IMG/VR virus record: IMGVR_UViG_3300042463_001805
Location: 33,377-97,376 of that record
Strand: one strand, 5' to 3'
Length of the DNA stretch: 64,000 nucleotides
DNA from: a virus
Part shown: piece after piece, positions 1-64,000 of the stretch
How positions within the stretch are numbered: the first letter of the stretch is position 1
Layout of the letters: each line of letters starts with the position of its first letter
The notes under the pieces: model-generated
Databases searched by the model: none
Told to the model about the DNA's origin: nothing
Seen by the model: only the letters and a program-made list of their open reading frames with translations
Position numbers and translations under genes: made by a program

Positions 1-404
1 TTTACTTTATCTAAAGTTTTTAATAACTCTAAACAGATAAAAATACCACATTTATCATCACCACCAATACCTGTTGGATTACCATCTTCGGTGTACGCCT
101 TTAAACATGGGACTTTAACCTCATCAAACTTTTTTCCAAATGTATTGGGTCTGATGAGGTCTTCTTCTTTAACTACTATTTTATCTACCTTATGATGAAC
201 GGTGTCCGTGTGTGCAATAAACATTGGGTAGTATTCACCTTCGTTTAATTCACCTTTAGTTGCATATATATTCATCATATCATCTCGGTAGTAGGAGACG
301 CCTGGAATTGTGTCAAGTTCATTACAAAGATATTCTACCATATCTTCTTCTTGATATGTTTTAGAAGGGACTGATAGCAACTCTTTGAATTTATTTATGT
401 TCAT
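1..404 (-). CDS. M20-family metallopeptidase (PepT-like), 3' end outside window
   Basis: The first 134 residues of a zinc aminopeptidase-like protein are present; the C-terminal half lies outside the window. Two M20 hallmarks are visible: FIAHTDTV (His65 and Asp67, first zinc ligand and its partner) and GIGGDDKCG (Asp116, matching the metal-bridging Asp of the GADDK motif in peptidase T). The start ATG (402-404) gives MNINKFKELLSVPSKTYQEE, a typical M20 opening. Family members cleave tri- or dipeptides in the cytoplasm. It could supply amino acids during infection or process a peptide signal. Whether the later catalytic Glu and remaining ligands are intact cannot be judged. It diverges from the gene at 453. 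Confidence 0.75.
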   Translation of the reverse strand, partial: MNINKFKELLSVPSKTYQEEDMVEYLCNELDTIPGVSYYRDDMMNIYATKGELNEGEYYPMFIAHTDTVHHKVDKIVVKEEDLIRPNTFGKKFDEVKVPCLKAYTEDGNPTGIGGDDKCGIFICLELLKTLDKV

Positions 405-416
405 TTAATTTTTTTA

Positions 417-449
417 TAAAGATAGTATATTTATATAGAAAAAACAAAT
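417..449 (-). promoter_or_regulatory. possible host-type promoter for the M20 peptidase gene
   Basis: On the minus strand a TTTG (445-449) and a TATCTTTA (417-424) are separated by 20 bases. This resembles the Bacteroidota TTTG-N19-TAnnTTTG promoter except that the last base is A instead of G. Confidence 0.3.
428..435 (+). promoter_or_regulatory. TATTTATA late-promoter-like motif
   Basis: TATTTATA ends 17 bases before the ATG at 453. It belongs to the recurrent gene-oriented motif of this genome. Confidence 0.5.
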
Positions 450-452
450 TTT

Positions 453-2186
453 ATGAAAAAAAATTTATTAGAGAGTGAAATTAAAAGGTTTCAAGAATTA
501 TCAAATTACGACGCAAATAATAATAGTGTATTATCTGAAAATAAAATAGATTTTTATGATAATGAAAATGAAAGAATTTTAGAAATGCACCATAGAGCAA
601 TTAATAAAGAATTTTTAACTGAGGATGAAGATGATCCTGTAGTTAGAAAAAAGTTTGATTTTGGTGCAAAAGTCAAAGGCCAAAAATACCCAAGGTGGTG
701 GGGTAAACATGGTGGAGGGGCCGAAGCTAGATTAACTTTAGATTACAAAAAATATAGAGAAATAGATAAAGAACTTAATACCGGTGCCGATCTACTAGCA
801 AAAATGAATGAAGATATAGGTGGTAATAAAGATTGGGCAATGATACCACCAAATGTTAAATCTGCACTGGCTAACGGATTCAACGAATTTTTACAAGTCG
901 CATCAAAGTCAGAACACATAAAAAAATTAAGCAGACAAAAAAGAAGAGATTTAAGAAAAATATTTAAAAAGGCTCAAAGATGGAAATTCAAAATAGTTGA
1001 TTTAAAAAATAATCTATCACAACCCGAAGAAGGTAAAAAGAAAGCGTCAAAAATAAAACCAGAACTTACAGTGACGTTTCCACAAGGAGAGGGAGCACCA
1101 ACAGAAGAACAAATAATAGCAGAAATAAGAGAAAGTTTAAATGATATTAACATGGCTAACTGTGAAGGTCCAACTATTGGTGCACCTAGTTGTAGTGCTT
1201 TAGTAGGTCAAAATGTGACTGTCACTGAAGATGATGGTACAAGTTACACTTTAGTACAACCTGTATCTAGAGAAGTATCAAAAGGTGCGTTAGAAACCGC
1301 AGTTGTTTATGAGATGATAACACCAGCATCATATAAAAGAGGTGAGGGGGGGACGTATTTTTTACAAGACACCAAACAAATTGTTATACCTAATGAAGAT
1401 TCAGGTTTTGCCCCTGGTAGCGATGTTGTTGATACCACTTATGTTGATAAAACTGTTCAAACAATATATGATCAACTTATGAATACCACCTTTGAACTTA
1501 CAGATGAAAAGACAAAAAAAGTTATAGTTACTAAAACGGGTAGGGATATAGTTGATGATATAAATGCTGGATTAACAAAATCTGCAATTGTGTTTGAATA
1601 TATGGACACCACCTCATCGGCAAGTAATATTTGGTCAGGAAAAAAAGCTTTAGATTTTACACATAAAAATGATGGAACAAAGGTTAAAAACCTTAATGAC
1701 TTACCTACAACTGGTGAGGATAAATCGAACACAAACTTAGCAATAAGAAGAAATAAAAATTTAACAGCAGCAGTACTTGCGGCTTTAGACAAACTACCGG
1801 GAATTAAAAGGTATGGTGATTTTAAATTAAGTCAAGAATTGAGGGTTACCGATACGGGTGGTAAAACAGATGATACAAGAGATAAAAGTAAATATCCTAA
1901 TATTGGACAATATGGAGGATTTAAAGTTGGGTTTATGGCATATGTTGAAGAGGCTGTGGTAAAGAAGGAAAAAACGGGAGTAAAAGGTAAGATCGGCCAA
2001 AGTTTAATAAAACTTGTATGGGTTGGTGCCCCTGATACGGGTGTGGAATTTAATTTTGATATTGACTTTGACTGGTGGCCAGGAACAACAAATAGAATAG
2101 TTCATAAAAATATTTTTACGGGTCAATTACAGGCAGGAGGTGCTTGGTGGAGTAAAAATTTAAGAGGTTATAATAAAGTTTTTTAA
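453..2186 (+). CDS. large protein of unknown function, possibly virion-associated
   Basis: I do not recognise this 577-residue family. The N-terminus MKKNLLESEIKRFQELS is a short charged amphipathic helix ending in F-Q-E (residues 13-15), similar in style to the leader peptides of other genes here. The region around residues 155-180 is very basic. The middle and C-terminal parts are mixed alpha/beta with an aromatic glycine-rich end (WWPGTTN, GGAWWSKN). No membrane segment or signal peptide is seen. It has its own TATTTATA motif upstream, so late expression and a virion role are plausible but inferred. Its last four bases overlap the convergent CAP-domain gene. Confidence 0.7.
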   Translation: MKKNLLESEIKRFQELSNYDANNNSVLSENKIDFYDNENERILEMHHRAINKEFLTEDEDDPVVRKKFDFGAKVKGQKYPRWWGKHGGGAEARLTLDYKKYREIDKELNTGADLLAKMNEDIGGNKDWAMIPPNVKSALANGFNEFLQVASKSEHIKKLSRQKRRDLRKIFKKAQRWKFKIVDLKNNLSQPEEGKKKASKIKPELTVTFPQGEGAPTEEQIIAEIRESLNDINMANCEGPTIGAPSCSALVGQNVTVTEDDGTSYTLVQPVSREVSKGALETAVVYEMITPASYKRGEGGTYFLQDTKQIVIPNEDSGFAPGSDVVDTTYVDKTVQTIYDQLMNTTFELTDEKTKKVIVTKTGRDIVDDINAGLTKSAIVFEYMDTTSSASNIWSGKKALDFTHKNDGTKVKNLNDLPTTGEDKSNTNLAIRRNKNLTAAVLAALDKLPGIKRYGDFKLSQELRVTDTGGKTDDTRDKSKYPNIGQYGGFKVGFMAYVEEAVVKKEKTGVKGKIGQSLIKLVWVGAPDTGVEFNFDIDFDWWPGTTNRIVHKNIFTGQLQAGGAWWSKNLRGYNKVF

Positions 2187-2779
2187 TCTAATTTTTTATT
2201 AGATAAAACCGAAACAACACATAAGGTATTAGATTCTATATTAAAATAAACACTGACCCCTATTTTATTTAATCTACTATTTTCTACTGTATATTTGTGA
2301 CCTTTAGAGTTTAACCAAGCATTTAAAACGTAATTTGATATAATTTTTTCACTTCTATCGGGATTATTGATTATTCGTGATAAACCACCTATTCCAAAAA
2401 TAATTTCATAAACATTATTGAACTTATTTTCTTTGTCAAATTTTAATACTCTATCATCTGAAGTTTTTAATATTTCATTATCACCCACATATGTTAATTT
2501 GTCTACGGTTCTAACTTCGGTGTGTGATATGTAGAAACTTTTTGAATTATCCCCATTTAAAACCTTTAAATATTCATTATGATAACTTGACGCACTATCT
2601 AAAACAGATTCTCTATTTACTGTGATGATATTATTTTTTGTTCTGTGTTCGTTAATACTTTCAATAATTGAATTTTCAAGATCTAAAATAAATTTTGAAA
2701 TACTGTCATGTCTATCTTTTTTTTGAGAAAAAGAAAACAAAGATAAAAATAAGAATAAAGAAAAAAGAAAAGTTTTCAT
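2183..2779 (-). CDS. secreted CAP/SCP-domain protein
   Basis: The N-terminus is a clear signal peptide, a hydrophobic stretch ending LFSFSQ, the form usual in Flavobacteriia. The mature part reads as a CAP (SCP/PR-1-like) domain: a helix with INEHRTKNN near residue 42, the ISHTE motif and, near the end, AWLNSKGHKYTVEN followed by IGVSVYF, matching the family pattern W-x2-S-x-G-H followed by IGVG. CAP proteins are extracellular; in bacteria some bind lipids or cell-wall components, but activity is often unknown. The gene carries a near-perfect host-type promoter in its 58-base upstream gap, suggesting expression by host RNA polymerase. It looks like a moron acquired from a host. Confidence 0.7.
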   Translation of the reverse strand: MKTFLFSLFLFLSLFSFSQKKDRHDSISKFILDLENSIIESINEHRTKNNIITVNRESVLDSASSYHNEYLKVLNGDNSKSFYISHTEVRTVDKLTYVGDNEILKTSDDRVLKFDKENKFNNVYEIIFGIGGLSRIINNPDRSEKIISNYVLNAWLNSKGHKYTVENSRLNKIGVSVYFNIESNTLCVVSVLSNKKLD

Positions 2780-2805
2780 ATGTGTTATATTAAATAATTA
2801 TAATA

Positions 2806-2837
2806 CAAACATACGAAAACTTTTGATATTTACAAAA
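2806..2837 (-). promoter_or_regulatory. Bacteroidota-type promoter for the CAP-domain gene
   Basis: On the minus strand TTTTG (2833-2837) and TATGTTTG (2806-2813) are separated by exactly 19 bases, matching the TTTG / TAnnTTTG primary-sigma consensus of Bacteroidota. The -7 box lies 26 bases before the start codon. Confidence 0.7.
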
Positions 2838-4874
2838 CTATTTTTTACGTTTTGTTGGTTTTTTTATTTTAACCTCAGTTTTTTTATCTTTTTCATTATA
2901 TGATAAAATAAACTTGGATCCTTTTTCAGGGTTATCGCTAATTACTTTATCGGTAACCGCATCATCAACCCATTTTTGAATGGTTCTTTTTAATATACGA
3001 GCACCAAATCTAGTGTCTGTACCAACAGTTATTATATGTTTTTTTAATGTCTCATCCACTTCTAATTCAAAATCAATTGCAGATACTCTTTCATAAACTT
3101 TTTCAAGTTCTAGATCTACAATTTTTAATAAGTCAGTTTCATTAAGGTCTTTAAAATAAATTATCTCATCAAAACGGTTAATGAATTCAGGTGCAAACTT
3201 TTTGAATAATTCTTTTTCTAAAAGTGATTTTACCTCCTCTTCTTTTTTCTCAACTTTTGAATTTGTTGCAAACCCAACACCGGTACCAAAATCTTGAACT
3301 ACCTTTGTCCCAACGTTAGAAGTCATTAAAATTATACAATTTTTAAAATTAATTTTTCTACCATGACCGTCAGTTAAAAAACCTTCATCTAACATTTGTA
3401 AAAATACATTAAAAATTTCAGGATGTGCCTTTTCTATTTCGTCTAACAATATTACAGAATAAGGTTTATTTTTAATTTTATTTAAAAATGGAGAACCATC
3501 TTCATAACCAACATAACCCGGTGATGTTCCTGTTAATTTTGATGTTGCAATTTTATCTGAAAATTCACTCATATCTAATCTAATAAGTGCGTCTTCGGTA
3601 TTAAACATATGTTTTGCCAATTGTTTTGCTAACTCAGTTTTACCAACACCCGAATTACCAATTAATAATCCACTAAATATTGGTTTTTTAGGGTCGTTTA
3701 ATCCGACCTTATTTCTTTGAATTGATCTTGATATTTTTGCAACAGCATCATCTTGACCAATAACTTTTGTTGATAAAGTATCTTTTAAAGTTTTTAATTG
3801 TTCGGTTTCGTCTGTTGAAATTTTTGATATTGGAATTTTTGTCATTAATGATACAACATCATATACAATATCGTCAGTTACTTCTCTTTTAAATAAATTT
3901 CTATTTTTTTCAAATTCAGCCTTTTCTCTTTCTAAATCATTTAAAACTTTTCTTTCTTTATCTCTAAGATTTGCGGCCTCCTCATATCTTTGACTATTGA
4001 TAACTCTAACCTTTTCTTCTTTGATTTCTTGAGCTTGCCTTTTTAGGTCCTCAATAATCTCAGGTAATTTAATTTCAACTTGAGATCTTGCGCCAACCTC
4101 ATCAATAATATCAAATGCTTTATCAGGAAACTCTCTATCTGTAATATAACGGTCAGCTAACTCAACACATAATTTTAATATATCATCACTATAAGTTACT
4201 TTATGGTGGTTTTCATATCTATCTTTTGAATTTTGAAGTATCTGTAAGGTTTCTTCTTTTGTTGATGGATCAACCATTACTTTTTGAAATCTTCTTTCTA
4301 ATGCTCCGTCCTTTTCAATGTTTTTTCTATACTCTTCAAGTGTAGTTGCACCAATACATTGTAATTCACCACGAGATAATGCCGGTTTAAATATATTTGA
4401 CGCATCCATTGATCCCGATGAATTACCCGCACCAATCATTGTATGTATTTCATCAATAAAAATAATTATATCAGGATTGTTGTATAACTCTTCAATAATT
4501 ACTTTCATTCTTTCTTCAAACTGACCTCTATATTTTGTTCCCGCAACAATTGATGTCATGTCTAATGAAACAATTCTTTTTCCTGATAAATTCTGTGGAC
4601 AATCACCCTCAAATATTTTTTTAGCCAATCCTTCAACTATTGCCGTTTTACCACAACCTGGTTCACCTAAAATAATTGGGTTATTTTTCTTTCTTCTAGA
4701 AAGTATTTGAGCGATTCTATTAATCTCATTTTCTCTACCAACAACAGGATCCAATTTTCCTTCTTCCGCCAGTTTTATAAGGTCTCTTGAAAAGTTATCT
4801 AAAACAGGTGTTTTTGTTTTTGTCTCTGTATTTTTACTTTTAGATTTTTCTGATTCGTCAAATGATTCAATCAT
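2838..4874 (-). CDS. clpC: ClpC-like AAA+ unfoldase lacking the N-terminal domain
   Basis: This is a two-domain HSP100 unfoldase of 678 residues, against roughly 810-850 for cellular ClpC. AAA-1 has Walker A GEPGCGKT (70-77), Walker B FIDEIH (139-144) and the arginine-finger segment GALERRF. A short middle domain contains one UVR motif (about 286-313), which separates ClpC from ClpA and ClpB. AAA-2 has GNSGVGKT (406-413), Walker B ILLDEIE and GARILKR. A VGF tripeptide (533-535) sits where ClpC binds ClpP. The double Clp_N domain is absent; the protein starts with a charged tail running straight into TPVLDNF, a linker reminiscent of Bacteroidota ClpC. It probably works with host ClpP on altered substrates. 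Confidence 0.93.
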   Translation of the reverse strand: MIESFDESEKSKSKNTETKTKTPVLDNFSRDLIKLAEEGKLDPVVGRENEINRIAQILSRRKKNNPIILGEPGCGKTAIVEGLAKKIFEGDCPQNLSGKRIVSLDMTSIVAGTKYRGQFEERMKVIIEELYNNPDIIIFIDEIHTMIGAGNSSGSMDASNIFKPALSRGELQCIGATTLEEYRKNIEKDGALERRFQKVMVDPSTKEETLQILQNSKDRYENHHKVTYSDDILKLCVELADRYITDREFPDKAFDIIDEVGARSQVEIKLPEIIEDLKRQAQEIKEEKVRVINSQRYEEAANLRDKERKVLNDLEREKAEFEKNRNLFKREVTDDIVYDVVSLMTKIPISKISTDETEQLKTLKDTLSTKVIGQDDAVAKISRSIQRNKVGLNDPKKPIFSGLLIGNSGVGKTELAKQLAKHMFNTEDALIRLDMSEFSDKIATSKLTGTSPGYVGYEDGSPFLNKIKNKPYSVILLDEIEKAHPEIFNVFLQMLDEGFLTDGHGRKINFKNCIILMTSNVGTKVVQDFGTGVGFATNSKVEKKEEEVKSLLEKELFKKFAPEFINRFDEIIYFKDLNETDLLKIVDLELEKVYERVSAIDFELEVDETLKKHIITVGTDTRFGARILKRTIQKWVDDAVTDKVISDNPEKGSKFILSYNEKDKKTEVKIKKPTKRKK

Positions 4875-4948
4875 AATAATTTTTTTAATTTTTTATTTGT
4901 TTAAAAGTTAATTAAATATAGATTAATAATCAATAATTTTTAATTTTT

Positions 4949-4981
4949 TGTCATCATGTCATATATACTGACATTTTGTCA
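4949..4981. promoter_or_regulatory. cluster of TGTCA/TGACA half-sites, possible operator
   Basis: Four half-sites lie in 33 bases between the divergent clpC-like and UVR genes: TGTCA at 4949 and 4957, TGACA at 4969, TGTCA at 4977. The inner pair forms an inverted repeat with a 7-base spacer, and the start-to-start spacings are 8, 12 and 8. This is arranged like binding sites for a dimeric repressor or activator controlling both genes. Confidence 0.45.
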
Positions 4982-4987
4982 TGTTTT

Positions 4988-4995
4988 TATGTTTG
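4988..4995 (+). promoter_or_regulatory. TATGTTTG, host-type -7 box before the UVR gene
   Basis: It matches TAnnTTTG and lies 54 bases upstream of the ATG at 5050, immediately after the TGTCA cluster. No convincing -33 TTTG is present at the expected spacing. Confidence 0.4.
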
Positions 4996-5049
4996 GCATT
5001 TAATTGGTGTAAAATCATACCAAAATAAACTTATAAAAAAAATAAAATT

Positions 5050-5415
5050 ATGTTTAGTAGAAATTTTGAAAAATTATTTAATGAACTATGGTCATCAGAT
5101 CCATTATTTAATGGTGATAATTGGGAAAGAAAAAACTATAAGTCTGAAGATGGTAGTATCTCATTTACCTACGTTACAAATAAACGTGGGGGACTTAATA
5201 AACAAGATGAAATATCTTTACTGAAACAAAAATTAGATATTGCTGTTGATGAACAGAATTTTGAAGAGGCGGTAGAGTTAAGAGACAAGATTAAAAATTT
5301 AGAAAAAAATAAAGAAGAACTTACAAAACTTAATAAAGAACTAGATGAATATGTAAAAAAACAAGATTTTGAAAATGCAATCAAAATAAGAGATAAAATT
5401 AGAAGTTTAAAATAA
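5050..5415 (+). CDS. small double-UVR-motif protein, candidate ClpC adaptor
   Basis: The 121-residue protein has an N-terminal third without recognised homology (MFSRNFEKLFNELW, then SFTYVTNKRGG) followed by two UVR motifs, at about 56-86 (DEQNFEEAVELRDKIKNLE) and 92-121 (KKQDFENAIKIRDKIRSLK). UVR motifs occur in UvrB and UvrC, in the ClpC middle domain and in McsA, a ClpC-associated activator. No McsA zinc-finger cysteines are present. It is divergent from the clpC-like gene across a shared 175-base regulatory region. An adaptor for phage or host ClpC is the best guess; a DNA-repair role is less likely because no UvrB/UvrC domains are present. Confidence 0.75.
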   Translation: MFSRNFEKLFNELWSSDPLFNGDNWERKNYKSEDGSISFTYVTNKRGGLNKQDEISLLKQKLDIAVDEQNFEEAVELRDKIKNLEKNKEELTKLNKELDEYVKKQDFENAIKIRDKIRSLK

Positions 5416-5437
5416 AAATGTTCTTATTTTAGTTTTT

Positions 5438-5469
5438 AAACCTGTCCGTAAGGATGGGTTTTTTTTTTT
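5438..5469 (+). terminator. rho-independent terminator after the UVR gene
   Basis: AAACCTGTCC-GTAA-GGATGGGTTT forms a ten-pair stem (two G-T pairs) with a GTAA loop, followed by a run of T. Confidence 0.85.
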
Positions 5470-5497
5470 GATTTACAACTTTTTTTTAAAAGGAATA

Positions 5498-5505
5498 TAT
5501 TTATT
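5498..5505 (+). promoter_or_regulatory. TATTTATT late-promoter-like motif
   Basis: It ends 18 bases before the ATG at 5524 and would serve the first two leader-bearing paralogues. Confidence 0.5.
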
Positions 5506-5523
5506 TGAAAAGAAAATAAAATT

Positions 5524-6141
5524 ATGAAAAGAATAGTTAGACTAACAGAATCAGATCTTACAAAAATTGTAAGAAGAGTAATAAATGAGCAATATGACGA
5601 TAATTGGTTTGCGGGGATACAGAGTATGGTCGCATCAGTTAACTCAAAATTACCAAAAGGATGCCCAAAATTAAAAGCGATTGGGCCGGATCCACACCCA
5701 ACTTCACCAAATTCAAGAACCGCATGGGTTACTGTGGATTTTAAAAGTTTAGGTAGCTCAACCGATGGTTTATTAATGATGTTTAGTGTTTTGAGACAAA
5801 AAGACGGTGTAGTTACATCTGTTAACCCTACCTTTAGAAACCCTATAAACGACGGATCTGTTGTTTTTGGTTCAATGAAAACGATTGACCCCACTACAAA
5901 AAAATTAGAAGTAGGCCCTGGTGGTCAAATCAGTACAGGTACTTTATTTACGGTTGGGTCTGCATTACAAAAGACTCCTGATAAATCAGTACAACTACTT
6001 GGTTCGGTTTTAAAAGGCCAAAAAGGAAAGAACGATAAAGGACAAATAGTTTATGATTATTCTGCAATACCTACTGAAATTGTTAATTCTTTTAATTCTG
6101 TAATAAAATCATTACATACGATGGTAAAAGCAAAGGCATAA
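5524..6141 (+). CDS. leader-bearing paralogue 1, putative head-packaged internal protein
   Basis: First of three paralogues (205 residues) that begin with almost the same basic amphipathic helix, MKRIVRLTESDLTKIVRR, ending V-I-N-E22/Q23. The (I/L)-x-E pattern matches the T4 gp21 prohead-protease cleavage rule and the likely capsid cleavage site of this phage (L-I-N-E/A). T4 internal proteins carry capsid-targeting leaders of this kind and are injected with the DNA. The mature part starts with a conserved DDNW and a VNSKLPKG stretch and ends with an IP-x2-I-VNSFNSVIKSLHT helix. I recognise no enzymatic motif. Packaging and injection are inferred. No signal peptide is present, since the leader is too charged. 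Confidence 0.75.
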   Translation: MKRIVRLTESDLTKIVRRVINEQYDDNWFAGIQSMVASVNSKLPKGCPKLKAIGPDPHPTSPNSRTAWVTVDFKSLGSSTDGLLMMFSVLRQKDGVVTSVNPTFRNPINDGSVVFGSMKTIDPTTKKLEVGPGGQISTGTLFTVGSALQKTPDKSVQLLGSVLKGQKGKNDKGQIVYDYSAIPTEIVNSFNSVIKSLHTMVKAKA

Positions 6142-6161
6142 TAAATAAATAAATAAATAAA
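6142..6161 (+). repeat. TAAA/AAAT microsatellite between paralogues 1 and 2
   Basis: The spacer consists of about four consecutive AAAT units. A very similar run lies before paralogue 3 (7431-7446), so it probably spread with the duplicated gene. Confidence 0.6.
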
Positions 6162-6782
6162 ATGAAAAGAATAGTTAGATTAACAGAATCAGATCTTACA
6201 AGAATTGTAAGAAGAGTAATAAATGAGCAATATGACGATAATTGGGCATCCGCATTACAACGTATAGTTGATGATGTAAATTCAAAGCTACCGGCAAATA
6301 GTGCAAGACTTATTGCATATCAACCTAACATTACAAAACAACCTGGCGGTACAGAACAAATCAATGCGTCTATAGGTATAGATATGAAAAATTTAGGTAT
6401 GGGCGGTTCTGGTTTACTTTTCCGTTTTGGGGTTTTAAAAATGAAAGACGGAGTTGTTCAGGCCGTCTCAGTAACATTAACAAATCCTATAGGTGATAAA
6501 CAAGTGGCAAGAGCTCAAAAAACTTTAGATGTACAAACTAAAAAATTAAAATATCCTGTTAGTCCGGATTTTAATTATACACCAATATATGAGATTGCAA
6601 AGGCTCTTGAGACTAGTGGAAACCCAAAACTTACAATATTAGGTAACGCTTTATATGGAAGAAAAAGTAGAAATACTAAAACAAATGAAGTAACTGATTT
6701 TTCACAAATACCAGGAAAAATTTTAACAGGAATTAATTCGGTTAAAAAAGCAATACAGACATTTATACCTGTAAATGCATAA
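6162..6782 (+). CDS. leader-bearing paralogue 2, putative head-packaged internal protein
   Basis: Second paralogue (206 residues). The first 84 bases differ from paralogue 1 at only two positions (bases 19 and 38 of the gene), whereas the mature parts have diverged strongly. The leader ends V-I-N-E22/Q23 and is followed by the same YDDNW. The C-terminus keeps the family pattern FSQIPGKILTGINSVKKAIQT. It lies 20 bases downstream of paralogue 1 with no separate TATTTAT motif, so the two are probably co-transcribed. A strong hairpin shared with the convergent secreted-protein gene ends transcription. Function unknown; packaging into the head is inferred from the leader. Confidence 0.75.
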   Translation: MKRIVRLTESDLTRIVRRVINEQYDDNWASALQRIVDDVNSKLPANSARLIAYQPNITKQPGGTEQINASIGIDMKNLGMGGSGLLFRFGVLKMKDGVVQAVSVTLTNPIGDKQVARAQKTLDVQTKKLKYPVSPDFNYTPIYEIAKALETSGNPKLTILGNALYGRKSRNTKTNEVTDFSQIPGKILTGINSVKKAIQTFIPVNA

Positions 6783-6798
6783 CAAAAAATTAAATAAC

Positions 6799-6829
6799 AA
6801 AAAAAGGAGGATTTGATCCTCCTTTTTTA
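6799..6829. terminator. bidirectional terminator between convergent genes
   Basis: AAAAAAGGAGGA-TTTGA-TCCTCCTTTTTT is a perfect stem flanked by A and T runs, so it can end transcription from both strands. Confidence 0.85.
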
Positions 6830-6842
6830 TTTTATAGTAATA

Positions 6843-7328
6843 TTAGTTTACTGGTATGTACTCAACTAAAATAGTTACATTTTCACTTTCATCATAAAAA
6901 TAACGACAAGGACTTTTTGACATATCTGAGGTGTAAACAAAATTCATATCATATTCTTGAATTATTGATCCATTTTTCCACTTGTATCCTGTGTAAACAA
7001 ATTTAATTGAGTTTGTTTCTTTTTTGAAATTAAATACTTGTCTTTGTAATGCTACTAAATCATTTTCATCAATAACTATAAAATCTTGATGACTTACCTC
7101 ATCTATCAACACCATTACCTTTTCGTTTTTTGGTGTTACTATTGTGTCGTAACTTTTGTTTTTAATGTTGTAAAAACTTTGTCTTCCTTTTGCTTTATAC
7201 ATTACTTGACCACTTGAAAGGAACTCTATTTTTAAATTCCACGGACCTTCATCACTACTATATTCTTGTGGTTGTGAAAAAGAGATAAAACTTAAAACTG
7301 TAAGTAAGAAGATCAATAGTGTTTTCAT
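6843..7328 (-). CDS. secreted protein, paralogue A
   Basis: This 161-residue protein begins with a signal peptide (MKTLLIFLLTVLSFISFSQ) of flavobacterial type. The mature part is about 140 residues, mostly beta-strand by eye (VMYKAKGRQSF, FVYTGYKWKNG, CRYFYDE) and ending VTILVEYIPVN. It is a clear paralogue of the protein at 8087-8560. No enzymatic motif and only one cysteine are seen. It carries a host-type promoter upstream and is convergent with leader-bearing paralogue 2. A periplasmic or surface function during infection, such as exclusion of other phages, is possible, but nothing in the sequence proves it. Confidence 0.7.
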   Translation of the reverse strand: MKTLLIFLLTVLSFISFSQPQEYSSDEGPWNLKIEFLSSGQVMYKAKGRQSFYNIKNKSYDTIVTPKNEKVMVLIDEVSHQDFIVIDENDLVALQRQVFNFKKETNSIKFVYTGYKWKNGSIIQEYDMNFVYTSDMSKSPCRYFYDESENVTILVEYIPVN

Positions 7329-7360
7329 GTGGTTTATTTTTTAGGTTAATAATTATATTA

Positions 7361-7392
7361 CAAATATAATAATATTTTTTTAATCTACAAAT
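7361..7392 (-). promoter_or_regulatory. Bacteroidota-type promoter for secreted paralogue A
   Basis: On the minus strand TTTG (within 7388-7392) and TATATTTG (7361-7368) are separated by 19 bases. The downstream leader is conserved with that of secreted paralogue B. Confidence 0.65.
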
Positions 7393-7411
7393 TTTTTTTG
7401 TGTTTTTAATA

Positions 7412-7419
7412 TATTTATT
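7412..7419 (+). promoter_or_regulatory. TATTTATT late-promoter-like motif
   Basis: It lies 34 bases before the ATG at 7454. The spacer contains an AAAT microsatellite like the one before paralogue 2. Confidence 0.45.
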
Positions 7420-7453
7420 AGTTAGACATCAAATAAATAAATAAATTAAAAGT

Positions 7454-8062
7454 ATGAAAAGAATAGTTAGACTAACAGAATCAGATCTTACAAGAATTGT
7501 AAGAAGAGTATTAAACGAACAATATAATGATAGTTATACAGGGGCGCTAAAACAACTTGTTGATAACGTTAATTCAATGTTACCTAAAGGTGGGTATAAG
7601 TTAGCGTTCGGTGGACCAAATGAAAGAAAAATTAACAATTGTCCTATGGGTAAACAATATTCATCATATATAAGTGTAGTTAATTCGGCAGGTCAACCTT
7701 TGGGTAAATCTTCAGTAACTTTAGCTATGTTTACAGTGACAACTAATTGTAAAGTTGAGGGGCAAGTAGGGTTATCTAGCGTTACTATATTTGGTTTAGG
7801 AGACACCCAAATTGGTAATTATAGTAAAAACTCTCAGCAAAAAGGAGGGACAGCAATTCAAGGAGGTGCTTTATATCAAGCGGCTACAAGTTATATAAAA
7901 AGTGGAGACAAAGGTTTACAACAACTTGGTTATGCTCTTAGAGGTACAATATCCACTAATGCTCAAGGAGTTAAAACGGATTATTCAAAAATACCTACTA
8001 CCTTACTTACCGGTCTTAATTCCGCAAAAAATTCAATAGAAACTTTAATAAAAACAGTATAA
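7454..8062 (+). CDS. leader-bearing paralogue 3, putative head-packaged internal protein
   Basis: Third paralogue (202 residues). The leader is nearly identical in DNA to that of copies 1 and 2 over the first 57 bases and ends V-L-N-E22/Q23, again an (I/L)-x-E site. The mature part retains the family landmarks VNSMLPKGGYKL near residue 40 and YSKIPTTLLTGLNSAKNSIETL at the C-terminus; the middle is unlike the other copies. Unlike them it has two cysteines (NNCPMG, TTNCKVE). It has its own TATTTATT motif and a bidirectional terminator shared with the convergent secreted paralogue B. No known domain was recognised. Confidence 0.75.
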   Translation: MKRIVRLTESDLTRIVRRVLNEQYNDSYTGALKQLVDNVNSMLPKGGYKLAFGGPNERKINNCPMGKQYSSYISVVNSAGQPLGKSSVTLAMFTVTTNCKVEGQVGLSSVTIFGLGDTQIGNYSKNSQQKGGTAIQGGALYQAATSYIKSGDKGLQQLGYALRGTISTNAQGVKTDYSKIPTTLLTGLNSAKNSIETLIKTV

Positions 8063-8090
8063 AAAAAGGGAGTCTAACTCCCTTTTTTAT
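8063..8090. terminator. bidirectional terminator
   Basis: AAAAAAAGGGAG-TCTAA-CTCCCTTTTTT lies between the stop of leader-bearing paralogue 3 and the stop of secreted paralogue B, with A and T runs on both sides. Confidence 0.85.
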
Positions 8091-8560
8091 TTTACAACAA
8101 TATACTCAATTAATACTGTTAGATTTTCAATCTTATCGTAAAAATACTTACAAGGATTTTTAGACAAATTTTTTGTGTAAATGAAATCAATATCATATTC
8201 TTGTTTAATCAAACCACCCTCCCATTGGTATCCTGTGTAATAGAATTTATCTTCATTTGGTTTTTGTTCAAACCCATATATTAATCTTTGTAGAACAGTT
8301 ATATCATTTTCTTGAATCACAATAAAATCATTTTGAGAATATCTGTCAACTAAGATATTAATATTCTCATCAATCATTGTCACCGAACTATCAACCGAAT
8401 TAGATTTTATGTCCTCAAATGATAACTTACCTTTAGCTTTATACATTATTTGACCTTTGGATTTAAATTTTAATTTGTAATCCCATATATCTTCATTTTC
8501 TTGTGAAAAGGAAAAAGAAGAAATTAAAAAAAGAAAAGTTAATTTAAAAAAGGTTTTCAT
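8087..8560 (-). CDS. secreted protein, paralogue B
   Basis: This 157-residue protein is a paralogue of the one at 6843-7328. Shared landmarks are a signal peptide ending SSFSFSQ, the strand GQIMYKAKGKLSFEDIK, FIVIQENDITVLQR, FYTGYQWEGG, and NPCKYFYD running into an ILVEYIPV-like end (VLIEYIVVK). The pair probably arose by duplication of a unit consisting of one leader-bearing gene and one secreted gene in convergent orientation. No enzymatic motif is seen. Export is strongly supported; function is unknown. Confidence 0.7.
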   Translation of the reverse strand: MKTFFKLTFLFLISSFSFSQENEDIWDYKLKFKSKGQIMYKAKGKLSFEDIKSNSVDSSVTMIDENINILVDRYSQNDFIVIQENDITVLQRLIYGFEQKPNEDKFYYTGYQWEGGLIKQEYDIDFIYTKNLSKNPCKYFYDKIENLTVLIEYIVVK

Positions 8561-8591
8561 AATGTTTATTTTTTGGTTAATAATTATACTA

Positions 8592-8599
8592 CAAATATA
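8592..8599 (-). promoter_or_regulatory. TATATTTG -7 box for secreted paralogue B
   Basis: It matches TAnnTTTG on the minus strand and is embedded in a leader conserved with paralogue A. The -33 TTTG present in A is not evident here. Confidence 0.45.
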
Positions 8600-8653
8600 A
8601 ATCTTTTTTCTTGATTTAAAAAACTTTTTTAATATTATTTTTAATAAAAAAAT

Positions 8654-8902
8654 ATGGCAATTAAAAGAACGGATATTGATGGAACAAAAATTACTTGTGA
8701 GATAGACTCTAGTAATTTAAAAACAACAACATATGATACTGAAACAAAGAAGTTAGTTGTTGAATTTAAAAATGGTTTCAAATATGAATATGATGAAGTT
8801 CCCCATAATATCTATGCACAATTTAGACTTTCAGAATCTCAGGGTAAATTCTTTAATACTCAAATATCAAAAACATTCAAATATAAAAAAATAGATAAAT
8901 AA
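8654..8902 (+). CDS. KTSC-domain small protein
   Basis: An 82-residue protein with the KTSC pattern: SSNLKTTTYDTETKKLVVEF, then G-x-KYEYDEVP, then LSESQGKFFNTQI. KTSC domains are short stand-alone modules frequent in phages and bacteria. Some are fused to lysyl-tRNA synthetases, but the biochemical role is not established. It sits just upstream of the nucleotidyltransferase gene (22-base gap) and may be co-transcribed with it. No clear TATTTAT motif precedes it. Confidence 0.75.
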   Translation: MAIKRTDIDGTKITCEIDSSNLKTTTYDTETKKLVVEFKNGFKYEYDEVPHNIYAQFRLSESQGKFFNTQISKTFKYKKIDK

Positions 8903-8913
8903 ATATTACGCCA

Positions 8914-8921
8914 TATTTATA
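8914..8921 (+). promoter_or_regulatory. TATTTATA motif only 3 bases before a start codon
   Basis: It is the same octamer as at other genes, but ends 3 bases before the ATG at 8925. If it is a promoter, the transcript would be leaderless or translation would start further in. Confidence 0.3.
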
Positions 8922-8924
8922 TAC

Positions 8925-9677
8925 ATGGCAATTGATAAAAAAATAATCAAAAGTTTTTATTTACAGGATGAATTAAATCCCGAAGTTTGGGAAAGTTCAA
9001 AAAACACAACAAAACCTAAATTAGATACCCAAATAAGGGATAGGTTGTTAAAGATCGCAAATTTATTTATTGATTTTTTAAACGTGGAGATTTTTGTTCA
9101 CGATGTTTACTTATTAGGATCTTTAACTGGTTATAATTGGAGTGAGTTTTCTGATTTTGATTTACATATTATTTATGATTTCAATGACGCTGGTGAAAAA
9201 AAAGAAACATACGAAGAGCTATTCAGATTAAAAAAAACAGTTTTTAATTCTTCTCATGATATTAGAATAAAAGGTTATGAGGTTGAGTTATATGTACAGG
9301 ACCTTAATGAAGAAAACGAAAGTATGGGTGTATATTCTTTAATTTATGACAAGTGGTTAAAAACACCACAAAAAGAAGACTTTAAGGTCAATGAGAAAAA
9401 ATTAAAAGAAAAGGCACAACAATGGATGGATATTATTGACGGTGTTTTAGAAAATGCTGAAGATGAAGATTTAGAAACCGCCACAAAACTAATTGATAAG
9501 TATAAAGAAAAAATTAGAAAATACAGATCGTGTGGTTTAAAAAAAGAAGGTGAGTTTTCTTATGAAAATTTAGTTTTTAAATACCTAAGAAGAAGTGGAT
9601 ATATAGGTAAACTTAACGATTATAAAAATACTATGATAGATAAAAAATTATCTTTAGAACAAGAAAATTACGAGTAG
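8925..9677 (+). CDS. MNT-like nucleotidyltransferase
   Basis: This 250-residue protein carries the DNA polymerase beta-like nucleotidyltransferase signature LLGSLTGYNWSEFSDFDLH (about 65-83): the G-S dipeptide followed by the D-x-D metal-binding pair (SDFDLH). A later strand, GYEVELYVQD, supplies the third acidic position. The C-terminal part is a helical, lysine-rich region. Such proteins transfer a nucleotide to a small molecule, RNA or protein; the substrate cannot be told from sequence. Similar genes recur in large phages. A TATTTATA motif lies unusually close to the start codon. Confidence 0.7.
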   Translation: MAIDKKIIKSFYLQDELNPEVWESSKNTTKPKLDTQIRDRLLKIANLFIDFLNVEIFVHDVYLLGSLTGYNWSEFSDFDLHIIYDFNDAGEKKETYEELFRLKKTVFNSSHDIRIKGYEVELYVQDLNEENESMGVYSLIYDKWLKTPQKEDFKVNEKKLKEKAQQWMDIIDGVLENAEDEDLETATKLIDKYKEKIRKYRSCGLKKEGEFSYENLVFKYLRRSGYIGKLNDYKNTMIDKKLSLEQENYE

Positions 9678-9701
9678 TTTGCAAAATACAAAAAAACAAT
9701 A

Positions 9702-9709
9702 TATTTATA
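9702..9709 (+). promoter_or_regulatory. TATTTATA late-promoter-like motif
   Basis: It lies 65 bases upstream of the ATG at 9775, at the head of the terminase/portal gene run. Confidence 0.45.
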
Positions 9710-9774
9710 TAAAAAAATGTTTTAGGATTAAACACCCTAATACTTAATGTACTAAACAATTAAAACAAATTAAA

Positions 9775-11181
9775 ATGGCAGATTTAAGACCTTTAGGTAG
9801 TGAAAAATTACAAGGTATGGATAAAATTAGACGTATCATGGAAATTGCACGATATAATGAAGTACCTAAACAAGAGATTAATGAACTTTCTACCACAAAT
9901 TATACTATAACTTTATCAGATGGTAAAACATATGGTATTGTAAAAGAAAAATTAGGTTATATAATTAAAAGCGGATTAAATGAATCTACTTTGGATTATA
10001 CAGAATCTATGAAACATAGAAGACATTATAAATCTTATTCAGAAGCAATGAAAAGATTGAATATCATGGCCGGAGAAATTAATAGATCCACAGGTTATGA
10101 ATATGGTATTCCTTTGATTGGTGAACAAGCTGAAGGAAAAAAAAAATTCGTATTAAAACAAAATAAACCAAAAACCACTGACGCCCCACCAGCTGATATG
10201 GGAGCAGGAGCCCCACCAGCCGATATGGGAGCAGGAGCACCACCATCTGATATGGGAGCAGGATCGCCACCTATGGACGATATGGGAGCAGGATCGCCAC
10301 CTATGGACGACATGGGTGCAGGAGCACCACCAGCTGATATGGGTGCAGGAGCACCACCAGCCGATATGGGTGCAGGAGCACCACCAACAGACGCAGGAGC
10401 ACCACCTATGGACGACATGGGAGCAGGATCACCACCATCAGATGATATGGGCGGAGAAGGAATGGAACCACCAATGGACGATATGGGCGAACCTGAAGAT
10501 GGTGAAGAACCATCAGGACCTTCAGGATTAAAATCAATTCAAAAACTAACAGGAAGGTTAAGTCAAAAAATTAGATCTTTTGATAAAGACAAAGGTATGG
10601 ATTCTCAAGATATTAAATATGTTGTAAATTCCATATTATCTGCGATAAATTTAGAAAATTTAGATGAGGATGATAGAGATGATATTATGGCAAAATTTGA
10701 CGAGGTTGATGAATATGATATGGGTGATGAAGAAATTGATATGGAGGGAAGTGACGATTTAGGAATGGAAGAACCTGATATGGGTGGTGAAATGGATATG
10801 GGTGGTGAAATGACACCTCCTGATATGGGGACATCGCCAGCACCTGAGAAAACAGAAGGTTATTCTCACATTATGGATTCATTATTTGCTGAATCTAAAG
10901 TAGAAAAAGTTTTATCTAAATATTTTGATATCAAACCTGAAGAAAAACCAATTCTTGAGGAAAAAAGAAAAAAGGATTTTTTAAAGGAAAAATTAAAAAG
11001 AATTGAAGTTAAAAAAGAATTTATAAAACTTAGTGAAAGTCTTTCTCAATTAGAGTCAGCCAATGAATTTTATAAATCAAATAAAAATGCAAAATTTTTA
11101 GGTAAATCAAATAAAGAAAACTTAATTTTTGTTGTTGAAAACAAACAATATAAAGTAACACCAAGAGGAATAATTATATGA
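9775..11181 (+). CDS. low-complexity repeat protein upstream of terminase, probable virion protein
   Basis: This 468-residue protein has three parts. Residues 1-125 form an ordered region (LSDGKTYGIVKEKLGYIIKSG, then a KHRRHYKSYSEAMKRLN helix). Residues 139-236 are a tandem array of 9-10-residue units such as DMGAGAPPA and MDDMGAGSPP. The rest is acidic (DMGDEEIDMEGSDD) followed by a Lys/Glu-rich helix and a beta end. The array coincides with a GC-rich patch. No enzyme motif was recognised. The last bases (ATGA) overlap the next gene, so it belongs to the head operon. A head-associated or core role is inferred from position and from linker-like repeats also found in the portal tail. Confidence 0.65.
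   Translation: MADLRPLGSEKLQGMDKIRRIMEIARYNEVPKQEINELSTTNYTITLSDGKTYGIVKEKLGYIIKSGLNESTLDYTESMKHRRHYKSYSEAMKRLNIMAGEINRSTGYEYGIPLIGEQAEGKKKFVLKQNKPKTTDAPPADMGAGAPPADMGAGAPPSDMGAGSPPMDDMGAGSPPMDDMGAGAPPADMGAGAPPADMGAGAPPTDAGAPPMDDMGAGSPPSDDMGGEGMEPPMDDMGEPEDGEEPSGPSGLKSIQKLTGRLSQKIRSFDKDKGMDSQDIKYVVNSILSAINLENLDEDDRDDIMAKFDEVDEYDMGDEEIDMEGSDDLGMEEPDMGGEMDMGGEMTPPDMGTSPAPEKTEGYSHIMDSLFAESKVEKVLSKYFDIKPEEKPILEEKRKKDFLKEKLKRIEVKKEFIKLSESLSQLESANEFYKSNKNAKFLGKSNKENLIFVVENKQYKVTPRGIII
10189..10480 (+). repeat. in-frame tandem repeats encoding DMGAGAPP-like units
   Basis: Units of 27-30 bases (GATATGGGAGCAGGAGC type) are repeated about ten times with small variations. The array is GC-rich compared with its surroundings and likely to vary in copy number between relatives. 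Confidence 0.8.
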
Positions 11182-11591
11182 TTTTAGTATATGTAAACGA
11201 ATTAGGACCAAACTATAAAGGAGATAATATATATGAATTTATATTTTCAGACTTGGATGATGTTTGGGGTGAAGATTGGGATGCCGAACCAGCATCAGGA
11301 AAACCGTTACCGCCTAATTTTGATTACATAAAAAAAGTTGGGGTTTTAAAAAATTCAGAAATTGATTTAAACTTAATTCAAAACTCTGATTTTTTTGGTG
11401 TTTATGATGCAATTGACGGTGTCATATCTTTAGCTTGGGAAAGATCAGATAGTGATGAAATTTTAATACACAAAAGAAAAAGATTAGTTTTTCAATACGG
11501 AGATACCGTAGAAACAGTAGAAAATAAATTATACGAAAGAGACATCGTATTAAAATGGGAAAAAAACTTAGTTCAAGATGAAACATATTAA
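11178..11591 (+). CDS. conserved-looking protein of unknown function in the terminase operon
   Basis: A 137-residue acidic protein starting MILVYVNELGPNYKGDNIYEF. It overlaps the gene before it by ATGA and the one after it by 14 bases, so the three are translationally coupled. It contains many aromatic and acidic residues (DLDDVWGEDWD) and no cysteine, membrane segment or known motif. Its position just before terminase might suggest a small-terminase or DNA-packaging accessory role, but no HTH or coiled-coil oligomerisation pattern supports that. Function unknown. Confidence 0.6.
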   Translation: MILVYVNELGPNYKGDNIYEFIFSDLDDVWGEDWDAEPASGKPLPPNFDYIKKVGVLKNSEIDLNLIQNSDFFGVYDAIDGVISLAWERSDSDEILIHKRKRLVFQYGDTVETVENKLYERDIVLKWEKNLVQDETY

Positions 11592-12180
11592 TCCTAAAAT
11601 AGCAATCCTTTTACATGAAGGATTTTCAATTTCAACTTTAGAAAAAATGTCTAACGACCAACTTAATTTACTTTATAGTAAAGTAGTAAAAGAACAAACA
11701 GTTCCCCCAAACAAAACAGAGACAGTAACTGCAACTAAAACAACCGTACCACAGGGTGGAAATGCGACAGTTGCAGCAGGTTCTAAAGTTGAGGTTCAGG
11801 GAAATAGCGCTATTATAACAACAACCGAAACCGAATTAGGTGAAGAAGAAAAGGTTGGTAAAAATAAAGAGGTTAAAGAAAAGGCAATGTCAAAAAAACA
11901 ACAACAATTTTTTGGTATTGTAAGAGGAATGCAAAAAGGAGATACACCAAAAAAAGGTAAAGCCGGAAAAGTGGCTAAAGATATTGATCCTGAAGATGCC
12001 GAAGATTTTGCTAAAACAAAACATAAGGGATTACCGACAAGAAAAACAAACAAAAAATCAGATTCAAAAGAAGATGTTAAAAAATTAGAAGAAGGAATAA
12101 TGAGATTGATTGAAAGTCATTTACCTCCACACACAACAAAAGGTGAATTATTATACGCAATCAGAAGAAACAAAAGATAA
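11578..12180 (+). CDS. DUF3008-like protein next to terminase
   Basis: This 200-residue protein has a central SKKQQQFFGIVRGMQKG motif and a KTKHKGLPTRK motif, which together match the short basic module I know as DUF3008, often found beside phage terminase genes. The N-terminus (KIAILLHEGFS) contains an L-H-E site at residues 12-14, similar to the putative prohead-cleavage sites elsewhere. A Thr/Val-rich segment and a Lys/Glu-rich stretch flank the module, and the C-terminus is basic. It may be a minor head or packaging component, which is inference. It ends four bases before the large terminase start. Confidence 0.6.
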   Translation: MKHINPKIAILLHEGFSISTLEKMSNDQLNLLYSKVVKEQTVPPNKTETVTATKTTVPQGGNATVAAGSKVEVQGNSAIITTTETELGEEEKVGKNKEVKEKAMSKKQQQFFGIVRGMQKGDTPKKGKAGKVAKDIDPEDAEDFAKTKHKGLPTRKTNKKSDSKEDVKKLEEGIMRLIESHLPPHTTKGELLYAIRRNKR

Positions 12181-12183
12181 TGA

Positions 12184-13968
12184 ATGTCGTTAACAAAAGA
12201 ACAAGCGTTATTAGAATATGCAAAATGTGTAAATGATACTCCTTACGCATTAAAAACATATCTACAAACATACGACAATACACAATCCAAATACGTACCG
12301 TTAGAATTATTTAATGATCAAGTTACCCTTGTAAAAGATTACGATACATGTGAAGAAAATATTGCATTAAAGTATCGTCAGGCGGGCGTGTCTACTGTGA
12401 CTTCTGCATGGGCATCAAAAAGATTAGTTTTCGCTCGTAAAGAAAAACCTGAAAAAATCCTTATAATTGCCAACAAAATGGATACTGCCGTGGAAATGGC
12501 AAATAAAGTTCGTGCGTTTGTTGACCAATGGCCAAAATGGATGGGTGTTGGGTTTTCTTCTGAAAAAAACTCACAGAGACACTTTAAATTAACTAATGGT
12601 TGTGAGGTTAAGGCAGTTGCAACATCAAAAGATGCCTTACGTGGTTATACACCAACAATATTGATATTTGATGAGGCCGCGTACATCAATGCGGACGAGG
12701 ACTTTTGGTCTGCTTGTATGGCGTCCCTTTCAACAGGAGGTAAAGTAATTGTAATATCAACACCAAACGGATTTGATCCAATTTATTATTCTATTTACAG
12801 TCAGGCAGTTAAAGGAATGAATGACTTTAGAATAACTGAAATGTATTGGTTTAGAGATCCAAGATACTCTAAAGATTTACGACTAATTAAATGTGATGAT
12901 ATTGTTCATTACATGTTAAATAGAGGTGATTATGTTGATACAGATATCACAATTGATTATGGTAATATAAAAGTTAGTGAAAGAAACTTTGAACAGATAA
13001 AACAAAAAATAGAAAACGAAGGGTATAAGGCTTATAGTTCTTGGTTTGAGGCTATGGCCAAAAAATTAAAGTTTGATAAGAGAAAGATTTCACAAGAGTT
13101 GGAATGTAATTTTTTAGGTTCGGGGGATAATGTTATACCTGCTGAAACTATGAAAAAAATTAAAGAAAAACATATTAAAGAACCCGAAAATAAATTTATG
13201 GGTGGTGCTCTTTGGCAATGGAAAGAACCTATTGTCGGCCACAGATATATTATGGGGGTTGACGTTTCAAGAGGAGATAGTGAAGATTTTACAACATTTA
13301 CAATTATTGATTTTGATGAAAGAGAACAGGTTTTAGAATATTTAGGAAAAGTCCCACCTGATGTTGTAGCAGAAATTGCATATAAATGGGCAACCATGTA
13401 TAATGCGTTTATTGTTACTGATATAACTGGAGGTATGGGTGTTGCAACATCAAGAAAATTACAGGAACTTGGGTATAAAAATTTATATGTGGATGGAGTT
13501 AATCCGGCTGATAAATGGAAATGGGATCCAAAATCACAAGATAAAATACCTGGAATTAATTTTAACTCAAAAAGAGTTCAAATAATCGCAGCTTTTGAGG
13601 AATCATTGAGACATGGTTTTGGTGTTAGATCACAAAGATTATTTAATGAGTTAAACACATTTGTTTATGTAAATGGAAGACCCGATCACCAAAAGGGACA
13701 ACATGATGATTTAATCATGGCATTAGCTATGGCGATATATGTTGGGGAAAATTCTTTCGCCCAATTAGAAAAGGCAACCGAACACGCTAAAGCAATGTTG
13801 AATTCATGGTCCACAGAAAAAAAAGAATTTAGAGAATCCCACCAAAATTTTAATCCAGGCGTTCCTGTAAGTTACATGGATAGAATGAATATGGGTATGA
13901 GTAGAAGTTCCTTAACACAAAGTGATTACCAAAACTATTTATGGTTATTCGGAGGAAAAAGAGTTTAA
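12184..13968 (+). CDS. terL: large terminase subunit (T4 gp17-like)
   Basis: This 594-residue packaging motor has an N-terminal ATPase and a C-terminal nuclease. The ATPase has a degenerate Walker A KYRQAGVST (63-71) and Walker B ILIFDEAAY (159-167), with Asp163 and Glu164. The RNase H-like nuclease acidic residues are visible as GVDVSRGD (Asp360), VTDITGG (Asp413) and HDDLIMA (508-509). It translocates DNA into the prohead through the portal and cuts concatemers. Length and motif order fit the gp17 family. No intein or frameshift is seen. It is translated directly after the DUF3008-like gene and precedes the portal gene by 38 bases. Confidence 0.95.
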   Translation: MSLTKEQALLEYAKCVNDTPYALKTYLQTYDNTQSKYVPLELFNDQVTLVKDYDTCEENIALKYRQAGVSTVTSAWASKRLVFARKEKPEKILIIANKMDTAVEMANKVRAFVDQWPKWMGVGFSSEKNSQRHFKLTNGCEVKAVATSKDALRGYTPTILIFDEAAYINADEDFWSACMASLSTGGKVIVISTPNGFDPIYYSIYSQAVKGMNDFRITEMYWFRDPRYSKDLRLIKCDDIVHYMLNRGDYVDTDITIDYGNIKVSERNFEQIKQKIENEGYKAYSSWFEAMAKKLKFDKRKISQELECNFLGSGDNVIPAETMKKIKEKHIKEPENKFMGGALWQWKEPIVGHRYIMGVDVSRGDSEDFTTFTIIDFDEREQVLEYLGKVPPDVVAEIAYKWATMYNAFIVTDITGGMGVATSRKLQELGYKNLYVDGVNPADKWKWDPKSQDKIPGINFNSKRVQIIAAFEESLRHGFGVRSQRLFNELNTFVYVNGRPDHQKGQHDDLIMALAMAIYVGENSFAQLEKATEHAKAMLNSWSTEKKEFRESHQNFNPGVPVSYMDRMNMGMSRSSLTQSDYQNYLWLFGGKRV

Positions 13969-14006
13969 TTTATAAATTCTAAAACTATTTTTAAAATAAA
14001 AAACAT

Positions 14007-15824
14007 ATGGCACAAGAAAAATATACAGTTTGGCAGAGGTTGGGTAAGGTTTTTGGACCTAACGCAACTTTAGATCAACAGGCACCAGTATTTAAATTTG
14101 ATAAAAAAGAATTATTAAAAACTACAGATAAAAAAGAATTTGAGATTGAAAAGTTACAAGCTCAACAATCATTATATATTGGGCAACAATGGCAAAAAGT
14201 TGAAAGTAACCTGTACCAACAAGCGGTCTATTACGAACCAACAAGAATGGCGTCGTACTATGATTACGAATCAATGGAATATACTCCTGAAATTTCAGCG
14301 GCTTTAGACATTTATGCGGAAGAATCAACAACGCCAGATCAAGACGGATTAATATTAAAAGTTTATTCTGAATCAAAAAGAATAAAACAAGTTTTAACGG
14401 ATCTTTTTACAAACAAATTGGATATAAATACTAACTTACCTATGTGGACAAGAAATACATGTAAGTTTGGTGATAATTTTGTGTATCTAAAATTGGATCC
14501 CGAAAAAGGGATAGTTGGGTGTCAGCAATTACCAAATATTCAAATTGAAAGATTAGAAAAAGGTATGAGATTTCAACCAGACAAATATTCTCAAGAAATG
14601 GAGAACGATGCACTTAAATTTGTTTGGAAAGAAAAAAACATGGAATTTAACACTTGGGAAGTTGGTCATTTTAGAATTTTAGGTGACGATAGAAAACTTC
14701 CTTACGGTACATCTATGTTAGAAAAAGCAAGACGTATTTGGAAACAACTACTATTATGTGAAGACGCTATGTTAATTTATCGTGTATCAAGAGCACCCGA
14801 AAGAAGAGTATTTAAAGTGTTTGTTGGTAACATGGACGATAAAGATGTTGATGCATATGTACAAAAAGTGGCAAATAAATTCAAAAGAGATCAAATTGTA
14901 GATTCAAAAACAGGTAACGTTGATATGAGATACAATCAAATGGCGGTTGATCAAGACTTCTTTATCCCTGTACGTGACGCTTCGGCACCTGAACCCGTAA
15001 CAACATTGGCGGGAGCATCAAACTTAGCTGAAATTGCAGATATTGAATATATTCAAAAGAAACTTGTTACTGCACTTAGAATACCAAAGGCTTATTTAGG
15101 TTTTGAAGAAGCTGTTGGTGATGGTAAAAACTTATCATTATTAGACATAAGATTTGCTAGAACAATTAATAGAATTCAAAAATCTATGATTGCAGAATTA
15201 AATAAAATAGCAATTATTCATTTATTTTTATTAGGGTTTGAAGACGAATTAACGAACTTTACTTTATCATTGAATAATCCGTCTAAACAAGGAGAACTAT
15301 TATCTTTAGAAATTTGGAAAGAAAAAATTACATTATATAAAGACGCAACTGCTGAGATTGCAAAATCATTAGCACCTGTTTCTGCTTCTTGGGCTAAAAA
15401 ACACATATTAGGATTTTCCGATGAAGAAATTAGATTGGACATCCAACAACAAAGAGTTGAACGTGCGGTTTATGCTGAATTAGAAAAAACTGCAGAAGTT
15501 ATCACTAAAACAGGTTTATTTGATAATATTGATAAATTATACGGTAAAAAAGAAGGTGAAGCAGCTGGAGCAGCTGGAGGTGATGCCGCGGCAGGTGGAG
15601 CACCACCGGCAGGAGGAGACATGGGTGGAGGAGCACCTCCGCCACCACCACCATCAGGCGGTGCGGAAGGAGGAGGCGTCACTCCCGAAAGATTTGTAAG
15701 AAATGACTTAGATTTAATTTTGGAAGAGACGTTATTTAACGAATCAAATAATTTAGATTTATCAAAAGGTAGAAATTCTTTAGTGGAAATTGATCAAAAA
15801 TTAAAAAATTTGATTGATAAGTAA
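14007..15824 (+). CDS. portal protein (T4 gp20-like)
   Basis: A 605-residue portal subunit forming the dodecameric ring through which DNA enters and leaves the head. The family core is recognisable: YEPTRMASYYDYESMEYTPE, ALDIYAEEST, FGDNFVYLKLDPEKG, and the stem region RVSRAPERRVFKVFVGN, ending with DISLxDIRFAR-like helices (LSLLDIRFARTINRIQKSM). Residues about 515-558 are an Ala/Gly/Pro low-complexity stretch (GDMGGGAPPPPPP) not typical of gp20; it resembles the repeats of the protein at 9775. The extreme C-terminus (LDLILEETLFNES) is acidic. It lies between terminase and the downstream head genes. Confidence 0.92.
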   Translation: MAQEKYTVWQRLGKVFGPNATLDQQAPVFKFDKKELLKTTDKKEFEIEKLQAQQSLYIGQQWQKVESNLYQQAVYYEPTRMASYYDYESMEYTPEISAALDIYAEESTTPDQDGLILKVYSESKRIKQVLTDLFTNKLDINTNLPMWTRNTCKFGDNFVYLKLDPEKGIVGCQQLPNIQIERLEKGMRFQPDKYSQEMENDALKFVWKEKNMEFNTWEVGHFRILGDDRKLPYGTSMLEKARRIWKQLLLCEDAMLIYRVSRAPERRVFKVFVGNMDDKDVDAYVQKVANKFKRDQIVDSKTGNVDMRYNQMAVDQDFFIPVRDASAPEPVTTLAGASNLAEIADIEYIQKKLVTALRIPKAYLGFEEAVGDGKNLSLLDIRFARTINRIQKSMIAELNKIAIIHLFLLGFEDELTNFTLSLNNPSKQGELLSLEIWKEKITLYKDATAEIAKSLAPVSASWAKKHILGFSDEEIRLDIQQQRVERAVYAELEKTAEVITKTGLFDNIDKLYGKKEGEAAGAAGGDAAAGGAPPAGGDMGGGAPPPPPPSGGAEGGGVTPERFVRNDLDLILEETLFNESNNLDLSKGRNSLVEIDQKLKNLIDK

Positions 15825-15832
15825 TATTTATA
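15825..15832 (+). promoter_or_regulatory. TATTTATA late-promoter-like motif
   Basis: It directly follows the portal stop codon and ends 12 bases before the ATG at 15845. Confidence 0.5.
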
Positions 15833-15844
15833 TTAAAAAATAAT

Positions 15845-16576
15845 ATGAATACATTCGGTAACATTAAAACAAATATAGAAAATACAGCTATAGGGATTGC
15901 AAAAAAACCAAGTTTTAAAAAATTCATAAAAGAATTTAATACTATAGTTTTAGAGAATAAAGATCTGGCAGAACTATATTTTATATATGACGATCTATCA
16001 TCTAACAAAGGTTTAGACATTGATTTAGCAAATGATTATATTAACGAATCAATTGAGTATTCTCAAATTTTAATTGAAAATCAAACTTCAGATATTAGAA
16101 GATTAAATAATTGGATTACTTCTTGGAACAAAACAAATAAAAATAACTATTCTGATATAGATAATGTAATTTACACTAAAGGAATAAAAAATTTAGAATC
16201 AATATTAGAATCTAAAAAAAATATCAAAAACTTATTAATAAAAGAACCAAGCAGAAAAGAAATTTCAGAAAATTATAATATGCCTATTTCTACTATGGTA
16301 AAAATCGCTAATGAGTCTTTGAAAAAAGAAATTTCAACATTACCAATATCTGAACAAAAAGAATTAGAAAGTATTGTTTCTTTAAGTTATGATGATTTAG
16401 TTGTGGAAATGAAAAATCTTAAAAATGACGTGGTAAAAAAATTGAGGTCATCATTAAATGAATCAAAAGAAATTGATTTGAAGGAATCAATAAATAAAAC
16501 AATCAATAAAGTAATGGATTCTAAAGTTAGCCATTATGATTATTATAAACTAAAAAAACTAAGTTTGGGACTATGA
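15845..16576 (+). CDS. unknown helical protein between portal and prohead protease
   Basis: A 243-residue, almost entirely helical, Lys/Glu/Asn-rich protein that I cannot assign to a family. Notable segments are KKPSFKKFIKEFNTIVLEN near the N-terminus, ISENYNMPISTMVKIANE in the middle and LRSSLNESKEIDLKESINKTINKVM near the end. No membrane segment or enzyme motif is seen. Its position between portal and protease suggests a prohead core or assembly factor, an inference from position only. The ATGA overlap couples it to the small membrane protein that follows. Confidence 0.6.
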   Translation: MNTFGNIKTNIENTAIGIAKKPSFKKFIKEFNTIVLENKDLAELYFIYDDLSSNKGLDIDLANDYINESIEYSQILIENQTSDIRRLNNWITSWNKTNKNNYSDIDNVIYTKGIKNLESILESKKNIKNLLIKEPSRKEISENYNMPISTMVKIANESLKKEISTLPISEQKELESIVSLSYDDLVVEMKNLKNDVVKKLRSSLNESKEIDLKESINKTINKVMDSKVSHYDYYKLKKLSLGL

Positions 16577-16845
16577 AAAAAATTTTTAGTGGGATTGGAA
16601 GATTGTTTACGGACAGCAAGGGAAACCCTTCATCAAAAAGATTTATAGGAATCTTGTGTGGTGTTTCTCTTTGTATAACTTTATATGTTAATAGTTATAC
16701 TCATGGTGACATTAAACCGTCAGACACATTAGTGAATGCGGTTGCAATGTTAGCGTTCGGTTGTCTAGGTCTTACATCTACAGAAAAGATTTTTGGAAAA
16801 AAATCTGAAGAGAAAAAAGAGGAAGAAACTCAAGAAGTTGTTTGA
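16573..16845 (+). CDS. small two-transmembrane protein, possible holin
   Basis: A 90-residue protein with two hydrophobic segments, about 24-43 (FIGILCGVSLCITLYVNSY) and 54-72 (VNAVAMLAFGCLGLTSTEK), a basic N-terminus and a very charged C-terminal tail (KKSEEKKEEETQEVV). The topology and size fit class II holins, which permeabilise the inner membrane before lysis. No endolysin gene is adjacent, so the call is tentative. It overlaps the preceding gene by ATGA and the convergent bS21 gene by 16 bases. Confidence 0.5.
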   Translation: MKKIFSGIGRLFTDSKGNPSSKRFIGILCGVSLCITLYVNSYTHGDIKPSDTLVNAVAMLAFGCLGLTSTEKIFGKKSEEKKEEETQEVV

Positions 16846-17018
16846 TTCTTCTGTTTGTATTGAGCCTTTTTAATTTGAGCCCTTCGTTTTACGGAGGGTT
16901 TTTTATATTCCTGCCTTTCTTGTAATTTTTGTATTTGTTTTGTTTTATAAATTTTAAACTTATAAGTTTTTAATGCTTGTTCTAAAGAAGATGAATTTTT
17001 AACAGGTACTATAATCAT
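16830..17018 (-). CDS. rpsU: phage-encoded small ribosomal subunit protein bS21
   Basis: This 62-residue protein matches Bacteroidota bS21 throughout: MIIVPVKNSSSLEQALKTYK, then ERQEYKKPSVKRRAQI and KAQYKQKNQ. I chose the ATG at 17018 because bS21 proteins begin at this point; the reading frame extends 17 codons further upstream without similarity. bS21 sits on the 30S platform beside the 16S rRNA 3' end. In Bacteroidota it takes part in hiding the anti-Shine-Dalgarno sequence, with a conserved Tyr near position 54; residue 54 here is Tyr. It lies alone on the minus strand inside the head cassette. Phage bS21 genes are known and may reprogram host translation. Confidence 0.88.
   Translation of the reverse strand: MIIVPVKNSSSLEQALKTYKFKIYKTKQIQKLQERQEYKKPSVKRRAQIKKAQYKQKNQTTS
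16880..16904 (+). terminator. possible plus-strand terminator inside the bS21 gene
   Basis: CCCTTCG-TTTTA-CGGAGGG followed by six T on the plus strand could stop transcripts from the head genes. It lies within the antisense bS21 coding sequence, so it may be coincidental. Confidence 0.4.
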
Positions 17019-17062
17019 ATTTTTTTGGTTTACACTATAAATAGTAACAAAAAAATTAAATT

Positions 17063-17091
17063 TTGACAAGAACTAAAAGTTTTACTATAAT
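17063..17091 (+). promoter_or_regulatory. exact sigma70-type TTGACA-N17-TATAAT
   Basis: TTGACA (17063-17068) and TATAAT (17086-17091) are separated by 17 bases, 32 bases upstream of the ATG at 17124. This is the enterobacterial consensus rather than the Bacteroidota one, so its activity in the presumed host is uncertain. Confidence 0.35.
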
Positions 17092-17123
17092 TGTTAAAAC
17101 AATAAACTTTCAAGATATGAAAA

Positions 17124-17573
17124 ATGAAAAAAGGAAAAACATCAAAACTCAATATTTTTGGTGATGCAAAATGTCAGTATGGTACGGTAGATTCAAAAAA
17201 TTTAAAATCAATTTATATAATATTACAAACTTGGATTGAACCAAACGATGACTACGAAAATTGGTCAAAATTAACAGGAGATTTAAAAAGAAATATTTTA
17301 CATACACTTTTAGAAGTGATTGATAGAACAATATTTGAAAAAAAATTTATTGTGGACTTAGATTTAAGAACTAGTGGGATACAAAAAAATAAAAAAAGTT
17401 TCCTCAATTTAGAAATAACATTATTCGTTCATAAAGAAAATTTAGATTTCAAATCAATATTATTAAAAAATAAAATAAAAAATATTTTAACTTCTGTTTA
17501 TAAAGACGACCTAAAAAATTCAAAGTATTTTACATTAAGTATGACTAAAACGAAACAAACTGTAAGTATATAA
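17124..17573 (+). CDS. unknown protein upstream of prohead protease
   Basis: A 149-residue protein I do not recognise. It begins with a lysine-rich MKKGKTSKLNIFGDAK, contains YIILQTWIEPNDDYENWSKLTG and alternates beta and helical segments (FIVDLDLRTSGIQ, FLNLEITLFVHKENLDF), possibly a small alpha/beta fold. The gene sits between the bS21 island and the protease gene (20-base gap). It is preceded by an exact TTGACA/TATAAT pair rather than a TATTTAT motif, which sets it apart from its head-gene neighbours. Function unknown. Confidence 0.6.
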   Translation: MKKGKTSKLNIFGDAKCQYGTVDSKNLKSIYIILQTWIEPNDDYENWSKLTGDLKRNILHTLLEVIDRTIFEKKFIVDLDLRTSGIQKNKKSFLNLEITLFVHKENLDFKSILLKNKIKNILTSVYKDDLKNSKYFTLSMTKTKQTVSI

Positions 17574-17581
17574 TATTTATC
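17574..17581 (+). promoter_or_regulatory. TATTTATC late-promoter-like motif
   Basis: It ends 12 bases before the ATG of the prohead protease at 17594. Confidence 0.5.
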
Positions 17582-17593
17582 ATAAAAAAGATT

Positions 17594-18298
17594 ATGAAAA
17601 TATTAGGACCTAAAGATACGGGTAAAGGAATACTTGTTGAGTGGGATGCTGGAATCATTAACCCAAATGAGTATAGAAACAGTCAAGTTTTAAAAGAATC
17701 GTATGGCCAACTAGACCACTCAAAACCATTTGTTTTTTACGCTACTTTACAAAAATATGGAGTACCAAATAGAAATGGTAGAATTTATCCTGAAAAAATA
17801 TTAAAAAGAGAAACTGAAAAGTATAAAGAGATGATCAATAGAGGGATGTCTATTTCTGAACTTAATCACCCAGAATCTTCTCTGATTGATTTAGATAGAG
17901 TTGCTCACCTTATTACTGATGTGTGGTGGGAAGATAACGTATTGATGGGTAAAATTAAATTATTGACAACACCAGGATTTCATGAAAGAGGGATTGTTTC
18001 ATCAAAAGGTGACATTGCGGCAAACATGATGAGACAAGGTGTGACTATGGGTGTTTCTTCTCGTGGTGTAGGATCTTTAGTAAAAAAAGGAGAACAAAAT
18101 GAAGTGCAGGATGATTTTGAATTAATTTGTTTTGATTTGGTTTCTTCACCATCAACACCTGGTGCATATCTTTACCTTAATAAAGAAGATAGACCTAAAT
18201 ACGAAGAAAATTTAACAGAGCATCAAGAAATAGAATCAAATCCTTTGAGTAAATCTGTTGACTTAATGAAAAGATTATCCGATTATTTGGATAAATAA
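17594..18298 (+). CDS. prohead core protease (T4 gp21-like)
   Basis: A 234-residue serine protease that matures the prohead. The family motifs are clear: GVPNRNGRIYPEKIL near residue 56, the catalytic His in ISELNHPESSLID (His92), and the nucleophile region TMGVSSRGVGS (Ser155/Ser156). In T4-like phages it cleaves capsid, scaffold and internal proteins after (I/L)-x-E. Here the capsid protein (L-I-N-E60/A61) and the short leaders of several small proteins offer matching sites. It sits immediately before a small DUF4494-like gene and the scaffold, the usual order. Confidence 0.93.
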   Translation: MKILGPKDTGKGILVEWDAGIINPNEYRNSQVLKESYGQLDHSKPFVFYATLQKYGVPNRNGRIYPEKILKRETEKYKEMINRGMSISELNHPESSLIDLDRVAHLITDVWWEDNVLMGKIKLLTTPGFHERGIVSSKGDIAANMMRQGVTMGVSSRGVGSLVKKGEQNEVQDDFELICFDLVSSPSTPGAYLYLNKEDRPKYEENLTEHQEIESNPLSKSVDLMKRLSDYLDK

Positions 18299-18308
18299 AA
18301 ATTAAGTT

Positions 18309-18518
18309 ATGGATGAAAAGTATTTTGTTGCAAGAGTTACCACAGACATGGTAGACGAGAACACAGGGAAAGTTAAAAAAATTAAAGAAGAAAAATTAGT
18401 TAAGGCTTTTTCACCAACAGACGTAGAGGCAAAAGTCACAAAGGCGTATGAAACATACACTATGGATTGGAGAATTACTGCTATTGTTGAAAGTAAAATT
18501 GATGAGGTTATTGAATAA
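18309..18518 (+). CDS. small DUF4494-like protein
   Basis: A 69-residue protein, MDEKYFVARVTTDMVDEN followed by KKIKEEKLVKAFSPTDVEAKV and MDWRITAIVESKIDEVI. The order of a short strand pair, a V-x-A-x-S-x-T-E-A-E-like helix start and a closing strand with I-x-K-I resembles DUF4494, a small family of Bacteroidota and their phages. No function is known. It lies 10 bases after the protease gene and before a strong terminator, so the two probably form one transcript. Confidence 0.55.
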   Translation: MDEKYFVARVTTDMVDENTGKVKKIKEEKLVKAFSPTDVEAKVTKAYETYTMDWRITAIVESKIDEVIE

Positions 18519-18543
18519 TTAATAATTTTTTATTTAAAATTTT

Positions 18544-18577
18544 AAGGGAGGTACGTTAAGTGTCTCCCTTTTTTATT
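18544..18577 (+). terminator. rho-independent terminator
   Basis: AAGGGAG and CTCCCTT form the stem around a 13-base loop, followed by a T-rich run. It separates the protease operon from the scaffold gene. Confidence 0.75.
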
Positions 18578-18630
18578 TTTTAGTTTTTTCATTATAACAC
18601 AAAAAAATAAGTTTTTTTCAAACATCTACA

Positions 18631-18638
18631 TATTTATT
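18631..18638 (+). promoter_or_regulatory. TATTTATT late-promoter-like motif
   Basis: It lies 33 bases before the ATG of the scaffold gene at 18672. Confidence 0.5.
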
Positions 18639-18671
18639 TAAAAAATAAACGCATAACATATTGTTTAAAAA

Positions 18672-20312
18672 ATGAGTATGAATGAAAAATCGGTAGTAGA
18701 AGACGCTTTATTACAAATTAAGGCGGTTGAAAATGCTATCAGTGAAAATGCAAAAGGAATACTTGCTTCTACTATGAAGGAAGAAATCAGTGAATTAGTA
18801 AGGGAATCTCTTGGAGGTTCAAAAAAAAGAAGTCTACGTGAACAAGAAGAACAAGGCCAAGAAGTTGGTGTAGAAGACGAAGAAGTAGACGTAGAAGAAC
18901 CTGTTGATGGTATGGAAGGTGAGGAAGTTGTTGTTGATGACGAAACGGAAGTTGTTGATGATGGTGAAGAATTACCTGTAGAACCTGAAATGGGAGATAA
19001 TCTAGGCGGTGAATTACCACCATTAGATATGACGCAATCATCAATTGGTGACGTAATCAAAGTTTTTAAATTAATGGGTGACGAAGATGGTATTATTGTT
19101 AAAAAAGACGAAAAAGGTATCCATTTATCTGACCCAAAAAATGAAACAGAATATCTAATACAAATGGATGGTGACACCGAAAATCCACAAAATATGATGG
19201 AAAATTCAATGATAGATGCAATTAGATCAGTCAGACCAAATCAATATGAAAATTATGGATCTGAATTTAATGAGCAAGAAGAAACCGGTTTCGGGTACGA
19301 TGAGTATGGTGATGAGGGTGAAGACTACAGTGATTCTTATTTTGATGAATTAGAAGAAGAGTACGGTATGGAAGAACAAGATTTTCCTATGGAAGAGTAC
19401 GGTATGGAAGAACAAGATTTTCCTATGGAAGAGTATGGTATGGAAGAACAAGATTTTCCTATGGAAGAACAAGATTTTCCTATGGAAGAACAAGATTTTC
19501 CTATGGAAGAGTACGGTATGGAGGAAAACGTTTACGAGATAGATCAAGAAGCTCTTGAGTCTGTTTTGGAATCTTTTAAAGCTAAAGGACTTGGAATGGG
19601 TAAACCAGGTAATGGTTTCTCAAAAATGTCAGTTAACGATAAAGGTTTCAAAGAAGATAGAAAAAGTGGAGGTAAAGGTTTAACAGGTAAAGGTCCTAAA
19701 TTCAAATATCCTAAAATCAAACACGGAGTAACTGAAAATGAATTTGAAGAAGAAGAATTCAATGAGTGGGAAGACGAAACAAACGAAGAATTAATTGATA
19801 CTAAAGAACAACCGGAAACTACTGAAGCCTCAAGAACTTTAGGTAATGGTAAATATTGGGGTAGAAAAGGTTTACCTAAACCAAGAACCGCACCTAGACA
19901 CCTTAGAGTAGAATCAGTAAACGGAGAGTTAAACTTGTTGAGAGAAAAAAATGAAGAATACAAAAAAGCGTTAGATTTCTTTAGAACAAAACTTAATGAA
20001 GTTGCGGTATTTAATTCTAACTTAGCGTATTCTACACGTTTGTTTACAGAACACTCAACAACAAAACAAGAAAAGATTAATATTCTTAGAAGATTTGACT
20101 CAGTTGAATCATTAAAAGAATCTAAAAATCTTTACCAATCAATCAAAAGAGAACTTGACGGAAAAGGTACTCAACCTGTGGTTACTGAATCAATTCAGAG
20201 AAAAGTAACTAAAACTCCACAATCAGGATCAGCAACAAATTTGATTGAAAGTAAAACTTATGAAAATCCACAATTTATGAGAATTAAGGATTTAATGACA
20301 AAAATAAACTAA
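18672..20312 (+). CDS. prohead scaffold/core protein (gp22-like)
   Basis: A 546-residue, extremely acidic, Met/Gln-rich protein in the scaffold position between protease and major capsid protein. Residues about 230-283 are tandem repeats of EEQDFPM (7 residues) and EEYGM (5 residues). The C-terminal 150 residues are a helical region with LREKNEEYKKALDFFRTKL, AYSTRLFTEHSTTKQEK, and an end NPQFMRIKDLMTKIN, typical of gp22-like cores of T4-like phages. The scaffold directs prohead assembly and is degraded by the protease; several (L/I/V)-x-E sites (for example ELVRES) are present. Homology in the acidic half is poor, so the call rests on position, composition and C-terminus. Confidence 0.8.
   Translation: MSMNEKSVVEDALLQIKAVENAISENAKGILASTMKEEISELVRESLGGSKKRSLREQEEQGQEVGVEDEEVDVEEPVDGMEGEEVVVDDETEVVDDGEELPVEPEMGDNLGGELPPLDMTQSSIGDVIKVFKLMGDEDGIIVKKDEKGIHLSDPKNETEYLIQMDGDTENPQNMMENSMIDAIRSVRPNQYENYGSEFNEQEETGFGYDEYGDEGEDYSDSYFDELEEEYGMEEQDFPMEEYGMEEQDFPMEEYGMEEQDFPMEEQDFPMEEQDFPMEEYGMEENVYEIDQEALESVLESFKAKGLGMGKPGNGFSKMSVNDKGFKEDRKSGGKGLTGKGPKFKYPKIKHGVTENEFEEEEFNEWEDETNEELIDTKEQPETTEASRTLGNGKYWGRKGLPKPRTAPRHLRVESVNGELNLLREKNEEYKKALDFFRTKLNEVAVFNSNLAYSTRLFTEHSTTKQEKINILRRFDSVESLKESKNLYQSIKRELDGKGTQPVVTESIQRKVTKTPQSGSATNLIESKTYENPQFMRIKDLMTKIN
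19363..19520 (+). repeat. in-frame 21-base and 15-base tandem repeats in the scaffold gene
   Basis: Units GAAGAACAAGATTTTCCTATG and GAAGAGTACGGTATG alternate, then the 21-base unit repeats alone. Copies are nearly identical, indicating recent slippage or expansion. Confidence 0.85.
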
Positions 20313-20338
20313 AAAATAAACTTTTTTAAAAAACTGTA

Positions 20339-20346
20339 TATTTATA
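20339..20346 (+). promoter_or_regulatory. TATTTATA late-promoter-like motif for the capsid gene
   Basis: The octamer lies within a GTATATTTATATAC palindrome, 43 bases before the ATG at 20390. The intervening leader is A-rich with no Shine-Dalgarno sequence. Confidence 0.5.
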
Positions 20347-20389
20347 TACAAAATAATAAAAAAATAAACTCTAATTAAAAAAATTAAAA

Positions 20390-22198
20390 ATGGGAGCATT
20401 ATTAGAATCAGGTCTTGTTGGTAACATCGGTCTTAAGCACTTGAAAGTTATCAAAGAAGATACAATTAACAAATGGGATAGATTAGGATTCCTAGACGGT
20501 CTTAAAGGACACGTTAAAGAGAACATGGCACAATTATATGAAAACCAAGCGTCTCACCTAATTAACGAAGCAGCATCTACTGACAGTTCAGGTTCATTTG
20601 AAACTGTAGTATTTCCTATCGTTAGAAGAGTATTCTCTAAATTATTAGCAAATGATTTAGTATCTGTACAAGCAATGAACTTACCAATCGGTAAATTGTT
20701 CTACTTTGTACCTAAAATTCAAGGTTATAACTCAGCTGATACCGCTGCAGGAACAAACCACTTCGCACCAATTGGTTCGGCAAACTATAACGCGGCTGAT
20801 GGTACAGGTTATGATGGTGCTGACGCTTACGCTAAAAATCTTTATGATTTATTTTATGAAGGTGCTGAGGCGGCATTAGATCCTCCAGGATTATTTGACT
20901 ATTCTAAAGGTACATGGACTGCAGTTACAGCAACTACAACAATCCAAGTTTGGTCAAATGGATCATTAGTTGATTCATTGGCTCCAACAGGTGTTCAAAG
21001 AAAACTTCTTGTTAAAATGTGTGGTTTTTATGATAATGGTGTTGGTAAATTAATCGGACCTGATGGATCAGAGGTTGATAGTGAGACTTTCTTGTCTGAC
21101 TTAAAAATTATCAGATCAACAGGTTTGAGTATTGCTGAAGGTAGTGCTTGTTCTGTTCCTACAGCAACTCCATTGTTGTTTAGAGTCGTTACTCAACAAT
21201 ACGGTAAAGGTATTGTTTCTCCTACATATACACAAACACCAACAACATTCCCTAACGGAAATGGTGGATCTTATGATCAAGTTTGTGATCAAAACGGATG
21301 TATCTATTTAGAAGTTGATCTTTCTTGTCCTGTATGTGCTGATTGTAACGCATCATCTTTAGATGGTTATACAGGAGCAACAATCACTTCAGGTTCTTCG
21401 GGTACTTCTTTTGTAGCTGTATTTAGAAGATATGCTGAATTAGAATTTGAAGATAAAATTGGTGAAGTATCTTTTGACCTTGAGTCAGTTACTGTATCAG
21501 TTACAGAAAGAAAACTAAGAGCACAATGGTCACCTGAATTAGCACAAGACGTTTCTGCATTCCATAACATTGACGCTGAGGCTGAATTAACAGCATTATT
21601 GTCTGAGCAAGTGGCAGCAGAAATTGATAGAGAAATCTTGAGAGACCTTAGAAAAGGTGCAGCTTGGAACCTAAGATGGGATTACAACGGATGGAGAAGA
21701 ATTCCAGGAAACATGACTTATACTCAAAAAGATTGGAATCAAACTTTGATCACAGCAATTAACCAATTGTCAGCACAAATCCACAAATCTACATTGAGAG
21801 GTGGGGCTAACTGGATTGTTGTATCTTCTGAAGTTTCTGCTATCTTTGATGACCTAGAGTACTTCCACGTATCTAACGCTTCTCCGGAGCAAGATCAGTA
21901 CAACATGGGTATTGAAAGAGTTGGTACATTAGCAGGTCGTTACCAAGTGTATAGAGATCCATACTTCCCAGCTAACCAAATCCTTATTGGACACAAAGGT
22001 TCATCTTTGTTAGATACAGGATATGTTTACGCTCCGTATGTACCTCTACAATTAACACCTACAATGTATAACCCATTCAACTTTACACCTATCAAAGGTA
22101 TCATGACCAGATACGCTAAGAAAATGGTTAACAACCGTTTCTATGGTAGAATCACAGTTGATGGAGTTAGAACATTTGACTTACAAGAATTGAGATAA
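20390..22198 (+). CDS. major capsid protein (T4 gp23-like)
   Basis: A 602-residue shell subunit. The N-terminal delta region (1-60) ends SHLINE60/A61ASTDSSG, matching the (I/L)-x-E prohead-protease rule and the position of T4 gp23 cleavage (after residue 65). It is followed by the family landmarks FPIVRRVFSKLLANDLVSVQAMNLP and GKLFYF. The C-terminal half contains ERKLRAQWSPELAQDV, GANWIVVSSEV and YARYAKKMVNNRFYG-type elements. An inserted segment around 297-321 is cysteine-rich (DQNGC, LSCPVCADC), unusual for a capsid. The gene uses more C-ending codons than its neighbours, as expected for a very highly expressed protein. A strong terminator follows. Confidence 0.93.
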   Translation: MGALLESGLVGNIGLKHLKVIKEDTINKWDRLGFLDGLKGHVKENMAQLYENQASHLINEAASTDSSGSFETVVFPIVRRVFSKLLANDLVSVQAMNLPIGKLFYFVPKIQGYNSADTAAGTNHFAPIGSANYNAADGTGYDGADAYAKNLYDLFYEGAEAALDPPGLFDYSKGTWTAVTATTTIQVWSNGSLVDSLAPTGVQRKLLVKMCGFYDNGVGKLIGPDGSEVDSETFLSDLKIIRSTGLSIAEGSACSVPTATPLLFRVVTQQYGKGIVSPTYTQTPTTFPNGNGGSYDQVCDQNGCIYLEVDLSCPVCADCNASSLDGYTGATITSGSSGTSFVAVFRRYAELEFEDKIGEVSFDLESVTVSVTERKLRAQWSPELAQDVSAFHNIDAEAELTALLSEQVAAEIDREILRDLRKGAAWNLRWDYNGWRRIPGNMTYTQKDWNQTLITAINQLSAQIHKSTLRGGANWIVVSSEVSAIFDDLEYFHVSNASPEQDQYNMGIERVGTLAGRYQVYRDPYFPANQILIGHKGSSLLDTGYVYAPYVPLQLTPTMYNPFNFTPIKGIMTRYAKKMVNNRFYGRITVDGVRTFDLQELR

Positions 22199-22221
22199 TC
22201 AATATCTTAACTGAATAAGAG

Positions 22222-22252
22222 AAAGGAGACAAGAAATTGTCTCCTTTTTTTA
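22222..22252 (+). terminator. strong terminator after the capsid gene
   Basis: AAAGGAGACAA-GAAA-TTGTCTCCTTT is a perfect 11-pair stem with a GAAA tetraloop followed by seven T. Confidence 0.92.
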
Positions 22253-22323
22253 TGAATAATAATTTAATAACACTAAATGTTCATTTGACACAAAATTTAC
22301 TTTATAATTAAACGTTTTCAAAG

Positions 22324-22331
22324 TATTTATT
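22324..22331 (+). promoter_or_regulatory. TATTTATT late-promoter-like motif
   Basis: It ends 18 bases before the ATG of the exported protein at 22350. Confidence 0.5.
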
Positions 22332-22349
22332 AAGAAAAAATACTTAATT

Positions 22350-24929
22350 ATGAAAAATTTTTTAATAATACTATTCACCTTAGTTTCTTTTTTGGGTTTT
22401 ACACAAGTATCAAGTCTTTATTCATTTTCTGAGACAACCGGTACATATACGGCAATTGTTGGTGGTACGCAATTAGTAACAACAATTGGCGGTGCCGTCA
22501 CTTATGATACTGATGGTAGTTATTTTACAATACCTTCCGGATCACAATTTCAGTTTAATAATACAACAATTACATCTGTTAATATGACAGCAGATGGTGC
22601 TTTGTTTTTAAACCCAGGAACAACAACAACAGGAAATAGTGTAACTGGACCATTATCATCAACAGGTACTGCAGTGGGTGTTATTGCAGGTATGGGTATG
22701 GATTTAAGAAGTACGGCAATTGCGTCACAAGTATATGAAAGAAGATGGGAGGATGTAGGCACTGAAGTGGTGTTTCAATGGCAAAATGCCGCAAGATATT
22801 TACAAAGTAGTTCAGAAAGATTTTCATTTCAAATTAGAGTAAACAAATCAAATGGTCAAATAAGTGTTGTGTATGGTAATATGACGACAATTACAACAAG
22901 TACAACTTATCAACCAATGGTTGGTTTAAGGGGTTCCACAAATACAGACTACAATAACAGAAGATTAACAACTTCTATACCGGATGCAACACCAAATTGG
23001 GGAGCACCAAATGGTACAACCGCTGGAACATCTAATGCTCACAACGTAAGGTTTCGTAGTGGATGTGTCCCTTCAACAGGGTTAATATTTATTTGGACTG
23101 TGCAGTCTTGTATAGGTCCTACATTACCAATAATATCGTACACTTCATCATCAACCGCAAATCTTTCTTGGACGGCACCTGGTTCTCCACCATCTAATGG
23201 GTATAATTGGGAACTTAGATCATCAGGTGCTGGTGGAAGTGGGGCAACAGGTCTAGTATCTTCAGGTTCTGTCGCCGCAGGAACAACATCTGCAACCGCA
23301 AACGGTTTAACACAACAAACATCATATACTTTATATGTACAAAGTAATTGTGGTGGTTTAACAAGTTCTTGGGTTGCATCAACCGCAAGTACAAGTCCAC
23401 CAACTAATAATGATTGTTCAAATGCAACATCTGTCACAGTAAACAGTTCTTCAACCTGTACCTCAACAACTTCCGCTAGTAGTGTTGGTGCAACACAATC
23501 TTCAGCGGCATGTGCCGGTACAGGTGCTGATGATGACGTATGGTTTTCTTTTGTTGCAACAAATACTTCACATGTTCTTACTGTCACACCAGGTACTATG
23601 GCTGATGTTGTTTTTCAAGTGTATGGTGGTAATTGTGGTGGACTTTCATCACTATCTTGTATTGATGCGACGGCAGGTTATAGTGTAGAAACCACAACAG
23701 TTAATAGTTTAAGTATTGGTGTTACTTACTACATAAGAATTCATAGTTACGCATCCACTGTTGGGTCAAGGGGTACTTTTACAGTTTGTATTACAACACC
23801 CTGTACGACACCAACAACCGCAGGAACACTTTCTTCTAACAAAACATCTACCGTTGTAAATGATGCTGTTACATTCTCAATTGTGGGAAATGGAGGTAGT
23901 GTAACATTATTAGAATGGTCTTTTAATAATTTTAGTACAGTTGACGGATCAATTACAAATCCAGTTATGCCATACACATTACAACTAAATGTTGCACAAA
24001 CAAATATGTATTTTAGAGCAACTTCAGTAAATGGTTCTTGTCCTGCTGGTGTTACATCACCAATTTTAGTCACATTAGAACTTGCACCACCATATACTTA
24101 TGGGGTTAGTGATGGTGATTATATAACAAATGTAACTTTAAGTGATATTAATAATACATCTACTGAAGACGGAGACGCGTATTCTGATTACCTTTCAATT
24201 GTTGGTAATTTAGACATCGGTGGTGTTTATACAATATCTGTTTCAGGTACACTAACTTTTGGTTCGTACCCTGGTTATAGTGCTTGGATTGATTGGGACC
24301 AAGACGGGGTATTTCAAACAACAGAAAATGTATTATTATCGGCACCAGGTGCGATAGGTTCCGCATCTGTTAATGTACCAAATGATGCTATTGGGGGTAC
24401 AGTTAAAATGAGAGTACTTTCTGTTTGGAATGCAACACCAACAAATGATGCTTATTATTCAACAGGATATGGTTATGGTGAAATAGAAGAATACAGTATA
24501 CTATTAAGTGTCCCATTACCTGTTGAATTGAGTCAATTTGAAGGTGATTTATACCCATTATTTAATGTGATTAAATGGTCAACAGAATCTGAAAACAACT
24601 CAAGTCATTTTGATTTAGAATCAAGTAATGACGGTAATAATTGGAAGACTATTACAACAAAATCTGCCGCTGGTAATAGTAATGAAACTATAAGATATTC
24701 ATATATTGATAATAATTTAAATAGTATTGTTTATTATAGATTACAACAATTTGATATTGACGGTAAATTTGAAACGTATGGACCGATAGTTATCACGAGG
24801 GATGTTACAGATAAAAAAATTATAGGTTATATTAATTTAATGGGTCAAGAAGTTAAACCTGAAAATGTACATGGAATTATAATTGAAATTTATGATGATG
24901 GAACTATGAGAAAAATAACCAAATATTAA
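22350..24929 (+). CDS. exported multidomain protein with GEVED and T9SS-like C-terminal region
   Basis: An 859-residue Thr/Ser/Asn-rich protein. A signal peptide (1-19, ending FLGFTQ) is followed by a beta-rich domain (to about 240), a fibronectin III-like domain (about 252-345, ANLSWTAPGSPPSNGYNWELR), a repeat starting NDCSNATSVTV (354-490), a GEVED-type domain (about 610-700, YSAWIDWDQDGVFQ) and LPVELSQFEGDL with WSTESENNSSHFDLESSNDG, the signature preceding sorting domains in Bacteroidota. The last 40 residues (YINLMGQEV, IEIYDDGTMRKI) resemble a T9SS C-terminal sorting sequence. Such proteins are cell-surface or secreted adhesins of the host, so a copy just after the capsid gene is striking. 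It has a late-type promoter motif. A virion decoration role cannot be excluded. Confidence 0.8.
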   Translation: MKNFLIILFTLVSFLGFTQVSSLYSFSETTGTYTAIVGGTQLVTTIGGAVTYDTDGSYFTIPSGSQFQFNNTTITSVNMTADGALFLNPGTTTTGNSVTGPLSSTGTAVGVIAGMGMDLRSTAIASQVYERRWEDVGTEVVFQWQNAARYLQSSSERFSFQIRVNKSNGQISVVYGNMTTITTSTTYQPMVGLRGSTNTDYNNRRLTTSIPDATPNWGAPNGTTAGTSNAHNVRFRSGCVPSTGLIFIWTVQSCIGPTLPIISYTSSSTANLSWTAPGSPPSNGYNWELRSSGAGGSGATGLVSSGSVAAGTTSATANGLTQQTSYTLYVQSNCGGLTSSWVASTASTSPPTNNDCSNATSVTVNSSSTCTSTTSASSVGATQSSAACAGTGADDDVWFSFVATNTSHVLTVTPGTMADVVFQVYGGNCGGLSSLSCIDATAGYSVETTTVNSLSIGVTYYIRIHSYASTVGSRGTFTVCITTPCTTPTTAGTLSSNKTSTVVNDAVTFSIVGNGGSVTLLEWSFNNFSTVDGSITNPVMPYTLQLNVAQTNMYFRATSVNGSCPAGVTSPILVTLELAPPYTYGVSDGDYITNVTLSDINNTSTEDGDAYSDYLSIVGNLDIGGVYTISVSGTLTFGSYPGYSAWIDWDQDGVFQTTENVLLSAPGAIGSASVNVPNDAIGGTVKMRVLSVWNATPTNDAYYSTGYGYGEIEEYSILLSVPLPVELSQFEGDLYPLFNVIKWSTESENNSSHFDLESSNDGNNWKTITTKSAAGNSNETIRYSYIDNNLNSIVYYRLQQFDIDGKFETYGPIVITRDVTDKKIIGYINLMGQEVKPENVHGIIIEIYDDGTMRKITKY

Positions 24930-24931
24930 GA

Positions 24932-24939
24932 TATTTATA
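24932..24939 (+). promoter_or_regulatory. TATTTATA late-promoter-like motif
   Basis: It ends 7 bases before the ATG at 24947, in the 17-base gap after the exported protein gene. Confidence 0.45.
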
Positions 24940-24946
24940 TTAAGTT

Positions 24947-25657
24947 ATGAATATTAATTTAATTGTTAAAAACATATTGAAAGAGGCAAATTCTGACAGA
25001 TATGCAGGTTATTATAATGGACCATTAACAATGGGTGAAATTGATTGGGAAAAATCCTCTTTAGGTCCTTTTACAAATAAAGTTTCAAAATTTTTTAATG
25101 CTGAGCTAGAGTATGATAGTTATGATGGTTCTTTGGACTCACATAAAAAAGATAGAAAAAAATTAGAAACAAAATCTCGTAAAATTTCTAAATACAATAA
25201 AAAACATCCTCAAGCAAATGATGAAGATGGTGGAATTATTAATCAAACACCAGGTAAAGGTAAAAGAATTGTTCCTGTTAATGAATGGGTTGAATTAGAT
25301 AAAATACCATTAAATGAAGATTTAGCCGTTTGGTTTGGAAAAAAGAAAAAGCCAAAAGGATCGTCACAACCAAAAGGGCCGTGGGTGGATATATGTAGAA
25401 AAGTTGATGGTAAACATCCTCCTTGTGGTAGAAGTGACACTAGTAAAGGTGCGTATCCTAAATGTAGAGCCGCTGGTGTTGCTGGCAAAATGTCTGATTC
25501 ACAAAAAAGATCTGCATGTCAACAAAAAAGAAGAGCGGAGAAAAAAGATACTCAGTCAGGTAAGGGGCAAAAACCTGTAATGACCTCTTATAAAACAAAA
25601 AAGACTCAAAAAGAGTCTTTAGATATCATTGTAAGAAATATTTTATCAGGTCTTTAA
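24947..25657 (+). CDS. leader-bearing basic protein with DUF5872-like C-terminal module
   Basis: This 236-residue protein begins with the short helix MNINLIVKNILKE13/A14, a hydrophobic-x-E site like those expected for the prohead protease. The C-terminal half is basic with conserved cysteines: PWVDICRKVDGKHPPCGRSD, KGAYPKCRAAGVAGKMS and RSACQQKRRAEKK. This arrangement resembles the module I know as DUF5872, found in phages and large DNA viruses, perhaps DNA-binding. The protein ends in a second short helix, IIVRNILSGL, that echoes the N-terminal leader. A packaged, DNA-associated virion protein is inferred. Its last four bases overlap the convergent gene at 25654. Confidence 0.65.
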   Translation: MNINLIVKNILKEANSDRYAGYYNGPLTMGEIDWEKSSLGPFTNKVSKFFNAELEYDSYDGSLDSHKKDRKKLETKSRKISKYNKKHPQANDEDGGIINQTPGKGKRIVPVNEWVELDKIPLNEDLAVWFGKKKKPKGSSQPKGPWVDICRKVDGKHPPCGRSDTSKGAYPKCRAAGVAGKMSDSQKRSACQQKRRAEKKDTQSGKGQKPVMTSYKTKKTQKESLDIIVRNILSGL

Positions 25658-26097
25658 CAATATGGTGGTGAACATCTTCTTTTACCGTCCAGTCCTTTAA
25701 TTTTTCCTTTACAAACTTGTACACCGTGACCATTACTATATGCACTTGGAAATACATCATATCTTGATTTAGCCGCCGCTTTACCTCTAGCACATAATTT
25801 AGTTCCCGTTTTTTTACGACCTTCTTCAATCATATCTTCTTCATAATCACTACCACCTTCCATTTCATTTTTTAAAAAATCAAAAACTTGGTCCATATTA
25901 TTTTTAGCTTCAGAGATATGGTCTTGGGCCCAATCATGTCCGTTTTCTAAAATAGACTCAATTTCATCTTGATCCATATCCAATAACATTTCACACTGTC
26001 TCTTCATTTGTTCAAGATTTGAAAAGAACATATATCTACTTGAATGTTTTTTTTCTTCTTCTCTTAATACTCTTTTTATTATTCTACTGATATTCAT
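25654..26097 (-). CDS. leader-bearing small protein with Cys/Lys-rich C-terminus
   Basis: A 147-residue protein with N-terminal helix MNISRIIKRVLRE13/E14, closely similar in style to the leader of the convergent gene at 24947 and again ending in a hydrophobic-x-E site. The middle is acidic and helical (MDQDEIESILENGHDW). The C-terminal 50 residues form a basic cysteine-containing module, KLCARGKAAAKSRYDVFPSAYSNGHG followed by VCKG and RRCSPPYC; I have the impression that similar modules recur in phage virion proteins but cannot name the family. The gene heads toward the tail genes on the minus strand. Packaging is inferred from the leader. Confidence 0.65.
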   Translation of the reverse strand: MNISRIIKRVLREEEKKHSSRYMFFSNLEQMKRQCEMLLDMDQDEIESILENGHDWAQDHISEAKNNMDQVFDFLKNEMEGGSDYEEDMIEEGRKKTGTKLCARGKAAAKSRYDVFPSAYSNGHGVQVCKGKIKGLDGKRRCSPPYC

Positions 26098-26100
26098 TTT

Positions 26101-27909
26101 TTAACTATTTAAACCATTTGGTCCTCCTAATACAACCATGTTTAATTGCATTATAGGGTTATTATATCCATCCGTATAAATAGGATGTGGTGTAGATACC
26201 GAGTTAACTGTACTTCCGGTTGATCCACAATCACAACATATTACACATGCGTTGTATTCAGTATTTGCACTTCTTGGTTGATTTATATCTGGACAATACT
26301 GACAACTGTAGAAAAAATACGCCACAGACATACTTTCAGTGGATGCTGAACTAGGTTGAGGACATACACTTGTAATTGTATAACAATTTTGTCTTTGATC
26401 TCTAATTGTATAATTTGGTAAAGTAAAACCATTTCCAATAATTGAAAGATAATTACTTAAACTAATTGTAACATAACTTTCTTCGTCCGTATCACAATTA
26501 ATTAATCCGACAGTTATGTTGGAATTACCTAAACAAGTTCCGCAACCATCATATAATTCAGTATTTCCTAAACTATCTTTTTTGGTATCATACCACGTTG
26601 AGCTGTCTGTACCTGGTACAGTACTATCTAATTGAACACAAACGTATTCATTTGAACCCCACATTGCTTTTACAACGTTTCCTGTTGCTAATCCGGCAGA
26701 TGAAACAGTTGTTACATAAATGTCTTGACCTGTTTCACAAATAGTTCCATACCACAATTCAATATTTGCGTTATAATCGACACAATCAGGACAATCATTA
26801 AAAGTATTTACACTATATAAGGTATAATCACCACCAGTTGTAATATTACCTATAGTTGTACAGACTTGTTGATACGGATCAAAATAAGTAGTACCTGATG
26901 GTAAATATTGATACAAATAAACAGTTCCTGTGATTGGTTCTTCACTACAAGTGCTATACTCATATGCAACACCATTACATTCAATACAAGGATCACATCC
27001 TGGCGATGGAACAAAATTTAAAAAGTACGGGCTTGAAATTTCTTCAGTCGTTGGACCTACCACTCTAAAACATCCATCATCAGTTGAAAGGTGTGAATAA
27101 TCACCAATACCAAATAAAGTTGAAGCCCAAACAACAAGTTGATTTCTTGGGTCTGTACAACTTTCAAGTAATATTTTTTGATTTTCTGTTGCTAAACAAT
27201 CTTCACAAAAATTACCACCTTCACCCGGATTACCATAATCAGAAACAAATGTCCATTCAGGAGTACCTATAGCTTGGTCATTAACAACACCACAATATAT
27301 ATTTGTACCATCAGTATATGATATTGTATTTCCAGAATATCCAGGTAATAATAAAACGTAATCACTATTCTCTTCATTACAACGAATAACTTCATAAGTT
27401 GTTGCATTTGCTAAAAAACAATCTTCACAACCACTTCTACCTTCGTAAGATGTTACTTCACCAACTATTGAAGAAAAGATTCTACGATTATAAGCTTCTT
27501 CGTTACCGTATTGTTGTATTGATCCGACTTGCCAGCAAGTGGTAACCCTTTGAATTTCTCCTCCTTCTCCATCATTAACATCAACTGTACCATAAAAAGA
27601 ATCGTTAACTATTGGTAAATAACCTAATTCAGATATTGGTACTTCAACACTTTTTATTGTACCATCACAAGAATCAAAAGTCACAGTACCATAGTTATTA
27701 TTTAAACAGTCATAACAATCAGTATAAATTGATTGAGCATACACTGTGGAACCAGTGGCGTCCACATCAGTAATTTCAAAACAACCAAACGTTTTAAAAT
27801 CTGGTGAATTTGCATAAACAAAACTACCAATAATTATACTTGGTACACTGTTATAGTTTACGTTTGTAGTAGTACCTGTGTTGTAACATAATTGAGCGTT
27901 ACTTGCCAT
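26101..27909 (-). CDS. cysteine-rich repeat virion protein
   Basis: A 602-residue protein built of about seven repeats of roughly 80 residues. Each repeat has a C-x2-C pair followed 12-20 residues later by another Cys (DCYDCLNNN, GCEDCFLAN, FCEDCLATE, GCDPCIECNG, DCPDCVDYN, GCGTCLGNS, SCQYCPDIN), rich in Thr, Tyr and Gly and probably beta. The C-terminus CVICCDCG is followed by a Cys-free tail ending NMVVLGGPNGLN. There is no signal peptide, so it is made in the cytoplasm. Regular CxxC pairs suggest metal binding or disulfides formed after release. Its place among tail genes suggests a tail or fibre component; the family is not recognised. Confidence 0.65.
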   Translation of the reverse strand: MASNAQLCYNTGTTTNVNYNSVPSIIIGSFVYANSPDFKTFGCFEITDVDATGSTVYAQSIYTDCYDCLNNNYGTVTFDSCDGTIKSVEVPISELGYLPIVNDSFYGTVDVNDGEGGEIQRVTTCWQVGSIQQYGNEEAYNRRIFSSIVGEVTSYEGRSGCEDCFLANATTYEVIRCNEENSDYVLLLPGYSGNTISYTDGTNIYCGVVNDQAIGTPEWTFVSDYGNPGEGGNFCEDCLATENQKILLESCTDPRNQLVVWASTLFGIGDYSHLSTDDGCFRVVGPTTEEISSPYFLNFVPSPGCDPCIECNGVAYEYSTCSEEPITGTVYLYQYLPSGTTYFDPYQQVCTTIGNITTGGDYTLYSVNTFNDCPDCVDYNANIELWYGTICETGQDIYVTTVSSAGLATGNVVKAMWGSNEYVCVQLDSTVPGTDSSTWYDTKKDSLGNTELYDGCGTCLGNSNITVGLINCDTDEESYVTISLSNYLSIIGNGFTLPNYTIRDQRQNCYTITSVCPQPSSASTESMSVAYFFYSCQYCPDINQPRSANTEYNACVICCDCGSTGSTVNSVSTPHPIYTDGYNNPIMQLNMVVLGGPNGLNS

Positions 27910-27922
27910 AATTTTATATTTT

Positions 27923-29383
27923 TTATAATTTATTTACTATTTGAAATTGTAGTTCTCTTTTATAAGTATCTACGTTTTTATCAGTTATCACTTTTATATC
28001 AACAAAATATTCATTTGGTATTTTATCAGTTGTATCAAAAACAAAATAATAACCATCTGGTGTTTTATTAACTCTTGTCCAATCTTGGACTTGTACTTCT
28101 GTATTTGCTCCTTCTCTAACATAAATTCTATAATAACACTCCACTGGATTTAAAACAGAATTAGATGAATATGCTTGTTTGATTGTTAAATTTACTTTTC
28201 TAATGTCGGTATTTAGTACTTTTTCATTTTGTTTTATACCACTTACAGAAAATCCAAAAATTTTAGGGTTACTTGTAGTTGTTCCTATTTGATAATTTCC
28301 TGCGGTTTCAAGTACTGCGAATTCATTTTCAACGTTTGATAAAGATGTGCCATTTATTGATAAACCCTTCCATACGTCAGAAAATAAACACGGTATTGAT
28401 GTTGATGTGAACCCTGATAATGTAACTTTATAAACCCCCTTTGTTACTAAACAAGTTGTAAGTGCAGTAAAACCAACCACAGGATCACCATTTGAATCCA
28501 AAATATCAACTGTTGGTAATGTGTCTAAATTAATTGGGTTACCATTTTCATATACATACAGGTATAAATTATTATTTACACCACCATAAAAATTATTTCT
28601 ATCATCATCTATTAAGTCATCATAAGATGTTTCTAAAAATGGTTCATAAAAAGTTTGTGTATAAGGAGAAAAGAAACCAACCGAATAATTTTCAGTCATA
28701 CCTGAAATATTTTCAACTTGAGGTAAAAAGGCAATTCCATAACCGGTAACACCCGTAGTACCGCCACTTAAAATTGAGTTTATTTCATTGGACATATTAA
28801 ACTCTATATCTTCATTCCCAAACTCAAAGTGTTGTGTATCAATAATTGTTAATCCAGTATAATTCACACCTGTACCTGTGACAGAATTTGTGTTACTGTA
28901 AATACCAGGGGTCGTCCAACCACTTATAGTTAACGTCTCAAACCAATTTGATGGTCTTTGTGAAAAAGATCTATCATTTAAATTTGTTACACCAAAATCG
29001 TAGTAATCATAACCAACACCACTATCCCATGGCTGATTCTGAGGGATTCTAAATAAAATTAAATCAAAAGACGTTGCCCTTCTTCTTCCTTGAGATGTTT
29101 TATCATTTATTAGTTCTTTATCAAAAAAAGATGTGTTTTTCATTCTTAAAGTGTGACTAATGTTGTTAAATTTAGTACACCCGGTTGATATTGTATAATC
29201 TAAAAATTTTTCAGTAAGTTTAGATAAATCTATGTTAAATATATAACGGCTATATCCTATTGGTTGAGCCAAATTATTTACCCTACCGTAAAATAATTCA
29301 ACAATTGGGTTTCTTGCCGTATTGGTATACGAATTATATATTAACGTGTTTGATTTATCAAAATAAGAACGGTAAATTGACAT
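27923..29383 (-). CDS. probable tail/baseplate structural protein
   Basis: A 486-residue protein starting MSIYRSYFDKSNTLIYNSYT, with NPIVELFYGR shortly after. It is beta-rich, with Gly/Thr/Asn strands (GVTGYGIAFLP, NNNLYLYVYENGNPI), and ends with an immunoglobulin-like section (VNLTIKQAYSSNSVLNPVECYYRIYVREG). No enzyme motif is present. It lies between the CxxC-repeat protein and the gp5-like baseplate protein, with its own TATTTATT motif in a 23-base gap. Baseplate wedge or tail-attachment roles are plausible; I could not match it to a specific T4 gene. Confidence 0.6.
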   Translation of the reverse strand: MSIYRSYFDKSNTLIYNSYTNTARNPIVELFYGRVNNLAQPIGYSRYIFNIDLSKLTEKFLDYTISTGCTKFNNISHTLRMKNTSFFDKELINDKTSQGRRRATSFDLILFRIPQNQPWDSGVGYDYYDFGVTNLNDRSFSQRPSNWFETLTISGWTTPGIYSNTNSVTGTGVNYTGLTIIDTQHFEFGNEDIEFNMSNEINSILSGGTTGVTGYGIAFLPQVENISGMTENYSVGFFSPYTQTFYEPFLETSYDDLIDDDRNNFYGGVNNNLYLYVYENGNPINLDTLPTVDILDSNGDPVVGFTALTTCLVTKGVYKVTLSGFTSTSIPCLFSDVWKGLSINGTSLSNVENEFAVLETAGNYQIGTTTSNPKIFGFSVSGIKQNEKVLNTDIRKVNLTIKQAYSSNSVLNPVECYYRIYVREGANTEVQVQDWTRVNKTPDGYYFVFDTTDKIPNEYFVDIKVITDKNVDTYKRELQFQIVNKL

Positions 29384-29397
29384 TAAAGTATTTTTAT

Positions 29398-29405
29398 AAT
29401 AAATA
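29398..29405 (-). promoter_or_regulatory. TATTTATT late-promoter-like motif (minus strand)
   Basis: It lies 14 bases before the minus-strand start at 29383, inside the 23-base gap. Confidence 0.5.
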
Positions 29406-29406
29406 C

Positions 29407-31002
29407 TTAGTTAATCCGAATATTACTATTTAAAACTTTTTGATATGCTTCTTGCATTTTAACTAACAAATCGTTTGTACTTATTAATGATGCTCTTGAT
29501 ACCGATGTTGGTGGAAGCATTGGATATGGGTGGTCATGAGTTATTAAAAAATTAACAATTAATTGTAATAAATCTAATAAAGGTTCACCTCTAACCATAG
29601 ATGTTGTATTAGGCTCAATAACATCAAAAATCGTGTCTGCGGTTATACCATATATTGTATTTGCTAAATCTATTTTACTTTTTCCTTGAACTTCTGAATC
29701 GTGACTTAATAAATACAATTTATTGGCTCCCATAATACCAACAGTATTATCTAAAACAGATGTTGTTACCGGTGTTACTTCTTCAGTTGTTACAGTAAAT
29801 GGTAAAGGTGTTTTAAAATCTTTATATATTAAACCGTAACCTGGTTTTATTTGTGTTGTATATATTTTAACTAAATTCACCAATTGTGACATGTTTGTTA
29901 AAGAAACAATATCCACATTTTCAGATAGATTAGAAACTGTGTTTCTAATTGAGTCGTCAGGTCTATAAAAAAATGGAAATTGTTGGTTTCTATCTACTTC
30001 ACAAAAAGCAGATGGACCATCATGAAAATTTCTGATAGTTTGACTAATTAATTTAGCAAATTCTTCTAAAGGTAACGGGTCACTTACAGGTGGACCAATA
30101 GTAAAATCATAAACTAAAGGATATGAACTTTTACCAGTTAAAACTGTGTCATAATCTAAAACGTTTGATTGTGTTAAATAACTGTTTTCTTCCGGTAATT
30201 TATAAATGTAAATTCCGCCGGAGAATAAATTAACTGAACTATTTGGTGTTGAACATCTATACTCTACTAAAAATTTTACAGGTTCGTTTTTATCTACGAA
30301 TTTTTGAATTTTTTCAGAAGATCCCGTCTCTTTTTTCAATCCTAACTTACTTAATTGTAAAAACGCCCTGTTTGGGTTTGGTGTTGGTACTTCAGCTCTT
30401 TGAAACGGAAAGTGTTTTCCTGCCCTTAATAAAATTTCATTATCTTTTATAATAACATCTGCAGAGTCCCTACCATTTAAAGTAATATCCACAGGTTCAA
30501 CAAACACTCCTGATTTTGCAGGGTCTTTATATGTGCCATCATTGTTTTTTATGTTTGGTAAACTAACTAATGAATTTTGATATCCGTCATCTAAATGAGT
30601 TCTTGATGAGTTATAGTCCTCTTTTTTTATTGTCATTGGAGATGAGTACGGGGCTAACATGTAAAACTTGTTTCTACCTGTTGTTCTTTTTCTATCAAAA
30701 TAGAAAATCATAACTCTTTCACCTATTTGAGGTACTTGATTTATAAAATATGGAAGAAATGATAAATGAATCAATGGGTCTTTATCTGACCACGGCCCAT
30801 TCTTTTCAGGTGTTTTGCTTGTTTCACTAAAACCTTTTTTTTCTGCTGATTTTAAAATTTGATCAATATTTTTAACTAGTGGTCTAACCCTAACCCTACC
30901 TAACATTAATGGGTCGCTGTTGTCAACACATTCGCCCCAATAGAAATTTTGTGACATTTCTTGTGGTACATCCCCCAATCCTATTCTTTCAATTTTAGAC
31001 AT
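29407..31002 (-). CDS. baseplate hub/spike protein with gp5-type OB fold
   Basis: A 531-residue protein. Near the N-terminus, FYWGECVDNSDPLMLGRVRV and later PQIGERVMIFYFD match the OB-fold domain at the start of T4 gp5 and other VgrG-like spike proteins. No lysozyme domain follows, unlike T4 gp5. The middle contains DVIIKDNEILLRAGKH, a beta section like the needle-adjacent parts of spike proteins, and the end is helical (LLVKMQEAYQKVLNSN). It is expected at the centre of the baseplate, where it helps puncture the outer membrane. It overlaps the next small gene by 8 bases, consistent with one baseplate operon. Confidence 0.75.
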   Translation of the reverse strand: MSKIERIGLGDVPQEMSQNFYWGECVDNSDPLMLGRVRVRPLVKNIDQILKSAEKKGFSETSKTPEKNGPWSDKDPLIHLSFLPYFINQVPQIGERVMIFYFDRKRTTGRNKFYMLAPYSSPMTIKKEDYNSSRTHLDDGYQNSLVSLPNIKNNDGTYKDPAKSGVFVEPVDITLNGRDSADVIIKDNEILLRAGKHFPFQRAEVPTPNPNRAFLQLSKLGLKKETGSSEKIQKFVDKNEPVKFLVEYRCSTPNSSVNLFSGGIYIYKLPEENSYLTQSNVLDYDTVLTGKSSYPLVYDFTIGPPVSDPLPLEEFAKLISQTIRNFHDGPSAFCEVDRNQQFPFFYRPDDSIRNTVSNLSENVDIVSLTNMSQLVNLVKIYTTQIKPGYGLIYKDFKTPLPFTVTTEEVTPVTTSVLDNTVGIMGANKLYLLSHDSEVQGKSKIDLANTIYGITADTIFDVIEPNTTSMVRGEPLLDLLQLIVNFLITHDHPYPMLPPTSVSRASLISTNDLLVKMQEAYQKVLNSNIRIN

Positions 31003-31198
31003 TTTTTGTTCTGTTATTAACTTCTTCTAATATTTTATTATACGCGTCTTCAGTACCATCCAAATGGTATGTTAGTTTTAATATGATTTCTTTAGTTTTA
31101 TCAAAATCTTCTTTTAAGAAATCCAAAACATTCATCAAATCTTTGTTACTACTATTTTTGTAGTTTTTAATAATATCTAAAACTTCTTCATTTTTCAT
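30995..31198 (-). CDS. small helical baseplate-operon protein
   Basis: A 67-residue acidic helical protein, MKNEEVLDIIKNYKNSSN, then DLMNVLDFLKEDFDKTKE and LDGTEDAYNKILEEVNNRT. I chose the ATG at 31198 because it follows the upstream stop by one base; an in-frame ATG at 31216 would overlap that gene. No family is recognised. Tight packing between two baseplate-region genes suggests a chaperone or minor baseplate part. Confidence 0.55.
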   Translation of the reverse strand: MKNEEVLDIIKNYKNSSNKDLMNVLDFLKEDFDKTKEIILKLTYHLDGTEDAYNKILEEVNNRTKNV

Positions 31199-31199
31199 A

Positions 31200-31490
31200 T
31201 TAATAAGATTTTCCATATCCTTTAGTTGGTGCCGTAAACCCTGCCGGTGTTACAACAAGTGGCGGTATAAGAATTTCAGATTTTCCATTTTCAAACCATT
31301 CTTCATTTAATCCCTCAATAAGATTAAAAAACGCTAAGTTCATTAGGTTTGCCGACCCATCCGCATTATCGTCGGTTGGTAATCCCGCTTCTTGTAACCT
31401 TTCAATAACTTTTGCAAATGCTCTTGTGTTAGAGACTCCACTTAGGAGTTTTGAACCCCCTAACGCAAATCCTGGTAATCCTGTTGGCAT
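31200..31490 (-). CDS. small unknown protein in the baseplate operon
   Basis: A 96-residue protein, MPTGLPGFALGGSKLLSGVS, with a helical centre (FAKVIERLQEAGLP, NLMNLAFFNLIEGLNEEWF) and a proline/glycine-rich end (TPAGFTAPTKGYGKSY). No known motif. It begins 2 bases after the stop of the upstream 595-residue protein and ends one base before the next gene, so it is part of the baseplate transcript. Confidence 0.55.
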   Translation of the reverse strand: MPTGLPGFALGGSKLLSGVSNTRAFAKVIERLQEAGLPTDDNADGSANLMNLAFFNLIEGLNEEWFENGKSEILIPPLVVTPAGFTAPTKGYGKSY

Positions 31491-31492
31491 AA

Positions 31493-33280
31493 CTAAATAA
31501 TTAAATTTAATAACTTCAATATGTCATCAATAACCGGTTTACACTCTCTATAGTCTAAGAAACCTTTTCCCGCAATTAAAAGTGCCTCAAGTATCGTTAC
31601 ATACATTTTAGTTTGTTTATCTAAAAGTTCATCTTTTATATCATTTAAAACAGATGTTACTAACTGTTTTATATTTTTTTTAATTTGTGTTGCAAGTTCC
31701 TCAATAAAAATCGCAATAATATTTCTTGTAAATTTTGCAACAAATTTTTTAAACTTAATTAAAAAATCGGATAAATCGTCAAAATCTAAAGTGTTTGTAA
31801 TTAAAGATTTTATCATAACTAAAAACCCTAATAATACTTTAGGTGATAGTATTGCCCTAAATAATGCAATAGGTAAGTTTTTAATTATATCTAAATTTAA
31901 AGATAAATTTAATTCTAAACCAAAACCAGCGGTTTGCCAATTTTGGTCTGAAGTAAGATCTTCAATACCCGCAAAAAATAAATTTATTTGTGAAACTGCA
32001 TTATTTTCATTTATGACATTATTAATAACCGAGGCCGCAGCTTGAGAATTGACGGGTAAGTTAACCTCACCACACCCCTCAAAAGTTACAAGACCATTAA
32101 TTTTTCTATTGACTGTTTGTTCAATATTAACATCTTCTAAATTTGTTACATCAAAAAAACTATTATCTAATAAATCTAAATCACTTAATTTTCCTGTTCC
32201 GCTAACATCTATTTTTTGTCTTGGGTCAGTACACGCACCCATTAATCTTTTAACAACTTTTTGAAATTTAGTTAAGGCCTTAATTTCCTCTTCTGAACTT
32301 TTAATTCCAATATTAATCCCACCAAAAATTTGAGACAAAGAGATATTCATCACCGATGATAGGTTAAAAACATCTATACTTTCAAAATAATCATTAAGAA
32401 AATCACTTACTTTAGTTTTATTATTTAATTGACCTTTTAATGTTACTTTAAAAAAGTCCCCAAACTGTTGGATGTTATTTTGATCAATGTAATTATCAAC
32501 ATATTGTATATCAAAAAGTTCTTGTCCGGACGCCCCAATAAATGATTGACCATATTGTTGTGAAAAAGATTGATAAGATGAAAGTCTATTAAATAGTTCT
32601 CTATTCATTGAGTATGGTATGGTACCGTTAGTGGTTATTTCTTTTTCGTAATTTAATTTACCGTACTCATCATCAGGTGAAGTTTTTAAAATGTTAAAAA
32701 GATCAATATTTTTTACTTTTATATAAATAGGGGTGTTTATCATATTATCATATGATTGTTCTTCTGAACACCCAATTGTTGATATTATGTCTTCTATTAA
32801 AAGGTTTTTAATTTTTGCTTTTGTGTTTTGTATTGATAAAAATAAAATATTTGCCAGTCCTCTATAGGTGTCTGTTGTTTTAAAATAATTGTATTCACTT
32901 TGAATTTTAGTGCTTAGAGTGTCCCCCGAAGTTGGATCTAATTTTTTTATAAAATTTTTTCTTGATTCTTTTCTTCTATTTTTAAAGTCGTCTTTTTTCT
33001 TGTTGAATTCTTTTTTTGTGTCTTTGTATGCGTCTTGTACGTCTTCTTTAGTCTGAGCAAATACCTCAATTAATTCTTCAAATAAATCGGTAGCTTGTTT
33101 TTTTACTTCCTTTTCAAATTGTTTAAGTTGTTTTACCGCTTCTTTTTTATTCGCGTCTAATTTTTGTAGTAATTTTTTTTTCTTATTTTTGCGTTGTTGA
33201 TCCTTGTCTTTTTTGACAGTTTTAATGGCATTTATTTTAGATTTAATTTTTTTTAAACTTTCATTGTTATCTATCGCCAT
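31493..33280 (-). CDS. large coiled-coil protein, probable tail/baseplate component
   Basis: A 595-residue protein. Residues 1-115 are an extremely Lys/Glu-rich coiled coil (KKKKLLQKLDANKKEAVKQL, FNKKKDDFKNRRKESRKNF). The central part is mixed alpha/beta with SYQSFSQQYGQSFIGASG. The C-terminal 140 residues are helical with hydrophobic stretches (LFRAILSPKVLLGFLVMIK, MYVTILEALLIAGKGF), possibly for membrane contact or oligomer packing. I know no named family. Its length and position between the spike protein and small baseplate genes suggest a tail structural role, perhaps tape-measure-like, although it is short for a tape measure. Confidence 0.55.
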   Translation of the reverse strand: MAIDNNESLKKIKSKINAIKTVKKDKDQQRKNKKKKLLQKLDANKKEAVKQLKQFEKEVKKQATDLFEELIEVFAQTKEDVQDAYKDTKKEFNKKKDDFKNRRKESRKNFIKKLDPTSGDTLSTKIQSEYNYFKTTDTYRGLANILFLSIQNTKAKIKNLLIEDIISTIGCSEEQSYDNMINTPIYIKVKNIDLFNILKTSPDDEYGKLNYEKEITTNGTIPYSMNRELFNRLSSYQSFSQQYGQSFIGASGQELFDIQYVDNYIDQNNIQQFGDFFKVTLKGQLNNKTKVSDFLNDYFESIDVFNLSSVMNISLSQIFGGINIGIKSSEEEIKALTKFQKVVKRLMGACTDPRQKIDVSGTGKLSDLDLLDNSFFDVTNLEDVNIEQTVNRKINGLVTFEGCGEVNLPVNSQAAASVINNVINENNAVSQINLFFAGIEDLTSDQNWQTAGFGLELNLSLNLDIIKNLPIALFRAILSPKVLLGFLVMIKSLITNTLDFDDLSDFLIKFKKFVAKFTRNIIAIFIEELATQIKKNIKQLVTSVLNDIKDELLDKQTKMYVTILEALLIAGKGFLDYRECKPVIDDILKLLNLII

Positions 33281-33283
33281 AAA

Positions 33284-33652
33284 CTATAATTTGTAAGGTT
33301 GGTTATTACTATTGTCTACGTCTTTTTTAATTAATGATTGTAGTAAATCATCATCAACATCAGATAAACTAAAGTCACTCTCTTTAGTGTTATTAGTTTT
33401 TTCCCATATTGTGGATTGTAATTTAGATAATGATAGTTTTTTTTCTATGGTATCATTAATAATTTTTTGTTGTTCTTTTATAATTGGACCAATTAATGTC
33501 ATGTCTTCTGCGTCTTTTAACATAGATAACATTTTATTTTGAATTCTAATGGCGGTGGCTCTTTGCTCTACAAGTTCATTATATATTTCTTGCATCAAAC
33601 CCAAAACCGAGTCTTTATTGAGAGATATTTCTTTTTTTCTGTTCCTGTTCAT
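33284..33652 (-). CDS. small helical protein, unknown
   Basis: A 122-residue protein rich in helices: LGLMQEIYNELVEQRATA, MLSMLKDAEDMTLIGPII, KEQQKIINDTIEKKLSLSKL. No known motif. A TATTTATA motif lies only 4 bases before the start codon, so the transcript may be leaderless. It opens the baseplate gene run on the minus strand, just after the late sigma gene. Confidence 0.55.
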   Translation of the reverse strand: MNRNRKKEISLNKDSVLGLMQEIYNELVEQRATAIRIQNKMLSMLKDAEDMTLIGPIIKEQQKIINDTIEKKLSLSKLQSTIWEKTNNTKESDFSLSDVDDDLLQSLIKKDVDNSNNQPYKL

Positions 33653-33656
33653 AATA

Positions 33657-33664
33657 TATAAATA
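33657..33664 (-). promoter_or_regulatory. TATTTATA motif (minus strand), 4 bases from a start codon
   Basis: The motif is followed almost at once by the ATG at 33652. It lies in the gap between the sigma factor gene and the baseplate operon, a sensible promoter location. Confidence 0.4.
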
Positions 33665-33676
33665 TCACTATCCGAA

Positions 33677-34420
33677 TTATTCACTAAACATTCTCTTCGT
33701 AGTCTCAACGTAAAGATTTTTATATTTTTTTAAATAAATTCTTATTTCTTTAGTATTCATGTTTGTCATTTCTCTTAATGACAGTAAAACTATATTCTTA
33801 TTAAATTTATTATTATCGTTACCAATAAAAATATTCCCATAGTTCTCAAATAATTCTATTAGTGCGTAACCTAATTTTGATTCATTGTCATTTAAATTAC
33901 TTTCTGAGACATATTTTTTTAAATCTTGTTTAAAAACCTCAATAATTTTTTGAGCGTCTATACTTTCAAATTCCATGTAGTAAACCATATCAGGCCTATT
34001 TTCTAATGTGGATGAAATATCCTCATATGAAATTTTTCTATTAAAATCTTTTTGTTCTTTTTGAATTTGACCCATCAAATAATTTTTACAAATCGTACCA
34101 AAATAAGAATAAGCCTTTTTATTCTTATCTGGTTTGAATTTGTCTACTTTGGTCATCAAAAAAGAATGAGTATCATTATGAACGTCTTCATAATTCATAT
34201 CTTTTCTATATAGTTTGTATCTCCTTATGATAGACTCAATCATCTTATCTAAGGGTTCTTTTAGGAAATTATTATATATGTCCTCTTTTTCTTCTTTAGA
34301 CTCAGAGGTGATAAATAACCTAACAGCCTCTTCTTCACGGGTATCAAAATAATTGTTAGTTTTTACTTTTTTACTCGTCTTATTCTTTAATTCGCTTTTT
34401 TCTTCATTTGATAAATCCAT
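33677..34420 (-). CDS. late-transcription sigma factor (T4 gp55-like)
   Basis: A 247-residue sigma factor. The region-2 core is visible at about 60-140: IESIIRRYKLYRKDMNYEDV, then FLMTKVDKFKPDKNKKAYSYFGTI and CKNYLMGQIQKEQKDFNRKI, the pattern used for core binding and -10 recognition. Region 4 is not convincing, as in T4 gp55, which relies on co-activators. It would direct host RNA polymerase to late promoters; the recurrent TATTTAT(A/T) octamer is the obvious candidate target. The gene overlaps the glycosyltransferase start region by one base (TAATG) and precedes the baseplate operon. Confidence 0.85.
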   Translation of the reverse strand: MDLSNEEKSELKNKTSKKVKTNNYFDTREEEAVRLFITSESKEEKEDIYNNFLKEPLDKMIESIIRRYKLYRKDMNYEDVHNDTHSFLMTKVDKFKPDKNKKAYSYFGTICKNYLMGQIQKEQKDFNRKISYEDISSTLENRPDMVYYMEFESIDAQKIIEVFKQDLKKYVSESNLNDNESKLGYALIELFENYGNIFIGNDNNKFNKNIVLLSLREMTNMNTKEIRIYLKKYKNLYVETTKRMFSE

Positions 34421-35232
34421 TAAACATTTTGAGGCTCGTATTTTATTTCTCTGTCAGCCGTAAAAAAATGTTCTTTTTTTGCTGATTCCAACCAAAAAGT
34501 AACCTCATTATCTGAAATTTTTTCTTCACCAAATTTATAATTCCAAAAAATAGATCCTTGTCGTAAATTGGTGTGTTTGTACCCTATTCTAGGTATAGTC
34601 ATTAATTTAACTGAGTTATATGTTAATCTCAAAAGGTACTCATATACAAAAGTAAGTTTAAATGATGGTTTAAAACCCCCGTTATTTTCAAAAACTGATT
34701 TTTTAATTACCATACCACTTGATTGAAAATTTTGATAATTTAAAAGAACCTCATTAGTTAGAATACCAATTTCACTATTTAAACTAACAGCAAAAGATGC
34801 TTCATTTGTAAATCCAGCAAACACCCCTTTATCATCAGTATCCACAACTAAAGGTAAAAATGCATCAACATCATCATATGATTTAGAAAATCTATCAACA
34901 TTTTTAAACCATATAGAAGAGTATTCGTCATCAAATTCTAATATTGAAACCCAATTACTTTTAGAATTTTTAACCCCCAAGTTAACTTGTGTTGCAAAAT
35001 CTTTAGATCCTGTATTTTCAACCATATTTACGGTTAACCCACTAAAATCAAAAGAGTTTAATTTTATTTTTAAAGATTCTTCATTAGTGTGAACAATCAC
35101 TAATTCATTAATTGATGTTGTTTGATTATGTAGAGATTTAATCGCTCTTCCAAAAAGTTCATCAAAGTCTAAGTGTTTTGCTGAGTCCAAAGGTAATACC
35201 ACTGAAACATCAAATATATTTTTTTCTTCCAT
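34420..35232 (-). CDS. glycosyltransferase family 2-like
   Basis: A 270-residue GT-A-type protein. DVSVVLPLDSAKHLDFDELF replaces the usual nucleotide-binding start, followed by AIKSLHNQTTSINELVIVHT and the LGVKNSKSNWVSILEFDDEY segment with a D-D-E metal site. FKPSFKLTFVYEYLLRL corresponds to the acceptor region. It transfers a sugar from a nucleotide donor; donor and acceptor are unknown. It starts the long minus-strand glycan locus next to the sigma factor gene. Confidence 0.75.
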   Translation of the reverse strand: MEEKNIFDVSVVLPLDSAKHLDFDELFGRAIKSLHNQTTSINELVIVHTNEESLKIKLNSFDFSGLTVNMVENTGSKDFATQVNLGVKNSKSNWVSILEFDDEYSSIWFKNVDRFSKSYDDVDAFLPLVVDTDDKGVFAGFTNEASFAVSLNSEIGILTNEVLLNYQNFQSSGMVIKKSVFENNGGFKPSFKLTFVYEYLLRLTYNSVKLMTIPRIGYKHTNLRQGSIFWNYKFGEEKISDNEVTFWLESAKKEHFFTADREIKYEPQNV

Positions 35233-35236
35233 AATT

Positions 35237-36304
35237 TTAATTTTGTGTTGTTGTTTCTTTTATTTTTTCTAATTGTTCTTCTAAAGACAATTTTCTTTTT
35301 TCAATATATCCATCAAATGTTGATAAAACGTCATTTTCATACGAACTGTCGGTTGAATATATGTCAGATGTTGTTTTCATGTTATCATATAATGATTCAG
35401 AAATATTATCTTCCAACCAATTTTGAGTAAAGTTTGCAATTATATCAACAATCTCATTGAATTCGTAAGTCCATACTCCATTATTTTCGTCCATCCATTC
35501 AGGTTTTAATGAAGGTACTTTACCAATAACTGGTGTTCCACAAGCCATTGATTCCAAAGGAAATGTACCAAATCCAGATTCTAAATCTACCCAAACAGAA
35601 ACAAATGATTCTTGTAAAAATTTTGAAAAATCTTCCAATTTAATACCTCTCATATCTCTAAAAGTAATCCATCTATATTGTGGGTATTTAAGATAAAACG
35701 TTTTAATAATCTTTGCCGTGTCTCTTGGTTCTCTAGTGTGGATTGAAATTAATGGTTTTGATGGTTTTTCTTTTTTTGTGAAAACTGAGGATATTTTTGG
35801 AGTTATAATATCAAAACTACATCCTCTCATAATTTCAGATAAATATTTTTTTTGTTTTTCAGAAGTTGTTATAACTTTTAAAAACCCATATTGTGCCCAT
35901 GAAATACCAGGTGATAATGTTTCTAACATATAATCATATGACTGACAAAGGACGATTTTACCACAAGGGAAATTTTTTAATTGATCCATTACATGACCAT
36001 AAATTTCAGGAATAACAATAAAATCTTCAGGAGAAATTGCTAAATTCTGACCCTCAATTGACTGGTGTGGTATTTCTTTGTATCTATCATCTAACCATTC
36101 GCTAACACCCTTATAATCGTTAGACTCATGAATAATGATGCTGTTATACCCATTGTTTTTTAAAATTAAGGCAGTATCGTAAATGTATTTTACAGATGCT
36201 TTAGGGTTACCTTTAGTGTCTTGTACTAAAAAATAAATTCTTACATTTTTATTTTTTAGATTTTCAACAGACTTTTCAATTTTTTCAATTTTTTCTAATT
36301 CCAT
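35237..36304 (-). CDS. GT-B glycosyltransferase (family 4-like)
   Basis: A 355-residue GT-B protein. Its N-terminal Rossmann half carries VRIYFLVQDTKGNPKASVKY; its C-terminal half carries the donor-binding signature SGFGTFPLESMACGTPVIG with the E-x7-E pattern. A short coiled segment (KIEKIEKSVENLKNK) precedes the catalytic part and a Lys/Glu tail follows. It is one of several retaining glycosyltransferases in this locus. Specific sugars cannot be deduced. Confidence 0.82.
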   Translation of the reverse strand: MELEKIEKIEKSVENLKNKNVRIYFLVQDTKGNPKASVKYIYDTALILKNNGYNSIIIHESNDYKGVSEWLDDRYKEIPHQSIEGQNLAISPEDFIVIPEIYGHVMDQLKNFPCGKIVLCQSYDYMLETLSPGISWAQYGFLKVITTSEKQKKYLSEIMRGCSFDIITPKISSVFTKKEKPSKPLISIHTREPRDTAKIIKTFYLKYPQYRWITFRDMRGIKLEDFSKFLQESFVSVWVDLESGFGTFPLESMACGTPVIGKVPSLKPEWMDENNGVWTYEFNEIVDIIANFTQNWLEDNISESLYDNMKTTSDIYSTDSSYENDVLSTFDGYIEKRKLSLEEQLEKIKETTTQN

Positions 36305-36305
36305 T

Positions 36306-36596
36306 TTAAAGTTTTTTTAGTATTTTGTTTATTAATAGTGTATTGAATGATATTTTAAATGGTATAGTCAAATTTTTTGCACCATGTATACCCAAATCCT
36401 CATCTAATTCTTCACGTTCAGTAAGTATAACCTCAATTAAACTTTTAAATGTTTCATATCTAGTCACACTTATTTGTTGTTCGGGGTTTTCTGTTACTGC
36501 CGATGTTGTTAATGGCAACATTGAATTTTCGTAACTAACTTGTTTCTCTAATTCATTTATGTCCAAATAATAATTTTCTCCTAAAAATTCTAACAT
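36306..36596 (-). CDS. small unknown protein
   Basis: A 96-residue protein, MLEFLGENYYLDINELEKQV, with a central VTRYETFKSLIEVILTEREE helix and an IPFKISFNTLLINKILKKL C-terminus. No known motif. It is tightly packed between a glycosyltransferase gene and the HAD-like gene (one-base overlap), and may be a phage core gene onto which the glycan genes were added. Confidence 0.55.
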   Translation of the reverse strand: MLEFLGENYYLDINELEKQVSYENSMLPLTTSAVTENPEQQISVTRYETFKSLIEVILTEREELDEDLGIHGAKNLTIPFKISFNTLLINKILKKL

Positions 36597-37240
36597 TATA
36601 TTATTTTTTTTAAAACTTCGTCAAATTCTTTCAATGAAACTATTTCATATTCACAATTGACATTTTTATTATAGTTCGTGTTATATTTAACTACGATTTT
36701 ATCTTTTGGTTTATTTAATATTAAGTTAGGATTGGATGTAAGTAAAATGTCAATTTCATCCCACATTGAATTTATTGTAACATTTGAGTAAAATTTTATT
36801 TTTTCTAATTGACATCCAAACTTAGAAAGGAAAAATAGGGAGGCCGGTTTTGATTTTCCCATTTCGTCGGAAACAATTAACAATTCATTTTTATCTCTAA
36901 ATTTTAAATAAATTTCATTCAAGTCATTAAATGTGAATGTTTCAGTAGAACCCGCATGTCCAAATATCTGCATTGCAAAATCTTCATACATGAAAGAATA
37001 CAAATCGTTTTCGTCATTAAATCTAAAATGATCCATTAAATTTAATGATGTGACATCACTTAAAATTTTATATTCAAACTCTTCTTTTGAAACTAACTCT
37101 TCAGTATTACCCGACAAATCAATTTCATAGGTTTTTGATCCCTCTTCTTTTTCTTCAATCATATGTTTTTCATATAACTGTGTAAATTTACCTATAGTGT
37201 CTCTTAACACTCCGTTAATTTCAATCCCTATTCTCTTCAT
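36596..37240 (-). CDS. degenerate HAD-superfamily (5'-nucleotidase-like) protein
   Basis: A 214-residue protein beginning KRIGIEINGVLRDT, which aligns with the HAD motif I D-x-D-G-V-L-R-D except that both catalytic aspartates are replaced (Glu and Asn). A later LLIVSDEMGKSKPASLFFLSKFG corresponds to motifs II/III, and SMWDEIDILLTSNP to motif IV. The fold appears preserved while the phosphotransfer nucleophile is missing, so a binding or regulatory role is more likely than catalysis. It overlaps the phoH-like gene by 20 bases and the next gene by one base, so translation is probably coupled. Confidence 0.6.
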   Translation of the reverse strand: MKRIGIEINGVLRDTIGKFTQLYEKHMIEEKEEGSKTYEIDLSGNTEELVSKEEFEYKILSDVTSLNLMDHFRFNDENDLYSFMYEDFAMQIFGHAGSTETFTFNDLNEIYLKFRDKNELLIVSDEMGKSKPASLFFLSKFGCQLEKIKFYSNVTINSMWDEIDILLTSNPNLILNKPKDKIVVKYNTNYNKNVNCEYEIVSLKEFDEVLKKII

Positions 37241-37955
37241 ATTTTTTTAATAACTTACTTATAAGAGGGTTTCTAACAACATCCCCATCACCAAATTCAA
37301 AAACACCAATATCGTGAACATCATTAAACTTTTTAATTGCGTCATACAGGCCTGATTGTTTTTTGTCTCTATAACGGTCAGTTTGTTCAATATCTCCTGA
37401 TATAAAGAATTTACTATTAAACCCTATCCTTGTCAATAGTAATTTCATTTGATTTGGACTTGAGTTTTGTGCTTCTTCAAATATTAAAATTGTATTATCT
37501 ATATTCATACCTCTCATGTATGCTAAAGCGAATACTTCAATAATTTCAGCATCTTTTAATTTTTCTCTTGCCTCTTTACCGATAATTTTATTTAATAAGT
37601 AATAAGATGGGAAAATGTAAGGGTCTAATTTTTCTTCTAAGTTACCAGGGAGTGATCCTAATTTTTCTTCTGCTTCTACTGCCGGTCTAACAATAACCAA
37701 TTTTTCATATGCGTTTGATGGGTCCATTAATAAATCAACCGCCGCTTTCATTGCGATGTACGATTTACCAACACCCGCAGGTCCCGAACAAATTGTGATT
37801 TGGTTGTTTCTTAGGAGGTTATAATAATGTTCTTGACTTTCAGTTAAAAACTTATTTTTTTGTTTTTTCTTTACTATTGAATTTATAAAGTCTTTTTTTG
37901 AGAAGGGTTTTGATTCGTGATCTTCAGTTTGGGGTTGTGGTTTTTTTCTTGTCAT
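37221..37955 (-). CDS. phoH: PhoH-like ATPase
   Basis: A 244-residue PhoH-family ATPase/putative RNA helicase: Walker A SGPAGVGKSYIA (57-68), VRPAVEAEEKLGSLPG, and the Walker B-like LIFEEAQNSSP with the usual Asp replaced by Glu at one position. It continues through TRIGFNSKFFISGD and QTDR. PhoH proteins are very common in marine and other phages, and their role in infection is not settled. The N-terminal 40 residues are basic and disordered. It sits between the HAD-like gene and the GDP-fucose genes. Confidence 0.88.
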   Translation of the reverse strand: MTRKKPQPQTEDHESKPFSKKDFINSIVKKKQKNKFLTESQEHYYNLLRNNQITICSGPAGVGKSYIAMKAAVDLLMDPSNAYEKLVIVRPAVEAEEKLGSLPGNLEEKLDPYIFPSYYLLNKIIGKEAREKLKDAEIIEVFALAYMRGMNIDNTILIFEEAQNSSPNQMKLLLTRIGFNSKFFISGDIEQTDRYRDKKQSGLYDAIKKFNDVHDIGVFEFGDGDVVRNPLISKLLKKYEENRD

Positions 37956-37956
37956 A

Positions 37957-38871
37957 TTATTTTCTTATAATATTATAATTGTTTTCAAAATATTCAATAG
38001 TTTCTTTTATTCCGTCATAAAGAGGGGTAAATTTAAAATCAGGTAAATATTTTTTTATTTTTGAGTTATCACTAGGTTTCCTATATTGACCATCAGGTTT
38101 AGTATTATCCCAAACTACATTACCCTTATAATTCATTAATTCAGTTATTACATCAACAATTTCTTTTATTGAGATCTCGTCAGATGTTGAAAGTATTATT
38201 GGTTCATTTTCTTCATAGTTTTCTAAAACCCATTCTGTTAATTTTGCAACATCTTTACTAAAAATAAACTCTCTTAATGGTGTGCCGGTACCCCATATTG
38301 TAAAATCTGTTTTATTTTCTCTTGCCAAATAACACTTGTGAATTAATGATGGTATTACATGACCATTTTCTATGTTGTAATTGTCGTTAGGACCATAAAT
38401 GTTTGTAGGTATTACTGACGTATAATTAAGTCCATATTGTTCTCTATAGGACCTTATTTGTACGTCAACCATCCTTTTAGCATACGCATATGCATCATTT
38501 GAAAAATGAGGAGGTCCCAAATGTATTTTTGATTCTGTTAATGGATAATTTACATGATTTGGGAAAACACAAGTGGATAAAAACGCAACTAATTTTTTAA
38601 CACCAAAACGCCTGGCTGATTCAATGATATTTGTGTTCATCATTATGTTATCGTAAAAAAACTCTCCCTTAAAATTCATATTACTACCAACCCCACCAAC
38701 TTTAGCCGCACAATGAATAACTCCATCAAAATTATTATTACTAAAAAAATCATTAACTTGACTTGCGTTTCTAAAATCAACATCAATTGATGTCGGCTTG
38801 ACGTATTTTTTTTGTGCGAATTCAGTTCCTACTAAACCGTAACCACCGGTTACCAATATTTTATTTTCCAT
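37957..38871 (-). CDS. fcl: GDP-L-fucose synthase
   Basis: A 304-residue short-chain dehydrogenase that performs the 3,5-epimerisation and 4-reduction of GDP-4-keto-6-deoxymannose to GDP-L-fucose. Visible: NADP-binding GGYGLVG (9-15), the GGVGSNM segment, the catalytic LSTCVFP (Ser99 and Cys101), the YAYAKRM catalytic Tyr128/Lys132 pair, and WGTGTPLREFIF. All key residues are present, so activity is expected. It overlaps the dehydratase gene by 11 bases, which means the two pathway enzymes are translationally coupled. Confidence 0.93.
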   Translation of the reverse strand: MENKILVTGGYGLVGTEFAQKKYVKPTSIDVDFRNASQVNDFFSNNNFDGVIHCAAKVGGVGSNMNFKGEFFYDNIMMNTNIIESARRFGVKKLVAFLSTCVFPNHVNYPLTESKIHLGPPHFSNDAYAYAKRMVDVQIRSYREQYGLNYTSVIPTNIYGPNDNYNIENGHVIPSLIHKCYLARENKTDFTIWGTGTPLREFIFSKDVAKLTEWVLENYEENEPIILSTSDEISIKEIVDVITELMNYKGNVVWDNTKPDGQYRKPSDNSKIKKYLPDFKFTPLYDGIKETIEYFENNYNIIRK

Positions 38872-39841
38872 AATAATTTAACCAATGTTCTATCATTTCA
38901 TCTATCATCGTTTCAAAAGTATAAGAAGGTTGCCATAATAATTCTTTTCTTATTTTTGAAGAATCTCCCTTTAAATTTTCTAATTCTTCAGGTCTAAAAT
39001 GTTTTTCATCAACAACAATATAATCTAAATAATTTAAACCTAATGAACTAAAGGTATATTCACACAAATCTTTAACTGAATGTGACACCCCCGTTGAGCA
39101 AACATAGTCGTCAGGTTTATCTGATTGTAGCATCAACCACATTGCTTCAACGTAATCCTTGGCATGACCCCAATCCCTAGTTGCTGATAAATTACCAATA
39201 TGTAATTTATCCTGTAAACCTAAACTAATTCTTACTGCTGCCTTTACAACTTTATTGGTTACAAAGTTAGTACCTCGTCTTGGTGATTCATGGTTAAATA
39301 GAATACCATTCCATATTTTCATTCCATATGAGTTTCTATAATTTCTACAAATATTGTATGAAAAAACTTTCGCACATCCATAAGGAGATACGGGATTCAT
39401 TGGTGTAGTTTCTCTTTGGTATCCATCTTCGTCAATTGAATTACCAAACATTTCTGAAGAAGACGCTTGATAAATTTTAGAGTGTGGGGACACCATTCTT
39501 ACTGCTTCTAATAAATTTAAGGTACCTAAACCAGTTGCATTTGCTGTATATATTGGTTGATCAAAAGAAATTCTAACGTGAGATTGTGCCGCTAAATTAT
39601 ATACCTCATCAGGTTGTACTTTTTGTAAAACACGTATTAAAGATGCCATATCTGTTAAATCGGCGTATTCTAAATTTATTTTATTTTCGTCTCTTAAATG
39701 GTTTATTCTGGATGATTGTGTTTCAGACACTGAATTTCTTTTTACTGTACCCCAAACTTCATACCCTTTGTCAACTAAAAATTCGGCTAAATAAGAACCA
39801 TCTTGTCCGTTAATTCCAGTTATTAGTGACTTTTTTTTCAT
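38861..39841 (-). CDS. gmd: GDP-mannose 4,6-dehydratase
   Basis: A 326-residue enzyme for the first step of GDP-fucose synthesis. Features: LITGINGQDGSYLAE (nucleotide-binding glycines 9-15), VYNLAAQSHVRISF, SSSEMFG (Ser128, Glu130), and the Tyr154/Lys158 catalytic pair in VSPYGCAKVF, with NHESPRRG downstream. All canonical residues are present and the length is close to cellular enzymes. With the adjacent fucose synthase and a GT11 fucosyltransferase it forms a complete route from host GDP-mannose to a fucosylated acceptor. Confidence 0.95.
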   Translation of the reverse strand: MKKKSLITGINGQDGSYLAEFLVDKGYEVWGTVKRNSVSETQSSRINHLRDENKINLEYADLTDMASLIRVLQKVQPDEVYNLAAQSHVRISFDQPIYTANATGLGTLNLLEAVRMVSPHSKIYQASSSEMFGNSIDEDGYQRETTPMNPVSPYGCAKVFSYNICRNYRNSYGMKIWNGILFNHESPRRGTNFVTNKVVKAAVRISLGLQDKLHIGNLSATRDWGHAKDYVEAMWLMLQSDKPDDYVCSTGVSHSVKDLCEYTFSSLGLNYLDYIVVDEKHFRPEELENLKGDSSKIRKELLWQPSYTFETMIDEMIEHWLNYYGK

Positions 39842-39845
39842 AATA

Positions 39846-40622
39846 TTAAATTTTTATATAATTTTTAGGTATAATATCTGATGTGTTTAATGCGACGTGA
39901 TCACCAAACCATTTTAGTGGGGATATTACTTTTTTATCTACATTATTATTTAGCCAAGAACCCCACCAACTAAAAGACGAATTTGCGATTATATTATTTT
40001 TGCAAATAGATTGTAACCAAATATCTGTAATACTATCATTACCTTCAACAAAGGTCATATTTTTATAATGTAAATTTTCTTTACACCATACAATATCATC
40101 TGAAAAAATATATAAATTATCGTATTCACCGATATGTTCTATTGCTGAGTTATAATAATTTATATCTTGTAGTGGGTGGTATCCGTTTGATGTTACATAA
40201 TCGGTTCTTCTGACATGTAAAGAAACTGAATTATTTTTTTCAGGTATTATTTTGTGTAAATCTTTTTTTATATTTTGATTTGGTGAAAGTTCATTTTTAA
40301 TAATATTAGAATACTTAATAAAGTATTTTTCACTTTGCCAATATCCATCAAAAAAATAATTATTATCTTTTTCTATATTAAATTCTTTAAAAATAAAATC
40401 ATCATAAATAGTTGTGAACCCATTATTTGTATTATTAAATAAATTATAACTTATGTTGGGTAACTTATTTAAAGAAAATCCTCTTTTGGTAATGTTAACT
40501 TGATTATCGTACCCGATAATATCAATATATGTTTCAACATTAAATTTTATTGACAATGATTTGGCAAGTGCCCATTGAAAAAGTTGGTTACCTAATCCAC
40601 CTTGTAATTTAACAACTACCAT
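39846..40622 (-). CDS. alpha-1,2-fucosyltransferase-like (GT11)
   Basis: A 258-residue GT11 protein. The family N-terminus VKLQGGLGNQLFQWALAKSL, the GDP-fucose-binding HVRRTDYV motif and the late ICKNNIIANSSFSWWGSWLN motif are all present. It would transfer L-fucose from GDP-fucose to a galactose-type acceptor. Placement directly next to the two GDP-fucose biosynthetic genes strongly supports the donor assignment. The acceptor (virion glycan, lipopolysaccharide or a host surface sugar) is unknown. Confidence 0.9.
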   Translation of the reverse strand: MVVVKLQGGLGNQLFQWALAKSLSIKFNVETYIDIIGYDNQVNITKRGFSLNKLPNISYNLFNNTNNGFTTIYDDFIFKEFNIEKDNNYFFDGYWQSEKYFIKYSNIIKNELSPNQNIKKDLHKIIPEKNNSVSLHVRRTDYVTSNGYHPLQDINYYNSAIEHIGEYDNLYIFSDDIVWCKENLHYKNMTFVEGNDSITDIWLQSICKNNIIANSSFSWWGSWLNNNVDKKVISPLKWFGDHVALNTSDIIPKNYIKI

Positions 40623-40623
40623 A

Positions 40624-41253
40624 TTAAACTATTACAAATTTTTTATTTTTCAATTTTATTTCGTGTTGATGTTTTGGTAGATTAATTAACTTTTTATCAA
40701 AAATAGATGGTGCTTTATCTATAAACTTTTTATTTACAAAAATTAAATTACAATATGCAACTTCACAATAAAGATAATAACCTTTTTTTTCTGCTAACGA
40801 GCAAAGAGCCTTAAAGGATGCGCTATACGCATATGTTCCATCAAAAGAATGAGATTCATCGTATGATAAAGAAACCGAAGTATCAATATCAAAATTTGAA
40901 TTGTATTCAATTATTACAATATTAGGGTCTCTATTTATTTCATTCCATACCCAATAATCATTACCATCAATATCAATACTTAAAATATCAAAAGTGTTTG
41001 GGACAGAGTATTTATCAAATAAAGTGTTTATATTATCTTTAGTAATGAATTCTTTATATACTCCATTTACTCCGGCCTTTGATCCCCCATCCATTTGTAA
41101 ACCACTCCACCCATCATCTAAAAACATTCTAACATTAGATAACCAATAACCATCAGAGGCACCAAACTCAACACAAAATTTATTTTCTTCCCCTATTTTT
41201 TCTATAATTTCTTTTAATATTATGCTTTCTCCGTGTTGTGAATAATCTTTCAT
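40624..41253 (-). CDS. SAM-dependent methyltransferase-like (FkbM-related)
   Basis: A 209-residue class I methyltransferase-like protein: KDYSQHGESIILKEI, then motif I FCVEFGASDGYWLSN, FDILSIDIDGNDYWVWN (post-motif acidic loop), and YLYCEVAYCNLIFVN near the end. The SQxGE...D-I-D-G-x-D pattern resembles a group of FkbM-type proteins found with glycosyltransferases. A sugar O-methyltransferase role fits the context. It overlaps the next gene by ATGA. Confidence 0.7.
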   Translation of the reverse strand: MKDYSQHGESIILKEIIEKIGEENKFCVEFGASDGYWLSNVRMFLDDGWSGLQMDGGSKAGVNGVYKEFITKDNINTLFDKYSVPNTFDILSIDIDGNDYWVWNEINRDPNIVIIEYNSNFDIDTSVSLSYDESHSFDGTYAYSASFKALCSLAEKKGYYLYCEVAYCNLIFVNKKFIDKAPSIFDKKLINLPKHQHEIKLKNKKFVIV

Positions 41254-41798
41254 AAATTGATTTTTTTTATTTTTATAATTAATCTGTCGTTTTCCTCAAA
41301 AAAAGTTTCTATTCTATTTCCCAAAGTAGACAATAAAGAGTCTGTATTAACATAACTCCAATCCTCATTTAGTTTTGTTCCAAATAACCTTAAATCGTCA
41401 ATTATTATTAAACCACCAAAAAAATATAAATCATTAATATTTTTAAGTTCTTCATATAATGGAACATCTTTAGTTCCCCTTGCGGTACTACCAGAAGAAT
41501 AATGACCGTCTAGAAAAAATATTGTATTATTTCTTAATTCATTTATCACATTTGGTAAAACAACGGAGCTGTCACCCAAAAAACTTTTAAGTTTAGTTCT
41601 ATCATACTCAATACGATTAAACTCATTATATAAAACTTCACTTAACTCAATTGTAAAAAGATTTTCAAAATAATCTACAAATCGTAAAATAGTTTCACCC
41701 ATAAATGTTCCCGTCTCAACAAAATTAGGGTAATCATTTAAACTTTCATTTGTTTTTTCTAAGATAGAATCCAAATCTTTTTTTAATAATGTTGGCAT
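41250..41798 (-). CDS. small class I methyltransferase-like protein
   Basis: A 182-residue protein with FVETGTFMGETILRFVDYF (SAM motif I-like), LFTIELSEVLYNEF, FFLDGHYSSGST and LIIIDDLRLFG. The GTxxGET glycine motif followed by an acidic strand end supports a Rossmann methyltransferase fold. The LDGHYSSGST segment resembles small glycan-associated methyltransferases. Substrate unknown; sugar methylation is inferred from its neighbours. Confidence 0.6.
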   Translation of the reverse strand: MPTLLKKDLDSILEKTNESLNDYPNFVETGTFMGETILRFVDYFENLFTIELSEVLYNEFNRIEYDRTKLKSFLGDSSVVLPNVINELRNNTIFFLDGHYSSGSTARGTKDVPLYEELKNINDLYFFGGLIIIDDLRLFGTKLNEDWSYVNTDSLLSTLGNRIETFFEENDRLIIKIKKINL

Positions 41799-41804
41799 AT
41801 TTTT

Positions 41805-42419
41805 TTATTTTACTTTTATAAAAAGACCATCACCCCAAGAAGAACCGGCCCAATTTTCCTCAACTAACTCAAAACCGAATTTATGTAAATAATTTTTTAA
41901 GTCAGTAATTAATGTACAATCTTCATATAACATTTCTCTATTTATTTCTGATATTATGTAATCAATTTCTTTTAATGTTTTTTCGGAGCCTTTAAAAACT
42001 TCTAATTCATATCCTTGAACGTCAATATTGATTAAATTATAGTCTTCTCTATTAAATTGTATATTATCTAATTTATCCATCTGTACCGTTTCTTTTTCAT
42101 TGAAAACTATGTGTGGATATTGTTCTATATGTAATTTAGGTTTTAAAATTGATGAGGACATCCCCTGATTAATATTTTCAACATACATTTCAACTAATTT
42201 ACATTCATTACCTAACGCTAAATTGTGTATAATTCTATTACTTGGTACGTTGTTTTTTAACACATCAAAATTTTTCTTTAATGGTTCAAAATAAATTACA
42301 TTTTTAATATTTTTTTGGGAATAGAATTTATCTTCTTGCCCGTGATGCCCTCCTATATGTATTACGCCTTTTACGTTTAAACCATATTTATCACATATTT
42401 GATTGAAGTCTAATAACAT
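41805..42419 (-). CDS. FkbM-family methyltransferase
   Basis: A 204-residue FkbM methyltransferase: motif I VIHIGGHHGQEDKFYSQ, VIYFEPLKKNFDVLKNNV, SSSILKPKLH and the characteristic LINIDVQGYELEVFKGSEKTL. FkbM enzymes methylate hydroxyl groups on sugars and polyketides. Its neighbours are glycosyltransferases, so O-methylation of a phage- or host-borne glycan is the likely job. Confidence 0.82.
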   Translation of the reverse strand: MLLDFNQICDKYGLNVKGVIHIGGHHGQEDKFYSQKNIKNVIYFEPLKKNFDVLKNNVPSNRIIHNLALGNECKLVEMYVENINQGMSSSILKPKLHIEQYPHIVFNEKETVQMDKLDNIQFNREDYNLINIDVQGYELEVFKGSEKTLKEIDYIISEINREMLYEDCTLITDLKNYLHKFGFELVEENWAGSSWGDGLFIKVK

Positions 42420-43277
42420 TTAGATAACTTTATTAATTATATTTATAAATTCTTTCATTCTTTCTAAGAAAGTGTGATTTTTTATAACGTGATCATAACC
42501 ATTATTTGTTATTAACTCCCTTTCTTTTTCGTTATTTAAATAATAATTAATTTTTTCTAATAAATCAAATACTGAATCATACGTTACTAAATGATCACCA
42601 ATATCAAATAAGTCCTTTAAACCTGGCGTTTCATTTGTTAATAAAAAAGTTTTACACCCTAATGTTTCAAAAGTTCTATAATTTAAATCATCAGATATGT
42701 TTCTGTTAAAATGTATTTTATATTCGTTTATTGATTCCACCATATCATGTCCTATCACAAATTTATCAACCTTTAAATTAAATTTTTTAGAAATATGATC
42801 TAACCACCCACCTCTATTATTTATGTTACCACAAAAACCAACATCGTATTTTTTTTCAATATCCAACGGATATATTAAATCATCGGGATATGCGTTTGGA
42901 AAATAAAAACTTTTATGTTTTGTAAAAAGTTTGTCGTGACCATACACCGAATTAAGAACAATATCAATTTTATTTTTGTCACATAAATTTATGTGATCAT
43001 TTAAAACCACATGTGAGTCTATAGACCAAAATACCTTTAATTTTTTTGATTCAGATAAATCAGGAACCCAATTATTGTATGGGTAATTTTCAATTAAAAA
43101 AATAATATCGTGTTTTTTTTCCAACTCACTAAATGGAATATTATATGTTTCGTAACCTAGTCCCCAAACAGTGGTTTCGTAACCTAATTTAGTCAACGAT
43201 CTTTGTATATTTAAAGACTCTCTAAATTTCCAATTTTTTTCATGTCTTCCTTTTTCTTGTATTATTAGTACTTTCAT
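42420..43277 (-). CDS. GT-B glycosyltransferase (CgeB/family 1-like)
   Basis: A 285-residue protein starting MKVLIIQEKGRHEKNWKFRE. The central YDVGFCGNINNRGGWLDHI and the late NISDDLNYRTFETLGCKTFLLT, then YDSVFDLLEKINYYLNN, match the CgeB-like group of glycosyltransferases, in which R-x-FE-x-x-(A/G)CG is the donor-binding signature. Sugar specificity is not deducible. It abuts the FkbM gene without a gap. Confidence 0.78.
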   Translation of the reverse strand: MKVLIIQEKGRHEKNWKFRESLNIQRSLTKLGYETTVWGLGYETYNIPFSELEKKHDIIFLIENYPYNNWVPDLSESKKLKVFWSIDSHVVLNDHINLCDKNKIDIVLNSVYGHDKLFTKHKSFYFPNAYPDDLIYPLDIEKKYDVGFCGNINNRGGWLDHISKKFNLKVDKFVIGHDMVESINEYKIHFNRNISDDLNYRTFETLGCKTFLLTNETPGLKDLFDIGDHLVTYDSVFDLLEKINYYLNNEKERELITNNGYDHVIKNHTFLERMKEFINIINKVI

Positions 43278-43288
43278 ATTTAATTTTT

Positions 43289-43987
43289 TTAATAATCTTT
43301 ATTGAAAATATTTTCAACGCTCCCATTTATGCCTAATGTTAGTTTACAAATAAAAACATTATTTACTAATTTTTTTTCAAATATAAATCTATGTAAAAAG
43401 CCATCAATCGCAGCCCTAATAGGGAACATTTTTGATTTTATAGTTTCAATACAATTTATATTGATTGCGTACATGTGAGTACAAGGCACACCCAAACACT
43501 TTAAAAAAAATTTATTCCCAATATCGGAGGAGTTATTGTTGTTAATGTAGTTTGAATTTCCTAAATACAAAAAATCCCAATCTTTAGGAATGTTTTTAGT
43601 TATTTCGTCAAAGTCATTTAACTTATCTGTAAAGATACAGTCATCCTCCATTATTAAACATTTTTCATAATTATTTTTTATAATGTCTTCGTATATTTCA
43701 CGATGCGAAAAATTTAACGCAATATCACCAGAAGATAAAATATGACCAGCACCACCACACGTGCAATTTTGATCACAATAAAAAGTATTACCTTGATATG
43801 CTAATAATTTTTTTATTTTAAGATCATTAATGTTTAAACTATTTTTATCAATTGCGTTAAATACTTCGTAGTTTTTTAAGTTTAAATTTTCAAATTGTTT
43901 GATAATTAAATTCCTTCTTTCTACAGATGATGGTAAATTTATAACATAAATTTTATCAAAAAAAGAATCTAAAGTTTGGATATGCAT
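43289..43987 (-). CDS. glycosyltransferase family 25-like
   Basis: A 232-residue protein with the GT25 N-terminus FDKIYVINLPSSVERRNLI, the NAIDKN segment, the ALNFSHREIYEDII helix, the metal-binding CLIMEDDCIF and the late GVPCTHMYAININ. GT25 enzymes add galactose or glucose to lipooligosaccharides. A CDQNCTCGGAGH cysteine cluster in the middle is unusual and may bind zinc. It lies within the minus-strand glycan run. Confidence 0.83.
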   Translation of the reverse strand: MHIQTLDSFFDKIYVINLPSSVERRNLIIKQFENLNLKNYEVFNAIDKNSLNINDLKIKKLLAYQGNTFYCDQNCTCGGAGHILSSGDIALNFSHREIYEDIIKNNYEKCLIMEDDCIFTDKLNDFDEITKNIPKDWDFLYLGNSNYINNNNSSDIGNKFFLKCLGVPCTHMYAININCIETIKSKMFPIRAAIDGFLHRFIFEKKLVNNVFICKLTLGINGSVENIFNKDY

Positions 43988-44002
43988 AATAAATAGTATA
44001 TA

Positions 44003-44581
44003 TTAAATTTTTTCAAAAATACAGAAATTTTTTTTTATCCAAGGCAAAGATGCTGACTCTCTGGCTTTTTGTGTTTCATCTAACAAAAATTTAAATCCCA
44101 TGAACTCAAATTTTTTTATTACTTCGTTTACATCAACCTCGTTTACGTGACCCAACCCCCCTTGATTAGGTTGTGCCCAACTCATAAAAACATATTTTTC
44201 AGAATGTTTTTTTATATTATTAAGAACAGTTTTTTCATATTCTTTAGGTATGTGTTCTATAACCTCTAAACACATTATTGCTCCTTTTTTATTTAAATTA
44301 AATTCTTTACTTAAATCATGTTCTATTATGTTATTAAATTTTAAATTTTTTGAGCTCATTATTTTTCCCTCAACTCCAATTAACTCTGTTTTTTTTAAAA
44401 CACTTTCAAAAAAACTTAAATAATATCCTGTTGAACACCCAAAATCAATAATACAATTAATTTTTTGTTGTTTTGAAAATTCCACCAAAAAATTAGATAA
44501 TCCCAAATCTAAATGTATTGACTCATCATGATCACTATCATTGTAATCCCAAAAACCTGTTTTATGTATGTTAATTGTCAT
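44003..44581 (-). CDS. SAM-dependent methyltransferase
   Basis: A 192-residue class I methyltransferase: motif I CIIDFGCSTGYYLSFFES, TELIGVEG, MCLEVIEHIPKEYEKTVLNN (the EVIEHI motif common in methyltransferase family 11/23) and YVFMSWAQPNQGGLGHVNE. Substrate unknown; a sugar or sugar-nucleotide target is likely by context. The 13-base gap to the following gene indicates one operon. Confidence 0.8.
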   Translation of the reverse strand: MTINIHKTGFWDYNDSDHDESIHLDLGLSNFLVEFSKQQKINCIIDFGCSTGYYLSFFESVLKKTELIGVEGKIMSSKNLKFNNIIEHDLSKEFNLNKKGAIMCLEVIEHIPKEYEKTVLNNIKKHSEKYVFMSWAQPNQGGLGHVNEVDVNEVIKKFEFMGFKFLLDETQKARESASLPWIKKNFCIFEKI

Positions 44582-44593
44582 TTTTTTTTAAAA

Positions 44594-45211
44594 TTAAAGT
44601 TTATAATAATATAATGGTTCTGGTAAACAATTAACCCTATGTCCTGAGCTGTAAAGTTTTTTATAAAAATCCCAATCCTCATTAAATTTTAAATTTTCGT
44701 TAAATCCTATTTTTTTTGCAATTTCAGTTTTGAAAATAACCGTTGGGTGATTAATCTTATTAACATGGTTTAATTTTTCAAAAGTTAGTCCTTCAATATC
44801 GTCCTTTTTATTACACCCTACACCAACAACATTTCCTTCATTATCTATATCAAACATTTCTGTTGATAAAAAAGTAATTTTATTTTCAATCATGTGGTTT
44901 ATTTGTTTTTCAATTTTTTGTGGATGCATATAATCATCAATATCGCACCAACAAGAATATTTAGTATTTGATAGATTTAATAATTTATTTCTAGAGAACC
45001 CCCTACCCATATTATTTTTGTTTTCAAAATAAATTAATTTCTCACCAATGTATTTTTCAATAACGTTTTTAGTATTGTCATTTGAACCATCATTAAGAAA
45101 AATAATTATAAAGTTTTTATAAGTTTGTTCAAAAATACTTGTTATACACCTGTCAATAAATTTTTCACCATTGAAGCATGCTATTAATATTGAGATTTTT
45201 TCCGCATCCAT
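44594..45211 (-). CDS. glycosyltransferase family 2
   Basis: A 205-residue GT2: KISILIACFNGEKFIDRCIT and SIFEQTYKNFIIIFLNDGSNDNT form the classical donor-binding start, NNMGRGFSRNKLLNL follows, and CWCDIDDYMHPQKIEKQI carries the D-x-D metal site. It is shorter than typical GT2 enzymes (about 250-300), lacking most of the C-terminal acceptor region, but ends with FNEDWDFYKKLYSSGH, the E-D-W-D catalytic segment. Activity is therefore plausible. Confidence 0.87.
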   Translation of the reverse strand: MDAEKISILIACFNGEKFIDRCITSIFEQTYKNFIIIFLNDGSNDNTKNVIEKYIGEKLIYFENKNNMGRGFSRNKLLNLSNTKYSCWCDIDDYMHPQKIEKQINHMIENKITFLSTEMFDIDNEGNVVGVGCNKKDDIEGLTFEKLNHVNKINHPTVIFKTEIAKKIGFNENLKFNEDWDFYKKLYSSGHRVNCLPEPLYYYKL

Positions 45212-45222
45212 TTTTTTGAATG

Positions 45223-46026
45223 TTAAGTAGTTTTTATCTTTTTTATTACTCCATTTTCTAAATTCATATTTAAACCATTACTATAATCTAAAGGTAATAT
45301 ATTATTTAAAGATTCAAATACTTTAACATAATCTTTATGTACACAAACGTGATCAGAAGGATAAACATACTCAAGAAAATAAATTTCATAATCTAATTTT
45401 CTAATTGTGTCAAACAAATTTTTAGAACCATATCCAAATTTGTTTAATTGAAACTCTTCAAATTCAACAATCATTATTGGTTTGTGTTTTTTTATTGTTT
45501 CTATACCCCCCTCTAAAATAAATTTTTCATATCCCTGAACATCAATTTTAATCAAGTCAACTTTCTCTAAATTCATAGAGTCTAAAGTTTTAACATTTAT
45601 TGATTCTCCCCCATGACCAATACTTAAATCACCAATATTTACCCCATTCATATTATAATCTATGGGTGACATTTCCTTTGTTTCTTCAATGTTCCCTAAC
45701 GCATCCTTAAAAAGAATACAATTTTCTATTTTGTTTTCTTCTATATTTAATTTTTGTATTTCATACATTAGTGTTTGAGGTTCAAAACTAAAAACTTTTT
45801 GGCATAGTTTGGATGCGATTATAGAGTGCCAACCATAATTACTACCAACATCTAAAAAAACAGAATCTTTTTTTAAATTTAATTTTAAAAAATTAACTAT
45901 ATGTGGTTCCCATATTTTTTTATTTATTATATCTCTACCCATACAGTCGTTTTGTATTGTATGGATTTTAAAATCATCAAACTCGGTTAAAACAAGGTTT
46001 GATTTAATTTTTTCATTAATTATCAT
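45223..46026 (-). CDS. FkbM-family methyltransferase
   Basis: A 267-residue FkbM protein, longer than the one at 41805. Motifs: SVFLDVGSNYGWHSIIASKL, VFSFEPQTLMYEIQKLNI, NVKTLDSMNLEKVDLIKI followed by DVQGYEKFILEGGIETIK, and PIMIVEFEEFQLNKFG. All expected SAM-binding features are present. It overlaps the following GT4 gene by 11 bases. An O-methyltransferase acting on a sugar residue is the likely role. Confidence 0.87.
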   Translation of the reverse strand: MIINEKIKSNLVLTEFDDFKIHTIQNDCMGRDIINKKIWEPHIVNFLKLNLKKDSVFLDVGSNYGWHSIIASKLCQKVFSFEPQTLMYEIQKLNIEENKIENCILFKDALGNIEETKEMSPIDYNMNGVNIGDLSIGHGGESINVKTLDSMNLEKVDLIKIDVQGYEKFILEGGIETIKKHKPIMIVEFEEFQLNKFGYGSKNLFDTIRKLDYEIYFLEYVYPSDHVCVHKDYVKVFESLNNILPLDYSNGLNMNLENGVIKKIKTT

Positions 46027-47083
46027 TTTTTGAATTATTATATAAATTTATGTATATTTTTTCCATTTTTTTAGAAATTACTTTTTCTTCAAAGTCCTTA
46101 GATCTTATTTTTGCATTATTAGACCTAAAATCATAATAATTTTTGTCGTTTATCAATTTAAAAATCTCATCACAATAATCAATTTCGTTATTACTAACAT
46201 AACCACCATCTGAAATTATTTCAGATTGTGCATTGTAACCCGCATAATGCGAAACAACAGGATTACCATACATCATTGATTGAGCAATTGCGGTACCAAA
46301 AGTTTCACCATCACTTCGGTAATGTAAAAAAACGTCTATTGTTTTATGAAAATCATCAATGTAATTGTCATCGTTTGTTGTTTCAACTATAATACACTCA
46401 TTATTTAAGTCCAATTCATTTATTTTAGATATTGTAAAATTACATGCACCAATTATGATGTATTTAAAATTTACACCTTTATTTTTTAATAACTTTAAAG
46501 CATTTAAAGCGATTGGGTGAAAATTATCTTTTCTACCTATTCTACCAAAAACAAAATAATCTTCGGGTATATTATAAAATTTTTTTAAATCATTCGCATT
46601 TGGGTTTTCTTCAGGTATTGGATTGTAAATCATTATATCGGTTCCTCCCCTCATTTTATTTATTGTTTCACTTATTGAAATTGAGCGATCTAAAAACTCA
46701 CTATTATCTCTAAAACCAAATATATTTGTTTCAACTTGTATTGGACAAAATCTTTTTACAAACGGCCATTCATAATAACCTCCTCTAGCAAAATGAAAAA
46801 TATCAAAATTGTATTTTTTCAATACGTCATAAAAATTTGTTTCAATAAAACTATATCCTTGTTCGGGACCTGTTTTATGGTTTTTGGCACTAAAACTAAT
46901 TAATTTATTATTGTCAAAATTATTAATTATAAAAGGTAATCTATTATTATCTGCTTCTTCTCTGTAAATTATGTATGGGTCAAATATATTTTTGTCTAAA
47001 TTTAATATTATTCTTTCATGTGATCTCCATGTACCAGCGTAATCAACTGTGTGTGCATAAAAACAAATTTTAATTTTATTCAT
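46016..47083 (-). CDS. GT-B glycosyltransferase (family 4)
   Basis: A 355-residue GT4: the N-terminal ICFYAHTVDYAGTWRSHERI resembles the acceptor-side loop, FVFGRIGRKDNFHPIALNAL starts the C-terminal Rossmann domain, and GETFGTAIAQSMMYGNPVVSH is the E-x7-E donor site (one position is Gln rather than Glu). Asn- and Ile-rich composition matches the AT bias of the locus. Sugar specificity unknown. Confidence 0.85.
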   Translation of the reverse strand: MNKIKICFYAHTVDYAGTWRSHERIILNLDKNIFDPYIIYREEADNNRLPFIINNFDNNKLISFSAKNHKTGPEQGYSFIETNFYDVLKKYNFDIFHFARGGYYEWPFVKRFCPIQVETNIFGFRDNSEFLDRSISISETINKMRGGTDIMIYNPIPEENPNANDLKKFYNIPEDYFVFGRIGRKDNFHPIALNALKLLKNKGVNFKYIIIGACNFTISKINELDLNNECIIVETTNDDNYIDDFHKTIDVFLHYRSDGETFGTAIAQSMMYGNPVVSHYAGYNAQSEIISDGGYVSNNEIDYCDEIFKLINDKNYYDFRSNNAKIRSKDFEEKVISKKMEKIYINLYNNSKNDN

Positions 47084-47730
47084 TATAAGTGGTTTACATG
47101 TTCGGGATATAACATTTCATCTTTTTCATTAAATGCTTGACCCACAAAATATTTATTTTCTCTCGTTTTTGGAAACGTCTTATGTTCAAAATACTCATCG
47201 TGAACTAAACAATCAAGTCTTATTAGTGGATAAACTTTTTCTCTTAAAAAATTTTGGTCTACTTGCCAAAAATTTCCTTTAATGTAGTCGTTGATCATAT
47301 TTTTCATATTTGACACGACATTTTTTTTGGATCCCCACATACCCCCTAATATTTCAGTCCCATGAGCCGGATGATCCCTCATAATATGAAATCCTTTATC
47401 TGAAGATAACCACTCATCTACTGCATATTTTTCTCTCATATTTAATCTAGAATCACAATCTCTAACAATAACAACATCAACATCACTATCAGATGCAGGA
47501 TAAAATCTCCAAAACATGCCAGTCCAATCACCATCAACTTCCATATCAATCAATTCAACATTATCAAAACTTTTTAATTTTTCTAACGTTTCAGATAAAG
47601 TGGTTCTACCATAATAAAAACGACAAATCCATTCAGGATAAATTTCTTTTGCTAATTCGGCGTTTCGTATTGCCCCAACATTATAAACTGGATTTTCTCC
47701 CCATAGTGAAAACGATATTATTTTTTTCAT
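47083..47730 (-). CDS. GT-A glycosyltransferase-like protein
   Basis: A 215-residue protein, ISFSLWGENPVYNVGAIRNA, then EWICRFYYGRTTLSETLEKL and VDVVIVRDCDSRLNMREKYA with a D-C-D metal-binding triad, MRDHPAHGTEILGGMWG and FWQVDQNFLRE. This pattern occurs in a group of glycosyltransferase-like proteins (VRDxDSR motif) of polysaccharide loci. It shares its first base with the GT4 gene stop region. Function as a hexosyltransferase is inferred. Confidence 0.72.
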   Translation of the reverse strand: MKKIISFSLWGENPVYNVGAIRNAELAKEIYPEWICRFYYGRTTLSETLEKLKSFDNVELIDMEVDGDWTGMFWRFYPASDSDVDVVIVRDCDSRLNMREKYAVDEWLSSDKGFHIMRDHPAHGTEILGGMWGSKKNVVSNMKNMINDYIKGNFWQVDQNFLREKVYPLIRLDCLVHDEYFEHKTFPKTRENKYFVGQAFNEKDEMLYPEHVNHL

Positions 47731-48395
47731 ATATAAAAATTATTTGTTTTTCTCAGTTGAAATGTTGAGTTGTCGTGATGCCAATCTTTTATATTATTAT
47801 TGTGTACAAAATCAGTAGAACCAAAACCCCAATCAGGATGTTCATGTCTTATTATTACTTGATCAATATAGGTTTGCCTTTTTAATATATTACCAACCTC
47901 CATAAATTCATTATCCGAAAAACAAGACTTATAGTCAGGATGATAAATATAATTAAATCTTTCGTAATATTTTTTCCCTAAAATACATAAAGTATTAAGT
48001 CTACTACCTTGATAACCGTCATTAAACCACAATACTCCATCAGTGTCAGGATATAATTCGTTCATTTTATTTCTTATTATTTGATCATACCCTAAAACTT
48101 GCGGGACCATATCATCAGAAGCCAATATAACAATATCCCATTTTTCTTCTAAATCATTAATATCTCTATTAACCGCATGTATCTTAGACACACTTTTACC
48201 AAAAACGCAAGTTAAATTTTTAAATGTACTCAAAACATCTTTAGTGTGTTGATTATTCATTTCGGTATCATCTTCATCCAATGAGATTAAAAAATGAATA
48301 TTTTCTTTGTCATCACACAAATCATAATATTTTTTTAAAACAGATAAGAATTTTGTTTTTCTTCCTCTTGTTGGGAACTTAACTAATATCCTCAT
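47727..48395 (-). CDS. GT-A glycosyltransferase-like protein
   Basis: A 222-residue protein: LVKFPTRGRKTKFLSVLKKY, FLISLDEDDTEMN, WDIVILASDDMVPQVLGYDQ (D-D metal site), DGVLWFNDGYQG and LCILGKKYYERFNYIYHPDY, with GFGSTDFVHNNN near the end. It resembles family 2-like glycosyltransferases found in phage and bacterial glycan loci. It overlaps both neighbours by a few bases, indicating tight co-translation. Confidence 0.7.
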   Translation of the reverse strand: MRILVKFPTRGRKTKFLSVLKKYYDLCDDKENIHFLISLDEDDTEMNNQHTKDVLSTFKNLTCVFGKSVSKIHAVNRDINDLEEKWDIVILASDDMVPQVLGYDQIIRNKMNELYPDTDGVLWFNDGYQGSRLNTLCILGKKYYERFNYIYHPDYKSCFSDNEFMEVGNILKRQTYIDQVIIRHEHPDWGFGSTDFVHNNNIKDWHHDNSTFQLRKTNNFYI

Positions 48396-50032
48396 TAATT
48401 TAAAATTTTTATATATTCTTCTTTTATTTTTTTTGCAACTTCTAAACTATCAAATCTATTAAAATCTTCAGGTACATTATGTTTTTCTTTGTTTAAAATA
48501 TAACCATTTTCATCTACATTGTAAATCCATCCTGATTTCCCACATAGCCAACCTTCAATTGTTGTTCTACCTAAAAGTATCCCCGCAGTCTCAGAACAAT
48601 TTTTGACAAAAGTCTCTACTTTACTAGTCGCTTCAAAATGTTTTACATGTCTATTTTTTAATATATCTTCTAAATAATTTGATTTATTTTCTCCTACTAT
48701 CCATAACATTTTATTAATTGATTTTGAATACTCAACCAAATCCTTTATTGTGTTTTCTCGTAAGTAATCTAAAGTACCCACAAATAAAACATACCCATCA
48801 TCTTTTGTATTTTTTTTGTTAAATCTATTTGTATCTATTGGGTTGTAAATTACTTCAGTATTATTTTTATCAACCCCAAATTTTGTTGTTATATGTTCTT
48901 GAATTTCAGGTCTGATACAAATGTATTTTTTTATTTTTTCATTAATTACAGGATTTTCAAGTTCAATAACTTCAGAATGTATTGTACAAATTTTATCAGT
49001 GTTTGGGTACATCTGACACATTTGATTTGTGACTGGTAAATGTTGTGTATGAATAATATCATAATGAACCTCACCAATTTTATACATTATATTAGTTTGA
49101 GATACTTGTGGTCCTTGTGGTGTTTGTAAACTCCATTTTCCGTCCCCTAATTTATAACCAGGTGCTTCGTTAAATGATACTACTTTAATACCTTGTTGTT
49201 GAGCTAATTTTGAAAGTGGTCCATTAATATCAGATAAGACGGTAACATCACAATTTAATTTTTTTAAACCTCTCGCTAATTCATAAACATACATTTCGGA
49301 TCCCGTAAAGTTTTTAAAAAATAAACAAGATAACAATACTTTTAATGGTGAGTTAATAGTTAAATTCCTTTTAACTTTTACCGGTAAAACATCTTTATAT
49401 TTTTCTGCAAATATTTCTCTATTTTTTTCCCATTGTTCGTTTGTTTGACCAATAGATTTATGAGTTACTCTTATGTCGTAAACAACACCAATTTTTACGT
49501 CTTTTATAAAATTTGTAAAAGAAAAATCAACATCATAAAAATGAAATCCATTTATCTCTTCATTAAATTTTTCTTTTATTTTTTTTCTGTTTACCACAAT
49601 AAAAAGACCATCAACTAAAACTACATCGTCTATTTGGTTTCCTGAACTTGCAGAATATCTTGATTCCCATTTTTTTCCTCCATGTTCGTGATTGACAATA
49701 CCTTTCATTTTTGAAAAGTCTTCCCACCATCTTCCTGATTTTGGCATAATTGTAGTTCCTGCCAAACCTAAAATTCCGTATTCTGGTTTTCTTTTGAAAT
49801 GATTTAATATTTTTTGACCCCAATTTTTTGAATCAAAATATATATCATCGTGACATAATACTAAAATGTCATTATGTGATTGCAATAAAATTTTATTGTA
49901 TACTTCAGTTAAAGAATACTCACCATTATTTTCAATAGGAATAATTTGAATATTTGGCACTCCTGACGTTTTTTGTAACATCTCTACAAATCCATCATCA
50001 ATTTTTCTAGTTGAGAACCCTACTGTAATCAT
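48395..50032 (-). CDS. two-domain glycosyltransferase (GT-A plus GT-B)
   Basis: A 545-residue fusion. The N-terminal ~215 residues resemble StrF-like GT2 domains: TVGFSTRKIDDGFVEMLQKT, YNKILLQSHNDILVLCHDDI, GILGLAGTTIMPKSGRWW, VDGLFIVVNRKKI. The rest is GT-B: VLLSCLFFKNFTGSEMYVYE (acceptor-side start with G-S-E), NTEVIYNPIDTNRFNKK and DGYVLFVGTLDYLRE, with SETAGILLGRTTIEGWLCGK as the donor loop. Two active sites on one chain would add two sugars in sequence or act on two acceptors. Such fusions are typical of polysaccharide assembly. Confidence 0.82.
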   Translation of the reverse strand: MITVGFSTRKIDDGFVEMLQKTSGVPNIQIIPIENNGEYSLTEVYNKILLQSHNDILVLCHDDIYFDSKNWGQKILNHFKRKPEYGILGLAGTTIMPKSGRWWEDFSKMKGIVNHEHGGKKWESRYSASSGNQIDDVVLVDGLFIVVNRKKIKEKFNEEINGFHFYDVDFSFTNFIKDVKIGVVYDIRVTHKSIGQTNEQWEKNREIFAEKYKDVLPVKVKRNLTINSPLKVLLSCLFFKNFTGSEMYVYELARGLKKLNCDVTVLSDINGPLSKLAQQQGIKVVSFNEAPGYKLGDGKWSLQTPQGPQVSQTNIMYKIGEVHYDIIHTQHLPVTNQMCQMYPNTDKICTIHSEVIELENPVINEKIKKYICIRPEIQEHITTKFGVDKNNTEVIYNPIDTNRFNKKNTKDDGYVLFVGTLDYLRENTIKDLVEYSKSINKMLWIVGENKSNYLEDILKNRHVKHFEATSKVETFVKNCSETAGILLGRTTIEGWLCGKSGWIYNVDENGYILNKEKHNVPEDFNRFDSLEVAKKIKEEYIKILN

Positions 50033-50628
50033 AAACCTGTTGAGCCAAAACCTTGATTATTCCTATCTTTTTCACCAATCTCTTCCACTTTAACTAAATT
50101 AACCCATTTACCATTAACCACAGGACAAAGTACTGCTTGTGCCACCTTTTGACCCTTTTCAATTTTTATTCTTTCTTTTGTGGTATTAAAAATAATAACT
50201 TTAATTTCACCCTGATACCCACTATCAACAGTCCCTGGTGAATTTAAAACCATTAATCCTTGATTTAACGCTAATCCACTTTTACTTCTTACTTGTATTT
50301 CATAACCATCAGGAATGTCAAATCTTAATCCTGTTGGTATTAATTTTCTATCGTGACCCTGTACCCACAACTCTTCTGTTGATCTTAAATCAAACCCTGA
50401 GTCTGATTCGTAGGCGTATTCGGGTTCTTTATTATCTGAATCATTTGTATATTCTAAATTTATTTTACCCGCAGACTTATCCATCAAAATAGAATCTAAA
50501 TCATCAATATTAGAAACGATATCATTAATATCAAATTGTGAGTTTGGCATTCCAAAATCAGAAACTTTATTTTGTACGGACTTTAATTTTTTTATATTGT
50601 CCATTACTTTGTTTAACTTTTCACTCAT
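50029..50628 (-). CDS. dut: dUTPase with N-terminal extension
   Basis: A 199-residue trimeric dUTPase. All five motifs are visible: YESDSGFDLRS (73-83), RSKSGLA (114-120), LNSPGTVDSGYQGEI (128-142, catalytic Asp135), IEKGQKVAQ (156-164) and RNNQGFGSTG (189-198). It hydrolyses dUTP to dUMP, preventing uracil incorporation and feeding thymidylate synthesis. The first ~57 residues are an acidic helical extension absent from the usual ~150-residue enzyme. It overlaps the exonuclease gene by ATGA and sits between glycosyltransferase genes, showing that the glycan genes are interleaved with core nucleotide metabolism. Confidence 0.93.
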   Translation of the reverse strand: MSEKLNKVMDNIKKLKSVQNKVSDFGMPNSQFDINDIVSNIDDLDSILMDKSAGKINLEYTNDSDNKEPEYAYESDSGFDLRSTEELWVQGHDRKLIPTGLRFDIPDGYEIQVRSKSGLALNQGLMVLNSPGTVDSGYQGEIKVIIFNTTKERIKIEKGQKVAQAVLCPVVNGKWVNLVKVEEIGEKDRNNQGFGSTGL

Positions 50629-51353
50629 TTTAATTCTTTTAATTTTTTAATAAAATCAATTAATACATTAACATCTTTTTCGCAGTACTCCGCAATTTCT
50701 TGTAACCTATTATGGCTCCAATAAGCTTCATGAACCATCCCACCATTTACTTCTCCATCTTTAGGTGTTGGTATATCTAAAGTGGCACATACTAAATCCA
50801 ATGACCCAATCGCAGAATATGCACCATATTGCCAAATTTCTTTTGTGTCAATCGCTTTAACTTCCCACGGCTTAGTATCATATGAAGGAAGTATTTTAGA
50901 TGGTTTAATACCATTAATGATCATACGTTTTGCCATCATGGGTATGTCAAAATTTTTAAGATTGTGACCACAAAGATAAAAATCTAAATTATGACACCTA
51001 TCAAGAAGATTTCTAACTTGAAGTAGTAACTCTTTTTCATCGTCACCTGAAAATGTTTGTTTTTTAATATCGCCATTATCCATAACAAACGCCATAGAAA
51101 CACAAACTATCTTTGCAAATTCAGGAACAAGTGCTGATCGTTTAAAATAAACGTCATTCATTTTTTGAAGTTCTTCCTCAAGACCATCAGTTTCATAATT
51201 GTCTTCAGGAAATCTTTTTAAAAACCAATCAAAATATTTTACAAATTGTTCGGCAATTTTGGGATTACTTTCTTGACATGATGACCAATCTTTACAAAGT
51301 CCTACAGTCTCAATATCTAAAAATAATATTTTTGTTATGGGTATGTTTATCAT
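50625..51353 (-). CDS. DnaQ-like 3'-5' exonuclease
   Basis: A 242-residue DEDDy-type exonuclease: ExoI LFLDIETVG (Asp13, Glu15), ExoII LCGHNLKNFD (Asp136) and ExoIII AEYCEKDV (Tyr223, Asp227). It is most like the stand-alone exonuclease domains related to family B DNA polymerases. It could proofread for a phage polymerase encoded elsewhere or degrade DNA/RNA ends. It overlaps neighbours by four bases on each side. Confidence 0.88.
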   Translation of the reverse strand: MINIPITKILFLDIETVGLCKDWSSCQESNPKIAEQFVKYFDWFLKRFPEDNYETDGLEEELQKMNDVYFKRSALVPEFAKIVCVSMAFVMDNGDIKKQTFSGDDEKELLLQVRNLLDRCHNLDFYLCGHNLKNFDIPMMAKRMIINGIKPSKILPSYDTKPWEVKAIDTKEIWQYGAYSAIGSLDLVCATLDIPTPKDGEVNGGMVHEAYWSHNRLQEIAEYCEKDVNVLIDFIKKLKELK

Positions 51354-52561
51354 TTTACTAATGTTTTATATAATTCTGCTCTATCTTTTGTTACTTTATT
51401 TAAATCATATGTGTCTTTAACAGTTTCATATAATCTTTGACCTAAATCATAAGCCCAATTAGGATTATCAATTAATTTTTTCATGTATTTAGACCAATCA
51501 CCGTTTCTTACTTCGTCCACTAAAAGTGCGTTTCCATCAACAAATTCACCATTTTTTAATGAATGTTTTAAATCAATAGTATATGGACCAACGTTTGATG
51601 CAATAATCGCTTTCTTATAAAAACCTGCTTCAATAACTTTAAGTTGTGATTTTACTCTATTAAATATATGGTTTTTAATTGGTGCTAACGATACATCAAA
51701 CCATCTATAATTGGATGCGTAACTTGTAACGGGTTTTGTCCATACACGATTATAAAAAGGTAAAACATCAGAATTATAATCTTCTTCTTTAAACTTCATT
51801 AAAAAATCTTTGTGTTGAGGATCGACCATTCTATAGTTATCTGTAAAGATTTCTTCATATCTTGCCCAAACAGTCTCTTCAGGTCTAATAGGTCTTTGTT
51901 TTTGTTCTCCCGTTTCTCTATTAATTTCAGTCACAGACCCTCTAATATCAAAACCACATAGATACATACTAAATTGATCTTTGTGTGATTTTAATTTATT
52001 GATGGTACCATCTAAAAGTTTTAAATCATGTAAATGTGATGACCCACCTAACCAACCAAAACGTAACTTATCTGATTTTAAAGTTTCTTGTTGGAACTGA
52101 GGTTCATTTGGGTTAATTGCGTTTGGTAAAACAAAAACATTCTTATTTAATTTTTTTATTTCATCTGCAAATATTGTTGTGGTTGTTGTTACATACTTAG
52201 CGACTTTCAAATTAGCCATTATTTTTTCATGTAACTTATTTTGTACAACTAATTGATGAACTGGATGTTCTTTTGTTGGTAACCAATAATCGTCTAAATC
52301 CATAATTGTAATAATACCTAAATCATTTAAACGCTGTATTAACATTGGTGCTTGGTTATAATCTTGACCAATACTTCTATGAAAATGAACAATGTTATAT
52401 TGTTTCCAATAATTAATATCATTTATTTTTGGTTCGTAATCTATGTCTACGTGAAAATCTTCTGAATGATTATTTTGTAACATAACGTGTGGATCCACAC
52501 TTCTAAACTTCCCAACACCTGTTCTATCTGAAGGGAGTACTAATACTTTAATTTTACTCAT
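51350..52561 (-). CDS. GT-B glycosyltransferase-like protein
   Basis: A 403-residue protein: VLVLPSDRTGVGKFRSVDPH, YNIVHFHRSIGQDYNQAP, ITIMDLDDYWLPTKEHPVH, YVTTTTTIFADEIKKLNKNV, LRFGWLGGSSHLHDLKLLDG and a C-terminal SQLKVIEAGFYKKAIIASNV donor-site region. The N-terminal part and the D-D-Y-W motif resemble family 4-like glycosyltransferases of phage and polysaccharide loci. It is the upstream end of the glycan locus on the minus strand, and a terminator lies just before it. Confidence 0.75.
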   Translation of the reverse strand: MSKIKVLVLPSDRTGVGKFRSVDPHVMLQNNHSEDFHVDIDYEPKINDINYWKQYNIVHFHRSIGQDYNQAPMLIQRLNDLGIITIMDLDDYWLPTKEHPVHQLVVQNKLHEKIMANLKVAKYVTTTTTIFADEIKKLNKNVFVLPNAINPNEPQFQQETLKSDKLRFGWLGGSSHLHDLKLLDGTINKLKSHKDQFSMYLCGFDIRGSVTEINRETGEQKQRPIRPEETVWARYEEIFTDNYRMVDPQHKDFLMKFKEEDYNSDVLPFYNRVWTKPVTSYASNYRWFDVSLAPIKNHIFNRVKSQLKVIEAGFYKKAIIASNVGPYTIDLKHSLKNGEFVDGNALLVDEVRNGDWSKYMKKLIDNPNWAYDLGQRLYETVKDTYDLNKVTKDRAELYKTLVK

Positions 52562-52597
52562 ATAAAAATTTATTTAAGTAAAATATAAAGATTATAA

Positions 52598-52628
52598 AAT
52601 AAAAAATCCACCCTTTAGAGGTGGATTT
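52598..52628 (-). terminator. rho-independent terminator (minus strand)
   Basis: On the minus strand AAATCCACC-TCTAAAG-GGTGGATTT is followed by a T-rich run. It ends the transcript of the 52646-55182 gene group before the glycan locus. Confidence 0.82.
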
Positions 52629-52645
52629 AATCGACGATACTAATT

Positions 52646-53281
52646 TTATTTTTCTAATTTTTTTATCTTTGTTACCTTACCAATAAATAAATGTTGACCT
52701 ACTTTAAATTGTATTGTTTCATTAGAATTTGATGTTGATTCAACAATCATACCCGCTTGTTTTAATTCCTCTCTTACTACATCTTTTACAGTATCTCTAA
52801 CAACATCTCTAATCATATTTTTCATTTCTGAAATATTAAAATCAGATGTTTTTGATTCTGAAATTTTTTGTCTTACTTGTTTTGTTGTTGTTTGTTCATT
52901 AGACTGTAAAGGTCTATCCATGTTCATTAATCTTTGAGCTCCTTGTATCACTTCTTCAGATATTGAAGCAGAACCATTTACACTTGTTGGTTGAACAATT
53001 GGGTTTTCTATCATCAATCTTTTTATTTCGTCGGGTAGTTTTGAATTCATTACCCTATCATTATCTAACGGTTTTGATGGATCGTGATATGATTTTTGTG
53101 GTGTTGATTCCGCTAAATATTCTTGAGGTAAATTATATTTAGCATTTACCGGTTCGTATTCTTGAACTTCCGGAATATTAAATTTTCTACTATCAACTGA
53201 ACCTGTTTTAATTTGTTCAGCCTTTTCCATTATTTTTTTTGACACTGCAAGTCTTTGCATTAAATCCATTTCGCTTCCCAT
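52646..53281 (-). CDS. unknown protein, possible virion-associated
   Basis: A 211-residue protein with a disordered Pro/Asn/Gln-rich N-terminal part (FNIPEVQEYEPVNAKYNLP) and an ordered end: SDFNISEMKNMIRDVV and RDTVKDVVREELKQAG form a helix, then TIQFKVGQHLFIGKVTKIKK forms a small beta unit. An in-frame ATG at residue 5 (MDLMQRL) is an alternative start. I recognise no family. It is the last gene of a minus-strand group of five. Confidence 0.58.
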   Translation of the reverse strand: MGSEMDLMQRLAVSKKIMEKAEQIKTGSVDSRKFNIPEVQEYEPVNAKYNLPQEYLAESTPQKSYHDPSKPLDNDRVMNSKLPDEIKRLMIENPIVQPTSVNGSASISEEVIQGAQRLMNMDRPLQSNEQTTTKQVRQKISESKTSDFNISEMKNMIRDVVRDTVKDVVREELKQAGMIVESTSNSNETIQFKVGQHLFIGKVTKIKKLEK

Positions 53282-53287
53282 AATTAA

Positions 53288-53686
53288 TTATATATTTTCT
53301 TCGTTATCAAACTTTGCGTTTATTATAACCCTTTCCATAGAACGATCTCCCATTGGGTTATAGTTTGGTCTTACTTCAATAAATTTATCCATTGTTGGTT
53401 TATATGTAAAGATTTTATCTAATCTAAATAATCTCCAACCAGGTAAAAAGTTTCCTTTATTTTTTGCACTCCATGAGGATCCCTCTTGTTCCCAAGCTCT
53501 TAAAACTAAATTTCCTTTTTTACTGTAACCTAAACATACTGGTTCAATAGTTCTAAGTCCTTTACCACCGTTGTCATCACCATCATAATAAATAATAGTT
53601 ACAGACTTCCTTTTTATTGAGTCTTGAACATCTCCTAAAGACGCAGCTTCAGATATTACATATTTTAAACTATCTAATAGTTTCAT
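53288..53686 (-). CDS. WYL-like small protein with a leader-type N-terminus
   Basis: A 132-residue protein whose body resembles a WYL domain: VTIIYYDGDDNGGKGLRTIE, PVCLGYSKKGNLVLRAWEQE and PGWRLFRLDKIFTYKPT, the strand pattern used by WYL regulators to bind nucleic acid or nucleotide ligands. There is no HTH. The N-terminus MKLLDSLKYVISE13/A14A ends in an I-x-E site followed by AAS, very like the capsid cleavage site (I-N-E/AAS). A packaged ligand-sensing or nucleic-acid-binding protein is a reasonable guess. It overlaps the next gene by four bases. Confidence 0.6.
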   Translation of the reverse strand: MKLLDSLKYVISEAASLGDVQDSIKRKSVTIIYYDGDDNGGKGLRTIEPVCLGYSKKGNLVLRAWEQEGSSWSAKNKGNFLPGWRLFRLDKIFTYKPTMDKFIEVRPNYNPMGDRSMERVIINAKFDNEENI

Positions 53687-53976
53687 CTAACGTTGTAATA
53701 TGGGTTGTTTTGTGAGTATTTATTAATTTTTAAATCTTCTTTTCTATCTTGAACGTCAGACGCGGTACCAATATTTTGATTATATATATCTAATTCAACA
53801 CCCGTACCTCTACCTAATTTATCACCATTTGCAATAGCATCAGGATGAACGGTAGAGTAAGGATCGGTTGGTTTATAATCATTTCTTGGAAATAATTTTT
53901 TTCTTTGTTCTTCTGCGATTTTTGACAACGCATTGTCAGGTTGAGAGAAATCTAATTTATCTGATTGAACTGCCAT
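53683..53976 (-). CDS. small unknown protein
   Basis: A 97-residue Asp/Asn/Pro-rich, probably poorly ordered protein, MAVQSDKLDFSQPDNALSKI, with NDYKPTDPYSTVHPDAIANG and GVELDIYNQNIGTASDVQ. No cysteine or known motif. Both ends overlap or touch neighbouring genes (TAATG-type junction at 53976), so it is translated as part of the operon. Confidence 0.55.
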   Translation of the reverse strand: MAVQSDKLDFSQPDNALSKIAEEQRKKLFPRNDYKPTDPYSTVHPDAIANGDKLGRGTGVELDIYNQNIGTASDVQDRKEDLKINKYSQNNPYYNVR

Positions 53977-54437
53977 TATTGTGTTATTTTTATAAGTTTA
54001 TTTATTCTATTTATTTCTTCATTTATAGATTCCACTTTTAATTCGTCCGCTGTAGAACCATGTTTATCACCTAAGTTAAAGCCATTCTTTTCGTGAGAGT
54101 CTAAAAATTGATTTTGCATCCCACCATCTGATTTATGTTGTTTACTTGACGAGTCATTATCTCTCCAAACACGTAAAACCTCATCACACCAACTTTTCAT
54201 TCTATCACCACCATTTAAAATAAATGGTGCATCTTCTTTTTTTCCACTATAACCATCAAACCAATTTTTTATTCTTTTGATTTGTTGGTACGTAACTACA
54301 CCACTTTTTGTTATTTCTTCATTTCTATTGTACCCTTCAGTGTTAGTGTCAGCATTAACAGAAGAAAAACATTGTTTTAAATGTTTAATTAAATCATCTG
54401 GCAATTTTGCCTTTCTATCGTATAAATTACTGTTCAC
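53976..54437 (-). CDS. unknown protein
   Basis: A 153-residue mainly helical protein: LPDDLIKHLKQCFSSVNADT, ITKSGVVTYQQIKRIKNWFD, GYSGKKEDAPFILNGGDRMK and SWCDEVLRVWRDN. The C-terminus (KVESINEEINRINKLIKITQ) resembles the short amphipathic tails of other genes here. I know no named family. It overlaps the next gene by 11 bases. Confidence 0.58.
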   Translation of the reverse strand: MNSNLYDRKAKLPDDLIKHLKQCFSSVNADTNTEGYNRNEEITKSGVVTYQQIKRIKNWFDGYSGKKEDAPFILNGGDRMKSWCDEVLRVWRDNDSSSKQHKSDGGMQNQFLDSHEKNGFNLGDKHGSTADELKVESINEEINRINKLIKITQ

Positions 54438-55182
54438 GACTTATTAATCTTACTAATTGTTGTGTTGTTATACCTTGACTATTTGCCATTTTTTTCAAGG
54501 ATTTTATATTTTTCAAAATAATGTTATTAACATCACTTTGTTCTTTTTTTTCTAAACTTTCTCTTTTTGATTTATCAACTAAAATATCTTCGGCAATTTC
54601 CGATTCGTCAATTTCCTTTTCTTTTAAAATAAGTCTATCAATATAATTTTTTAACTTACTTATTTTTTTTGGTGTTCTTTTGTGTAGTTTAGGTTTTTTG
54701 CCTTGTTGAACGGTCCTTTCTATTGCCGATTCTTTATCTAACCCTAATTTTTTTTGAAAGTATCTAACTGTTTCGTCGTAGTCCATAAACATAGTGTCTT
54801 CATAACCAAATGCGTCTGCCATATCTTCTTCGGCAATTGTACCCTCACCATAGTATCCGTACCAACCCCTTAATAGTGGGTCTCTTGGCATTCTAGCGGC
54901 AGGGACAATTTGGTCGGTGGTTTTAGTACCAATACCTGCACTTGCAGGATCTAATATTGGAATAGCAGATGTTAACCAAGTCCCATCGTCGTCTATTAAC
55001 TCATTAACTTCAGTTTCTTTACCCTTAGTTTCTTTTTTTGTTTTTTCTTTAAAGGTTTTCATATCCTTACATGGCATATACTTTCTATTACCATCTTCGT
55101 TATGATAGTGAAATCCAGAACACCCCAAAGTTTTTGCAACTCTTTCTGCTCTTTCCTTTGTTGAATATTTATATGTTTTCAT
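54427..55182 (-). CDS. unknown protein with N-terminal GCSGFHYH motif
   Basis: A 251-residue protein. The first 45 residues, YSTKERAERVAKTLGCSGFH followed by YHNEDGNRKYMPC, form a compact module with spaced Cys and His (C21, H25, H27, C38) that may bind metal; this module recurs in my recollection in phage structural proteins. The middle has GWYGYYGEGTIAEEDMADAF, and the end is Lys-rich and helical (LKNYIDRLILKEKEIDESEI). A TATTTATA motif lies 12 bases upstream. It leads the five-gene minus-strand group and diverges from the fibre genes. Confidence 0.6.
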   Translation of the reverse strand: MKTYKYSTKERAERVAKTLGCSGFHYHNEDGNRKYMPCKDMKTFKEKTKKETKGKETEVNELIDDDGTWLTSAIPILDPASAGIGTKTTDQIVPAARMPRDPLLRGWYGYYGEGTIAEEDMADAFGYEDTMFMDYDETVRYFQKKLGLDKESAIERTVQQGKKPKLHKRTPKKISKLKNYIDRLILKEKEIDESEIAEDILVDKSKRESLEKKEQSDVNNIILKNIKSLKKMANSQGITTQQLVRLISREQ

Positions 55183-55194
55183 CTAGGCTTTACC

Positions 55195-55202
55195 TATAAA
55201 TA
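55195..55202 (-). promoter_or_regulatory. TATTTATA late-promoter-like motif (minus strand)
   Basis: It lies 12 bases before the minus-strand start at 55182. Together with the plus-strand copy at 55215 it forms a divergent pair, each copy pointing at its own gene. Confidence 0.6.
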
Positions 55203-55214
55203 CCGCGATTAAAC

Positions 55215-55222
55215 TATTTATC
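55215..55222 (+). promoter_or_regulatory. TATTTATC late-promoter-like motif
   Basis: It lies 10 bases before the ATG at 55233 and is the plus-strand member of the divergent pair. Confidence 0.6.
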
Positions 55223-55232
55223 ATAAAAAAGA

Positions 55233-57161
55233 ATGCCAAGTCAAAACATTAATTCTTATTATTACCCAAAATACACCACAAAACTGAATTATGGTCAGTA
55301 TTTTGACTTAACTTTAGCGTCAGATGAAGGAAGTTATGATGAAGAAGTTGTTTTTTCTACTGATGTAATTGGTATTAATGATGGAAACCGATTACCAATT
55401 TATATTGATTTAAATAATACAGGCACAACCATACAACCGACGTTAAAATACGGTGACTATATTTTTGGAAACACATTTGTTTCAAAAAACTTTTATAACC
55501 CAAAAAATTTAGACTACAGTTGTTATACCGCATATACAGGTATTTGTGATGTTGGTCTTGTTGCTACCGATAACGGGTTATTTACAAAAATGTCAGGAGA
55601 AACTTTATATTATATTAAAGGTATAGATGATACGTACAAGTTTCACCCTCATTATAGAGATAGTAGGTTTAAAATGCACCCTGTAAGAAGCGTGGTTGAG
55701 TTACCAAACGTAAAATTTTCAGGAAGACCAAAAGATAGTATATATAATATTGTATCAAAAAGTGCGAGTACCGTTGGTTACTATCAAGAGTTATACGGTG
55801 GGTTTTATCAAGGATTTTATAAATTAAATGGGTACGATTATGAGGTTTTTCCTGAAAGGGTAAATAAGGGTTGGTCTGTTGAGATGATGTTAAAACCAAG
55901 AACATTTGAAGAGTATTCTTTAAACCCTAACACCGAACAGTATTTAAATGATATATACCCATCAAATGCTGGTACGTTCTTTTATTTTGGTACACGAGCG
56001 GAGAATAAATATTATCACGAAGCCAACGGATCTCCATCATCTGACTCAGGTTACACTAGAATCACAAGTGGGTTAACATGTATTGAGTCTTGTGCTTGTT
56101 CAAATACGGGAGTTACAAACGCAAATTGTATTCACGTTTACCCTAACAACGGATTTACTACGGTACACAATCTTGGATGTAATTGTGGGTGTGCAAGTAC
56201 AGAAATCGTACCGCTACCAGAAACCGATCCAAAATTTGATGTCTTGTCAAGTGCGATATCTTTAAGATTTGATGGTTGCCCTGAAAATCCAAGTATTGCT
56301 GTAAAATATTTAAAAATTACAGGAGACTGTGTAACCACAGGAAGTTGCGAAACAACAGGTGTAACATTCCAAACAGGGTATACATTAACCGAAGTAATAT
56401 CACAACCGATATATGATTTATGTGGGTTAGAATGTGGTGATAATACCGAAGAAAAGTGGGTTATGATAAGTGCCGTTTTTGAACGGTACACAACCATTGA
56501 GGAGTGTGATTTATTAAATTTAGGTGGGTTAAACGATTTAAGAGTTGTTACAACACAATCATCAATAGATGGTAAGTCAGTTAATTTAATTTCACCACCT
56601 GAAACACATCCAGGATCAACACCTGAAAGAAAAATACACATTGTTAGATTTGATAAAAAATGGTTTGATGAATTAAATTATAGATTAGGAACATTAAAAC
56701 TATATGTTAATGGTTATTTGTTTTTAGTTATTGAAGACTTTGAGGAGATTATACCAAGAGAATTAAATACAGAAAAAGAAAAACAAGTTGGTGTTCCTTT
56801 TAATATTTCGTTTGGTGGGGGGACTCAAGGATTACATGATCACTTAATTTTTTCAGGTTGCTCATTACCAAACGGCCCTTACATACAAGATCCCGAACTA
56901 TTCCCAAATAACATATTAAGCGCAACCACCTTTTCGGGAATTTCAACAAATATATTATTAGAACAAAATTTTGGTGGAACTTTTATGGGGGGGATTTCTC
57001 AATTTAGAATGTATGTAGAACCATTAAGTTCACCACAAATACAACATAACTTTAGAGTATTAAAAGATAAATTTAATTTACTTAATTTTTGGTGCCCTAA
57101 TTGTCTTTGTACCAATGAATACATTGATGGTTATTATGACGAATGTGGTTATTTTGAATAA
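55233..57161 (+). CDS. tail-fibre/adhesin-type protein with lectin-like fold
   Basis: A 642-residue virion-type protein. The N-terminal region (YYYPKYTTKLNYGQYFDLTL) is probably an attachment domain. Residues about 210-580 read as a concanavalin/LamG-like sandwich: GWSVEMMLKPRTFEEYS, LGTLKLYVNGYLFLVIEDFE and GGISQFRMYVEPLSSPQIQH. Inserts are cysteine-rich (CIESCACSN, NLGCNCGCAS), and the C-terminus ends CPNCLCTNEY with DECGYFE. Such folds bind glycans. It heads the plus-strand fibre operon and is divergent from the 54427 gene. Fibre or receptor-binding function is inferred from fold and context. Confidence 0.7.
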   Translation: MPSQNINSYYYPKYTTKLNYGQYFDLTLASDEGSYDEEVVFSTDVIGINDGNRLPIYIDLNNTGTTIQPTLKYGDYIFGNTFVSKNFYNPKNLDYSCYTAYTGICDVGLVATDNGLFTKMSGETLYYIKGIDDTYKFHPHYRDSRFKMHPVRSVVELPNVKFSGRPKDSIYNIVSKSASTVGYYQELYGGFYQGFYKLNGYDYEVFPERVNKGWSVEMMLKPRTFEEYSLNPNTEQYLNDIYPSNAGTFFYFGTRAENKYYHEANGSPSSDSGYTRITSGLTCIESCACSNTGVTNANCIHVYPNNGFTTVHNLGCNCGCASTEIVPLPETDPKFDVLSSAISLRFDGCPENPSIAVKYLKITGDCVTTGSCETTGVTFQTGYTLTEVISQPIYDLCGLECGDNTEEKWVMISAVFERYTTIEECDLLNLGGLNDLRVVTTQSSIDGKSVNLISPPETHPGSTPERKIHIVRFDKKWFDELNYRLGTLKLYVNGYLFLVIEDFEEIIPRELNTEKEKQVGVPFNISFGGGTQGLHDHLIFSGCSLPNGPYIQDPELFPNNILSATTFSGISTNILLEQNFGGTFMGGISQFRMYVEPLSSPQIQHNFRVLKDKFNLLNFWCPNCLCTNEYIDGYYDECGYFE

Positions 57162-57167
57162 ACATTA

Positions 57168-57175
57168 TATTTATT
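57168..57175 (+). promoter_or_regulatory. TATTTATT late-promoter-like motif
   Basis: It ends 9 bases before the ATG at 57185. Confidence 0.5.
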
Positions 57176-57184
57176 AAATAAAAA

Positions 57185-58195
57185 ATGAGTTTAGTTACAA
57201 GACAATATGGGCCTGACGCTAAGGGGTCAAAATTAACCAATTTAGATATGGATAATAATCTTTATTATCTACAATCTATTGGGGTTTCAGGGTTAACATT
57301 TTCTTCAAGCACACTAAGTTTAATAAATCCAACTGGAGGTACCATATCAAGTGTAGATATCAACGTTGATAATAGATGGTACATACCTTCAGGAACAACA
57401 GTAGAAATTGATTCTTATTCACAAAGTTTTATTTATGGTGATTTGTATGTTTTTGGCACTTTATTATTAAATGAAAATTCTCAATTAATTGTTTTAAATG
57501 GTGATGTATATACTTTAAGTGGAGGAACAATTAGTGGTTCAGGACAAACGGTTTTGGTTGATTTACCAACATTTGGTGATTTAATTACTTCAGGGACATA
57601 CTCTGGAGGAACACTAACACTTTCAACAAGTAACGGGGCCGATGTCACCGTTAATGGATTTTATACAGGAACAACAGATGTTTTCACAACAGGAGCAACA
57701 TATAATGACGGAATTATTTATTTTAACACAAATGTATCTCAATCGGCATATACTGTTAATATTAGTTCTTTAACTGGAGATTCAAATACGTTTTTAACCG
57801 CATCAACATACGATAGTTCAACTAATACAATTACTTTAACTGATAATACAAATAATAGTTTAAATACATATATTGACGGATTTAGTGGGTTAACTATAAA
57901 TGGAATACTTTCGGCAACAACATATCAAAATTTACCTGATAACGTTACAGGTAAATATCTTCCATTAAGTGGGGGTACTGTTACCGGCTCTACTTCTTTT
58001 ACAAATGGATTAACGGCAAATACACTATCAGCAACAACTTTACAAGCATCAAACACATATATAGATTCAACAGGATACCTTTATTTTGGTGATTCATCAA
58101 CCAATGGTTCATGGAGAATGTCAATATCAGGAGCAAACTTCATAGTTGAAAAAAGGGTGATCGGTAATTGGATAATTTCAGGAACATTTAATTAA
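57185..58195 (+). CDS. tail-fibre protein
   Basis: A 336-residue Thr/Ser/Gly/Asn-rich protein. It begins with MSLVTRQYGPDAKGSKLTNL and LDMDNNLYYLQS, a form I associate with fibre N-termini. Beta-structured repeats follow (GNLTLSTSNGADVTV-like segments, GTLLLNENSQLIVLNGD). A module GGTVTGSTSFTNGLTANTLS is shared with the last gene of the window, and the ATTLQASNTY segment resembles the ATTISGTTLYGDG start of the next gene. The end, MSISGANFIVEKRVIGNWII, is a compact strand pair. It precedes the repeat fibre by 6 bases, so they are probably one transcript. Confidence 0.7.
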   Translation: MSLVTRQYGPDAKGSKLTNLDMDNNLYYLQSIGVSGLTFSSSTLSLINPTGGTISSVDINVDNRWYIPSGTTVEIDSYSQSFIYGDLYVFGTLLLNENSQLIVLNGDVYTLSGGTISGSGQTVLVDLPTFGDLITSGTYSGGTLTLSTSNGADVTVNGFYTGTTDVFTTGATYNDGIIYFNTNVSQSAYTVNISSLTGDSNTFLTASTYDSSTNTITLTDNTNNSLNTYIDGFSGLTINGILSATTYQNLPDNVTGKYLPLSGGTVTGSTSFTNGLTANTLSATTLQASNTYIDSTGYLYFGDSSTNGSWRMSISGANFIVEKRVIGNWIISGTFN

Positions 58196-58201
58196 AAAGA
58201 T

Positions 58202-60478
58202 ATGGGATTTAATACAGACATAATAAGTGCAACAACAATAAGTGGAACAACACTCTATGGTGATGGTTCTAATTTAACGGGAGTTAGTGGTGGGGGATCA
58301 TTTACTGGATTCACCGCAAATGCAAGTAATAATATATTACAGAGTGGATTTTCATTAAATAATACAACAACAGGAACGGATAATGTTGCTTTGGGTAGGT
58401 TTGCGTTAAATTCAAATACAACAGGATGCCATAATATTGCATTAGGCAATCAATCCTTACGTAGTAATACGGGGGGGACGTTAAATGTTGCGATTGGTTG
58501 TTTTTCTTTATTTTCTAATACAAGTGGATGTCGTAATATTGGTATTGGTAGTGGGGTATTATATAGTAATACTGCCGGATCCAATAATATTGCATTAGGT
58601 AATTCGGTTTTAAACGCTAATACTACGGGTCGTTATAATCTTGCGTTAGGTTGCTCGGTGTTAAACACCAACACAACAGGAGGTTGTAATATTGCTTTGG
58701 GTCGATTCAGTTTATGTTCAAACACAACAGGAAGTAACAACATATCTTTGGGTCAAAATTCACTACGAGCAAATACAACAGGAAATAACAACATATCGTT
58801 GGGTTGTTGTTCACTTTACAGTAACACAACTGGTCGCGACAACGTATCGTTGGGTAGGTATTCGCTCTTATCTAACACAACAGGATGTTTTAACGTAGGG
58901 TTAGGATTTTGTTCTTTACGTAATAATACTATAGGAGGTGTAAACGTAGCAATTGGTTATCGTACTTTAGCAAATAACATTAATGGTAGTAGTAATACGG
59001 CGATAAATGCTGGCGCATTAAGTAAAAATATTTCAGGCACAGAAAATATTGCGATTGGAAATAGTTCCCTATATAATAACACTACAGGTAGTAATAATAT
59101 TAGTTTAGGTCGGTTTTCTTTGTATAATAACACCACAGGTTGTCATAATATTGCATTAGGTCAGTATGGGTTACGTTGTAATACAACGGGAGGGTATAAT
59201 GTGGCATTAGGAAGATATAGTTTGAGGTCAAACACTATGGGGTTTAACAACATAGCAATTGGTAACCAAAGTCTATTTTCAAATACTGTTGCGAGCAATA
59301 ATATTGCATTAGGTAGATATTCTTTATGTAATAACGGTATGGGTGGAGACTCAAATATTGGACTTGGTTATAGTACGTTGCGATGTAACACAAATGGAAG
59401 TTTTAATATTGCGATTGGATTAAAGTCTCTTCAGACAAACTCTACAGGTACAAGAAATATTTCTTTTGGTGATTGTAGTATGTTATTTAATACAAACGGA
59501 AGTTGTAATATTAGTATGGGTAGGTATTCTTTACGTAATAACACAACCGGATCTCATAACATTGCTTTGGGGCTTATTAGTTTATGTTCAAATACTACGG
59601 GGGATAATAATATTGCATTAGGTAGGTATTCTTTACGTTGTAATACAACAGGATGTTCTAACATTGCTTTAGGTTGTAATTCTTTGCGTAGTAACACTAC
59701 GGGATTTAATAATATCGGTATTGGTAGACAATCACTATTTTGTAATACCGATGGTTCAGTAAATATTGCTATAGGTTATAATGCCTTACGTAATAATAGT
59801 AGTGGTGGTGGTAATATTAGTATTGGTTGTAATTCTTTACGTTATAATACAACAGGTTTTCAAAACGTTGGTTTAGGTACTTGTACTTTAATAAACAATA
59901 CTGAAGGCGCTCGAAATATCGCAATAGGGAACGATACTTTAAGACAAAATACTACCGCTAATTCTAATACATCCGTAGGCTTTGAATCTATGCGTTCAAA
60001 CACCACCGGTAGTTATAATACTTCACTAGGTTTCGGTTCTATGGTATGTAATACGGTAGGTGGTGATAATGTGGCCATTGGTAGACAATCGTTGTTTTGT
60101 AACACTAGTGGATGTACAAATGTTGCTTTAGGTTCTTGTTCTTTAAATGTTAACACAATAGGAAATTATAACGTATCACTTGGTGGTGCTTCTTCACCTT
60201 ATAACACAATAGGTTCTAATAATGTTGGTGTTGGTTTTCTTTCTTTAATTGGAAACATAACAGGTAACACTAACACGGCATTAGGGTCTCGAACAAACAC
60301 TGGAAATTTTTCAAATTCAGTTATTTTAGGTGCTTGTGCAACCGCAACCGCAAACAATCAATTCGTTTTAGGTTCCTCAACTTATCAAGTTGGTCCAATA
60401 AATATAGAATCTTGCACTTCAACAAGAACATTATCTGTAGTATTAAATGGTGTTAACCATAAAATATTATTGGTATAA
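58202..60478 (+). CDS. repeat fibre with YadA-head-like 17-residue repeats
   Basis: A 758-residue protein. After a start module (ISATTISGTTLYGDGSNLTG) come 38 tandem 17-residue repeats, residues about 57-702, consensus NTTGxxNIALGxxSLxS; copy 20 has one extra residue. The pattern N-x-A-(L/I)-G resembles the YadA-type left-handed beta-roll head found in trimeric adhesins. Many repeats carry Cys at variable positions. The C-terminus (NSVILGACATATANNQFVLG, then STRTLSVVLNGVNHKILLV) looks like a capping strand set rather than a membrane anchor, and there is no signal peptide. It is a trimeric tail fibre or spike, by inference. Confidence 0.82.
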   Translation: MGFNTDIISATTISGTTLYGDGSNLTGVSGGGSFTGFTANASNNILQSGFSLNNTTTGTDNVALGRFALNSNTTGCHNIALGNQSLRSNTGGTLNVAIGCFSLFSNTSGCRNIGIGSGVLYSNTAGSNNIALGNSVLNANTTGRYNLALGCSVLNTNTTGGCNIALGRFSLCSNTTGSNNISLGQNSLRANTTGNNNISLGCCSLYSNTTGRDNVSLGRYSLLSNTTGCFNVGLGFCSLRNNTIGGVNVAIGYRTLANNINGSSNTAINAGALSKNISGTENIAIGNSSLYNNTTGSNNISLGRFSLYNNTTGCHNIALGQYGLRCNTTGGYNVALGRYSLRSNTMGFNNIAIGNQSLFSNTVASNNIALGRYSLCNNGMGGDSNIGLGYSTLRCNTNGSFNIAIGLKSLQTNSTGTRNISFGDCSMLFNTNGSCNISMGRYSLRNNTTGSHNIALGLISLCSNTTGDNNIALGRYSLRCNTTGCSNIALGCNSLRSNTTGFNNIGIGRQSLFCNTDGSVNIAIGYNALRNNSSGGGNISIGCNSLRYNTTGFQNVGLGTCTLINNTEGARNIAIGNDTLRQNTTANSNTSVGFESMRSNTTGSYNTSLGFGSMVCNTVGGDNVAIGRQSLFCNTSGCTNVALGSCSLNVNTIGNYNVSLGGASSPYNTIGSNNVGVGFLSLIGNITGNTNTALGSRTNTGNFSNSVILGACATATANNQFVLGSSTYQVGPINIESCTSTRTLSVVLNGVNHKILLV
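58370..60308 (+). repeat. 51-base in-frame tandem repeats (about 38 copies)
   Basis: Each 51-base unit encodes one 17-residue NTTGxxNIALGxxSLxS repeat. Codons differ between copies, so the array is old or under selection rather than a recent amplification. Confidence 0.85.
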
Positions 60479-60499
60479 TAATTAAAAAAAATATAAAAA

Positions 60500-60739
60500 A
60501 TGGAAGAAGAGTTTATAGTAAACACACAACAATCAATTAGTGCCGCTTTTGACTCAGTTAATTTAATTAACGAAACAATCACTAAACCTACCGATGATGA
60601 AAATAAAGATTTGGTAAAAAGAAATGTTGAACATTTAGAAATTATGTTAGGTAAAGAGTTTTTTTCAAACGCACTAACAACAGAACAAAGATCTGAAATA
60701 GATAACACAATTATTTCAGGTAAAAATTATTTGAACTAA
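60500..60739 (+). CDS. small unknown protein in the fibre operon
   Basis: A 79-residue acidic helical protein, MEEEFIVNTQQSISAAFDSV, then NLINETITKPTDDENKDLVK and HLEIMLGKEFFSNALTTEQR. No known motif. It lies 21 bases after the repeat fibre and might be a fibre-assembly chaperone, which is inferred from position alone. Confidence 0.6.
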   Translation: MEEEFIVNTQQSISAAFDSVNLINETITKPTDDENKDLVKRNVEHLEIMLGKEFFSNALTTEQRSEIDNTIISGKNYLN

Positions 60740-60745
60740 TAGTTT

Positions 60746-60753
60746 TATTTATT
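60746..60753 (+). promoter_or_regulatory. TATTTATT motif before the GT9-like gene
   Basis: It lies 36 bases before the ATG at 60790, in the 50-base gap after the small unknown gene. Confidence 0.35.
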
Positions 60754-60789
60754 TTTCTTTTGACTTTATTAATATTTGATTAAAAAGTC

Positions 60790-61674
60790 ATGGAAAAATA
60801 TGCAATATTTCATATAGAAGGTGGTTTAGGAAAACACATCGCAGCAACCGCAGTTGCAAAAACAATTAAAAATAACCATAAAGATAGGAAATTAATAATT
60901 GTTTGTTCCTATCCCGAAATATTTATAAACCTACCTTGTGTTTGGAGAGTTTATAGAAATAATACAACATCATACTTCTATGATGATTTTGTTAAAGATA
61001 AAGATTCTTTAGTATTCAAACACGAACCATATTTTACAACTGAACATATTCACGGTAAATTACCTTTAATTCAAAATTGGTGTAATTTATATAACTTAAA
61101 TTGGTTAGGTGAAATGCCTGAAGTAAAATTCAATTTAAGAGAACAAATGGTTTTTCAAAAAAAATGGTCAAGAGAAAAACCGATATTTTTAATACAAACA
61201 AATGGTGGGCCATTATTAGATCAACCATTTCCTTATTCTTGGACAAGAGACATGCCACAGTTACTTTCTAAATCAATTGTGGAACAGTTTAAAAAAGACT
61301 ACCACATAATCCAAATATGTAGAAATGAACTTAACTTTATTGATGATGTTGAAGTACAAAGTCAACCAATGTCAAATATGGAGTTACTTTATCTTTTAAC
61401 GATGTCTGAAAAAAGATTGTTAATTGATTCAAGTTTACAACACGGAGCAGCTGCACTTAAATTACCATCAACAGTATTGTGGGTTGCAACAAATCCTAAA
61501 ATATTTGGTTATGATTTACACGACAATATAGTTGCAAATATTTCTAAAACTATACCGTTACCTGATTCATATTTATTTGATTATAACTTTCACGGGTCAT
61601 TACACGAATGTCCAATATTTGAAGGTGATGTATTATTTGATTTTGATAAAATTATTAATTCTTTAACAAAATGA
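60790..61674 (+). CDS. GT9-like (heptosyltransferase-type) glycosyltransferase
   Basis: A 294-residue GT-B-like protein. It starts YAIFHIEGGLGKHIAATAVA, which is the acceptor-side glycine loop, and near the end has RLLIDSSLQHGAAALKLPST with VLWVATNP, matching the S/D-S-x-x-x-H-x-A-A-x-L-x-x-P-x-x-x-L donor site of heptosyltransferase-like GT9 enzymes. Sugar donor and acceptor are unknown. It overlaps the sulfotransferase gene by ATGA, so the two are coupled, and both sit beside the fibre genes. Confidence 0.75.
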   Translation: MEKYAIFHIEGGLGKHIAATAVAKTIKNNHKDRKLIIVCSYPEIFINLPCVWRVYRNNTTSYFYDDFVKDKDSLVFKHEPYFTTEHIHGKLPLIQNWCNLYNLNWLGEMPEVKFNLREQMVFQKKWSREKPIFLIQTNGGPLLDQPFPYSWTRDMPQLLSKSIVEQFKKDYHIIQICRNELNFIDDVEVQSQPMSNMELLYLLTMSEKRLLIDSSLQHGAAALKLPSTVLWVATNPKIFGYDLHDNIVANISKTIPLPDSYLFDYNFHGSLHECPIFEGDVLFDFDKIINSLTK

Positions 61675-62489
61675 TAAAAAACATATTTTTTAACGCATCA
61701 CTACCAAGAGCAGGTTCAACTTTATTGCAAAATATTATGATGCAAAATCCTGAAATATATTCAACACCAACATCAGGTGTTGTTGAGTTTTTATTACAAG
61801 CAAGAACACTTTACTCAACAGGAGACGCATTTAGAGCACAAGATCCGGAATTAATGAAAAAAGGATTTAAAGGTTTTTGTAAAGGTGGGTTATGGGGATT
61901 TTTCAACGAAATCACAGATAGACCATATGTTTTAGATAAAAGTAGGGCATGGTCAGGTCACTTTTCTTTTTTAGAATTTTTTGAAGAAAACCCAAAAGTA
62001 ATAATTATGGTTAGAGACTTGAGGGCAATATTTGCGTCAATGGAAAAAAACTATAGAAAAAATCCACATATAGATCCGTTAATTGTTAATGGTGCAGAAT
62101 TAAAAAATATGACAACAGATTCAAGAATGGTCCATTTTTCTGTTTCTCCACCTGTCGGACCTTCATTAGAATGGTTAAAAGATTTGATACAACAAAATTT
62201 AGATCAACACATTTTATTTTTAAGATATGAAGATTTTTGTAAAAATCCAGAAATGGAAATTAAAAAAATATACAAGTATTTGGATCTACCTTACTACCAA
62301 CATGACTTTGAAAATATAGAACAATTAACAGAAGAAAATGATGTTATACATGGTATATTTGGTGATCACAAAATTGAATCAAAACTTAAAGAACCTCGTA
62401 AAGATTATTTAGAAATTTTAGGTGAACAAAATTGTGAAATAATAAAGCAAAATTATTTATGGTTCTTTGAAAAATTTAATTACTTCTAA
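61671..62489 (+). CDS. PAPS-dependent sulfotransferase
   Basis: A 272-residue sulfotransferase. The 5'-phosphosulfate-binding loop is NASLPRAGSTLLQNIMMQNP (PRAGST at 12-17) and the 3'-phosphate-binding region is VIIMVRDLRAIFASMEKNY with Arg and Ser in place. LDKSRAWSGHF and FLRYEDFCKNPEMEIKKIYK complete the family pattern. It transfers sulfate from 3'-phosphoadenylylsulfate to a hydroxyl group on a sugar or protein Tyr. Next to a glycosyltransferase and tail fibres, sulfation of a glycan is likely. Host PAPS supply would be needed. Confidence 0.88.
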   Translation: MIKNIFFNASLPRAGSTLLQNIMMQNPEIYSTPTSGVVEFLLQARTLYSTGDAFRAQDPELMKKGFKGFCKGGLWGFFNEITDRPYVLDKSRAWSGHFSFLEFFEENPKVIIMVRDLRAIFASMEKNYRKNPHIDPLIVNGAELKNMTTDSRMVHFSVSPPVGPSLEWLKDLIQQNLDQHILFLRYEDFCKNPEMEIKKIYKYLDLPYYQHDFENIEQLTEENDVIHGIFGDHKIESKLKEPRKDYLEILGEQNCEIIKQNYLWFFEKFNYF

Positions 62490-62525
62490 TTTTTAGATTC
62501 TCTATCTGTTTTTGAAAAGTAAAGA

Positions 62526-62533
62526 TATTTATA
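62526..62533 (+). promoter_or_regulatory. TATTTATA late-promoter-like motif
   Basis: It ends 12 bases before the ATG at 62546. Confidence 0.5.
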
Positions 62534-62545
62534 AAATAAAAAACA

Positions 62546-64000
62546 ATGGGAAGAATAATACAACAAAATAATGGTAAAACCACAATTTACGTTACAGGAG
62601 AAGATTTCAATAATTTAAGTGGAACCACTAACACTTATTACGTTGGGGTTGATTTAAATAGTGGGTCATTTGAAAAAAAGAATCCAGATGGTTCTCTTGA
62701 AGATTTTGGTGGAGGATCTTTTACAGGAGGTACAGTAACCGGCACAACAAATTTCACAAATGGTTTATCTGCCAATACATTTAGTGCTACTACATTGTTT
62801 GGTGATGGGTCAAATTTAACAGGAATTATAACTGAAATTTATACGTCTGTAACATATAGTGAATTATATGATTTATTTACAGGTGAAACATTAAATTCAG
62901 GATTGTATTACCTAATCAATGATTTTCAAACTTGTTATGACCAACCTGATTTTGACCAAAATGGTAATGCAATAGTAGGTAACAACTATAAAACAGGTGC
63001 AACAGAACCAATACTTGTATTAGCCACGGGTGTTAACTCTCTATCACCTAAAGCATATTCATTAGAATACCCTTTAGATGAGATTTCTTACGATATATCT
63101 TTTACCGTAACTGAAAGAACAGGTAATCCTGCAAAGGGTAGAATTACTGAAAGAATTGATGAAAGAGGAAATAGAACTGACTATGACTTTAGATCCGTTT
63201 TATTTAAAAGATATGATTTTTATTATTCAGAAAACTACTATTCAGGTACTCTGAGTATTGATGGTAGTGGTTTTGTTACTGGATCAGATACAGACTTTTC
63301 AAATAACTTTAGTGTTGGTGATGTATTGGGAGTTTATGAAGGGTCGTTTAGTAACCCAACAGGATGTTTTAGATACTACGAAATCCTTACAATTAGTGGG
63401 GCAACCGAAATGACTGTTACTGGTAATACCATTCAATCAAATTATAATACACCATATTCTAGAGGGATACAATTTAATGATTATAGAAGTTTTCATAAAA
63501 CAAACATAATTAGTAATACCGCTTACACCGAATATTTAACTTTTGAAGCTCCAGATGTGTTTAATGTAAAAATTGGAAATTACGCCAATCTTTATAATTG
63601 GCAGGAAAATCCCTTCTTGTTATCTAATAATGTATTTCTTGATGGGTCTTATTTAAATATTACTATAGGTGATGAGTCATATGATAATACATTTGATGAT
63701 GATATGAATGCATTATCTATTGGTAATAATTTTTATCGTAACATAATCACAAACGATTTTGATAGAAACACTATTGGTAATTACTTTAGAAATAATATTA
63801 TCATTTGTGATATGGCAGATAACCAAATTGGTAATTATTTTCAATATAATATGTTAGGGGACAACGATGGGCAAGACTTTGATCAAAATAGAATTGGAAA
63901 CTACTTTCAGGCAAACTTTTTAACATTTGCTGGAAACGAGTTTTTTAATAATGACATTGGTGACCTTTTCAACGGAAATTTAATTAATACCAGTTTTCAA
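62546..64000 (+). CDS. tail-fibre protein, 3' end outside window
   Basis: The first 485 residues of an open reading frame that continues past the window. It starts MGRIIQQNNGKTTIYVTGED, followed by a module shared with the two upstream fibre genes: GGTVTGTTNFTNGLSANTFS and FGDGSNLTG. Next comes a mixed beta section (YTSVTYSELYDLFTGETLNS, ERTGNPAKGRITERIDERGN). From about residue 350 there are long Asn/Ile/Phe-rich beta-helix-like repeats built on N-x-I-G-N-Y/F (NTIGNYFRNN, NQIGNYFQYN, NRIGNYFQAN). A parallel beta-helix tail-fibre or tailspike shaft is inferred. Confidence 0.8.
   Translation, partial: MGRIIQQNNGKTTIYVTGEDFNNLSGTTNTYYVGVDLNSGSFEKKNPDGSLEDFGGGSFTGGTVTGTTNFTNGLSANTFSATTLFGDGSNLTGIITEIYTSVTYSELYDLFTGETLNSGLYYLINDFQTCYDQPDFDQNGNAIVGNNYKTGATEPILVLATGVNSLSPKAYSLEYPLDEISYDISFTVTERTGNPAKGRITERIDERGNRTDYDFRSVLFKRYDFYYSENYYSGTLSIDGSGFVTGSDTDFSNNFSVGDVLGVYEGSFSNPTGCFRYYEILTISGATEMTVTGNTIQSNYNTPYSRGIQFNDYRSFHKTNIISNTAYTEYLTFEAPDVFNVKIGNYANLYNWQENPFLLSNNVFLDGSYLNITIGDESYDNTFDDDMNALSIGNNFYRNIITNDFDRNTIGNYFRNNIIICDMADNQIGNYFQYNMLGDNDGQDFDQNRIGNYFQANFLTFAGNEFFNNDIGDLFNGNLINTSFQ

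Follow-up and report, generated by a model that had tools for sequence, protein, structure and literature searches.

The question raised by this locus is why three paralogous proteins, two of which are 37-44% identical to the third, start with almost the same 22 residues. The window studied here is the whole stretch of 64,000 nucleotides, positions 33,377 to 97,376 of the 97,376-base virus record IMGVR_UViG_3300042463_001805. The initial annotation had described a 22-residue leader ending in (I/L)-x-E on the paralogues at 5524, 6162, and 7454, shorter leaders on the proteins at 24947, 25654, and 53288, and a site LINE60/A61 in the capsid protein. All of these could be read from the ORFs and, in the case of the paralogues, the alignment agreed.

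Leaders and head genes in the window

The paralogues are encoded on the plus strand at 5524-6141 (205 amino acid residues), 6162-6782 (206 residues), and 7454-8062 (202 residues), 6162 and 7454 being the two compared with 5524 above. Their long leaders (residues 1-22; 5524..5589, 6162..6227, and 7454..7519) were assigned by alignment and, for paralogue 1, by conservation in the family. They read MKRIVRLTESDLT[KR]IVRRV[IL]NE, followed by QY, and the sole differences within residues 1-24 are at positions 14 (K/R) and 20 (I/L). As just 2-4 of the 66 nucleotides differ among the three leaders, their identity is partly due to recent copying. A fourth, divergent long leader was found outside the window, at record positions 6464-6871, and a protein identical to that of 5524 is encoded in viral record G042.

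The bodies that follow the leaders gave no confident family match. For that of paralogue 1 (5590..6141), which has no assigned function, Pfam (up to E 1) and PHROG gave no match; for paralogue 2 (6228..6782), there was none in Pfam and one in PHROG (E 0.17); and for paralogue 3 (7520..8062), Pfam gave matches at E 0.14-0.15 alone, below the cut-off. In the predicted structure of the 6162 protein, the body was mostly confident (pLDDT mostly 79-92), and the leader was a weakly placed helix of low pLDDT. A PDB fold search with this model listed 1087 matches, none of which reached E 0.001.

The short leader of the 24947 protein (24947..24985, plus strand) is MNINLIVKNILKE, followed by A. On the minus strand, the proteins at 25654-26097 and 53288-53686 start with MNISRIIKRVLRE, followed by E (26059..26097), and MKLLDSLKYVISE, followed by A (53648..53686), respectively; the latter leader, whose helix has a net charge of -1, is not basic. 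The sites are kept in relatives. In the 24947 family (the best 80 of 548 loci and the loci already collected), [ILV]xE precedes the body in 64 of the 64 non-redundant relatives examined, with a leader length of 8-22 and mostly Ala at P1'. The corresponding numbers are 50 of 50 for the 25654 family (the best 80 of 513 loci and the loci already collected) and 34 of 34 for the 53288 family (all 64 loci). Some of the 25654 relatives bear the long leader in place of the short one. The 24947 protein had no match among cultured phages at 1e-5.

The head genes are on the plus strand. They encode a T4-type terminase large subunit (12184..13968; PF03237, 5.2e-12), a gp20-type portal (14007..15824; PF07230, 1.8e-77), a gp21-type prohead protease (17594..18298; phrog_207, 2.3e-44), and a gp23-type major capsid protein, whose mature part (20570..22198; PF07068, 2.1e-73) follows a presumed propeptide of 60 residues (20390..20569). 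The ORF at 18672..20312, which had no confident family match, is presumed to encode the scaffold protein from its position alone, between the protease and capsid genes. The protease is the presumed cutter of the leaders. It matched the structure of T4 gp21 (5jbl) at 3.6e-15 and retains the His and Ser motifs of that enzyme (ELNHP and GVSSRG), the residues of which are probably catalytic because they are replaced by Ala in 5jbl. All of the 61 non-redundant capsid proteins examined have a site of the form L[IL]xE[AT].

The long leader in other viruses

We scanned IMG/VR with the DNA pattern AGAYTNACNGAATCNGAYYT and obtained at least 119 stretches. The reversed pattern gave 7 matches in all; thus, a chance origin of the pattern was rejected. 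The 119 listed stretches contained 143 matches, 131 of which start no later than residue 11 of an ORF that has at least 60 residues. The 12 matches left out were, by eye, 7 non-leaders and 5 leaders with an internal start or on ORFs that are truncated or very short. Among the matches listed, conservation reaches residue 22-23 and then ceases, and 118 of 119 non-redundant long leaders end in [ILVM]xE, with Ile, Leu, or Val at P3 in those of class A. Proteins unrelated to one another start with the long leader in many contigs of uncultured viruses. The residue that follows it (P1') is Gln in 28, Asn in 21, Ser in 15, and Glu in 14 of 117 cases, unlike that of the capsid protein, which is mostly Ala.

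A host gene family was also considered as the origin of the leader and rejected, as the strict N-terminal pattern gave 2 matches in genome_contigs, both on MAG contigs. Against cultured phages, tblastn with the 28-residue leader of the window gave matches at E 4 or worse alone, and a 23-residue consensus of the RLTESDL leader gave no match at E 10.

The initial annotation had pointed to co-occurrence of the leader with gp21 as a check, and the result was favorable: of the 46 leader-bearing records of at least 59 kb in the 119 loci, 28 encode gp23, and none of these 28 lacks a gp21-type protease. The 46 are, however, related to one another and were used without dereplication (G011, for example, overlaps G040), so that the co-occurrence may reflect descent within one T4-like group. 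Neither gp21 nor gp23 is encoded in 16 of the 46 records. The sample also included 4 gp21-positive control records, all of which lack the long leader.

Exchange of leaders between bodies

Clustering of N-termini gave five further leader types, mostly with the same ending. N-termini common to unrelated bodies were found in 583 of 1915 ORFs in leader-phage loci versus 35 of 1168 in control loci, an excess that comes partly from kinship of the leader phages and includes ordinary N-termini (signal peptides, a methyltransferase start, and a short DUF). The control sample consisted of 50 of the 120 control loci, 16 of these at least 59 kb long; it contained 1447 ORFs with repeats and 1340 without repeats, 1168 of which had the length needed for the body test.

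The bodies differ greatly between phages, and 524 leader ORFs fall into 287 body families. By a strict count, two or more leader types occur in 12 of the 54 testable body families; about 2 of these 12 families depend, by eye, on a Met inside a longer leader. The exchanged leaders meet the bodies at (I/L)xE, as observed in the 12 body families, one T1/T2/T4 case, and the 25654 family. At the level of sequence, these comparisons show that the leaders are exchangeable modules, in which several unrelated types with one ending precede hundreds of unrelated bodies, and that one body family can bear different leaders in different phages. The motif [ILVM]xE is in itself weak evidence, because it is common near N-termini: it occurs within residues 9-38 in 513 of 1340 control ORFs and in 788 of the 1571 ORFs of leader phages that fall outside the clusters of shared N-termini. 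It is the fixed position of the motif that carries the argument.

Strict leader patterns matched 10 of the 108 ORFs of the 97,376-base record; they were written after viewing the clustered leaders, with the control loci unused in writing, and counts in G000 are thus not independent. As neither 53288 nor the fourth long leader is captured by these patterns, and further candidates are visible by eye, the number of at least six leader-bearing proteins given in the initial annotation is conservative. In one record, 25 of 363 ORFs are tagged. Such a large number of tagged proteins strains packaging into one head.

Most of the leader proteins, including those of 5524, 6162, and 7454, have no known function. 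A family scan of the 147 longest of 275 representatives, minus one window ORF, gave matches to M23 peptidase, lysozyme, NUDIX, GNAT, SET, and ADP-ribosyltransferase. Some of the cargo thus appears to be enzymatic, which would suit entry, host takeover, or counter-defence.

Interpretation and comparison with known systems

We propose, with a probability of about 0.78, that the leaders are capsid-targeting propeptides, which would combine targeting with cleavage by the gp21-type prohead protease. On the best reading, they would work like the capsid-targeting sequence (CTS) of the T4 internal proteins, a likeness of function for which we do not claim homology. By analogy with T4, the leader would bind the core of the forming prohead and so enclose the attached body. 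The gp21-type protease would then cut after the Glu of (I/L/V)-x-E, a site placed by comparison, and the mature body would remain in the head after removal of the leader. We consider it somewhat probable that most of the leader-bearing proteins are injected into the host.

It is possible, though unlikely, that the packaged and cut proteins never enter the host but act inside the head, in scaffolding, DNA condensation, or decoration. A few kb separate the 24947 gene from that of the capsid protein, and its product, with a site kept in all 64 relatives examined, fits a structural part; injection itself is something that we infer. However, the leader proteins include matches to the enzyme families listed above, and the variation among their bodies is unlike that of structural parts.

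We regard as improbable the reading that the leaders are docking tags for a target other than the prohead, such as a phage-made compartment or a host partner, in which case nothing would be cut and the Glu ending would have another cause. The number of tagged proteins, the location of the leader genes of G043, mostly distant from head and tail genes, and the difference in P1' between leaders and capsid protein are consistent with such tags. The common ending of unrelated leader types, the exchange at that ending, and the same ending before the mature part of all 61 capsid proteins argue against this reading.

It is very improbable that the common N-terminus is no more than a DNA cassette, spread through recombination or gene conversion, that has no function in the protein. 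Such a cassette would explain the near identity of the leader DNA in the window, but the other leader types have the same ending with different DNA, and synonymous codons vary across phages: Ser10 in 187 leader ORFs is encoded by TCA (127), TCT (39), TCG (14), TCC (5), and AGT (2), counts in which the retrieval pattern fixed some bases and disfavored AGY. As synonymous codons vary in these phages, conservation of the leader is seen there at the protein level. Secretion signals, which are likewise N-terminal, short, and partly hydrophobic, were rejected, because the long and 25654 leaders form a charged amphipathic helix with no hydrophobic core and the signal-peptide-like N-termini encoded by these phages fell into a cluster of their own.

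If the leaders are capsid-targeting propeptides, a short sequence rule would predict the head-carried, and perhaps first-delivered, proteins in uncultured T4-like phages. Candidate effectors could then be ranked among hundreds of phage proteins that are now anonymous, and new tags would be available to load foreign proteins into phage heads. More tentatively, the interchangeable leaders may constitute a general loading code, in which addresses for the prohead core are combined with one protease signal and any protein that acquires a leader becomes virion cargo. Leader types might differ in the place or time of head assembly that they address. Under such a code, each virion would deliver dozens of different proteins, and the cargo of uncultured phages would be readable from sequence alone.

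The closest functional parallel is in T4, in which ipI, ipII, and ipIII, as read from the T4 record, have (I)xE/A near the N-terminus (residues 19, 10, and 10). Both T4 and the phages studied here have a gp21-type protease and short N-terminal leaders that end in (I/L)xE, and in both a single kind of leader precedes different bodies. The T4 capsid protein is also cut [PMC9958956, in part], and the proteins carried in the T4 head include the counter-defence factors IPI and IPIII and the takeover enzyme Alt [PMC3012670, PMC9391042, PMC5512222, each in part]. By eye, the T4 CTS (MKTYQEFIAE) resembles the window leader only in its MK start and its ending; searches of Pfam and PHROG gave no confident match that would link the bodies of 5524, 6162, and 7454 to T4 internal proteins. 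In contrast to T4, there are at least seven leader types here and many more tagged proteins per genome.

In the giant phages SPN3US and phiKZ, several head proteins are cut after Glu (A-x-E or S-x-E) by a prohead protease, and some cut head proteins of phages of this type enter the host, according to the available parts of PMC5694885 and PMC10052503. Head proteins with Glu-ended sites and a prohead protease are thus points of likeness, the sites here being predicted from sequence. The propeptides of the giant phages are mostly longer than 100 residues (two have 20 and 24), and the same parts of these papers do not describe an interchangeable set of leaders. Moreover, P3 in the 24947 family and in the class A long leaders is Ile, Leu, or Val rather than the Ala or Ser of phiKZ-type sites, and the window protease matches the T4-type family. 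The polyvalent proteins of phages and plasmids are large, multidomain, and predicted to be co-injected with DNA [PMC5512222, in part]. One of the 147 leader proteins matches the ADP-ribosyltransferase domain of that class; compared with its description in that part of the paper, the proteins here are mostly small and are defined by the leader rather than by domains.

We found no description of the RLTESDL leader or of a multi-leader system in the open-licence literature; other literature may hold one. Among cultured T4-like phages, Flavobacterium phage immuto and Rhodothermus phage RM378 have capsid proteins 42% and 36% identical, over part of the length, to that of the window. Relatives suggest that carriers of the RLTESDL leader infect Bacteroidetes. 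In immuto, gp20, the prohead protease, and gp23 are annotated. The RLTESDL leader was not found in cultured phages; immuto has its own kind of leader, MENFDLKKFLVENKLTxNSxLLKE-like, at 4 places. As this cultured phage has its own repeated leader, the idea can be tested now.

Head genes and the three paralogues

The window, which is the final 64 kb of a 97,376-base virus record, is T4-like phage DNA and encodes a terminase (12184), a gp20-type portal (14007), a gp21-type protease (17594; phrog_207, 2.3e-44), and a gp23-type capsid protein (20390; PF07068, 2.1e-73). Over about 55% of the query, the closest capsid proteins from cultured phages were those of Microcystis phage Mel-JY01 (43% identity), Flavobacterium phage immuto (42%), and Rhodothermus phage RM378 (36%). 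The sole PDB match of the protease was the T4 prohead protease 5jbl (E 3.6e-15). The motifs ELNHP and GVSSRG are present both in the window protease and in T4 gp21, as read from the T4 record. In the crystallised chain they are replaced by ELNAP and GVASRG; we infer that the His and Ser are the catalytic residues, replaced for the crystal.

The initial annotation had placed three ORFs with a common leader at 5524, 6162, and 7454 (all +). These positions were confirmed, and residues 1-24 are identical in the three paralogues except at positions 14 and 20; the whole-protein identity to 5524 is 44% and 37% for the other two. None of the three had a confident family match. In a model of 6162 built from a six-sequence alignment, the body was confident and the N-terminal helix was weakly placed (pLDDT in 10-residue blocks was 52-60 for residues 1-30 and 79-92 elsewhere, except for the last block, 63), and the model had no PDB match at E 0.001 or better.

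By eye, 6843-7328 (-) and 8087-8560 (-) appear to be paralogous signal-peptide proteins, convergent with the leader genes 6162 and 7454, respectively; 6162-8560 is probably a duplicated two-gene unit. Nearby, a ClpC-like double AAA+ ATPase (2838-4874, -) adjoins a small UVR-motif protein (5050-5415, +; PF02151), a pair that we take to resemble ClpC and a McsA-like partner.

Spread of the long leader and further leader types

The DNA pattern for RLTESDL was found in at least 119 stretches in IMG/VR, and the reversed pattern in 7 in all. The translated matches were mostly MK(K/R)xxRLTESDL from residue 1, on mostly short ORFs with differing bodies, and as many as five long leaders lay within a single 15-kb contig. 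Among the matches listed, 131 of 143 were retained (12 were away from a start or in an ORF of less than 60 aa), and the removal of repeats left 119 non-redundant long leaders. In 101 of them, residues 20-22 form the ending [ILVM]xE; in 17, it comes 1-6 residues later (nearly all shifted by four residues, one helical turn, as judged by eye), and one leader lacks it. In the class of 101, where the invariance of E22 is a product of the selection, conservation is 1.1-4.7 bits per position through residue 23 and below 0.4 bits from residue 24 onward. The long leader is a widely distributed module.

The strict N-terminal pattern gave two matches in 257 Gb of bacterial and archaeal genomes. These were in an Alphaproteobacteria MAG contig of 3195 bases (L132) and a Prevotella MAG contig (L133). 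The long leader was not found in cultured phages by tblastn, a negative that has some weight because the same search detects a similar-length leader, where present, at E 5e-8.

In a motif-free search for N-termini common to ORFs with unrelated bodies, 583 of 1915 ORFs from leader-phage loci had such an N-terminus, compared with 35 of 1168 from random viral loci. As the leader-phage loci are interrelated and were selected by the leader, the ratios of pairs with unrelated to related bodies are fairer than raw counts: 29462:2485 versus 21:177. Some of the groups were commonplace, such as signal peptides, the start of a methyltransferase, and a short DUF. The remainder are leader types, labelled by us: T1, the long leader; T1b, the long leader plus one turn, with [ILVM]xE in residues 9-38 of 20/20 body-family representatives; T2, MKKFIIxExEKxRILxMHxx..yLxE (32/34); T3, short, MNLQExIRRILREE (31/32); T4, MNRSYSKIRHIQEANLRLExRxLxE (13/13); T5, ..LLESTMGNVKPLIxE (9/9); T6, ..KYLFNYKxGxxISEQ (7/7); and T7, MKIIITESQYxKL (31/39), which is the weakest. 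The control rate was 513 of 1340 ORFs. The leaders of 24947 (+) and 25654 (-) in the window are of the T3 kind. ORF 11578-12180 begins MKHINPKIAILLHEGFSISTLEK, an N-terminus common to 8 ORFs whose bodies show no mutual match, and this may be another leader kind.

Strict patterns picked out 10 of the 108 ORFs in this record as leader ORFs; in two records of 334 kb and 304 kb, they picked out 17 of 411 and 25 of 363, respectively, and none among 1447 control-locus ORFs or 2595 shuffled N-termini. Further candidates were seen by eye.

Exchange at the junction and the bodies

If the ending is the cut site, leaders should swap exactly there, and swaps were seen there. One body family carries T1, T2, T4, and T1 leaders, each ending (I/L)xE. 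The strict patterns gave 524 non-redundant leader ORFs in 287 body families; 12 of the 54 families with at least two members have two or more leader types, although about 2 of the 12 depend on an internal Met (by eye). In the 25654 family, most of the 46 listed forms have short leaders (MKNLDRIIKRVIKE/), whereas 5 have long ones (MKKVIRLTESDLTRLVKRVLSE/) ahead of the same body. The hydrophobic-x-E sites claimed earlier were retained in all 50 non-redundant members of this family examined, as [ILV]xE ahead of the body in all 64 members of the 24947 family examined (leader length, 8-22 residues), and in all 34 relatives of 53288 (-), where descent among close relatives explains part of the retention. 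The proposed capsid site also held: all 61 capsid proteins compared carry L[IL]xE[AT] at the equivalent position. In a body family with varied N-termini (L068:874, L070:4651, L108:6195, L115:2357, L277:7584, and L309:5673), there is an apparent second conserved junction, LxE then AEYxGRKxQLGKI (by eye).

Pfam matched 28 families in all on 147 leader proteins: M23 peptidase in two, and NUDIX, GNAT, LysM, two lysozyme families, SET, DHH, and an ADP-ribosyltransferase domain once each. Only some matches were traced to individual proteins, at loci L262 (M23 and lysozyme), L304 (SET and DHH; T7 leader), L326 (lysozyme and LysM; T7-like leader), and L114 (LysM; T4-type leader). In this record, a PAP2-superfamily protein (L004:5394-6002, -; 2.9e-07) and a peptidoglycan-binding protein have leader-like N-termini. 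Two large proteins encoded to the left of the window, L005:1712-5029 (1105 aa) and L005:5112-7814 (900 aa), both start with a leader-like sequence, MKKELISEISRIH..I[IL][KN]E; residues 298-354 of the former weakly match a sugar/protein kinase.

Proposed head packaging and known systems

The T4 core contains IPI, IPII, IPIII, and Alt, and gp21 strips the N-terminal peptides of these proteins and residues 1-65 of gp23 (PMC9958956); IPI is injected and protects DNA, and IPIII is required on one host strain, with cytoplasmic action (PMC3012670, PMC9391042). In the T4 record, ipII and ipIII start MKTYQEFIAE/A, and ipI has ITE19/A. This phage combines conserved modular leaders and a conserved junction with a protease bearing the T4 motifs and a matching capsid site. 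By analogy with T4, the leaders would dock in the prohead core and be cut by gp21, and the proteins would be packaged and injected.

The co-occurrence with gp21 expected from the initial annotation was borne out: gp21 was present in every leader-bearing record carrying gp23. Among 46 leader-bearing records of at least 59 kb, gp21 was found in 30 (in G010 as a match split into two pieces), gp23 in 28, and neither in 16; none of four reversed-pattern or false-positive control records had either. No HK97-type capsid gene was found in the 16, which fits their being fragments; the leaders of one (G011) are displaced by a constant distance relative to those of G040, a record that carries the protease. 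Random records had gp21 in 4 of 50 (3 of the 16 of at least 59 kb), and all four lacked the RLTESDL pattern, which places the leader in a subset of the T4-like phages. The co-occurrence is required by head packaging, yet is also expected from descent in one clade.

Almost every capsid protein and 46 of 64 members of the 24947 family have Ala directly after the presumed cut (P1'); behind the long leader (n = 117), this residue is Gln in 28, Asn in 21, Ser in 15, and Glu in 14. One protease would therefore have to accept both. The large number of tagged proteins also counts against head packaging. The leaders of 24947 and 53288 show no clear amphipathicity (17.5% and 5.2% of shuffled sequences, respectively, do as well), and nor does T4's (15%).

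The system would work like the T4 capsid-targeting system, and the T4 rule best describes the ending. However, neither leader nor body resembles T4's; thus, we do not claim membership by descent. The enzyme kinds among the leader proteins are reminiscent of T4 Alt and of the proteins predicted to be injected in PMC5512222. Head proteins of phiKZ-kind giant phages are also cut after Glu, with propeptides that are mostly long (PMC5694885, PMC10052503). Our searches of the open-licence literature turned up no account of short leaders that form an interchangeable set. The cultured Flavobacterium phage immuto (MW353175.1) has its own repeated leader, MENFDLKKFLVENKLTxNSxLLKE-like, on four proteins (at 1803, 103806, 117631, and 118632), as well as MKKQILSEQFxRMQxLAGIITE at 25061 and 111675. 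With its own leader kind at four places, immuto offers the quickest test of head packaging.

Follow-up and report, generated by a model that had tools for sequence, protein, structure and literature searches.

Phage-encoded glycosyltransferases glycosylate phage virion proteins, and the fibre regions of phage genomes exchange genes frequently. PAPS synthetases are fusions of ATP sulfurylase and APS kinase, and the LPS heptosyltransferases WaaC and WaaF belong to family GT9. TibC, which with AAH represents the autotransporter heptosyltransferases (BAHT), puts heptoses on serines of a β-helical adhesin (PMC4358343). Sugar and LPS gene clusters of the P-SSM2 type are found in cyanophages (PMC7824862), and the function of phage sulfotransferases has been called unclear (PMC10580990). 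Among titles and abstract openings in the open-licence literature, no description of a phage sulfation module for fibres was found.

A glycosyltransferase-sulfotransferase gene pair among fibre genes

The window analysed here is a stretch of 64,000 nucleotides. It covers bases 33377-97376 of a virus record (IMGVR_UViG_3300042463_001805) that is 97,376 bases long, and it ends where that record ends. Matches to phrog_2, 213, 207 and 138 identify genes for a terminase, a portal, a head-maturation protease and a major head protein, from which we infer that the virus is a T4-like myophage. Three window proteins (5524-6141, 6162-6782 and 7454-8062, all on the plus strand) have the N-terminus MKRIVRLTESDLT(R/K)IVRRV(I/L)NEQ in common, and two more (24947-25657, plus strand; 25654-26097, minus strand) start similarly; this is possibly a head-targeting propeptide cleaved by the head maturation protease. 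The minus strand carries a glycosyltransferase cluster at 34420-52561, with GT2, GT4-like, GT25 and GT11 fucosyltransferase genes, an FkbM-type methyltransferase-like match and two genes that by appearance encode NAD-dependent sugar-nucleotide enzymes.

The gene pair lies on the plus strand. A glycosyltransferase of 294 amino acids (60790..61674) is followed by a sulfotransferase of 272 amino acids (61671..62489) whose start lies inside the glycosyltransferase stop, the two ORFs overlapping by the 4 bases ATGA. Upstream is the gene for a repeat fibre protein of 758 amino acids (58202..60478, plus strand), the proposed acceptor, which matches phrog_23837 (2.8e-107) and the tail-spike family phrog_4636 (3.1e-93). 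The fibre gene downstream (62546..64000, plus strand) matches the tail-fibre family phrog_1591 (1.4e-3) and is truncated at the contig end, 1.5 kb past the sulfotransferase. The initial annotation had described a GT9-like glycosyltransferase and a sulfotransferase overlapping by ATGA and flanked by tail-fibre genes. The ORFs, the Pfam matches of the sulfotransferase, the predicted fold of the glycosyltransferase and the tail-spike, virion structural and tail-fibre families of the flanking genes bear this description out. Two further plus-strand ORFs complete the region. One, at 57185..58195, encodes a fibre-like structural protein of 336 amino acids that resembles parts of fibre ORFs in two related loci (L001 and L020) and gave no significant family match in profile searches. 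The other, which separates the upstream fibre gene from the glycosyltransferase, is a small conserved ORF of 79 amino acids (60500..60739), for which the family search returned no known family; judged by eye it resembles family f11, which occurs in 11 loci near the sulfotransferase or a fibre.

The sulfotransferase scored above the Pfam gathering thresholds of both PF13469 (1.3e-14, 55.4 bits, cut-off 27) and PF00685 (5.3e-14, 52.7 bits, cut-off 22). In an alignment of 36 sequences, P12, R13, S16, T17, L18 and Q20 of its predicted 5′-phosphosulfate-binding loop, PRAGSTLLQN (residues 12-21, 61704..61733, plus strand), are invariant, and so are R115 and S123 of the putative 3′-phosphate-binding motif (RDLRAIFAS, 62013..62039, plus strand). 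These active-site residues are unchanged down to approximately 41% identity. When the family profile was compared with solved structures, protein-tyrosine sulfotransferases were the best matches (7.5e-11). By its sequence, the product of 61671-62489 is thus unambiguously assigned as a PAPS-type sulfotransferase.

Assignment of the glycosyltransferase was marginal by sequence. Against PF01075 (GT9) it scored 11.6 bits (E=0.17), under the sequence cut-off of 22, and its profile found no matches among PDB sequences. An AlphaFold2 model (pLDDT 91) compared with the PDB by Foldseek matched the GT9 structure 3tov (2e-9), WaaF (5e-9), TibC (2.9e-7) and WaaC (2.6e-6), and among the top PDB matches TibC had the highest query-normalised TM (0.66). 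The motif DSSLQH (D213-S214-x-x-Q217-H218, 61426..61443, plus strand) is followed by GAAAL, and within this DSxxQHxAAAL stretch D213, S214 and H218 are invariant in 31 aligned sequences. The predicted fold therefore upholds the assignment as a GT9-type GT-B glycosyltransferase. It shares its fold and the DSxxQHxAAAL-type motif with WaaC and WaaF, but it is short, falls under the PF01075 cut-off, and is encoded next to fibre genes rather than LPS genes.

As in the TibC and AAH systems (PMC4358343), the phage enzyme has a GT9-like GT-B fold; by gene neighbourhood the phage gene set stands beside a repetitive, probably β-structured, Ser/Thr-rich fibre or adhesin, and some phage relatives encode ADP-heptose genes. 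Unlike them, the phage enzyme is coupled to a sulfotransferase, and in a phage. It begins directly with the β-α lobe, without the N-terminal β-barrel of approximately 97 residues, and it does not have the four-Cys iron-finger set, C98 alone being nearly invariant. Membership of the TibC/AAH family was therefore rejected, as the iron finger and β-barrel that define it are missing. The enzyme may nevertheless work like that family.

Related loci and their putative sulfate-activation and heptose genes

Relatives of the sulfotransferase were found in 70 viral contigs, with 46-82% identity over the best segment, which excludes chance as the source of the finding; the seed patterns were taken from the window sulfotransferase, so the sample favours its kin. 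Only 10 of 50,697 named phage records carry it, every one at less than 34% identity. The initial annotation had called sulfotransferases rare in phages, which is true of named phage records but not of environmental viromes. Dereplication at 90% DNA identity reduced the 70 loci to 40. Of these, the glycosyltransferase occurs in 25, an APS kinase in 24, a small adenylyltransferase in 23 and a DUF2061 membrane protein in 25; in 18 the glycosyltransferase adjoins the sulfotransferase. A search of 17 sulfotransferase-bearing contigs found no such glycosyltransferase in them, though several are short fragments in which absence weighs little. Many contigs combine the sulfotransferase with a repeat fibre and lack this glycosyltransferase.

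APS kinase, adenylyltransferase and DUF2061 protein beside the sulfotransferase constitute a putative sulfate-activation cassette. The kinases match PF01583 (1e-14), and their PDB profile matches are headed by APS kinases (7e-18). On TIGR00455 (cut-off 138.7 bits) the stand-alone phage kinases scored 65-78 bits and a version fused to the adenylyltransferase (L087) 255.9 bits. The adenylyltransferase, of approximately 112-158 amino acids, is of the HxGH type with NadM-like proteins as best matches. It fell under the cut-offs for the Sat profiles PF01747 (22.8 against 24.3 bits) and TIGR00339 (14 against 323 bits), and its model (pLDDT 77) gave weak matches (E approximately 1e-3) to several HxGH adenylyltransferases, which does not decide the substrate. 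The pairing or fusion of an APS kinase with an HxGH-type adenylyltransferase recalls PAPS synthetases, but the partner here is small and NadM-like, not Sat. Such pairs and fusions (L003:7242-7637, L087:5314-6363, L088-L151) are also carried by many uncultured bacteria, by a haloarchaeon and by the phages DLP_6 and AhaSv.

Among 61 cellular loci with relatives of the adenylyltransferase, 57 have an APS kinase next to the gene or joined to it, the two being fused in 29. Among 26 such genomes, Sat was found in three and a strong CysD match in four, with both in one. Neither was found in 20 (18 if two weak CysD-like matches are counted); many of these genomes are MAGs whose completeness is not stated. 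One Crocinitomicaceae MAG has the order APS kinase-adenylyltransferase-DUF2061, then an ABC-transporter ATPase and, two genes further along, two sulfotransferases; this speaks for a role of the cassette in sulfate activation. A sulfotransferase motif near cellular adenylyltransferases was not significantly enriched (8/319 versus 1/236, p=0.086). Taken together, the sequences suggest the small NadM-like adenylyltransferase as a candidate for a new, third type of ATP sulfurylase. NAD salvage of the NadR kind was rejected as the main reading of the kinase and adenylyltransferase; the kinase matches APS kinases and not NadR kinases, and 57 of the 61 cellular loci pair the adenylyltransferase with an APS kinase, some of them beside sulfotransferases. 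A phosphoramidate pathway of the Campylobacter type was set aside as well: the nucleotidyltransferase belongs to the HxGH type, and no gene for a glutamine kinase was noticed.

No APS kinase was found in the 97-kb record of the window, nor in the contigs (53-158 kb) of the three closest sulfotransferase relatives (G001-G003), and PAPS may therefore come from the host. ADP-heptose genes were not found in most members, the window record included. In four loci (L038, L045, L047 and L048) a split HldE, an HldD-like epimerase and a cupin lie between APS kinase and adenylyltransferase, and in the marine virus AG-345-O18 similar heptose genes adjoin the sulfotransferase and a fibre-size ORF. The cyanophage-family contig MH319754 (AG-345-L05; L084:9480-22497) has two sulfotransferases and a glycosyltransferase alternating with large ORFs and with ORFs that are Fe(II)/2OG oxygenase-like by appearance. 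Like the P-SSM2-type clusters (PMC7824862) and the sulfotransferase genes of S-SRM01 and S-SKS1, the loci described here are phage-encoded sugar-nucleotide, glycosyltransferase and sulfotransferase genes. Unlike in those clusters, the sulfotransferase is tied to repeat-fibre genes and relatives add the APS kinase-adenylyltransferase-DUF2061 cassette.

Fibre repeats and sulfotransferase type

The fibre encoded at 58202-60478 contains 34 or more 17-residue units with the consensus NTTGxxN[IV][AS][LI]GxxSLxx, a period of 17 being given by autocorrelation. Thr or Ser is common at unit residues 2, 3 and 14. The protein contains almost no Lys (0.4%) or Glu (0.5%), and 3.8% Cys.

Repeat fibres in the related loci were scored by autocorrelation, with a threshold of 0.15, chosen by hand, for strongly periodic ORFs. 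A strongly periodic ORF with repeats of 14-18 residues lies at most five genes upstream of the sulfotransferase in 32 of the 40 dereplicated loci. Strong periodicity was found in 37 of 83 upstream ORFs and in 11 of 144 other ORFs (rank test, p=1.4e-7). In the sulfotransferase tree, neighbours of 17-residue fibres and neighbours of 14-, 15- or 18-residue fibres part without exception (15 and 19 rows respectively), the non-17 branch having a support of 96/100, and clustering of the fibre labels as tight as this was obtained in none of 500 shuffles. Thus the association with fibres, a check proposed in the initial annotation for the gene pair, is conserved among relatives and specific for repeat type, while coupling of the glycosyltransferase to the sulfotransferase is not obligatory. 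The window sulfotransferase sits in the 17-residue clade, other members of which often have no adjacent glycosyltransferase, and the ATGA coupling is therefore one arrangement among several.

A 304-kb phage contig (L086) contains both types on a single strand. A 17-residue fibre is followed by a first sulfotransferase (ST1), a small ORF, a glycosyltransferase and two 15-residue fibres, and then by GT8-like, GT9-like and further glycosyltransferase genes, a second sulfotransferase (ST2), APS kinase, adenylyltransferase and DUF2061, with one 63-aa ORF also in between. In this G006/L086 genome, the one phage that provides such a contrast, each sulfotransferase lies nearest to its own type of fibre, ST1 following the 17-residue and ST2 the 15-residue fibres. 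A longer form of the module was seen at L001:6833-10206 and L086:10398-13770; there, a GT8 and an additional GT9-like enzyme are encoded between the fibre and ST2 genes. Divergence of the glycosyltransferase parallels that of the sulfotransferase (Mantel r=0.84, 30 pairs), a correlation that still includes common phage ancestry. The match of sulfotransferase clade to fibre repeat could largely be explained by co-inheritance of neighbouring genes, and the linkage of sulfotransferase and fibre could be positional, fibre regions being hotspots of exchanged genes.

Proposed modification of the fibre and alternative explanations

The occurrence of glycosyltransferase and sulfotransferase beside repeat fibres, with activated-sulfate genes added in relatives, suggests that these phages sulfate their own fibres. 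We consider it probable, though with some reserve, that the pair is a fibre-modification module by which such phages sulfate, and often also glycosylate, their own repeat fibre after its translation. The sulfotransferase, acting in the host cytoplasm, would move sulfate from PAPS to the fibre, the acceptor being either a sugar first put on by the GT9-like enzyme or the repeat protein itself. The sugar donor would most likely be ADP-heptose, as for the structurally similar GT9 enzymes, and with acceptor sites densely spaced along the regular Thr/Ser/Asn repeat, the fibre shaft would become sugar-coated and strongly negative. Many relatives would supply donors through the APS kinase, the adenylyltransferase (probably an ATP sulfurylase) and the DUF2061 membrane protein, and a few could synthesise ADP-heptose; for contigs without donor genes, including that of the window, the host would provide them. 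The benefit may lie in receptor binding, solubility or shielding. As in phage virion glycosylation, a phage enzyme is proposed to decorate a virion protein, but here a sulfation step is added.

This proposal is close to the sulfated sugar on the fibre that the initial annotation had envisaged, with the fibre as the presumed acceptor. In at least 17 sulfotransferase contigs no such glycosyltransferase was seen, so the sugar may not be required in every case. Mimicry of algal polysaccharide, also put forward there, finds nothing in the analysis to support it. Only tentatively, and with more doubt than conviction, do we extend the proposal to a complete phage pathway for putting sulfated glycans on repeat fibres, in which a hitherto unrecognised small ATP sulfurylase and APS kinase would make PAPS, and a TibC-like heptosyltransferase and a fibre-type-specific sulfotransferase would produce polyanionic fibres in diverse phages.

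The pair might instead modify a host surface glycan, LPS or capsule, and thereby prevent superinfection or keep virions from adsorbing again to the debris of lysed cells. Such a role has been proposed (PMC7824862) for cyanophage clusters in which sugar kinases, HIGH nucleotidyltransferases, cupins, epimerases and glycosyltransferases occur together, and the sulfotransferase of Synechococcus phage S-SRM01 lies near glycosyltransferase and epimerase genes. The predicted membrane location of DUF2061 and the ABC-transporter ATPase and two sulfotransferases beside the Crocinitomicaceae trio point the same way. So does the window's own large glycosyltransferase cluster at 34-52 kb, with its GT11 fucosyltransferase, but that cluster is on the opposite strand and distant from the pair, beside which no flippase or exporter was noticed. 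The module also lies among late structural genes, with the repeat fibre upstream and, in L033 and some other loci, sheath and tube genes downstream, and the sulfotransferase clade follows the fibre repeat type, even within one genome. Host-receptor modification against superinfection, the alternative offered in the initial annotation, stays a live rival but an unlikely one, weaker than modification of the fibre.

Sulfation could also fall directly on Tyr or Ser/Thr of the fibre protein, with the glycosyltransferase acting independently on another site or protein. We regard this as improbable. In its favour, the profile comes closest, among solved structures, to protein-tyrosine sulfotransferases, and many contigs have the sulfotransferase and a repeat fibre without this glycosyltransferase. 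Against it, Tyr is at no fixed position of the 17-residue unit in the window fibre, the two genes are neighbours in 18 of 40 loci, and the two enzymes diverge in parallel. That the genes are mobile cargo from a hypervariable fibre region, auxiliary metabolic genes with no function in the virion, seems very improbable. Invariance of active-site residues to approximately 41% identity, the recurrence of donor-supply genes and the fit of sulfotransferase type to fibre type argue against it, even given the exchange of genes in fibre regions and the unclear function ascribed to phage sulfotransferases (PMC10580990).

Modification of the phage's own fibre would give phage sulfotransferases a concrete, testable substrate. 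If it is correct, phage-made sulfated virion proteins would represent new chemistry for phage particles, with a bearing on adsorption, host range and the stability of virions in water.
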